A stretch of 27,711 nt of DNA from a virus. Of the stretch, positions 1-27,711 are shown piece by piece. The translations under genes and the position numbers were made by a program. The stretch spans positions 1-27,711 of IMG/VR virus record IMGVR_UViG_3300025369_000049, one strand, 5' to 3'. The notes below the pieces were generated by a model. It was not told where the DNA came from, did not search any database, and saw only the letters and a program-made list of their open reading frames with translations. Every line of letters starts with the position of its first letter. Within the stretch, counting starts at the first letter, position 1.

Positions 1-1
1 G

Positions 2-130
2 TTTCAACTGATTACAAATCTAGTGTTGATTGCTGCCATCATTTATTTGATTATGAATGATCACTACTGGTTTGCATTTTTTTTATTTTTGGGATTAAGA
101 GTTATGGGAGAGAAAGATGAAAACACCTGA
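2..130 (+). CDS. Small membrane protein, C-terminal part only
   Basis: An open frame runs in from the left edge and stops at TGA 128-130, giving 42 visible residues; the start lies outside the window. The residues are strongly hydrophobic: one segment (about residues 4-18, ITNLVLIAAIIYLIM) and a second (about 22-32, YWFAFFLFLGL) are separated by a short polar turn (NDH), and the protein ends in a charged tail (MGEKDENT). This looks like a helical hairpin in the membrane. It overlaps the next start (ATG 117) by 14 bases, as the following genes also do. I do not recognise a family. Small phage membrane proteins can be holins or superinfection-exclusion factors, but nothing here selects between them. 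Confidence 0.55.
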   Translation, partial: FQLITNLVLIAAIIYLIMNDHYWFAFFLFLGLRVMGEKDENT

Positions 131-314
131 AGACGAAGAGTTCGAGCGCATTGAAAAAGAATCAGGATGGCGCAAGCGGCAAATACAAGAACCGCGTTGG
201 AGAGAATGGTATGGGTTGCTCCCTGCTGACATGCAAGACCCAAGGACACACAACCTCGACTTCATTGATGGCGCCAGATGGGCAGAACAAATATTGAAGG
301 ACAGAAACACATGA
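117..314 (+). CDS. Small hypothetical protein, 65 residues
   Basis: This short, charged, soluble protein is rich in Glu, Arg and Trp (for example WRKRQIQEPRWREWYG near residues 18-33), with no signal peptide or membrane segment. The start ATG 117 is preceded by the purine-rich stretch GGGAGAGAAAG, which can serve as ribosome binding site. It overlaps the truncated membrane protein upstream, and its TGA stop overlaps the next ATG as ATGA. That tight packing supports it as a real gene. I do not recognise the family. Acidic small proteins at the head of phage replication blocks are often host-takeover factors, but this is only a guess from position. Confidence 0.6.
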   Translation: MKTPEDEEFERIEKESGWRKRQIQEPRWREWYGLLPADMQDPRTHNLDFIDGARWAEQILKDRNT

Positions 315-523
315 AAAAAACACAGGGCGGTAGACGCGAGGGTTCAGGACGCAAGAGAACACAACTCAATGAGCGTAGGGTGTGGACGTTGAGAGAGCGT
401 GGCTTGTCTTATCGAGCCATCGCCGAGGCCTTCCAAGTACCTACCCACATCATCCAATACTATTTCACACACATCGCACCAAAGGAGAATCCATATGGCA
501 ATGACGCCCGAAGCAAAAGTTAA
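311..523 (+). CDS. Small helix-turn-helix DNA-binding protein
   Basis: A 70-residue basic protein. The start is taken as ATG 311, which overlaps the previous stop as ATGA; a longer frame from 278 would run deep into that gene. Residues 1-18 are basic and glycine-rich (GGRREGSGRKR), a common phage N-terminal pattern. Residues about 23-52 fit a helix-turn-helix: a helix with TLRERGLS, then YRAIAEAFQVPTHIIQYYF, like the HTH of resolvases and transposase-type regulators. It may regulate the module or act as a small terminase-like DNA binder, but only DNA binding is supported. Its 3' end overlaps the VRR-NUC gene by 29 bases. Confidence 0.6.
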   Translation: MKKTQGGRREGSGRKRTQLNERRVWTLRERGLSYRAIAEAFQVPTHIIQYYFTHIAPKENPYGNDARSKS

Positions 524-791
524 AAAGAAAGTCAAGGAGTTGCTTGACACCATTGGCGTGTATCACTTCTCGCCCCCCGGTATGGGGCTTGGGCGTGCGG
601 GTATACCCGACATCATTGCGTGCCATCGAGGACGCTTCATAGCCATTGAATGCAAGGCCGGAGACAACCAACCGACTGCCCTACAATCGCGTGAACTGGA
701 GGCAATTACAAATGCAGGGGGACTTGCTTTTGTTGTTAGAGAATCAAACTTAGATAGACTAAAGGACTTGGTATGGATGCGAATGAATTAG
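495..791 (+). CDS. VRR-NUC domain nuclease
   Basis: A 98-residue PD-(D/E)xK nuclease of the VRR-NUC family, which in cells and phages acts on branched or flapped DNA, including Holliday junctions (family knowledge). Visible signature: GIPDII around residues 37-42, then RGRFIAIECKAG around 46-57, giving the catalytic D and ExK. A QSRELEAITNAGGLAFVV stretch follows, as in single-domain phage members. The start ATG 495 is chosen because AAAGGAG at 481-487 sits just upstream; an in-frame ATG at 399 would overlap the HTH gene much further. Its stop lies inside the next gene. In many phages this enzyme accompanies PolA and an SNF2 helicase, as here. Confidence 0.88.
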   Translation: MAMTPEAKVKKKVKELLDTIGVYHFSPPGMGLGRAGIPDIIACHRGRFIAIECKAGDNQPTALQSRELEAITNAGGLAFVVRESNLDRLKDLVWMRMN

Positions 792-1054
792 AAAAGGGCT
801 TTCAAAAGCTCGTGCAAGATATGCCCGACGAAACTAAAGAGCATTTTAAAAATGTGATTGTTGCTCTCTTGGCTTGCTATCTTGAGGATGGCCCGAGCTG
901 TGTGATACTCATGGGCAAAGAAGGTGGGGATGAGTTGGGCTTTATAACGATCAACGCAAACGTCATGGACGCACACAACTTGGTTGCCAAAGGTTTTGAC
1001 GCATCAAACAAATTTAACATGGCGGATGCACCGCCAAAGGAACAATACAATTGA
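773..1054 (+). CDS. Hypothetical protein between VRR-NUC and DNA polymerase
   Basis: A 93-residue acidic protein starting at ATG 773, with AAAGGA just upstream; it overlaps the VRR-NUC stop by 19 bases. The N-terminal half is predicted helical (LEKGFQKLVQDMPDETKEHF, then VIVALLACYLED), followed by a more beta-like stretch (CVILMGKEG, LGFITINA). No catalytic motif or membrane span is evident. Its TGA is shared with the TTG start of the polymerase, so the two are likely translated together. I do not recognise the family. A small polymerase partner or modulator is possible from position only. Confidence 0.6.
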   Translation: MDANELEKGFQKLVQDMPDETKEHFKNVIVALLACYLEDGPSCVILMGKEGGDELGFITINANVMDAHNLVAKGFDASNKFNMADAPPKEQYN

Positions 1055-3015
1055 AACCATATGACCGCATATTAACGATCGACTTCGAGACACGGTGGGA
1101 CAAGAAGAACTACACGCTCTCCAAGATGACCACCGAGGAGTACATACGAGATGAGAGATTCAAAGCGTTCGGAGTTTGCGTTCATGAATATGGAAGCGAC
1201 GACCCAATTGAATGGTTTAGCGGACCAGAATTACCTGAACTCTTTTCAAGTATCGACTGGGGACGAACCGCAGTCCTTGCTCATAACGCACAGTTTGACG
1301 TCGCTATACTCGAGTGGGTATATGGCGCCCGACCCTGCTTCATTTTCGATACGCTGTCAATGGCGAGAGCTTTGCGTGGCGTGGAGGTTGGTAATTCCCT
1401 CGCGAAACTTGCCAGTGACTTTGGGCTGCCCCCAAAAGGGGCGGCTGTTCATGATACTGATGGGCTGGTCGAACTCTCCGAAGAGGTCGAACGAGAACTC
1501 GCTGAGTACTGCAAACATGATGTGTATTTGTGCGAGGAGATACTTACGCGACTTGCGCAACGTTACCCAGTATCAGAGTTAAAGCTCATCGACATGACTT
1601 TGAAGATGTATACACGCCCGACGTTAATACTCGATCCACTCATGTTATCCAACGCAATTGAAGAAGAAAGAACATCACGTGAAGCTCTATTACAGAAACT
1701 CGGCGTTGAAGAGGTTGAACTTGCGTCGAACCCAAAGTTTGCTGAACAGTTACAAAAGCTCGGTGTGGTTCCCCCGAGTAAAGTATCTAAAACTACCGGG
1801 AAGCAAACGCTTGCGCTTGCTAAAAACGATGCCCTCTTCCAGACGTTGCTTAACGGTGAACGTGAAGACGTTGCCCTTTTATGTGAAGCGCGTTTACGCG
1901 TTAAGTCAACGACAGAACGCACGCGAGCGCAGAGGTTCTTGGATATCAGTCAGCGAGGTAGTCTTCCGGTTCCGCTCTCGTATTACGGCGCGAAAAGTGG
2001 ACGCTGGTCGGCAGCAAAAGGCTCGGCCATCAACATGCAAAACCTCAAGCGTGGCTCATTCCTACGCAAAGCGATTATGGCTCCCGAAGGGTATCAGCTT
2101 GTGGTCGGCGATCTCTCGCAGATTGAACCGCGTGTCCTCGCGTGGCTATCAGATTACACTGAGATGCTCAACATCTTCAGGGCAGGCGGTGATCCTTACG
2201 CCGCTTTTGGCGCGCAGATGTTTAACATTCCCAATCTCACTAAGGAAAGCCATCCCGATCTACGGCAGTCTGCGAAAAGCGCACTCTTGGGTTGCGGGTA
2301 CGGCCTCGGGTGGGCATCGTTCGCATCACAATTGTTGGTTGGATTCCTCGGCGCTCCCCCTGTTCGCTATGAGAAAGCCTTTGCCAAGACGTTAGGGGTT
2401 GACACGGAATACATCGAGAGATTCTTGGAGTGGGATGAGAACGCCAAACGTTTGGAAGAAATACCACACACCTGTAGCGATCAGGAGCTGTTGGTGCACG
2501 CTGTTGCAGCCAAGAAGATCATCGACATTTATCGTAGCACCGCGTATCAGGTTGCCTCATTTTGGGAGATGTGCTCGGGGCTTTTGGAGAAGTCGTTGTA
2601 TGGTGGCGAAGAGCGTCAGTACAAGTGCTTGACATTTCGCAAGGAAGAAATACAATTACCCAACGGCATGAAATTGCTGTACCCCGATTTAAGAATTATT
2701 CAAGATGATAAAGGTAGGAGCCAGTACGTGTACGGGCCAGACGCTACCAAGCTGTATGCAGGAAAGATAACGAACAATGTCACACAGGCACTTGCACGCA
2801 TTGTGATGACAGACGGAATGCTCAGAGTATCCAAAAGATACTTCATAGCAGGTACGGTGCACGACGAGCTAATCGCCGTCGTGCCAGATGCTGAGGTGGA
2901 TGAAGCCAAGACTTGGGTCTTGGAGCAAATGACTATGGCGCCGCGCTACATGCCGGGTATACCCTTGGATGCCGATGGGGGTGCGCACCGTAGATATGGG
3001 TTAGCTAAAAATTAA
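1051..3015 (+). CDS. Family A DNA polymerase with 3'-5' exonuclease
   Basis: A 654-residue replicative polymerase of the Pol I/T7 type. The proofreading domain is complete: exo I DFET (11-14), exo II HNAQFD (78-83) and exo III YCKHD (153-157). Polymerase motif A is DLSQIEPR (354-361), motif B runs R405-K409-L413-G414-Y417-G418, and motif C is HDE (604-606). There is no 5' nuclease domain, as is usual for phages. The residue aligned with E. coli Phe762 is Leu413. It starts with TTG 1051, overlapping the previous stop (TTGA). It should copy the phage genome together with the primase-helicase at 7788 and the ssDNA-binding protein at 6362. Confidence 0.96.
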   Translation: MKPYDRILTIDFETRWDKKNYTLSKMTTEEYIRDERFKAFGVCVHEYGSDDPIEWFSGPELPELFSSIDWGRTAVLAHNAQFDVAILEWVYGARPCFIFDTLSMARALRGVEVGNSLAKLASDFGLPPKGAAVHDTDGLVELSEEVERELAEYCKHDVYLCEEILTRLAQRYPVSELKLIDMTLKMYTRPTLILDPLMLSNAIEEERTSREALLQKLGVEEVELASNPKFAEQLQKLGVVPPSKVSKTTGKQTLALAKNDALFQTLLNGEREDVALLCEARLRVKSTTERTRAQRFLDISQRGSLPVPLSYYGAKSGRWSAAKGSAINMQNLKRGSFLRKAIMAPEGYQLVVGDLSQIEPRVLAWLSDYTEMLNIFRAGGDPYAAFGAQMFNIPNLTKESHPDLRQSAKSALLGCGYGLGWASFASQLLVGFLGAPPVRYEKAFAKTLGVDTEYIERFLEWDENAKRLEEIPHTCSDQELLVHAVAAKKIIDIYRSTAYQVASFWEMCSGLLEKSLYGGEERQYKCLTFRKEEIQLPNGMKLLYPDLRIIQDDKGRSQYVYGPDATKLYAGKITNNVTQALARIVMTDGMLRVSKRYFIAGTVHDELIAVVPDAEVDEAKTWVLEQMTMAPRYMPGIPLDADGGAHRRYGLAKN

Positions 3016-3037
3016 AACGAAAGAGAGAAACAAATGG
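3015..3037 (+). repeat. Repeated translation leader, copy 1
   Basis: A 23-base sequence, beginning AAACGAAAGAGAGAAACAAA and running into the start codon of the metallopeptidase gene, is identical to 5921-5943. It has a GAGAG core about nine bases before ATG and no full AGGAGG, so it probably acts as a purine-rich ribosome binding site. Confidence 0.75.
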
Positions 3038-3342
3038 TAGAACAATTACCACGCAAAATTAAAGTTGGTACAAAGTGGTACTCGGTCGAAGTGGTTGAAG
3101 CGCTTCTTGATAAAGGCGAGATGGGTAGGGTTAACTATCCTGAGCAAAAGATCAAGATTGGCGCCAAGAGTAATTTGACTGGCAAGAAGTACAACAAGGA
3201 CCAAATCAAGGAGACGTTTTGGCATGAACTTGTGCACACTATTCTTGTTGACATGGGCGAATATAAACTCAATCGACGAGAAGATTTTGTAGAAGAATTT
3301 GCTAGGCGTTTATCAAAAGCCATTCAATCAGCGAGATTCTAA
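3034..3342 (+). CDS. Small HExxH metallopeptidase (ImmA/IrrE- or SprT-like fold)
   Basis: A 102-residue predicted zinc peptidase. The motif is HELVH (64-68) in a helix (TFWHELVHTILVDMG), and Glu87/Glu88 in the following helix (DFVEEFARRL) is the likely third ligand, giving a gluzincin-like layout. The N-terminal half is a beta-type scaffold (KIKVGTKWYSVEV, KIKIGAKS). Small phage proteins of this plan are commonly annotated as ImmA/IrrE-like; in ICEBs1, ImmA cleaves a repressor (established), but no such target is known here. It starts at ATG 3034 after the repeated leader, 18 bases past the polymerase stop, and its TAA overlaps the next gene as TAATG. Its place between polymerase and nuclease suggests a role during replication. 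Confidence 0.8.
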   Translation: MVEQLPRKIKVGTKWYSVEVVEALLDKGEMGRVNYPEQKIKIGAKSNLTGKKYNKDQIKETFWHELVHTILVDMGEYKLNRREDFVEEFARRLSKAIQSARF

Positions 3343-4004
3343 TGAAAGTAACATGGTCACACAGCTCCCTCAAAGAATATGAGGGATGCCCCCGCCGATA
3401 CCACGAGGTCAAGGTACTCAAGAAATTTCCATTCAAAGATACCGAAGCCACGTTGTACGGCAAAGAGTTCCACAAAGCAGCAGAAGATTACATCAAGGAA
3501 GGCAAAGACTTACCCGAAGCATTCATGTATGCACAAGGCGCGCTAGACGCTTTGAACAAAAAGGAAGGGCGCAAACTGTGTGAGTATCAGATGGCGTTGA
3601 ACATTGATCTTAAACCAACCGGTTGGTTCTCAGAAGATGTGTGGGTTCGTGGAGTTGCTGACTTGCTTATAGTTGACGACGATAACTTAACTGCTTGGGT
3701 CGTGGACTATAAGACAGGTAACAACAAGTACCCAGATCGGGAGCAACTCAAACTCATGTCACTCATGGTGTTTGCACATATGCCCCACATTCGGAAGATC
3801 AACTCGGCTTTGTTGTTTGTGGTCAAGGAAGACTTTGTAAAGCACAGCATGACTGTGGAGCAAACTTCCAGTGAGTGGTGGCAATACAGACAGCGCATCG
3901 CTAGAATTGAAGAAGCCCATGCAACAGGCACGTGGAATCCAAAATCATCTGCGCTGTGCCCGTGGTGTCCGGTGACTACTTGTGAATTTCATCCAAAACA
4001 TTAA
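3342..4004 (+). CDS. Cas4/RecB-like PD-(D/E)xK nuclease with four-Cys cluster
   Basis: A 220-residue nuclease of the RecB/Cas4/AddB C-terminal type. Visible core: LYGKEFHKAAE with His44, GVADLL with Asp107, and VDYKTG with Asp122 and Lys124, followed by Gln135 (REQLKLM). Cys16 near the start (GCPRRY) and Cys206, Cys209 and Cys214 near the end (CPWCPVTTC) match the split cysteine set that holds a 4Fe-4S cluster in Cas4 and AddB. The family degrades DNA ends exonucleolytically. No cas1 or cas2 is nearby, so a CRISPR role is unlikely; recombination, end processing or host DNA breakdown fits. The start overlaps the previous stop (TAATG). It resembles the DUF2800-type nucleases of siphophage replication modules. 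Confidence 0.9.
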   Translation: MKVTWSHSSLKEYEGCPRRYHEVKVLKKFPFKDTEATLYGKEFHKAAEDYIKEGKDLPEAFMYAQGALDALNKKEGRKLCEYQMALNIDLKPTGWFSEDVWVRGVADLLIVDDDNLTAWVVDYKTGNNKYPDREQLKLMSLMVFAHMPHIRKINSALLFVVKEDFVKHSMTVEQTSSEWWQYRQRIARIEEAHATGTWNPKSSALCPWCPVTTCEFHPKH

Positions 4005-4013
4005 GGAGTAAAT

Positions 4014-4295
4014 ATGGCAACCAAACGTAAGTCAAGCGCAGAAAAGATTGCGTACAACGAGAAGTATGAATCAAGTCCTAAAGAAATTAAGAAGCGTGAG
4101 GAAAGAAACAAAGCCCGCGCTCTTGAGATGAGACTTGGCAAAGTCAAGAAGGGAGATCAGAAGGAAGTCGATCACATCAAGATGCTTGACGCCGGTGGCA
4201 AGAACGTTGCCAAGAACTTGCGGGTAGTACCCAAGAGTGTTAATCGAAGTTGGCGTGATGAACACGGCAACATCTACGGCAAGAACAAGAAGTAA
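4014..4295 (+). CDS. Small HNH-type endonuclease
   Basis: A 93-residue very basic protein. The first half is a charged helix rich in Lys, Glu and Arg. The C-terminal half carries the HNH pattern: VDHIKMLDAGGKNVAKNLRV (about residues 52-71), followed by NRS (about 77-79). The DH, NL and terminal N positions are the expected beta-beta-alpha metal residues. The flanking CxxC pairs of many phage HNH proteins are absent. The start ATG 4014 has AAGGAG about five bases upstream. Possible roles are nicking during packaging or recombination, or a free-standing homing enzyme; its position inside a replication operon does not decide this. Confidence 0.72.
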   Translation: MATKRKSSAEKIAYNEKYESSPKEIKKREERNKARALEMRLGKVKKGDQKEVDHIKMLDAGGKNVAKNLRVVPKSVNRSWRDEHGNIYGKNKK

Positions 4296-4310
4296 GAGAG
4301 AAGCAAATGG
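4294..4310 (+). repeat. Repeated translation leader, diverged copy
   Basis: The 17 bases AAGAGAGAAGCAAATGG match the 3' end of the leader at 3015-3037 and 5921-5943 at 16 of 17 positions, ending in the start codon of the helicase gene. It supplies the probable ribosome binding site. Confidence 0.6.
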
Positions 4311-5878
4311 AAATTGTAGAAAACAAAGCGCTGTTATTTAAAACACGCAACCCTGAGAAGTATGGCGTTATACCGAAGCACAAGGTATTTGAAGATGAAG
4401 ATGGCTACAAGGTAGCCGTCTACTGGGGACTTGAAGAAGCACGCGTGCTCAAGAACTTGGGCGTTAAGAACGTGCCGTCCCCCATCAAGCGCAACTACAC
4501 ATGGCCCGGTCGCTTCACGCCCATGCAACACCAGATCGAGACGTCATCGTTCTTGACTCTACATCGCAGAGCCTTTGTGTTCTCAGAGCCCGGTACTGGC
4601 AAGACGCTATCTGCTTTGTGGGCAGCCGACTATCTGATGAACATCGGGCACGTGCGTAGGTGTTTGATTCTTTGCCCGCTCTCCATCATGACCTCGGCGT
4701 GGCTATCAGACTTGAACAACAGTATCATCCATCGCTCTGCCATTGTCGCGCACCATCCGCAGGCTACCCGCAGGATTGAGATGATCCAACAGAATTATGA
4801 GTTTGTAATCACCAACTACGATGGTTTGAACTTGGTTGCAAATGAGATTAACAACAACGGCCAGTTTGATCTTGTTATTGTTGACGAAGCAAACGCGTAC
4901 AAGACAGTGACCACCAAGCGTTGGAAGGCACTCAAGTCAATCATTCACCCCAACACGCACCTATGGATGATGACCGGTACGCCTGCGTCCCAGTCTCCTG
5001 TGGATGCCTACGGCCTTGCCAAGCTCGTCAATCCAACCAACGTTCCCATGTTCTACACAGGATGGAGAGACATGGTTATGAACAAAGTCACGATGTACAA
5101 GTGGGCGCCCAAGCCCGAAGCAAAAGACTTGGTGCACGAAGCCCTGCAACCTGCGATCAGGTTTACCAAAGATCAATGCTTGGACTTGCCTCCCGTGATT
5201 ACCATGACGCGCGAGGTACCACTTACACCACAACAAGCCAAGTACTACAACCTGCTCAAAGATCAAATGCTTGTACAAGCGGCAGGGGAAACCATTAGCG
5301 CCGTTAATGCGGCGGCATCTGTATCCAAGTTATTACAGATCAGTTGCGGTGCAGCATACACCGATGACAAAGAGATCGTTGAGTTTGACGCCACGCCAAG
5401 ACTCAATGTGCTTGAAGAAATATTGGAAGAGACTAATCGTAAAGTAATAGTTTTTGCTATGTTCCGATCAGTTATTGATTCAATATACAACCATTTACTT
5501 AAGCACAACATAAGTGTTGATTTCATCAACGGCGCAGTTAGCCCAACAAAACGCTCGGATATTATTCGCAGGTTTCAGAATGAAGATAGCCCCCGCGTAC
5601 TGGTTATGCAACCGCAAGCAACGGCACATGGAATAACCTTGACAAGAGCTGACACCGTGGTATTCTACGGACCCCTGATGAGCGTAGAGCAGTACACGCA
5701 AGCGATCGCAAGGGCTGACCGCAAGGGACAGAACTCAGACAAGGTAACTGTTGTACATATTCAAGGCTCACCCATTGAGAAGAAAATGTTCAAGGCCTTG
5801 GAGAGTAGGGTGAGTGATAACCACTTAATCACTCAAATGTTTGAAAACGAAATCAGTATAAATAAGGAGTTGCAATGA
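4307..5878 (+). CDS. SNF2-type superfamily 2 helicase/translocase
   Basis: A 523-residue SF2 ATPase. In order: a Q-motif-like MQHQ (73-76), Walker A EPGTGKT (94-100), Walker B DEAN (193-196), motif III TGTPA (223-227), and a second RecA-like lobe with VIVFAMF (380-386), VLVMQPQATAHGITLTRAD (431-449) and motif VI QAIARADRKGQ (465-475). The KGQ ending of motif VI and the linker layout fit SNF2 proteins rather than DEAD-box helicases. Phage members translocate on duplex or branched DNA and are often linked with VRR-NUC, PolA and a Cas4-like nuclease, all present here. The start ATG 4307 follows the repeated GAGAG leader. Remodelling of recombination intermediates or displacing bound proteins is the likely job. 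Confidence 0.92.
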   Translation: MEIVENKALLFKTRNPEKYGVIPKHKVFEDEDGYKVAVYWGLEEARVLKNLGVKNVPSPIKRNYTWPGRFTPMQHQIETSSFLTLHRRAFVFSEPGTGKTLSALWAADYLMNIGHVRRCLILCPLSIMTSAWLSDLNNSIIHRSAIVAHHPQATRRIEMIQQNYEFVITNYDGLNLVANEINNNGQFDLVIVDEANAYKTVTTKRWKALKSIIHPNTHLWMMTGTPASQSPVDAYGLAKLVNPTNVPMFYTGWRDMVMNKVTMYKWAPKPEAKDLVHEALQPAIRFTKDQCLDLPPVITMTREVPLTPQQAKYYNLLKDQMLVQAAGETISAVNAAASVSKLLQISCGAAYTDDKEIVEFDATPRLNVLEEILEETNRKVIVFAMFRSVIDSIYNHLLKHNISVDFINGAVSPTKRSDIIRRFQNEDSPRVLVMQPQATAHGITLTRADTVVFYGPLMSVEQYTQAIARADRKGQNSDKVTVVHIQGSPIEKKMFKALESRVSDNHLITQMFENEISINKELQ

Positions 5879-5883
5879 AATAA
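5864..5883 (+). other. Two-codon mini-ORF with strong ribosome binding site
   Basis: AAGGAG (5864-5869), formed by the last helicase codons, stands five bases before ATG AAA TAA (5875-5883), an M-K-stop frame overlapping the helicase stop. It could be a remnant of a lost gene start, a re-initiation site, or a minigene like lambda bar. No function is shown by the sequence. Confidence 0.35.
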
Positions 5884-5897
5884 ATAACTGCTACAAT
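5870..5897 (+). promoter_or_regulatory. Candidate sigma70-type promoter
   Basis: TTGCAA (5870-5875, 4 of 6 to the -35 consensus) and TACAAT (5892-5897, 5 of 6 to the -10 consensus) are separated by 16 bases. The site lies at the only sizeable gap in the right-pointing arm, 43 bases before the next start, so it could start transcription of the 5940-10733 block. A TTGACA at 5907-5912 has no matching -10. Confidence 0.35.
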
Positions 5898-5920
5898 GTC
5901 TAACCCTTGACAACATAAAT

Positions 5921-5943
5921 AAACGAAAGAGAGAAACAAATGG
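5921..5943 (+). repeat. Repeated translation leader, copy 2
   Basis: These 23 bases are identical to 3015-3037, including the ATG of the following gene and the next G. The GAGAG core again lies about nine bases before the start codon. Confidence 0.75.
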
Positions 5944-6350
5944 AAGTCGAAACAGAAACTGTACCACTTGAAAAATTAGTTAAGATTTATCGCAAGATAA
6001 AAGAAAGAGTCGACACTCTTACCAAAGAGTACGACACGCAACTTGAAGAACTCAAAGCACAACAAGAGGAAATTAAGTTTGCGCTCAAAGACATGATGAA
6101 GTCCGGCGGGGTTTCATCATTAAAGACTGCCTACGGCACTGTCAGTTTGATTAACAAGACCAAGTATTCAACGAACGATTGGGATTCATTCAAGACCTTT
6201 GTGGTCGAGAACCACGCAGTCGATCTGTTGGAGAAGCGTATTGCCCAATCTAACATGGCGCAGTTCCTTGCAGAAAATCCCGGTGCAGTTCCCCCGGGCT
6301 TAAACTCCATCACGGAGTACGAGATTCGTATCACAAAACCATCAAACTGA
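5940..6350 (+). CDS. Coiled-coil phage protein of unknown role
   Basis: A 136-residue protein. Residues about 9-55 form a charged coiled coil (LEKLVKIYRKIKERVDTL, then EYDTQLEELKAQQEEIKFAL). A beta stretch follows (SSLKTAYGTVSLINKTKYS, about 59-77) and then a helical part beginning DWDSFKTFVVENHAVDLLEKR. This coil plus (K/T)(T)AYGT plus DWDxF plan recurs in small proteins encoded beside SSB and polymerase in T7-like and other phages; it faintly recalls Gam/Gp157-type proteins, but I would not assign that name. It starts at ATG 5940 after the repeated leader and precedes the ssDNA-binding protein by 11 bases, which suggests a DNA-end or ssDNA-related task. Confidence 0.7.
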   Translation: MEVETETVPLEKLVKIYRKIKERVDTLTKEYDTQLEELKAQQEEIKFALKDMMKSGGVSSLKTAYGTVSLINKTKYSTNDWDSFKTFVVENHAVDLLEKRIAQSNMAQFLAENPGAVPPGLNSITEYEIRITKPSN

Positions 6351-6353
6351 AAG

Positions 6354-6364
6354 CATGTCACATG
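6354..6364. promoter_or_regulatory. Palindrome covering the SSB start codon
   Basis: CATGT-C-ACATG is a perfect 5-bp inverted repeat around one base, and it contains the ATG (6362) of the ssDNA-binding protein gene. No clear Shine-Dalgarno sequence precedes that start. It might act in translational control, but an 11-base palindrome can arise by chance. Confidence 0.25.
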
Positions 6365-7303
6365 AGTAACATATCTGTATTTAATCCTGCAAACGTACCT
6401 GCCTTTGCACAAACAGGCGAACTATCTGAAACAGCCAAAGCCCTCATGGGTGGTGCACTTGGTAACACATCCAAACGTATCTCCATCAAAGGCGGTGTGT
6501 TTCGCTTGGTTGCCGGTGGCAAAGAGATGGCCTCCATTGAAGAGCGCCATCTTGATGTGATCGTTATTAAAGCTGCCCCCAAGGTCAGCCGTATCTTCTA
6601 CGCGAAGTCATATGATGGCGACAACATTACAGGACCAGACTGCTGGTCTAACGATGGCGAGAAACCCGACGCTTCTATCAAAGCGCCACAAGGTCAGACC
6701 TGTATGTCTTGCAAACAGAACATTGCCGGTTCAGGCCAAGGTAATAGCCGTGCTTGCCGTTACCAACAACGCTTGGCTGTAATGCTTGCCGATAATCCCG
6801 ATGAAGTTCTACAGTTGACTTTGCCTGCCACATCTGTGTTCGGTAAAGAAGACGGCGACAAGCGCCCACTACAAGCGTATGTTCGTCACCTCGCATTGGC
6901 GTCTCCTCCTGTTGACGTTGAGAAGATTGTGACTCGCATGAAGTTTGATACCAAGGCCGAGTCTCCCAAACTGTTCTTCTCCCCTGTGCGTTGGTTGTCA
7001 ACAGTTGAGTTTGAATTGGCTAAAGCCAAGGCTAACACCAAGGAAGCAGACGACGCTATTCGCATGACCGCTTCACAAACAGATGGCGTCAAAGCTAAAC
7101 CCGCTTTGGCATTGCCCGGCAAACCCCTCGTTGAAGACGACGATGTGGAAGAAGCACCCAAGCCAAAAGCAAAGGTGAAAGCAGAGCCTGTTGAAGAAGA
7201 TACGAGCGAGCCAGAGATTCGCAAAGAGTCGGCAAAGCCAAGCGCTGTGCCTGCGAAGAAAGAAAAGTTGGCTGCAGTTATCTCTGATTGGGACGACGAG
7301 TAA
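6362..7303 (+). CDS. Probable single-stranded DNA-binding protein
   Basis: A 313-residue protein with the layout of phage SSBs: a folded N-terminal core (about 1-235), a low-complexity linker rich in Pro, Lys, Glu and Ala (about 245-300), and a short acidic tip ending in DWDDE, of the kind SSB and T7 gp2.5 use to contact partners. Cys94, Cys114, Cys117 and Cys132 form a CxxC-containing set that could bind zinc, as in T4 gp32-type proteins. It sits between polymerase/helicase genes and the primase-helicase. The function is inferred from layout and context; I see no classical OB-fold SSB signature. The start is ATG 6362, 11 bases after the previous stop and without a clear Shine-Dalgarno. Confidence 0.7.
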   Translation: MSNISVFNPANVPAFAQTGELSETAKALMGGALGNTSKRISIKGGVFRLVAGGKEMASIEERHLDVIVIKAAPKVSRIFYAKSYDGDNITGPDCWSNDGEKPDASIKAPQGQTCMSCKQNIAGSGQGNSRACRYQQRLAVMLADNPDEVLQLTLPATSVFGKEDGDKRPLQAYVRHLALASPPVDVEKIVTRMKFDTKAESPKLFFSPVRWLSTVEFELAKAKANTKEADDAIRMTASQTDGVKAKPALALPGKPLVEDDDVEEAPKPKAKVKAEPVEEDTSEPEIRKESAKPSAVPAKKEKLAAVISDWDDE

Positions 7304-7310
7304 CAACAAC

Positions 7311-7326
7311 GGGGACATTTGTCCCC
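7311..7326. promoter_or_regulatory. Perfect inverted repeat between SSB and HTH genes
   Basis: GGGGACA-TT-TGTCCCC is a perfect 7-bp inverted repeat with a two-base centre (or a 6-bp stem with loop ATTT), lying 7 bases after the SSB stop and 9 bases before the ATG of the HTH gene. No T-run follows, so a normal intrinsic terminator is unlikely. An operator bound by the adjacent HTH protein, or an RNA hairpin setting its translation, fits. Confidence 0.5.
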
Positions 7327-7335
7327 ATTCTAAAA

Positions 7336-7614
7336 ATGCCATACTCAGAAAAAATCATAGACCTCGTAGCTCGTTCCCCCAAAACTCTTGGGAGCACATT
7401 GGGGCGGTGGGCTATCCACTTGGATTTTCCTGTTACCAAAATCGCTATTGCGTTAGGCGTGACCCGACAGACTGTGTACAACTGGTTTGAAGGCAAGGAC
7501 GTCTTTGTAGCGTACCAAAACAGGGTAGAACTTTTAACTAAAATCATGTCGACGTCTAAGACGGCCGACGAAGCATGGAGAAGAATATGTCAGGAATACA
7601 ACCTAGAACCCTAA
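7336..7614 (+). CDS. Helix-turn-helix regulator, Cro/CI-like
   Basis: A 92-residue protein from ATG 7336; a longer in-frame start at 7288 would lie inside the SSB gene and on the other side of the palindrome. Residues about 31-52 are a clear HTH: FPVTKIAIALGVTRQTVYNWFEG, with the typical ALGVTRQTVYNW turn and recognition helix. The rest is helical (NRVELLTKIM, ADEAWRRICQEY). No Shine-Dalgarno is visible. A perfect inverted repeat at 7311-7326 sits directly upstream and could be its own operator. It may time the switch between early and replication expression; no partner repressor or lysogeny gene is in the window. Its end overlaps the next gene. Confidence 0.75.
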   Translation: MPYSEKIIDLVARSPKTLGSTLGRWAIHLDFPVTKIAIALGVTRQTVYNWFEGKDVFVAYQNRVELLTKIMSTSKTADEAWRRICQEYNLEP

Positions 7615-7772
7615 CCAACAATGAGCTTGCACGTTTTGCAGAAACACTTGTTCATCGTCCCGAGGGTATGCCAGTAGACTATCAGAAAGAATTGTTGCGA
7701 CGCTTTATGCAAGCCGACATTCAAGACGCACGTCCCTACCCACAACTCGGACAGCAAGACCTCTTCAAGTAA
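7587..7772 (+). CDS. Short protein ending in a clamp-binding-like motif
   Basis: A 61-residue protein. I prefer ATG 7587, which has GGAGAA a few bases upstream, over the in-frame ATG 7575. The body is helical and soluble (LTNNELARFAETLVH, VDYQKELLRRFMQADIQ). The last residues, LGQQDLFK, match the bacterial beta-clamp-binding pentapeptide form Q-L-[SD]-L-F with one change (QQDLF). This could tether it to the host sliding clamp. I do not recognise a family. It overlaps the HTH gene end by 28 bases and lies 15 bases before the primase-helicase. Confidence 0.6.
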   Translation: MSGIQPRTLTNNELARFAETLVHRPEGMPVDYQKELLRRFMQADIQDARPYPQLGQQDLFK

Positions 7773-7787
7773 ACCCAAAGGATTGTT

Positions 7788-10733
7788 ATGGAACCGCTAG
7801 AGTTTATGGCGGCGGTTTTGCCATCTCCGGGTAACGGACGCTATTGCGTGGTAGAACTAACCAAGAAAAAAGAACATGTATTCGTCAATGATTTACAAGA
7901 AGCCCAAACGAAAATAAACCTGTGGAAACAGAACAACTATGATGTTTACTTTGCGCTCGGTACTTTTGGGGATGATGACAAACGCACGGCAAAAAATATG
8001 CAGATGGTCAAATGCATTGCTGTCGATGTGGACTGTAATCATCCAAAGGATGTACCGGACCAAGACGGAGTCATAAAACCAAAGGCGTACCCATCCGCTC
8101 AAGCGGCAGCCAAGGCAATACTAGACTTCTGTGATGAAGTCGGGTTGAGCGATCTTGGTAGCCCTTGGATGGTTGCGTCTGGGGGTGGAGTGCATGCGTA
8201 CTGGCCGTTCAAAGAGGCCGTGGATAAAGACGACTGGTTGCCTGTGGCTGAAGGATTCAAACGCTTATGTAACCAAAAGAAACTGGCGATTGATCCAACG
8301 ATTACAAGCGACGCGTCTCGAGTCCTGCGCGTACCAGACACTATCAACACCGGTGTTAAGAACAAGCGCCAAGTTAGGGAAGTCACCAATGTTCGCCTAA
8401 AGAATGAAGGGGATTTCTTTGACTTTGACGACATCAAATCACTGGTCGAGAAGCACCTGATCGGTTCAGTCTACGAGAAAATGCCTAAGCCGCGCGCGAG
8501 CTTGGTACTACCCGGGACTGCGCCGTTGGGGGTTACTACACTGAAGTTGTTTGAGAACTCTGTTACCAAGTTTGGCAACATCATCAAGCGCACTGCCGAG
8601 GGTAGTGGGTGTGGACAGCTTGCGTTCTATGTGGAAAATGCCAGTGACGACGGCATGGAACCATTGTGGCGTGGGTTGCTCAGCATTGCACAGAAATGTC
8701 AGGACGGTGAGAAGGCGGCCATATGGCTCAGCAAGAAACACCCATACGATGAGAATCGTATGCACCAAAAACTTGCAGAGATTAAAGGTCCCTATCCATG
8801 TACCAAACTCGATAGTGAAAACCCCGGTGTCTGCCCCAGTTGTCCGCATTGGGGAAAGATTACAAATCCGTTAGCGTTGGGGCGTGAGACTGCCGTGACC
8901 ACGGCTGAGAAAAAGATTGACGTAATTGAGAAGATCGACAACAAAGAGGAGACGAGAACTTACACAAGACCCGAAGCGCCCTATGGCTACGCCTATGGCG
9001 AACGTGGTGGAGTGTTCATGGAGAAAGATGACGAAGACGCAAACGGCAATAAAGTGAAAAAGCAAGTAATGATATTGCCCTACGATCTGTTTCCAGTAGA
9101 TATTTTGCATCACGGAACAGAACACACAGTCCATATGCTTGCAATAAGATCCAATGGGGCGCAGACAATCACGTTTCCACAGAAGGCCATTGTGAGCAAG
9201 GATGAAACCGCCAAGAGCCTAGCGTCGCAAAACATCGTGAGCGCGTTTGGTTCTGGTAACGACAAAAATTTAGCTGATTATGTGAGAGCTTGTGTAGAAA
9301 AAATGAGTACAGAAAAACCACCAATCGAAGTACCAGCCAGTTATGGTTGGCAAGAAGACGACACTTTTGTGTTTGCAGGAAAGATCTACGCCGCGCACAA
9401 GGCGCCTACTACCGTGCCCATGCCCGGCTTAGAGAACATTGTTAACAACACACAACCCACGGGAACATTGGATAGCTTCCGTGAATTTATCAACCTCTTA
9501 ATTAGAAAGAAAATGTATGGGCACCTTTCGGTTATTCTTATGGGGGCTGCTTCACCTCTTATGCGTTTTACTGGTATCTACGGTCTTACTGTTCACTGCG
9601 GCTCTACTGAGTCTGGTACCGGAAAATCTTTGGCTCTTGAAGGTGCTGCTGCCATTTGGGGGCATCCTGTGCACTATCGCACTGGCAAGGGCACTAGCCC
9701 AGTTGCCATGCAACAAAGACTTGGGTTGCTGAACAGTTGCCCACTTGTAACGGATGAGATCACATCCAAGAACCGCAAAGACTTTGAATGGTTTCCTGAG
9801 TTCTTGCTTGACATGACAGAGGGTCGTGGCAAGGAGCGTATGGAGTCCGGCTCTAACAAAGAGCGCGTTAACTTGTCCACATGGATGGCGATGGCGATCA
9901 TGTCTTCCAATACCCACGTGGTCGACTACCTGACTGGCGAGCGCAAGCACGCATCCGAAGGTGAGTTAAGACGCCTGATTGAGTTTGTCATGGATGAGGA
10001 CTTGAAGTTTGAGAATGATGAGATCGAGGTCATCAAGTCGGTGTCCAAGAACTACGGCGTTGTGGGCCATATGTTAGCGCAGTATTTTGTAGACAATATT
10101 GATTTGTTAAAACAGTTGGTTCCTGATTGCGTCAACCAAGCGTACAAAGAGTTCCATGCCAGTAACGACGAGCGGTTTTGGATGGCAGGTATTGGGGCGC
10201 AGATAGCCGCGGCTATCTTACTGGGTAAAAACCACACACAAGCGCTTGACTTCCCAATGGCCGAGATCATAGCGGACATGCATAAGCGTATTGCCTACAT
10301 GCGCTCCAACATCAAGGGCGGTAAACGCCACGCTGAAGATGTACTGAACCAGTTCATCGCCGAGTTCTGGGGTAAATTCGTGATTGTTAACTACGGCGAG
10401 AAGACCGGCATTAGCGCTATCATGGGCGACAAGTCAATGGTCAGCAAAGAAACAACCAAGTCCCACGTCATGGGGCGTGTGGAGAACGGATTGCACCCCG
10501 GCTATGTGGACTTCTTCATTGAGGAAAGACTACTCAAGTCGTTCTGTTCATCCATGAGCTTTGGTTATGCCGACTTCAAACGCCAAATGGAGAAACTCTA
10601 CACCGTGTCATACGTCTCTAAAAAGAATATGATGTCGGCAACAAGTGGGCCACCCATGCGTGTGGCAACCATGAAGATCAGTCGACGCGGAGACGATGTA
10701 GATGGCGCTCTCTTATCCTTGGGATCGACTTAA
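7788..10733 (+). CDS. Primase-polymerase fused to DUF927-type helicase
   Basis: A 981-residue replication protein. The N-terminal archaeo-eukaryotic primase domain shows motif I CIAVDVD with Asp80 and Asp82, motif II GGGVHAYW with His136, and motif III around IDPTITSDASRVLRVPDT with Asp169 and Arg178. Cys338, Cys349 and Cys352 (YPCT, CPSCP) look like part of a zinc site. The C-terminal half is a DUF927-type P-loop ATPase: Walker A GSTESGTGKS (605-614), Walker B LVTDE (653-657) and a sensor-like MSSN (705-708). It should prime and unwind DNA for the polymerase at 1051. AAAGGA precedes ATG 7788. It is the last gene of the arm. Some members also polymerise DNA; that cannot be judged here. Confidence 0.9.
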   Translation: MEPLEFMAAVLPSPGNGRYCVVELTKKKEHVFVNDLQEAQTKINLWKQNNYDVYFALGTFGDDDKRTAKNMQMVKCIAVDVDCNHPKDVPDQDGVIKPKAYPSAQAAAKAILDFCDEVGLSDLGSPWMVASGGGVHAYWPFKEAVDKDDWLPVAEGFKRLCNQKKLAIDPTITSDASRVLRVPDTINTGVKNKRQVREVTNVRLKNEGDFFDFDDIKSLVEKHLIGSVYEKMPKPRASLVLPGTAPLGVTTLKLFENSVTKFGNIIKRTAEGSGCGQLAFYVENASDDGMEPLWRGLLSIAQKCQDGEKAAIWLSKKHPYDENRMHQKLAEIKGPYPCTKLDSENPGVCPSCPHWGKITNPLALGRETAVTTAEKKIDVIEKIDNKEETRTYTRPEAPYGYAYGERGGVFMEKDDEDANGNKVKKQVMILPYDLFPVDILHHGTEHTVHMLAIRSNGAQTITFPQKAIVSKDETAKSLASQNIVSAFGSGNDKNLADYVRACVEKMSTEKPPIEVPASYGWQEDDTFVFAGKIYAAHKAPTTVPMPGLENIVNNTQPTGTLDSFREFINLLIRKKMYGHLSVILMGAASPLMRFTGIYGLTVHCGSTESGTGKSLALEGAAAIWGHPVHYRTGKGTSPVAMQQRLGLLNSCPLVTDEITSKNRKDFEWFPEFLLDMTEGRGKERMESGSNKERVNLSTWMAMAIMSSNTHVVDYLTGERKHASEGELRRLIEFVMDEDLKFENDEIEVIKSVSKNYGVVGHMLAQYFVDNIDLLKQLVPDCVNQAYKEFHASNDERFWMAGIGAQIAAAILLGKNHTQALDFPMAEIIADMHKRIAYMRSNIKGGKRHAEDVLNQFIAEFWGKFVIVNYGEKTGISAIMGDKSMVSKETTKSHVMGRVENGLHPGYVDFFIEERLLKSFCSSMSFGYADFKRQMEKLYTVSYVSKKNMMSATSGPPMRVATMKISRRGDDVDGALLSLGST

Positions 10734-10740
10734 ACGCGGT

Positions 10741-10760
10741 CAGGGGTTTTTCATCCCCTG
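10741..10760. terminator. Hairpin after the primase-helicase gene
   Basis: CAGGGG-TTTTTCAT-CCCCTG forms a 6-bp stem with an 8-base loop, starting 8 bases after the stop of the right-pointing arm. There is no T-run after the stem on either strand, so intrinsic termination is uncertain; transcript-end protection is an alternative. Confidence 0.35.
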
Positions 10761-10802
10761 CTTGGACACGGAGACCGTCAAACAAGACGGTCTCCGTCAA
10801 GC
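10760..10802. terminator. Strong stem-loop between convergent arms
   Basis: A perfect 12-bp stem (10768-10779 with 10786-10797; ACGGAGACCGTC paired to GACGGTCTCCGT) closes a 6-base loop AAACAA. A further 5-bp stem (GCTTG 10760-10764 with CAAGC 10798-10802) extends it, with a 3-base bulge GAC on the left side. It sits in the tail-to-tail gap where a bidirectional terminator is expected, but neither side has a T-tract, so a processing site or protein-bound cruciform is also possible. Confidence 0.55.
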
Positions 10803-10818
10803 ACTAAAGCGTCGTATA

Positions 10819-10830
10819 TTTGGCGCCAAA
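10819..10830. promoter_or_regulatory. Perfect 12-base palindrome
   Basis: TTTGGCGCCAAA is perfectly self-complementary and lies in the convergent gap between the large hairpin and the end of the giant gene. It may be part of the same structured region or a protein-binding site; nothing more can be said. Confidence 0.3.
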
Positions 10831-10844
10831 GCTTCCGTAGGTAT

Positions 10845-10858
10845 TAAGAACGGTCTTA
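10845..10858. terminator. Short hairpin at the giant gene stop
   Basis: TAAGA-ACGG-TCTTA forms a 5-bp stem with a tetraloop, and its right end is the stop codon of the minus-strand giant gene. It is weak and has no clear T-tract, so it is only a possible 3' end structure. Confidence 0.25.
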
Positions 10859-13800
10859 TTGGCGTACTCTTTTATCTACCACTTCGGTAAATCTTTGAGC
10901 ATACGCGTTTTCTTGTTTGCGTATTTCCTCAATCCTAGCATCCTTATCTGCTTGAGACAGTTGGGGATTAGCCAGTATGGCTCTTTCTCTACTGAATAGT
11001 GTTCCCATATTTTTCTGGAACGAACCTGCGGCTTGACCGGCCGCAATTAAGTTAGCGTAGTTTTGTCTGAACGATTCGGCTTCAGCACGCTGACCCTTTT
11101 TGAGTTTGTCCTTGTATGTAGCTTGGGCTTTCTCAACATCATCCATGCGCTCATACGCGCGTTCAATCAAATAGCGTCCTTCACGTTGGAATAAACCACC
11201 GATGAACGGAACATCACTTGCAGCCATTGAAGCTTTCTCGCCTTCAGCACTTGATGCCAGTACTGGGTCAATCATGTGCAACGCTGCCAATCCCATACTT
11301 CCTGTGTATCCTCGAATAAAATGCTCAAGCATAATGGGCGATACGCCCGCTTGGCCTGTCAACTGGCCCACCATCTTTGCCGCTTCTGTCGTGTTTGCAC
11401 GATAGCGCTCTGTTGCCATTAGCTTTTTCTCACGCTCGGTTTCAATCGGGCCTGTGGCCGTCTCTCCGTAATACGCCTCAAGAAATGGTTTTGGCGCCGC
11501 AGGGATCAAGCTCGGTACTGCGTTTTGCCACACAAGTTTACCCATGCCTTTGGCGGCTTCGGTAGCCGTCATGTCTTTATGAGCAGAGTCAATGATCGCT
11601 TCAGGCAACGCTTTGAATAGGATACCCACCTCATAAGGGATTGGTATCTTCAAAGGATCTTTAACAAACGGCAAGTGAATAAAGAAGTTGTTGTATCGTT
11701 CTTCCGGACGTGCTTTGCGGTAGTCATCATCGTCTTGCATCATCAAAGCGTAGGCCATACTAACGCCCATCAACATCATGCTACGCGCAACCAACTTGCG
11801 TCTGATTTCCATTTGCTCAGCGAACGGCATTTGATTTGTCAATGACCTATACAAAACATCCAAGCCTTGGACTTGAGAGTTAAAGAACGGAATCAAAGTG
11901 TTGAGCATTTGCATACTGGGCGACAGGCCACGACGGCTCAAGTTTTGAGACTCAAACGCTCTGAACTGCGCTTGGGCTTTGGTCAATCCCTTCTTCAATC
12001 CATCGTTATATATTGTGGCTCTGGTCGCTGTGTCTGCTTGCAAAGCAAACTTGTCCAAGTGCCCCAACATCTTCTGCCATGAACTCTTGCCGGTCGCAAT
12101 GTCCTGCAAGAACTTGGTCATGTCTTTCTCATCCCCACTAAAAATATTACTGCTGACCGCCAAACCGCGCATCAAATCTTGCTCAGCTTGACTTTGTCCT
12201 GTGTACATCTTAGAGAGTTCTTTCAGAGCGTTGACCATTGGCACGCCATCGGTTCCTGACAGAATGAACGAGTTGACTGGATCGCGCAACAACTGGCGCA
12301 CGCCATATGCAGGGAAGCGTGTCACAAACTTTCTAACCCATTGTGATGGAATGCCCATTGCTTTAACAAGCGCAGGAATTGTGGTCTTGATACCTTCCAT
12401 GCCCTTGACAATTAAGTGTGCAGGAATTCCAAATGTGTCAGAGTCTATGGTAGCAAACGCATCTTTACCGCCGATTTTGTAATGTACAGTATCAGCGTTG
12501 GCAAGCCCGGGGCCTGTACCCATTCTGCTTACAAAGCCTGCTTTGTTAAGTCCGTTGGCAGTCTCAAGCGTAGCCTTGTTGTGCAAGGCCATGCGAGTCA
12601 GCATGAACGTGTTTTGCACGGCGCTCGTCATCAAAGGCAAAATGTGTGTGTTGTCGCCAACCATAGCTTTTAAGTCGGGGTTGTCTTTGATGTTACCGAT
12701 CGTTATGGCTTTCTCACCGGCGGTAAACAACTGCACTTTGCCGTCTTGAATACGGTAGAACGGAATGTAAGGCAAACGCTTTAGACGATCCGCTTCGTCT
12801 TTGCTCATGAAGTCACATTGAACAGCAAAGTCCAGTTGCCCGTCGTTGTATTCTTTGTACGCTTTTCTAAGCGCCATAAAATGTGTTTTAGCTTCTGCGT
12901 TGCGATTGATTGCCCTAGTATCGGCATCGAACTCGGCCTTGACTCCTGCGGGATTATCCGCATTCAAACGACTCCAACCGTTTGTCAAAGCATTAGCACG
13001 CTCACCGGCAATAAGCACAGTCGCCATACGTTCGGCTTCTTCATTAGAAACACCCAGCGCTTTGGACATGTTACCTAAATGCTCACTTACGTCTACCAAA
13101 TTAGCGCCGTCTTGTGATTCATAGCGGTATTCTTTGCCTTGTGGGGTATTCTCCACAACCACTTTCATGGGGCCGTGCAAAATAAATTGACCTGCGGCAG
13201 TAGAAACTTGATCCCCCATGCGCATAAAGTATTGGGTTTGGAACGCTTCCAGGCTTGTCATTTTACCTGCGCCTTCAGCGGCAACCACAGCGGAATCAAC
13301 TGCAGCCAACTTATCTACAAGCTGAACTCTACCGCCAAGGCCAAAGAAATTGCCTTTAAAATTTTCCCACTTGCCGGGAGCCGATCCAACCAAGGCCGAT
13401 TTGTAAGCGGGTGCTGCCCCAACTTTTTCAGCTTCAATATTCCTTGACTGCATGAATATGCTACGAATAAGCTCTTCTGCTCTGGGAAGCATGTTTTCTG
13501 AAAGCGGCGTCTTTCTAAAGAAGTCAAGCACAGCCTTAAAGAAACGCTCAAGCATATTACCGCGATACCAAGGGCGGTTATCCATCATGTCACGCAAGTC
13601 TTTGTTTGCCATGACTTCAGACACAAACTCCTTGATGTTCTCCATACCGTACTGACCCTTGAACTTGGGATCAGTTTCTAAGTTACGGAACATGGCCTCA
13701 ATCTCACGACGCGCTGTGCGTTGCGCAGGAGTCAGTTCTTTCTCAGGCATTGTAAGCACACGCATGGTTGCGGCGTGGGTAGCTTCGTGCACAACGTCTT

Positions 13801-16800
13801 CAACAGTAAAGCCTTGAGGCGTAAAGTATGCCGTGTTAGTTGTGGGATCGTAAAGCGCAGGAACGCTTTTACCCTTGTGAATAATCTCAGGGACAATCTC
13901 AACTTTGGTGCGCATCAAAAACTGGCGCACAGCATCTGCGTGTTGGCCCAAAAATCCTTTATCAGAATCCGCAATGTGCTCTAACGCCCCAATCAAACTT
14001 CTATCAATCAAAGATTTAATGGCTTCATCAGGCAATACCGTACCGGGAGCTTCACGGGCGGCAGCAGCAAAAAAATCGTCATCTGCATCTTCAATTGCTT
14101 TGTTCAAACGATTAAAAGGACTGGCGTTCTCAGTAAACTCAATGTCAGACTCAACGGCATCTTCCGCAGTCTCGGTGACTTTTTTGGCGTAGGTTTCCGC
14201 CTTGACGTTTTTATAGCGCTCTTCTGCGCGGTCTTCTTTTTCTATGGCGCGTTCTAAATCGTCCCTTGCAAGTTCTTTTTCTGCTTTGGTCTTGGCATTT
14301 TCGAGAGTTTTTTCAGAGCGGGTTACTTCAAGGTGTGCTTCTCTCAGGCGTTCTCTGGCAGCAATAAGCTCCATGCTGCCGCCTTCTTTCATAATACGAG
14401 CACCTTCTTCCAAACGCCCTTGAACTTGCTCTGGTGTCAAACCTGCAACAGCGTTGTCGTATTGTTTTTGCAAAGTCTCTTTGCGTTTAGTTCCGTCTTC
14501 GGCAGCATCCAACTTTTCTTTTGTTACATGCAAACTAACCGCATTGGCTTTTTCGGGCGACAAATCTGAGGCACGAAGTTTAATAACGCCGGCTTGTTTA
14601 GGTCTGTTGCCTTTGCCAATCGGTGTGCGGCTTTCGGCCGTACCAGATAGCATAGCGCTTGGGGCACGAGCGGCTGTGCGAACAACTGGACCTTCGCGTC
14701 TGTTGGGTAAGCGCTCCCCGGGTTCGACTTCAGCTTGCTCACTAGGTTCTTTTTCCTCAGTAATTTTTGTGACTTTTTTCTCTGCCACAGGTAACACTTC
14801 TTGGAGTTCACGCTCATAGCGTTTAACTTCTAGTGTGTGTTTGTTAACGGCTTTTGCATCTCCGCGATCAATAGCATCTTTGAGTTGCGTCTGCGCCATG
14901 CCCAGCATTTTCTTGGCATTGTTTTGAACAGCTTGCGCCAAGACGCCAGTTGTGTCCAACTCAACACGAGTACCTTCAAGACCTAAGCCTTCTCTTGCGC
15001 GTTGCGCAACATCTTTTGGAACGCCTTCATACGGAGCTTTGGCTTTTTTAAGCGCTTCTTCTTGTTTGGCTTCTTTAACAAGCTGTTTGCCTTTGAGTTT
15101 GTCTTCTGCTTCTTTTTGTTTTTCAAGCGCAGCACTTAAACGTTTTTGAGCTTCTGTTTGTACAGCGTTGGCTTTTTCAATAGCATCTGCTGCCGCTTTT
15201 AATTCAGGATCATTTTGTTGCGCAACTTGTTCTGCGTCTCTTGCAGCAACAGCTTCTTTATACGCAGCTTGAATTTTTTGAGACGAAGCGTATTGAAACG
15301 CCAAAAAATCTCTGCGTGCAATTGCATATTTAACAAGCGCTGCTGTATGTGCTTTGTCTGCCGACGCAGCTTTATTTATTAAGTCTTGTACATGACTTTC
15401 TAAAACAGCGGGGCTGTACCCGCTTTTTAACATTTCTTCGTATTCAGCTTTAAATGCATCAAGTTTTTTAGCAATTGCGGCAACTTGCGCGTCCATGTTG
15501 GATATGTTGGCTAGCATTTGTGAAGCCAAACGCCCTGCTTCTTGGGGATCAACAGGAGTTTCAAAACGCTCTAATATAGCGTTTGCATTGTTAAAATCTT
15601 GCTGAGGAAGATGCGTATTTATGAAGTCTTGTAAAGCAAACGCTTCATTTAGAACATCTACGTTGTTTTGTTCAGGGGCAACAGAAACTCTTTTTGACAC
15701 GCTGTTAAAATGTTCTTGAGCTGCTTTTAATTCTGTGGCCGCATTTTCATTGGGCAGTTGGTTTCTAAGTTTTCTTATTGTGTCAGTTACAATAAAAATG
15801 CTATGTCTATACTTGCTTAATTCTTCTGGCGGACCAAGCACGGGTTTAGCAACCAAATCCGCTAACATTTTTTCAGCAGCGTGTAATTCTGCGGTTCTTT
15901 CAGCAACGATTTTTGGGTCTCGTATGAAAGCGTTGGATACCTCTACTTCCGCTTGCGCAAGTTCTAAACGTTCTTTGGCTTCTTTAAGCTCTTTTCTTTG
16001 TGATGGCTGAAGTTCTAAAAACAACTTGCTTACTGCGTCATTCAAAGATTGCAAACGTTTTTTAGCTGCTACCAGTTTGGGTCCTTGCTCCTCGTATGCT
16101 TGAGTAATTTCTTCTTTGGCTGTAGCCACCAAATCATTGGCTTTATTAACAACCGCTGTGGATTTAGCCAACTCACTTGGCTTTTCTGTTTTTACTCGAA
16201 CCGCATTGGGTATCCCCCAACTACTAGCTTGTTTTGGCGATGTACGAGCTTGACCTTTACGAGCGTGCTCTGGAACATTTCTGTAATCTTTGCCAGCAAT
16301 GTATGCAACAGTTCTGTACCCTTTGCCAGCAATGAGTTGTTGCGCCGCGCGAGTGCCGGGTACTACCCTATTGATGGCGTCTTGCTGTTCCTCATACATG
16401 CGTTGCCTAGACTCAAGCTCCGCAACTTTGGCTTTGGCTTTTTCAATTTGGTCACGTATTTTTTCTTCTTGTTTAACAAGATTTTTTTCACGTGCGTCCC
16501 GTGCAGCCTTAATATCTTGCTCAATTTTTGTTTCTACATTTCTTGAGTGAAATACTTTGTTGTAAGCAATGTCTCCAGAAAAGCCGCTTTTGCGCTTGCT
16601 AATCAAATAGTTTAATGTTTTAGTACGTTCAATTTCTTCTTTGCTTGGCGTACTTGCAGCAGCACGAATTTTTTCTAGCTGTGTTTGCAGCTCAATTTGT
16701 TTGGTTCTGGCCGCGTCAAGTGTTTCTTTTGGCACGGGCTTCTTGAGTTCTGTGTATTGCTTTAAGCCAAAACCGGGCAGCATTTTCTGTTCTTCTGTGC

Positions 16801-19800
16801 GAACAGTGGGTTGCTTTTCAGCTTCGCGTTCGTCTGCAAAGGCTTGGAACTTCTCAGATGTTTTGCCTGTGGCATTGCGGTGCTCTTGCTCGAGCTGCTC
16901 AATTTGTTTACCGATTTGTTGGTAACGGCCTGTTGGTTCTTTTGAGTACTTGTCAAGCAGCGCTTGTAGTTGAGGCGTGTTTGCTTCTTGGCTGCGACGA
17001 CGCATGCCTTCTTTAATATCTTCGCGCTCTTTGTACAGCCTATCCAAATTGTCTTGAATGCGCTTAACTTCAGCAGCAGATTTACCATATGCGCCAGATA
17101 AACCAAACAGATCAGGTTGTTCTTTAGGAGCCTCTTCAACAGGGCGTTGCTCACGCTCCGCCATTGTGTTGTATTTTGAGCGGGCGTCTTCTATTTCCTG
17201 TTGAATATATGCTCGCCTTTCTTGGAGCATAGTTAATTCTGCTACTTTAGCAGGGTTTGTTGGCTTGCCTGCTTTTTGTATTAGAGCATTTAAATCATCA
17301 AGTATTTTTTCATTGGTATCAATTGAGTCTAATAAATTTTGTGCTTCTACTATGGGTAAATAGCGCCCCGGCCCTTGAACACGTTTGCTAACGTTTTGCA
17401 ATTCTTCCAAACGGCCTTGAAGATATTGATACTCTTTAATGAGTGATGGGTATTCAGGGTGTTCAATACCACGCATCATTTCTGCGTGCATGGTACGAAT
17501 ACGCCCTTTTAATTCTTTAATTCGGTAACTAAAGTTTCGTATTTTTTCAAACTTTTTTCTACGTTCTTTAGTCGTTTTGCCGGGACTAATATTTTCGCCA
17601 CTGATTTTTTCAGTGGGTTGATTTTGCCCCAATAGATCAGGCGCTTCTTTTTCTGCTTCGGTTCTATTTACACTGGTTATATCAGGAATGGCGCGTTTAA
17701 TAGCTTGTGTGTGAGAAACACCATTGGCTATTAAATTTTTAATACCTATGCCAGAACCAATAGGGCGACCCCCCACAACAAAAAAACCTTCAGTTTCACC
17801 CGTTATGTTGTTACGTTCTATACGAATTTGTTGAGGTTCTTCTTCGTCTGCAGTTTTAACATTGTATGTATAACGTGTAACATTTTGTGATATTGTCCCG
17901 TTATCTTGAGTAACTACTGTTTGTATGCCGCCATCAGATTGTACTCTGCGTTCTACATTGGGTTTGTTTTTAGCTACGGGCTTTTCACCCAAAGCCGTTG
18001 GCAAATGTTGGTTTAACAGTTCCTCAACACGCTGATCTAATAACTCATAGTTACTGGGTTCTTTTTCAAAGTCTTCTTGTGCGTACTTTGGTTCTTCTTT
18101 TAAAGATTGCCAATCTTGGGTAATCTTTGGTGGCATAACAATTTTGCCAGTCGCTGTTTTGGTCGGCTGTTGTCTAAACTGGGCAAGTAATGTTTTAGCG
18201 TCATCAAGTTCTTTTTTGGCTATGTCCGCTTTGCGTTGTTCAAGAGCGTTTGCAAAAAGCCCCGGTTGTTTATTTGCATCAACAATCTTCTGTAGTCGTG
18301 AGACTTCATTTTCTAAATGGTTGCCAAAATCAACAACAGTTTGACCATAGGTTGCACCTTTAACGGGCGAATACCTTTTTATTATTGGACCATAATCAAG
18401 TCCCAGTTTTTGGCGTCTTTCAATTGCTTCTTTTCGCAGCCTCTCAATTTCTTCTGTAAATTTAAGACGTTCTGCATCTTGCGCTGCTTCCAAAGCAGGG
18501 CGTGTATTGTCTTCGCCAAAAAGAGATGGTCTCTTTTTAAGTTCTTGAATCCTGTCAGATGCTTTTTTAATTGCATCCATATCACCAAGCTGTTGTGCTT
18601 TTTCCAGTTTGGTGCGCTGTCTTTTTAATTCAAGCTCAGTATCTTCAAAGTTTAAATCTAAAGGGCTTATTAAATGCGCATTTGGTTCAGCTTGCGCAAC
18701 TTGAGGACGAAGCTTTTCTAAATTGGCTTGTGCTTGAGTTAAAGCAGCGTGGTCATTTGCATGCTTTGCAATCTCGTTTTCGTCTGCGGCTTCTGCGGCA
18801 TTTTGCCTAGCCAAATACATACGGCGCCCAATATGGGCTTGCAAGTCATTAAACTCTTGTGCAGTTGGAGTTTCTGCAGGTGTGGGTGTTTCTTGCGCGC
18901 GAGCCGCTTCAATCAAGTCTTGGTCAGGCGTGCCCGCAAATAATTCACCCTGAGCACCGGGCTGTTGCATTGCCTTTTCATAGGCGGCTTGTTTTTCAGC
19001 GGCAGCTTTTTCACGATCTTGCCGTTCTTTTTCAGCTTTAACTTTTGCTTGGACCGCGCGGTATTCGTTGATTAAATCTTGATTGTCTGGGTCTTTGAGC
19101 AAATCGCTAAGAGCTGCCTTGGCTTCTTTTTTATCTGCGGCCCCAACCAAATCACCACTTTCAACTTTGACTTTTGACTTGGCTAGCAAGTCTTGGTATG
19201 GGCCGTTAAACGCTTCCCAACGCTTTGATAAATCTGTAATGTACTCGGGCGTTTGTTTAAAAGCCTCTAAGTCTTTGGCTTGTTGTGCTTCAGCGGCTTG
19301 TTGGTCTGCCAATTGTTTGGCTTTGTCTGCGCGATCTGCGGCTGCAGCTTGCGACTTTGCTTGTCCACGTTCTACAAAACGGCCGGGCACCCCGAGGGTG
19401 CCGCCAAGAACAGCACCACCAAGGAAGTTGTCAAAGTATTCTTTTTGTGCATCAGGATCAGTAAGGGATAGCCCTGCTTGCAAACGCTCAAGCACTTGTT
19501 GACCGGCTTCGGTCAAACCTTCAGCGCCTGCAACTTTACCTGTATTAAGAGCGTAGTCCCCAAGCGTTTTCTTTAGGCCTTGGGATGCAATGGCTCTGGC
19601 TTCAGCGTCTGAAATTTTGTGCCCAGCTTCAGCAAAAATATTGCGAATTCCGGGGATCATTCTCAAGCCAAATACATCCAAAGCAGCTTGAGGTATGGCT
19701 GCTCCAAAGGCACTACCGAGGTTGGTGTCGGCCAAGCTCTTACCTTCTTCCATTTGGCGAGAAAGATTAGAACCTGTAAACTGTGCTGTTGATGCTGCTC

Positions 19801-20308
19801 CAGCTAATCCTGCGGCTGTGGCTTCGCCCACAGTACCCAACCCCAAACCTTCTAGTGCACCTCCAACAAATGGTGCAGCGGCAGCGGCTTCAGGTAAAGC
19901 CAAAGCACCTAACCCTGCGGCAAGCGGGGCAATTGTGTATGGCGCTGAACCGCCAAGCAACTCACCAAATTTTGTACCAAAATCTTCAGTCCAACCTTTT
20001 TCTGTTGGCTTAAATGTTTTCTTTTGGTATTCAGCTTCTTCTTTGCCAATTTGTTCTGCACGTTCAGGCGCAATGATGCCAGTCTTACCTGCAAGGTTTG
20101 CTAGATCTGCTTTGAGTTGAGAAGCACTAGATTTAAAAGCAGGTACAAATCCTGATTGTGCGGTGTCTACCGGGGCTGTTTCCTGTTTGGGCGTTATGCC
20201 AAACGCATCTGGATACAATTGTTGAGCGCGGTTCCACACTTCTTTGGGGTCTTCACCCGGTTTTAGTGCGATTCCCGATCCGTCAGGCAGATGCAGATAC
20301 TGTGGCAT
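10856..20308 (-). CDS. Giant polyvalent virion protein with HEATH peptidase motif
   Basis: A 3150-residue protein, by far the largest here. Residues 1-45 (MPQYLHLPDGSGIALKPGED, then WNRAQQLYPDAF) match an N-terminal module typical of ejected phage proteins. Gly/Ala hydrophobic stretches follow at about 115-225 and 293-310. Residues about 315-2080 are mostly charged, Lys/Glu/Ala/Gln-rich helix and coiled coil. HEATH (2174-2178), with Glu2227 or Glu2231 in KEFVSE as third ligand, marks a gluzincin-like peptidase. From about 2650 the sequence (for example RFPAYGVRQLLRDPVNSF and ARPEERYNNFFIHLPF) resembles LPD38 of large polyvalent proteins. Its place last after nozzle and internal proteins parallels T7 gp16, but I see no transglycosylase. 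It likely enters the cell with the DNA. No Shine-Dalgarno precedes ATG 20308. Confidence 0.85.
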   Translation of the reverse strand: MPQYLHLPDGSGIALKPGEDPKEVWNRAQQLYPDAFGITPKQETAPVDTAQSGFVPAFKSSASQLKADLANLAGKTGIIAPERAEQIGKEEAEYQKKTFKPTEKGWTEDFGTKFGELLGGSAPYTIAPLAAGLGALALPEAAAAAPFVGGALEGLGLGTVGEATAAGLAGAASTAQFTGSNLSRQMEEGKSLADTNLGSAFGAAIPQAALDVFGLRMIPGIRNIFAEAGHKISDAEARAIASQGLKKTLGDYALNTGKVAGAEGLTEAGQQVLERLQAGLSLTDPDAQKEYFDNFLGGAVLGGTLGVPGRFVERGQAKSQAAAADRADKAKQLADQQAAEAQQAKDLEAFKQTPEYITDLSKRWEAFNGPYQDLLAKSKVKVESGDLVGAADKKEAKAALSDLLKDPDNQDLINEYRAVQAKVKAEKERQDREKAAAEKQAAYEKAMQQPGAQGELFAGTPDQDLIEAARAQETPTPAETPTAQEFNDLQAHIGRRMYLARQNAAEAADENEIAKHANDHAALTQAQANLEKLRPQVAQAEPNAHLISPLDLNFEDTELELKRQRTKLEKAQQLGDMDAIKKASDRIQELKKRPSLFGEDNTRPALEAAQDAERLKFTEEIERLRKEAIERRQKLGLDYGPIIKRYSPVKGATYGQTVVDFGNHLENEVSRLQKIVDANKQPGLFANALEQRKADIAKKELDDAKTLLAQFRQQPTKTATGKIVMPPKITQDWQSLKEEPKYAQEDFEKEPSNYELLDQRVEELLNQHLPTALGEKPVAKNKPNVERRVQSDGGIQTVVTQDNGTISQNVTRYTYNVKTADEEEPQQIRIERNNITGETEGFFVVGGRPIGSGIGIKNLIANGVSHTQAIKRAIPDITSVNRTEAEKEAPDLLGQNQPTEKISGENISPGKTTKERRKKFEKIRNFSYRIKELKGRIRTMHAEMMRGIEHPEYPSLIKEYQYLQGRLEELQNVSKRVQGPGRYLPIVEAQNLLDSIDTNEKILDDLNALIQKAGKPTNPAKVAELTMLQERRAYIQQEIEDARSKYNTMAEREQRPVEEAPKEQPDLFGLSGAYGKSAAEVKRIQDNLDRLYKEREDIKEGMRRRSQEANTPQLQALLDKYSKEPTGRYQQIGKQIEQLEQEHRNATGKTSEKFQAFADEREAEKQPTVRTEEQKMLPGFGLKQYTELKKPVPKETLDAARTKQIELQTQLEKIRAAASTPSKEEIERTKTLNYLISKRKSGFSGDIAYNKVFHSRNVETKIEQDIKAARDAREKNLVKQEEKIRDQIEKAKAKVAELESRQRMYEEQQDAINRVVPGTRAAQQLIAGKGYRTVAYIAGKDYRNVPEHARKGQARTSPKQASSWGIPNAVRVKTEKPSELAKSTAVVNKANDLVATAKEEITQAYEEQGPKLVAAKKRLQSLNDAVSKLFLELQPSQRKELKEAKERLELAQAEVEVSNAFIRDPKIVAERTAELHAAEKMLADLVAKPVLGPPEELSKYRHSIFIVTDTIRKLRNQLPNENAATELKAAQEHFNSVSKRVSVAPEQNNVDVLNEAFALQDFINTHLPQQDFNNANAILERFETPVDPQEAGRLASQMLANISNMDAQVAAIAKKLDAFKAEYEEMLKSGYSPAVLESHVQDLINKAASADKAHTAALVKYAIARRDFLAFQYASSQKIQAAYKEAVAARDAEQVAQQNDPELKAAADAIEKANAVQTEAQKRLSAALEKQKEAEDKLKGKQLVKEAKQEEALKKAKAPYEGVPKDVAQRAREGLGLEGTRVELDTTGVLAQAVQNNAKKMLGMAQTQLKDAIDRGDAKAVNKHTLEVKRYERELQEVLPVAEKKVTKITEEKEPSEQAEVEPGERLPNRREGPVVRTAARAPSAMLSGTAESRTPIGKGNRPKQAGVIKLRASDLSPEKANAVSLHVTKEKLDAAEDGTKRKETLQKQYDNAVAGLTPEQVQGRLEEGARIMKEGGSMELIAARERLREAHLEVTRSEKTLENAKTKAEKELARDDLERAIEKEDRAEERYKNVKAETYAKKVTETAEDAVESDIEFTENASPFNRLNKAIEDADDDFFAAAAREAPGTVLPDEAIKSLIDRSLIGALEHIADSDKGFLGQHADAVRQFLMRTKVEIVPEIIHKGKSVPALYDPTTNTAYFTPQGFTVEDVVHEATHAATMRVLTMPEKELTPAQRTARREIEAMFRNLETDPKFKGQYGMENIKEFVSEVMANKDLRDMMDNRPWYRGNMLERFFKAVLDFFRKTPLSENMLPRAEELIRSIFMQSRNIEAEKVGAAPAYKSALVGSAPGKWENFKGNFFGLGGRVQLVDKLAAVDSAVVAAEGAGKMTSLEAFQTQYFMRMGDQVSTAAGQFILHGPMKVVVENTPQGKEYRYESQDGANLVDVSEHLGNMSKALGVSNEEAERMATVLIAGERANALTNGWSRLNADNPAGVKAEFDADTRAINRNAEAKTHFMALRKAYKEYNDGQLDFAVQCDFMSKDEADRLKRLPYIPFYRIQDGKVQLFTAGEKAITIGNIKDNPDLKAMVGDNTHILPLMTSAVQNTFMLTRMALHNKATLETANGLNKAGFVSRMGTGPGLANADTVHYKIGGKDAFATIDSDTFGIPAHLIVKGMEGIKTTIPALVKAMGIPSQWVRKFVTRFPAYGVRQLLRDPVNSFILSGTDGVPMVNALKELSKMYTGQSQAEQDLMRGLAVSSNIFSGDEKDMTKFLQDIATGKSSWQKMLGHLDKFALQADTATRATIYNDGLKKGLTKAQAQFRAFESQNLSRRGLSPSMQMLNTLIPFFNSQVQGLDVLYRSLTNQMPFAEQMEIRRKLVARSMMLMGVSMAYALMMQDDDDYRKARPEERYNNFFIHLPFVKDPLKIPIPYEVGILFKALPEAIIDSAHKDMTATEAAKGMGKLVWQNAVPSLIPAAPKPFLEAYYGETATGPIETEREKKLMATERYRANTTEAAKMVGQLTGQAGVSPIMLEHFIRGYTGSMGLAALHMIDPVLASSAEGEKASMAASDVPFIGGLFQREGRYLIERAYERMDDVEKAQATYKDKLKKGQRAEAESFRQNYANLIAAGQAAGSFQKNMGTLFSRERAILANPQLSQADKDARIEEIRKQENAYAQRFTEVVDKRVRQ
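16279..16334. repeat. 33-base near-tandem repeat inside the giant gene
   Basis: Two 23-base units (16279-16301 and 16312-16334), both TTCTGTA..CTTTGCCAGCAATG in form and differing at two bases, are offset by 33 bases. In the protein they give IAGKGYRTV and IAGKDYRNV, 11 residues apart, a recent in-frame duplication or a short repeat module. Confidence 0.65.
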
Positions 20309-20332
20309 AGGAGATTAAATTGTAAAAGGTTA

Positions 20333-20347
20333 GTGCATATTATGCAC
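20333..20347. promoter_or_regulatory. Perfect inverted repeat before the giant gene
   Basis: GTGCATA-T-TATGCAC is a perfect 7-bp inverted repeat around one base. It fills most of the 40-base gap between the end of the 598-residue gene and the giant gene start, 25 bases before that ATG. A TACAAT lies further on (minus strand) without a convincing -35. It could be an operator, a weak terminator or an RNA element. Confidence 0.45.
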
Positions 20348-20348
20348 A

Positions 20349-22145
20349 TTATTGGCCGCGAAGTACAGCGGGGGGGTTATTTGACAACGCGTTGTCGGGT
20401 CCTTGCATTGTTTTATAAGCCAGCATGGCTTTATTAAGATCCGCAAAAAACGCTTGGGGGTCTTGCATTGGAACTGGTTGTCCAGTAATTGGATCCAATT
20501 TGCCTGCCAGTGCTTTTTTCTGGTCAAGATATGCTTGCATTGGGTTTAATTTGCCAGCTTGGATTTCTGTCATTTTTCGCAAGCCGTCTTCAATATCGCC
20601 ATTTTTGCCTAAGAATTGCGCAGATCTAATTGCTTCAGGCGGCAAGTTAGCCAACGCAGCTTTAAAATTAAGTTCCGCTTGTGTGTTTGCAGTTGCGTTT
20701 TGGGCACTGAACATTGTGCGTTTGTTGGCATTAACATCTTGTTGGCTTTGGCTGTAAGCACCGGCTGCAATACCGGCGCCTGCTTGGGCAAAACTGTTTT
20801 GTGCATTAAACGCGTGTTCGTTAAGATTTGACATGGCGTCAAACGCTTTGCTGTTCATTGCCATAGCCGTGTCTTGGTCGTGTACCATCTGGGCCTTGTT
20901 CATGTCATCAATATGCGAATACATGTTACGGCGTTCTTTAGCGGCGGCATCAATTTCTTTAAGGCCTTCTTTATATGCTTTGAGTCCTTCTACACCACCT
21001 TTGCCGATGTTTGCAAAAGCATATGGAGAAGTTCCTTGCATCATGGCTAAACCTGCTTCAGCCAAGCTCATGCCTTTAAGATTGCCAAGTTTGGTGACTT
21101 CTTCTGCTTTTTCTTTATCAAGGTCTTTTTTCAGTTCTTCCCCAAATTTAGGACGCGCGCGCAACATTGCTTCTTGGGCGGTCGTTAAATCATTCAAACG
21201 CCCAACTGTATCGTCGTGCAGTTGTGCTATGCGAGAATCCATTTGAGTTGGATCCAAGAATGTATTAGCCGTGGCTTTGGCTTCAGCAGGAGACAGAGCT
21301 TTTGTGTTTAAACCACCGGGCATTGCCAACTTGGGTGCTTGGATATTGGGCGACCAAGGTGTTGGAGGGGCAGGAGGATTACCGGCTCCAGTACTTGTGT
21401 TTCCTGCGTCTGCATCCGCATTTCCTGTTAAAGATGTATTCAACTGTGTAGGTGTTGGTTGTTCTTGGCCCAACAACTGTGCAATACCGGGAGCTCCAGC
21501 CGCCGCGGTATAGTCTGCAGAACCAATGCGAGAAAACGCTGTTTGTGCTTCTTCTGGACTTTTAAAAACTTGCCCCATCAATGGTTTGTATTTTGGATCC
21601 ATTGGCATGCGGGGGTTGTATGGAAAATCGTAGTAATACTGAGCACCGCCCGGAGCGTGTGGATTTGTAGAAACTAACTGCGGATCAAACGCTCCATTGT
21701 AACGATGCACATCTCCAGTGATTCCACCGCCTGCCATTTTGGTCAAGTTCTGTGCAGGCAAAGCGCCAATACCTGTGTCTTCAGGTAAGCCTTGAGCCAC
21801 TTGTGGTGCGATCTGTGCGGGTGAACCGGGGCCTTGCATGGGCATACCGTTGGGCATATTTGGCCCTGCACCAGCAGGCGCCATCCCTTGTACTGGTATT
21901 GGTCTTGGGGGGGCCATTGAAGCAATGTCTTGATTTGCAACGGTGTTGCTTGGCATTTGCGCAAGAGGTGCACTCATTTTGTTGACTTGCGTTGCCAATG
22001 CTACCATGTTGGTATCATTTGGGTTTTGTGCAAGGTGCTGTTGCACGTATTGTTGTAACGTGCCTTTGGCTTTTTCTGCCGCTAAAACGGCCATTGTGTT
22101 CTGCAAATTTGCAGGTGTGTAAGGAGTGATTGTTGGGCTGTACAT
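20349..22145 (-). CDS. Internal/ejected virion protein, 598 residues
   Basis: A low-complexity phage structural protein. Residues about 60-120 are rich in Pro, Met, Gly and Ala. Residues 124-140 (GIGALPAQNLTKMAGGG) match a short motif widespread in virion proteins of podovirus-like phages. A charged helical region at about 300-400 (LHDDTVGRLNDLTTAQEAML, then FGEELKKDLDKEKAEEVTKL) contains MSLAEAGLAMMQGTSPYAFANIGKG-type sequence that I associate with proteins encoded next to giant polyvalent proteins. The C-terminal part is Ala/Gln/Asn-rich helix. By order it parallels T7 gp15. The start ATG 22145 has AGGAG, formed partly by the upstream stop, a few bases before it, so it is coupled to the gene before it. 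Confidence 0.72.
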   Translation of the reverse strand: MYSPTITPYTPANLQNTMAVLAAEKAKGTLQQYVQQHLAQNPNDTNMVALATQVNKMSAPLAQMPSNTVANQDIASMAPPRPIPVQGMAPAGAGPNMPNGMPMQGPGSPAQIAPQVAQGLPEDTGIGALPAQNLTKMAGGGITGDVHRYNGAFDPQLVSTNPHAPGGAQYYYDFPYNPRMPMDPKYKPLMGQVFKSPEEAQTAFSRIGSADYTAAAGAPGIAQLLGQEQPTPTQLNTSLTGNADADAGNTSTGAGNPPAPPTPWSPNIQAPKLAMPGGLNTKALSPAEAKATANTFLDPTQMDSRIAQLHDDTVGRLNDLTTAQEAMLRARPKFGEELKKDLDKEKAEEVTKLGNLKGMSLAEAGLAMMQGTSPYAFANIGKGGVEGLKAYKEGLKEIDAAAKERRNMYSHIDDMNKAQMVHDQDTAMAMNSKAFDAMSNLNEHAFNAQNSFAQAGAGIAAGAYSQSQQDVNANKRTMFSAQNATANTQAELNFKAALANLPPEAIRSAQFLGKNGDIEDGLRKMTEIQAGKLNPMQAYLDQKKALAGKLDPITGQPVPMQDPQAFFADLNKAMLAYKTMQGPDNALSNNPPAVLRGQ

Positions 22146-22153
22146 GTATGCTC

Positions 22154-23158
22154 CTATGCCAATTTAGACACGGCTAAATCAACTAAACCTCTGGACTTTT
22201 TAATTTCTCCGCCTTTAGCATGACTTTGTAAAGAAGCCAAACCAGCTGCAGTCAATCCAGCCCCTGCAACTTGTGAAAGAACGCTAGGAGGGGCTTGATA
22301 CACCGACGCAGACTGTTGAGTCATTGGCAAACCACGGATCAAGTTGGACATGAAGTTCAGCTGTTGATAAGGGTAGTTCTGTGCGTTTAAGAAATTCTGA
22401 TATTGCGTATTGAGAACATTTTGCTCTTGTTGCTGTTGCTGTCCACCCAGTTGATTTTGTAAACCAATAATCCCAAGGTTTTGGTTATACTGGTTGTTAC
22501 CCAGTGTACCCATTGTGTTGGCAGCAGACAAAGCGGTGTTAAGGCCTTGCATACCCAAGTTAGCACCAAACTGTTGCTGTTGAGCATTCAGTTGATTTTG
22601 GGTGTTATATTGGTTTTGAGCGTTATTGAACGCGGTATTGTAGGCGTTGCCAATCAAATTTTGATTAGCCAATTGGTTATTTAAGTTGGTAGCGGCATTT
22701 TGAACACCAAACCTAGAGCCACCAAACGCACCTGCTTGAGTTGCTTGCGCATTTTGTGTTTGTTGTGCAGCGCCTTGCAATTGCTGTTGGATGGCTAATT
22801 GTGGGGCAAGCGACGCATTCAAATAAGGATTCATCAAACTTTGCGCATCGGCAGTTGAAAAGTTTGAAGGGTTGAATGTGTATTGAGTATTTAATCCACC
22901 AAGCCCCGCTTGACCCGCAAGGGCAGTTCCTTGGCTGAGTTGGGGAGAGGTTTGCATCAACGATGCGTTGTTATATGCTGACTGCTGTAAGGGCGTAAAC
23001 TGCGCCACCTGATCGCCCATATACTGTTGATATGGGTTGGTGTTAATGTCAGTTAAATCCGCCGCATTGCTTAGTAATTGCTGGCCGTATGGAGCAATTT
23101 CAGGCGCAAACCCCGTTTGATATTCGGTTACTGCGGTTGGTGTTGCGGTCGTAGTCAT
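22154..23158 (-). CDS. Gln/Asn-rich virion protein, 334 residues
   Basis: A protein dominated by Gln, Asn, Ala and Gly. Landmarks: PYGQQLLSNAADL (23-35), MNPYLNASLAPQL (109-121), QAGAFGGSRFGVQ (141-153), a Gln run at 239-244, YPYQQLNFMSNLIRGLP (262-278), a hydrophobic Ala/Gly segment (about 294-312), and a C-terminal KGGEIKKSRGLVDLA. The NPYL, AGAFGGSR and YPYQQL..L..G.P series is a pattern I know from structural proteins of podovirus-like phages, usually next to nozzle and internal proteins; the exact role is not known to me. By position it parallels T7 gp14. ATG 23158 has AAGGAA upstream, overlapping the previous stop. Confidence 0.72.
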   Translation of the reverse strand: MTTTATPTAVTEYQTGFAPEIAPYGQQLLSNAADLTDINTNPYQQYMGDQVAQFTPLQQSAYNNASLMQTSPQLSQGTALAGQAGLGGLNTQYTFNPSNFSTADAQSLMNPYLNASLAPQLAIQQQLQGAAQQTQNAQATQAGAFGGSRFGVQNAATNLNNQLANQNLIGNAYNTAFNNAQNQYNTQNQLNAQQQQFGANLGMQGLNTALSAANTMGTLGNNQYNQNLGIIGLQNQLGGQQQQQEQNVLNTQYQNFLNAQNYPYQQLNFMSNLIRGLPMTQQSASVYQAPPSVLSQVAGAGLTAAGLASLQSHAKGGEIKKSRGLVDLAVSKLA

Positions 23159-23167
23159 GATATTTCC

Positions 23168-25831
23168 TTATACGGGAAGGTATTTTGATGCGTTAGTATT
23201 TGTCGCAACGGCATCTCTACCGGTTGTTTTGCGACGGGCATTTTGAATGCGGTCCATCATTTTGTATAGTTGACGAGCGCCTGCTTCAGTTGATCCATTG
23301 CCTAATTCAGAAACGATCCGAGCAGGAACCACAAACTCACCATCAGCAAGGCGAGCAGGCTCAGGGTCGTGAGCGCCAATAGTAGCAGGGATTGAATCCG
23401 AGACGCCATCACCCGGACCCCGAAGCAAACGTCCACCATCTGAGTACCCTCCTAAATGACCAACAGACATTCCGCCAGCTGCAAGACCCATCAATCCTCC
23501 GGTAGCGCCAGATGTTGTGTCACCAGATGAACTGGAATTGCTAGCACCACTTGCGGTACTACCAACCAAAGTTCCGTCGGCATTGTATTTTTTACCATCC
23601 GAGCCAGTAAAAGTGCCATCCCCATTGGGGTACGCCATTACACCGCCGGGCAAAGACTTGTATCCCAAAACAGCTAAAGCGTTGGGATTGGTCAAGCCTG
23701 TTTGTGGAACACCCAAATAATCTTTGGTTGCACTGAACGCGGGGTCATAATTAGGATTAGTTATGTATGTGTGCGTTGTTGGATCGTATATCTGAGGCGT
23801 ATTGACCATGTATTGCGGGCTTAATTTTTGACCCATCAATTGTGCGTAAGGAACCGACACCTGCCCTGTTGGCGTAGTTGGCAACGGGTTCCAAGGCGAC
23901 TTGCCCATCAAGTAGTCATATGCAGCTTTAGAGCCACCGGTTAGGGTGTTGTTGGCCGCATTGAACTCATCCATATTTTTGTATGTTGGGATGGTGTAGC
24001 CTGTACTACCACCGCCAGCTGTATAAGCGTTGTTTACTTCGCTCATGCCTGAGAAACCGCCATAAGGGCGTCCGGGGACATCAGGTGTCACAGTTGTTGT
24101 ACCGTTGGGGTTGTACGTCAAATCGCCCGGATTATTTATATTTCCGTATGGGTTTTTTGTCCCTGCGGGTGCGTTGGTCTGTGGGTTGGTTGGAAGAATT
24201 GTAGATGTTTGGGGTCCGCCACCGCCACCGCCACCGCCACCTCCCGGTGTGTTAATAACATTGGTAATTGTTTTTGTTTGCGGTACTGTTGAAAACTTAC
24301 CTTTAGGATCAACTTGGTTGTATAAGGCCTGAATAGCATCTGGCGTCATGCCCAATGCATTTGCCATTGCAGTAGGATTAACATTCCAGTTATCCATTTC
24401 ATTGGCAATTTGGGTGTTTGCTGTGATGCTATTTGATGTGCCAGAAGGAACGCCAGCAGCCATTTGAGCGGCGTAAACAGCGTTTTTAATATCTGTTGTT
24501 GCGCCTTTTGTTCCCAGTTGAGCATCAAAAGAAGATACGTTTGGTTGAGTTGGACTTGCTAAACTTTGCGCTGAATATGGGTTAATTCCAGAAGCAAGGA
24601 ACTTCTGCACAGCAGCAGGGTCAGCATTTGTTGCTTGCTCGGCAGCTGCTAAAGCTGCGGGGTTACTTGTATCAATACCTTGTTGTTGAATATATTGCGC
24701 CATTTGCTGGTCGGAATAATTTGTATAAGCGGGCGCTAAAGCGGCAACACCGGCAGGAGCTCCAGCTCCAACAGCGGGCCCAGCTCCAACATTTGCGGCT
24801 TCTTGCGCTGCTATTTGAGCGCCTTGTCCTCCCGGTTGGAAAAAAGAAGCACTAATTTGTGGAGCCGCTGGAGCACTTTGCGAAGCCAAAGCGGCTTGTA
24901 CTTGAGCATCTGATACACCGTACTGTTGTTCAGCGGCTGTAAGAGCATCTCCAGATAAGTTATTGCTGGTAACGTAGTTTGCAATCTGTTCGTTTGTATA
25001 CGCAGGTGCAGCAGCCGCAACATCGCCACCATCGTCGTAATGATGCACGCCACCACCTTGAGCCAAAGCAACAAGACCGCCAGTAGCGGCAGCGGGAGCC
25101 ATTCCTTGATGTGTATATCCACCCATAGGCGAATAGCTGCTGTACCTAATGAACTGCGTGTTAGGTGTATTAGGCATATTTAGCTTTTGCGGTTGAGCGG
25201 CCGCCTTTAAAAGACCAATACCGCCCGCTCCGATTGCGGCTTGCTCGTACCAAGGCAAACCCGTGAATTTATCAAATAAACTTTTACCAGTACTTGAGGC
25301 TCCAGCTGTACTAGCTGCGCCTGGCATTGGGGTTGTTGGTTGAACTGTACCTGGTAGGCTTGCTGCATTTGCTTGTGCGCCAGTCATCACTTGCGTAGGC
25401 GCTTCGGTCATAGAAGGAGTGGGAGCTTTACCAACAGGAGCTTCTTCAATCTCCTGATAATTACCGGCGCTTGAAGCACCAGCCGCAACATTTGAACTTC
25501 CAATTCCAGAACTGTAATTTCCCATCCCCAAGCCTTCGCCAAGACTTGCGCCTCCATACCCTGCCATACCCGCCATCAAACCTTGAGCCAAATTTCCTGA
25601 AGCAAGACCTGCAATTCCACCAGTCACAAGCGCTGCGTTTCCTGCCGCTCCTAATCCAGCATCAAATAACCCGCCACTGCCAACAAGCTCACCAGCTCCA
25701 CCAGTAAAATAATCCAAAGCCGCAGCTGCCGCCATATCTACCAATGGATTTTTGGTGGCGTTGGCAATGCCTTTTCCAAGGTCATGAATGCCGCCGGATA
25801 TATTTGCTATTGGGTTTGAAAAGAAGCTCAT
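23168..25831 (-). CDS. Ala/Gly-rich virion protein with helical repeats, 887 residues
   Basis: A large structural protein. Residues about 30-105 are Gly/Ala-rich and hydrophobic with zipper-like spacing, suggesting membrane contact. Residues 251-269 (GGLVALAQGGGVHHYDDGG) carry a GG motif. Three degenerate helical repeats follow at about 277-316 (YTNEQIANYV...), 368-413 (YTNYSDQQMAQYI...) and 470-506. A ten-Gly linker (530-539) leads to an Asn/Gly/Thr-rich part. Near the C-terminus are RLLRGPGDGVSDSIPA and LADGEFVVPARIVSELGNGS, a strongly recognisable phage virion motif. ATG 25831 has GGAG upstream. By order it could be an ejected or tail-core protein; the exact role is unassigned. Confidence 0.75.
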   Translation of the reverse strand: MSFFSNPIANISGGIHDLGKGIANATKNPLVDMAAAAALDYFTGGAGELVGSGGLFDAGLGAAGNAALVTGGIAGLASGNLAQGLMAGMAGYGGASLGEGLGMGNYSSGIGSSNVAAGASSAGNYQEIEEAPVGKAPTPSMTEAPTQVMTGAQANAASLPGTVQPTTPMPGAASTAGASSTGKSLFDKFTGLPWYEQAAIGAGGIGLLKAAAQPQKLNMPNTPNTQFIRYSSYSPMGGYTHQGMAPAAATGGLVALAQGGGVHHYDDGGDVAAAAPAYTNEQIANYVTSNNLSGDALTAAEQQYGVSDAQVQAALASQSAPAAPQISASFFQPGGQGAQIAAQEAANVGAGPAVGAGAPAGVAALAPAYTNYSDQQMAQYIQQQGIDTSNPAALAAAEQATNADPAAVQKFLASGINPYSAQSLASPTQPNVSSFDAQLGTKGATTDIKNAVYAAQMAAGVPSGTSNSITANTQIANEMDNWNVNPTAMANALGMTPDAIQALYNQVDPKGKFSTVPQTKTITNVINTPGGGGGGGGGGPQTSTILPTNPQTNAPAGTKNPYGNINNPGDLTYNPNGTTTVTPDVPGRPYGGFSGMSEVNNAYTAGGGSTGYTIPTYKNMDEFNAANNTLTGGSKAAYDYLMGKSPWNPLPTTPTGQVSVPYAQLMGQKLSPQYMVNTPQIYDPTTHTYITNPNYDPAFSATKDYLGVPQTGLTNPNALAVLGYKSLPGGVMAYPNGDGTFTGSDGKKYNADGTLVGSTASGASNSSSSGDTTSGATGGLMGLAAGGMSVGHLGGYSDGGRLLRGPGDGVSDSIPATIGAHDPEPARLADGEFVVPARIVSELGNGSTEAGARQLYKMMDRIQNARRKTTGRDAVATNTNASKYLPV
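24216..24245. repeat. Hexanucleotide repeat encoding a Gly-10 linker
   Basis: Three perfect ACCGCC units (24221-24238), flanked by CCGCC and ACCTCC, encode ten consecutive glycines on the minus strand in the 887-residue virion protein. Such a run can change length by slippage in steps of two residues. Confidence 0.75.
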
Positions 25832-25863
25832 GCTTGCTCCAAGAATTTGTTTAAGTTTACCAT

Positions 25864-26190
25864 TTAGCCCACTTTCCAGCTAGTACCATTTGAGTACACA
25901 GGCACAGTATTTGAGCCCCCGCCAGTCACAGTTGCACCAAAAGTGGTGGTTGTTGAATCTGATACAAAAGTTCTAGTTCCAGCGTTCGTAGTTGATGCTG
26001 TTGGCAAAGTCGCTACTGTATAGATAGTAGTGTTTGTGATGTATGCGTTGGTCAATATGGTAAGCGCTGAATTTAACTGGTTAAAGAACAAACGTAAAAC
26101 GTTGGTCAGTTTATCGCCATATTGCGCATCATACTGAACCGGCGCAAGGGGCAAGTTTGGTGGGGCAGGATTGATTGGTTTGGTAGCCAT
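25864..26190 (-). CDS. Small virion protein with C-terminal beta module
   Basis: A 108-residue protein. ATG 26190 is preferred because AAGGTGAG stands five bases upstream; an in-frame GTG at 26199 would overlap the Shine-Dalgarno. The N-terminus is Pro-rich (KPINPAPPNLPLAPVQYD), followed by a helix (YGDKLTNVLRLFFNQLNSAL). The C-terminal about 45 residues, including VATLPTAS, AGTRTFVSDS, TTFGATVTGGG and VPVYSNGTSWKVG, form a Thr/Gly-rich beta module that I know as a recurrent ending of small phage structural and fibre-associated proteins. It overlaps nothing and lies 6 bases after the nozzle-like gene. Attachment to the tail or nozzle is a reasonable guess. Confidence 0.7.
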   Translation of the reverse strand: MATKPINPAPPNLPLAPVQYDAQYGDKLTNVLRLFFNQLNSALTILTNAYITNTTIYTVATLPTASTTNAGTRTFVSDSTTTTFGATVTGGGSNTVPVYSNGTSWKVG

Positions 26191-26195
26191 TATGC

Positions 26196-27710
26196 TCACC
26201 TTCTGCCGTCTGGTCTAGCATCAAATCGAGGAGCACCCAACTGCCAAGTCGTACCCAACTGGTTTGACTCCATCTTGAATACGAACTGTCGGCCTCTAAT
26301 GCGGGTATATACGTAGCCCGTGAATGTTTCAGGATTGCCATTGATGTTGACGCTGTACACTGAATTGGGCACAGATTGGCTAATACCAGAACCCGAATTG
26401 ATAAATGACGATATGGTCATTGTGGTGGTCGGACTAGAGGCAGTTGAGTTCTCAAATGTTAAATCCGGTAAGACCTTCGTGATAAATGCGAAGTGATCCC
26501 CAGTAGGGTCGGAGATGTCAAATTCAGAAGACGAAATGTAAGCATCAATAGGCGCAGGTGTGCCAGTCTCGTTGTCGTCTAAGCCGCTTTCTTGATTGAC
26601 CAAATAGCCGTTGTATGTGGCGCCAATAGGATTGGATTGGAGCGTGGTGTCTAGCCATGCAGTCCTGCCCATCGTGCCGTAATACCAAGTGTGTTCGATG
26701 TAGTTGTACACAACATAACTGTTAATTTGCGTGCCAGAGCCAGACACATAGAACCACCAGACTTCGTTAAAGCCCTCTACCGTACTGCAATAAACTTGTT
26801 CGTTTTGAACAGTGTTAATGTTTTGGAAAACATACCGACGTAAGTCGCAATTGAGCGTTTGTAGACGTCCATCGTACATATAGAACTTGTCAATACCCAT
26901 CCAATAGACCACGCCAGACGCCAGTGCGGCGGCATTTGGTCCAATGATGGAGATGTTCTCAGAGAGCAGTTGAACGCCCCAAACATAAGGAGGCCCAAGG
27001 TATTGCAATGAATAGATGGCCTGATCGGTAAGAACAACAATCTCTTGGCGGGTTTGAAGCGCCGTAACAATTTTTGAGCCGTGAGACAAGCGCACATCAC
27101 CCGCTTGGTTGGTAATGTCAGGATACCAGACCAAAGGATTTTGCTGGTCAGACCAGCGGATCAGCATAGGGTCGATCGTACTTGTGCCAAGCGCATTTGT
27201 ACCAAACACCAGCACAAAATTAGATGCGTCAGATACCTGTAAGTAGTTTTGGAACAGAGGCACATCGCCCAATAGCGATATTGATTGCGTGCCGGATTGC
27301 GTTCCAGTTGTGTTGATTGCGGCTCCGCCTTGAGTCAACGAGAGGTTGAAAGTCGTACCAGATACGTTGATAACGTAGTAAGTGGTATTCGTTGATAGGC
27401 CACTTGGCAAAGCGCCGGTTGTTCCAAGCTGGATTGAACTGTTATTTGGTAGATTGACCGATGATGTAATAACTGCGGGAGAGGCAATTGTAATGGTAAC
27501 AGTACCACCTGTGCTACTTAATAAAACGCCCGGATTGGTAAGTGTTGGGGCTGTCCAATAATAAATACCCCCGCCAGCAGGACCAAACAAAAGATTTTGG
27601 CCAAAGTTATAGGCATTCCAAATTTGCAAATTGTTTTTGGTTGATCCGCCAGTACCCCAAGGACCTGAACCCCAATAACTTGCTCCCCATCCTGTGAATG
27701 GAACTTGGTA
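26196..27710 (-). CDS. Tail-nozzle-like protein, 5' end cut by window edge
   Basis: The frame is open to the right edge; 504 residues are visible and the start is outside. A TTG at 27629 could be read as a start, but sequence before it (FTGWGASYWGSGPWGTGGS) is protein-like and continuous. The region of RWSDQQNPLVWYP, GDVRLSHGSKIVTALQTRQE and LTDQAIYSLQYLGPPYVWG, then NAAALASGVVYWMGIDKFYMYDG, repeats Trp/Tyr- and Gly-rich beta blades as in the beta-propeller nozzles of podovirus tails (T7 gp12 or P22 gp10 by analogy). A Thr/Gly-rich module at about 27276-27518 appears inserted near the N-terminus. The C-terminus (YVYTRIRGRQFVFKMES) also fits this family. Assignment is by motif memory, not by alignment. 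Confidence 0.6.
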   Translation of the reverse strand, partial: YQVPFTGWGASYWGSGPWGTGGSTKNNLQIWNAYNFGQNLLFGPAGGGIYYWTAPTLTNPGVLLSSTGGTVTITIASPAVITSSVNLPNNSSIQLGTTGALPSGLSTNTTYYVINVSGTTFNLSLTQGGAAINTTGTQSGTQSISLLGDVPLFQNYLQVSDASNFVLVFGTNALGTSTIDPMLIRWSDQQNPLVWYPDITNQAGDVRLSHGSKIVTALQTRQEIVVLTDQAIYSLQYLGPPYVWGVQLLSENISIIGPNAAALASGVVYWMGIDKFYMYDGRLQTLNCDLRRYVFQNINTVQNEQVYCSTVEGFNEVWWFYVSGSGTQINSYVVYNYIEHTWYYGTMGRTAWLDTTLQSNPIGATYNGYLVNQESGLDDNETGTPAPIDAYISSSEFDISDPTGDHFAFITKVLPDLTFENSTASSPTTTMTISSFINSGSGISQSVPNSVYSVNINGNPETFTGYVYTRIRGRQFVFKMESNQLGTTWQLGAPRFDARPDGRR

Positions 27711-27711
27711 G

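Follow-up and report, generated by a model that had tools for sequence, protein, structure and literature searches.

A predicted zinc peptidase domain connects a giant phage LPD38 protein with PhiM1 TEP and the N4 virion RNA polymerase

The window, which is the whole 27711-base IMG/VR record analysed here, carries plus-strand replication genes up to position 10733 and a minus-strand virion cluster. The giant gene described in an earlier note on this DNA, P0001, was recovered as a single minus-strand ORF of 3150 residues, running from an ATG at 20308 to a stop at 10856. The start, MPQY.., is kept among its relatives in the alignment. P0001 sits among virion genes (its neighbors match PHROG 4287 and PHROG 3287) and is the last gene of the cluster; in cultured relatives the gene holds the same place, beside a DNA-ejection PHROG. 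The genes and the hairpin of this part of the window are:

10786..10798, minus strand: terminator-like hairpin 3′ of P0001, between the convergent late and replication blocks (consensus match only)
10856..20308, minus strand: giant gene P0001, 3150 aa, last gene of the virion cluster
20349..22145, minus strand: 598-aa gene upstream of P0001, no annotated family
22154..23158, minus strand: 334-aa upstream gene, PHROG 4287 ‘DNA ejection protein’, E 2.1e-13
23168..25831, minus strand: 887-aa upstream gene of the same cluster, no family assigned
26196..27710, minus strand: virion structural protein gene, PHROG 3287, E 6.9e-44, running off the window

The 598-aa gene is a candidate second ejection protein by its position alone; tblastn of this neighbor against phages gave no match. 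Comparison of the 598-, 334-, and 887-aa proteins with N4 gp51-53, T7 gp14/15, and PhiM1 EP3/OEP returned nothing significant, and the genes upstream of P0001 are not detectably related to those upstream of the N4 polymerase gene. As a hint of the host, searches of genome contigs matched three distant MAG contigs only.

P0001 belongs to a family of giant proteins encoded in phage contigs of ~60 kb. A query with its C-terminal part identified 35 loci in viral contigs, to which a peptidase query added one more, and the complete family ORFs collected (n=71) span 1253-3852 aa with a median of 2887. Achromobacter phage CF418P1 encodes a 2684-aa relative labeled ‘putative portal’, which is probably a misannotation. 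When relatives are aligned to P0001, the N- and C-terminal parts are conserved and the middle poorly so. The protein can be divided as follows:

19259..20308, minus strand: N-terminal module, residues 1-350, a short conserved head domain followed by Gly/Ala-rich segments (alignment of 21 relatives)
19379..19987, minus strand: Gly/Ala-rich segments, residues 108-310 (composition)
14039..19258, minus strand: variable charged middle, residues 351-2090, fastest-evolving, of different length in different relatives
13439..14014, minus strand: zincin-like metallopeptidase domain, residues 2099-2290 (hhalign and AlphaFold)
13775..13789, minus strand: HEATH, residues 2174-2178, predicted zinc ligands H2174 and H2178, predicted general base E2175
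13616..13633, minus strand: KEFVSE, residues 2226-2231, with E2227 the predicted third zinc ligand, aligning with E449 of the PhiM1 tetrameric ejection protein (TEP)
13346..13444, minus strand: linker from the zincin to the C-terminal module, residues about 2289-2321, pLDDT <50
10859..13402, minus strand: C-terminal module, residues 2303-3150, shared throughout the family and slowest to evolve, PHROG 18222
11201..11731, minus strand: LPD38 domain, residues 2860-3036, Pfam PF18857, E 1.7e-31

In a dN/dS-type comparison with three relatives (L002, L004, and L006), in which dS is saturated, rates fall from the middle through the zincin to the C-terminal module; the zincin has a dN well below dS, and the lowest dN is that of the C-terminal module.

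The N-terminal module noticed earlier is borne out as a stretch of ~350 residues common to the family, with no relative among PDB sequences. Its Gly/Ala segments had been called hydrophobic. Their richness in Gly and Ala holds from about 108 to 310, whereas the hydrophobicity is not confirmed: the highest Kyte-Doolittle value of any 19-mer in P0001 is 1.52, and within these segments 1.49 (residues 126-144), below the 1.6 usually taken to mark a membrane helix. Gly-zipper Pfam models score weakly in two relatives (L037 and L027). The middle had been described as about 1800 residues of charged helix. The charge is evident, with 25-41% charged residues and little Gly or Pro from ~300 to 2100, a composition compatible with helix. 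No Pfam domain was detected in residues 351-2090 of P0001. An FtsK_gamma DNA-binding domain occurs in six of 30 scanned middles of the family (L027, L029, L037, and others).

The peptidase region is where the sequence is most informative. HExxH occurs once in P0001, as HEATH, against 0.047 expected from composition. The earlier note had paired it with the downstream KEFVSE glutamate; both motifs are present, and they are no chance occurrence: the 41 aligned relatives share HE..H, the EF pair, and the next E without exception. An AlphaFold model of residues 2080-3060 consists of helices and a small sheet, with HEATH in one helix (model positions 90-107) and KEF in another (146-155). The pLDDT of the zincin core is mostly 81-91, dropping to 71-73 near residues 2250-2270 (model ~171-190) and at the end (model >200). 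HEATH is thus predicted to lie in a confident helix within a zincin layout and not in an unstructured coil. Alignment and model agree on an arrangement of MPTase type, in which the HExxH helix comes after a three-stranded sheet and the Glu is provided by the next helix. One MPTase clade is characterized by an Asp three residues after HExxH and a His ending strand 2 (PMC5512222); the clade-type Asp is missing in P0001, where A-A-T follows HEATH.

Several searches gave nothing for the domain. Pfam models did not match it, a tblastn search of phages with the 194-aa peptidase stretch found nothing, and when both models were run through Foldseek, no PDB entry matched at E <= 0.001. A 77-column Foldseek match to selecase, a small metallopeptidase, had an E of 3.6 and was set aside.

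Profile comparisons, by contrast with these nulls, tie the domain to two phage proteins. A PDB profile search with the P0001 zincin retrieved PhiM1 TEP (8vb2) at E 9e-4, followed by the internal virion protein 9sfn at E 0.17. With hhalign, the domain aligns to PhiM1 TEP at E 5.7e-15, to a profile of eleven TEP relatives at E 1.3e-13, and to N4 C1, represented by fifteen Schitoviridae C-termini, at E 8e-10 (probability 96.5); the TEP and N4 zincins align with each other at E 6e-11. These ties persist when the HExxH and KEFVSE columns are masked (E 3.4e-8 for TEP and 1.3e-5 for N4), while controls with reversed alignments and unrelated window alignments gave E >0.1. Zincin homology to T7 gp16, which stands for the same Autographiviridae ejection protein type as PhiM1 gp48, was not found. 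Together, the profile homology to both proteins, the HEATH helix, and the invariant ligands support the assignment of this domain as a predicted zinc peptidase, in line with the earlier suggestion.

PhiM1 TEP (gp48) carries its homologous zincin as HEAAH at 385-389 plus Glu449 (PMC11440229) and, like P0001, continues from the zincin into a large C-terminal part. At 1263 aa it is much shorter, however, and the two C-terminal parts are not detectably related. Its residues 268-528 were described as endolysin/exotransglycosidase-like on the basis of BLASTP and DALI, and the terms peptidase, protease, and HExxH do not occur in the main text of that paper (PMC11440229). The N4 virion RNA polymerase (vRNAP, gp50) is, like P0001, a giant chain (about 3500 aa) encoded by the last gene of a late cluster, with the same order of an N-terminal module, a middle, an HExxH-containing C1, and a large helical C2 (PMC12633501). 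It differs in having a T7-like RNA polymerase domain; Pfam detects none in P0001, even at E values as high as 1. The HExxH of C1 was remarked upon in the N4 preprint (Bellis et al., PMC12633501), the only match for an ejectosome zincin among open-access papers. Some Schitoviridae vRNAP C-termini (L154, L183, and L184) seem to carry two zincin-like copies, one of them degenerate; N4 has kept HExxH in the first copy, D301 and pYD6-A in the second.

Beyond the zincin no resemblance reaches significance. The N-terminal module of P0001 is not significantly similar to either protein, and hhalign gave no significant score for its C-terminal module against TEP or N4 C2 (E 0.1 for the best alignment to N4 C2). 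Only the zincin therefore links P0001 to these two proteins.

The C-terminal module is one that P0001 has in common with other LPD38 proteins. The LPD38-like part recognized earlier scores 110.2 bits against PF18857, for which the curated Pfam cut-off is 27. Against BFVD, the combined model drew numerous LPD matches in Foldseek, the strongest at E 2.9e-40 and one of them, to Ralstonia phage Alix, at E 4.7e-16. Of the 97 zincin ORFs that the collected contigs contain, 92 have this module too, a co-occurrence to be read with caution as these contigs were gathered with seeds from the P0001 family. Some relatives have the same C-terminal module without an HExTH zincin, from which it follows that the peptidase is a separable cargo and is not needed for packaging. 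In cultured phages, methylases and other domains take the place of the zincin. In L021, L025, and L033, the position immediately before the C-terminal module is taken by a second, distantly related zincin of HExxxH spacing instead of the HExTH domain, and ADP-ribosyltransferase-like sequences occupy the swap region in L019, L022, and L037, with a Pfam ART-PolyVal match in L037.

Polyvalent proteins with zincins were already known in phages (Iyer et al., 2017, PMC5512222), as the earlier note had said for proteins of this kind, and P0001 is a new member of this group. Like the LPD38/MPTase polyvalent proteins, it combines LPD38 and an HExxH zincin with a downstream Glu in a giant chain encoded beside virion genes (PMC5512222). 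Its relatives carry ART, ddrB-ParB, methylase, and RelA/SpoT domains. Unlike the multi-enzyme members, P0001 itself has one recognizable enzymatic domain, the zincin, by Pfam and profiles. The Bcep22-like giant proteins gp69/gp75 also have LPD38 near the C-terminus and are encoded by the last gene of the virion module. They are present in virions; JC1 gp69, of 4515 aa, was found in CsCl-purified virions by 51 unique peptides (PMC9144972). In contrast to P0001, JC1 gp69 is listed with transglycosylase, DarB/helicase-type, and LPD3 domains (PMC9144972).

Given its gene position, the DNA-ejection PHROG beside it, its homology to ejection proteins, and the presence of JC1 gp69 in virions, P0001 is best interpreted as an ejected virion protein, and the earlier view of it as such stands at that strength. 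We consider it reasonably probable that, among the ejection proteins of a podovirus-like phage, P0001 is the largest, an LPD38 polyvalent protein whose zincin cuts a target and not its own chain. It would be housed inside the capsid and be delivered before the DNA or together with it. The C-terminal module may anchor or package the chain by analogy with N4, where the vRNAP C-terminus is reportedly required for encapsidation and the N-terminus for injection (the primary data being cited as unpublished). The chain would then be threaded through the tail, and the Gly/Ala N-terminus may meet the inner membrane. In the zincin, H2174, H2178, and E2227 would hold the zinc and E2175 would serve as the base, and the substrate would be cut in the infected cell or envelope.

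Other roles for the zincin have been weighed against this one. It might be a maturation protease, acting during assembly on its own chain or on a neighboring virion protein. This is the role proposed for P1 DdrB, whose C-terminal domain is an MPTase and which is processed before packaging (PMC5512222). The low-confidence linker directly after the P0001 zincin would suit such a cut; however, no conserved cleavage site was identified in P0001. Self-processing, which the earlier note had allowed for, is further weakened because the homologous N4 vRNAP is packaged unprocessed and ejected, and was purified at full length with no degradation seen (PMC5512222, PMC12633501), and we regard it as unlikely despite the DdrB precedent. 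A structural or regulatory zincin that cleaves nothing, retained for the sake of the fold, of zinc binding, or of contacts with neighbors, appears equally improbable. What Bellis et al. report for N4 is autoinhibition of the RNAP by the whole CTD, C1 and C2 together, and not protease activity (PMC12633501), and the apparent degenerate second copy in Schitoviridae vRNAPs fits a noncatalytic role, but all 41 members retain the catalytic E2175, a degree of conservation beyond what a structural zinc site calls for.

A peptidoglycan-opening role, with the zincin as an endopeptidase that loosens the wall to let the DNA channel through, has in its favor that Pfam recognizes no wall hydrolase among the cluster genes of the window and a Pfam SLT lytic transglycosylase in only one of 16 family-bearing records of about 54-66 kb, a count that rests on one hydrolase family and on records that may be incomplete. 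The N4 authors likewise see no wall hydrolase among the N4 ejection proteins (PMC12633501), and the endolysin-like label of the TEP region points the same way. PhiM1 OEP, however, has a separate lysozyme-like domain (PMC11440229), so that the zincin is no replacement there, and no similarity of the zincin to known wall peptidases was found. This role is similarly hard to favor. It is very improbable that the charged middle acts as a rod fixing a trans-periplasmic length, an idea of the earlier note that draws on its ~1800 charge-rich, Gly/Pro-poor residues. Among 40 relatives in which the zincin adjoins the C-terminal module, this least conserved part spans 330-1764 residues, and a segment so variable in length is hardly a periplasmic ruler.

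Target cleavage by an ejected zincin thus being the preferred reading for P0001, a broader and more tentative possibility is that the LPD38 family, PhiM1-type TEP, and N4 vRNAP share an active zincin, an entry-stage ejectosome peptidase acting on a host or cell-wall substrate. The region shared by these proteins is here pinned to the zincin and extended to LPD38 proteins, and structures already available (PDB 8vb2 and the N4 CTD map) make the peptidase link open to testing. Should the zincin prove active, phage DNA entry would include an enzymatic step that went unnoticed in proteins of known structure.

Follow-up and report, generated by a model that had tools for sequence, protein, structure and literature searches.

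A short peptide of the form [FYLM]-A-x-G-G is a real, conserved linear protein motif that recurs in three neighbouring late proteins of a virus and their relatives. In judging the sequences of its carriers, we find that the most likely reading, at a probability of roughly 0.43, is that ejected proteins use it as a peptide for docking or loading. The choice of proteins for loading and injection is, to our knowledge, understood for no more than a few model phages. Injected proteins could become easier to predict from sequence with the help of a short motif carried by several unrelated late proteins. Furthermore, the motif ties the ejection proteins of short-tailed phages to tape measure proteins.

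The source record of the virus has 27,711 bases, and we refer to this whole stretch as the window. All motif carriers are encoded on its minus strand (Table 1), where the genes read in the order p477, a 111-aa protein (p111), p887, p334, p598 and a giant protein of 3150 aa. The product of p477, located near the window end and comprising 477 aa counted from the first start codon, is of the nozzle/stabilization type; it matches PHROG 3287 ('virion structural protein') and 162 phage records. No head gene was recognised in the 27.7 kb record and no tail tube gene in the window. Only p334 is homologous to a known family of DNA ejection proteins (PHROG 4287), and the PHROG match of p598 is at chance level. 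A Pfam search of p598, p334 and p887 gave nothing at the curated cut-off, and tblastn against 50,697 phage records at E 1e-5 returned none for p334 and p598 and three records for p887. There was also no match for a piece of the p598 N-domain used as query, and searching the PDB sequences with either the profile of p334 or the C-terminus of p887 gave no hit.

Table 1. Coordinates of the proteins, motif copies and C-terminal module in the window.
Feature	Position	Strand	Remarks
p598, 598 aa	20349..22145	-	family of unknown function, adjoins ejection protein
p334, 334 aa	22154..23158	-	relative of PHROG 4287 'DNA ejection protein', E 2.1e-13
p887, 887 aa	23168..25831	-	low-complexity; tandem A.GG; tape-measure-type C-terminal module
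Giant protein, 3150 aa	10856..20308	-	LPD38 (Pfam E 1.7e-31); one HExxH; no A.GG
MAGGG, residues 137-141 of p598, within LPEDTGIGALPAQNLTKMAGGGITG	21723..21737	-	A138, G140, G141 and I142 invariant in 22 aligned sequences
HAKGG, residues 313-317 of p334, about 20 residues from the C-terminus	22208..22222	-	G316 and G317 in 31/31, A in 30/31
AATGG, residues 248-252 of p887, tandem pair copy 1	25076..25090	-	GG251 in 32/33
LAQGG, residues 256-260 of p887, tandem pair copy 2, followed by GVHHYDDGG	25052..25066	-	GG259 in 30/33
GATGG, residues 775-779 of p887	23495..23509	-	GG778 in 33/33
LAAGG, residues 783-787 of p887	23471..23485	-	GG786 in 31/33, A in 32/33; AF2 pLDDT <50 region
C-terminal module YSDGGRLLRGPGDGVSDSIPA...GEFVVPARIVSELGNG...MMDRIQNAR, residues 796-866 of p887	23234..23446	-	common to tape measure proteins

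The same gene order is found in DSL-LC04, which has a stabilization protein, two more genes, a 'tail tape measure', a 294-aa protein, a 645-aa protein and a 'DNA transfer protein'; we identified its p334 and p598 counterparts from their position and by eye. In the more distant phiM5, whose gene position the p334 region resembles, the p477 homologue and a tailspike gene are followed by three genes whose products carry the annotation internal virion protein and have been detected in the particle. Judging from family (PHROG 4287 for p334) and gene order, p887, p334 and p598 are probably internal, ejected proteins.

An earlier note on this DNA had quoted four strings as copies of one motif in three neighbouring virion proteins, and all four are present: M137-AGGG in p598, H313-AKGG in p334, and L256-AQGG and L783-AAGG in p887. 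The form given there, with a small or hydrophobic residue before A and a hydrophobic one after the glycines, suits the p334 copy poorly, as H precedes A and E follows GG. The consensus is [FYLM]-A-x-G-G, after which there is often a hydrophobic residue, G or S and then often V, I, A or L: an M, L, Y or F is followed by A, a freely varying residue, GG and mostly I, G, M, S, V or L. In the window alone, the motif is not clearly beyond chance. Compared to 2000 composition-preserving shuffles, A.GG occurs twice in p598 (0.65 expected, P 0.14), twice in p334 (0.36 expected, P 0.05) and five times in p887 (2.87 expected, P 0.15); if GG must be followed by G or a hydrophobic residue, P becomes 0.046, 1.0 and 0.067, respectively.

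Relatives were collected by a p334 search, from which 80 viral loci were kept; of its six seed peptides, one included the motif. Near copies are common among the loci, and sequences were dereplicated at 80-90% identity. The pattern [FYLMV]A.GG then occurs 53 times in 24 p598 sequences (3.9 expected; present in 24/24), 215 times in 59 p887 sequences (29.7 expected; 59/59) and 21 times in 34 p334 sequences (4.8 expected; 21/34). The maxima over 200 shuffles are 11, 47 and 10, respectively, all below the observed counts. Thus, the excess over chance holds in each family and is not clear in the window alone. With [FYLM][ADS].GG, counted in families with at least four dereplicated members, the joint p887/p598 cluster has 397 copies vs 52.8 expected and p334 has 41 vs 9.5, and no excess is seen in the p477 family (0 vs 8.4), p111 (0 vs 0.6) and the giants (4 vs 6.8). 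Likewise, a survey of families with at least five dereplicated members or an excess >1.5, with loci L001 and L203-L209 left out, found no motif in 54 sequences of the nozzle/stabilization (p477) family (4.7 expected) and none in 48 sequences of the p111 family (1.0 expected). Since loci L083-L200 were fetched by motif pattern, there is some circularity in the survey totals for p598, p887 and p334; the shuffle tests with [FYLM][ADS].GG and [FYLMV]A.GG and the conservation of GG pairs are less biased.

This conservation was assessed in alignments of 31 p334, 22 p598 and 33 p887 sequences. The motif positions are conserved in homologues: the GG pairs are kept in 31/31, 22/22 and 30-33/33 sequences, respectively, and most other pairs drift. 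For p598, where mean column identity in the family alignment is 27%, both GG140 and its A are found in 22/22, vs 2/22 for GG166, 1/22 for GG277 and 4/22 for GG383. Other pairs are kept in 2/31 (GG87) and 14/31 (GG238) for p334, and most of those in p887 in 1-14/33. Also conserved outside the quoted motifs are GG146 of p334, itself A-F-GG, and GG71, GG93 (A-Y-GG in most relatives), GG591, GG606/607 and GG799 of p887. Downstream of GG in p334, G324 is invariant and L325 and L328 are present in at least 90% of the sequences (FAKGGSVDERPAGLADLAIYNMG type). Copies in p887 are often paired, and the commonest spacing of successive [FYLMV]A.GG is 8 residues (55 cases). Charged residues flank many copies (MADGGIAGYEDD, YAKGGQVEDTTDK), and some copies are hydrophobic (e.g. 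MAGGGIVALAGGG). For this comparison of copies, rows that repeated a tail or a motif set were dropped. The motif surroundings are probably disordered according to AF2, which gives p334 a mean pLDDT of 51 with values <50 at the motif and is similarly unconfident at the C-terminal motifs of p887 (pLDDT <50).

When the profiles of the three families are compared in full length, no pair can be aligned (hhalign Prob 0.35, 2.6 and 0.37), and we thus rejected the idea that p598, p334 and p887 descend as a whole from one ancestor. For p334 with p598 and for p598 with p887, the best local alignment lands on the motif itself, not significantly. Synonymous codons vary at the A, G and G of the motif; thus, we are dealing with a protein motif where selection acts on the peptide, and a DNA-level element was rejected. 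The cassette EPV[VMIL][RS]M[AS].GG is found in 45 of 96 ORFs labelled p598 and in 14 of 171 labelled p887, so that local exchange is likely, and part of the motif sharing may be recent exchange. Single-linkage BLAST clustering put p598, p887 and, in one run, p334 into one cluster; this joining probably arises through fusions and shared cassettes. Fusions of the p887 module with the p334 domain occur in two loci (L094, by BLAST and HMM; L110, where the p334 part was recognised by eye), and p334 is fused to a p598-like part, recognised by eye, in four (L075, L077, L116 and L148). Such fusions of neighbouring ejection-type genes suggest that the products work in one complex.

The tag proved to be shared more widely than by three neighbouring proteins. 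A PcfJ-like protein was found in 13 loci: all nine members with an intact N-terminus have three to four copies of [FYLM][AS].GG, mostly near the N-terminus, and four are truncated. In 10/10 members of a 100-114-aa protein, the motif is found 24 residues before the C-terminus as YAKGGLVTS. Three long proteins (1,799-2,269 aa) all have YAKGGQV or YAEGGVV 20-21 residues before theirs. In DSL-LC04 (48.5 of 61.5 kb), eight copies are present in 73 ORFs vs 1.86 expected; they sit in four proteins, two of which are the p598- and p887-like ones. The p887 and p598 counterparts of DSL-LC04 and Pag-Yong1 (Planktothrix phage) have YAEGG, FANGG, YADGG or MANGG, and the p334 counterparts of both phages have no C-terminal copy. 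A degenerate DNA pattern for MA.GGI[VA][AG][LYF]A.GG gave at least 120 matches in at least 118 loci of viral contigs. Each of the 120 matches listed falls within an open frame no shorter than 182 aa, and the best BLAST hit is to one of the three families for 87, weak for 18 and absent for 15. In 84,980 cellular genomes, the same pattern hit only one phage-like contig and one Rhs-like protein; the latter looks like a chance match. An 81-aa joined motif query retrieved only two records of one Gordonia phage (E 8).

Several phages and proteins speak against a general occurrence of the tag. We found no [FYLM]A.GG in gp7, gp20 and gp16 of P22 or in gp14, gp15 and gp16 of T7, with plain A.GG occurring three times in P22 gp7 and once in T7 gp16. 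The motif is present in none of six proteins examined in HTVC023P, in one of eight in CRP-901 (a fibre), and in none of the three internal virion proteins of phiM5, where one copy is found instead in the p477 homologue. HTVC104P (49.9 of 54.4 kb, 71 ORFs) shows no excess, with one copy vs 1.40 expected; this copy is N-terminal, in gp81. HTVC027P gp82 and gene 66 of the Caulobacter phage RW have one copy each. Such single copies elsewhere may be chance. The window's giant protein, which is also likely injected, contains no A.GG.

The link to tape measure proteins comes from the C-terminal module of p887. Tape measure proteins as such are long and coiled-coil and set the length of the tail, with tail tube genes next to them; in the window, the neighbour is of the nozzle/stabilization type. 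The tape measure module of long-tailed phages reads 'FA.GG.V.GPGTGTSDSIPA.LS.GEfV', and p887 ends in the same module and also has the signature GPG(T/D)G.SD.IPA ... GEF/YV. Alignment of the p887 module to five tape measure segments by hhalign gave Prob 98.4 and E 7e-15; these segments had been picked with a typed consensus query that contained A.GG, and this query was not used for the claim on A.GG. An HMM of p887 relatives, which is independent of the typed consensus, recovered two of the five segments (E 2e-3) and the DSL-LC04 protein (E 8e-8), and the module HMM hit 173 loci. A 31-aa query without A.GG matched 1352 phage records, and 33 of 40 evenly stepped rows are annotated as tape measure proteins. 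Among 12 hits chosen for diversity from these 40, the region upstream of the module has [FYLM][AS].GG in seven, A-x-GG in nine and neither in three; A-x-GG just upstream of the module is thus frequent in tape measure proteins. At the exact upstream position, p887 differs, as it has YSDGG there, with the closest A-x-GG, LAAGG, placed another 13 residues upstream; accordingly, GG799 is kept in 33/33 sequences with no A two residues before. Furthermore, the p887 module has a longer stretch from SDSIPA to GEFV and an added LGNGS..LY.MM region. Pfam assigns no family to p887, whose end matches the widespread GPGTGTSDSIPA...GEFV module.

The AF2 model of the p887 module shows a short beta hairpin and two helices (pLDDT ~84-87, residues 71-100 of the segment). 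Foldseek found no hit to this module in the PDB and one with E <0.001 in BFVD, an uncharacterized protein of an uncultured phage. In the tape measure protein of JBD30, the module lies at residues 1018-1051. The authors of that structure predict that residues 1022-1066 fold into a hook made up of a short hairpin and two helices, and they propose a cut at 1066 (PMC11445458). The built residues described are the 33 C-terminal ones in JBD30 and 1,658-1,699 in Douge. As the module region is resolved in neither of these, we infer the anchoring role: the C-terminal module of p887 may be an anchor or 'hook'.

How could the motif act? If the carriers are late proteins that reside inside the virion and are ejected with the DNA, each copy, placed in a low-confidence stretch or near a protein end, could be a ligand peptide for a common virion partner. 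Candidate partners would be the lumen of the portal or nozzle, an internal core or scaffold, and other ejection proteins. Docking would then load or hold the carriers such that they exit in order and a conduit is built or anchored, and the last copies of p887 would be placed shortly upstream of the putative hook. We favour a docking peptide because copies are in tandem, the A is strict and has a hydrophobic flank, and downstream residues are conserved. The motif could instead be a structural element, that is, a Phi-A-x-G-G-Phi turn, helix cap or flexible hinge, which would be favoured in proteins that must unfold and thread the portal channel, with convergent copies and no partner. Its spacing and composition fit the glycine C-cap rule (a Schellman-type helix-terminating turn), the residue between A and GG is free to vary, and the motif lies in regions of low AF2 confidence. 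However, a hinge should have no need for an A as strictly kept as this one (22/22 p598 and 30/31 p334 sequences) when the majority of the other GG pairs drift, the 8-residue spacing of tandem copies leaves little space for an intervening helix, and the ejection proteins of P22 and T7, which are also threaded, are without [FYLM]A.GG. We rank this explanation next after docking and consider it possible, if rather unlikely. Accidental A-x-GG in Gly/Ala-rich proteins would fit the window-only counts, which are not clearly significant; yet the shuffle excess and the positional conservation in relatives refute this for the families taken together, and we give it hardly any weight. It is also very unlikely that glycine-rich hydrophobic copies insert into or bind the envelope during conduit formation. 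Hydrophobic copies would suit such a role, and a glycine zipper is described as needed for the translocation of a secreted protein (PMC10240207), whereas many copies are charge-flanked and others are found in the PcfJ-like protein. Glycine-zipper membrane helices were rejected as the main reading; the hits in L142 and L201 look like such helices.

The earlier note had offered, besides a docking tag, a site at which the giant protein's peptidase would process the carriers. The docking half fits best with the conserved positions in families that do not align as wholes, the tandem copies, the low-confidence surroundings and the conserved sequence downstream in p334. For the peptidase half, we looked at the giant: it has a single HExxH, at residue 2174, and no Pfam peptidase match at E 0.1. 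Among closed giant-type ORFs >1500 aa of motif-bearing loci, HExxH is present in 10/14 and absent in 4/14, the latter coming from loci fetched by the motif; thus, motif and HExxH usually, not always, co-occur. Direct support for cleavage by this peptidase was not found, yet such cleavage may occur. An HExxH count of 11/32 is of little use here, as many of the ORFs counted extend beyond the end of their locus. That the giant itself has no A.GG says little about its cutting other proteins. More generally, a phage or host protease could cut at or beside GG during assembly. The tape measure proteins of T5 and lambda are described as cut during morphogenesis (PMC10038345), P1 DdrB is reported in the consulted text to be processed before packaging, and polyvalent proteins are stated to often carry zincin peptidases (PMC5512222), so that processing by polyvalent-type peptidases in general is plausible. 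P22 gp7 loses 20 residues to host OpdA according to its sequence record annotation, A-x-GG or close variants were seen by eye near the junction of the p334/p598 fusions, and the 10/14 giant-type ORFs with HExxH also agree with cutting. Against it stand the tandem copies, the conserved sequence after GG in p334, the four HExxH-less ORFs from loci that carry the motif, and the mapped T5 cut, which is described as following an arginine, R1127 (PMC10038345). We therefore place processing third, after the hinge, and regard it as improbable.

Returning to docking, a close known counterpart is a tag that sorts internal proteins in T4. The T4 capsid targeting sequence is N-terminal, directs a foreign protein into the head and is removed by the prohead protease. 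It is described as a short peptide common to diverse packaged internal proteins (PMC3012670). The likeness would lie in a short peptide common to families that do not align as wholes, provided that our carriers are packaged too. Unlike in T4, the copies in p598, p334, most of p887 and the C-terminal carriers are internal or C-terminal and often in tandem, with no link to a prohead protease seen; exceptions with N-terminal copies are the PcfJ-like protein and HTVC104P gp81. We therefore do not class the motif as a capsid targeting sequence of the T4 type. Compared to the P22/T7-type ejection proteins, p334 is close in being near PHROG 4287, and the difference is that those proteins lack [FYLM]A.GG. 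Polyvalent proteins are touched on as well, since the neighbouring giant carries LPD38, listed as a phage-type polyvalent domain (PMC5512222); it is the PcfJ-like protein of DSL-LC04 relatives that has the motif, and the window's LPD38 giant does not. In the available text of the polyvalent-protein paper (PMC5512222), PcfJ has 0 occurrences. Our searches of the open-access literature in PMC found no such motif named in the text covered, which is no proof of its being unpublished. It is conceivable, though doubtful, that [FYLM]-A-x-G-G is a general sorting code, where one virion site recognises the tag on injected phage proteins; the tag would then act much as the T4 capsid targeting sequence does for internal proteins. 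We are equally hesitant about the scope of such a code, which might extend to ejection, tape measure, PcfJ-like polyvalent and small late proteins, with any tagged protein delivered along with the DNA.

Lastly, we note some features of the carriers and their surroundings. Many p887 relatives and DSL-LC04 (the p887-like protein of L204; A3 consensus) have a GRG.DS.L.HMTP.EV...TINP.TGLPEAG-like stretch, and the p887 of the window is without it. The PcfJ-like protein of DSL-LC04 (L210:10344-12821) and its relatives is encoded between the portal and terminase genes and has three A.GG copies on its N-terminal side. The 100-114-aa protein is encoded near the portal gene (L210:7313-7657; L213-L219, L221 and L223), and its C-terminus, YAKGGLVTS(K/R)GQG(R/K)V(I/V)RSKKTRIC, is almost invariant in the 10 members. 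The 1,799-2,269-aa proteins of L103, L109 and L171 terminate in YAKGGQVEDTTDKLLRIIGGS or close variants.
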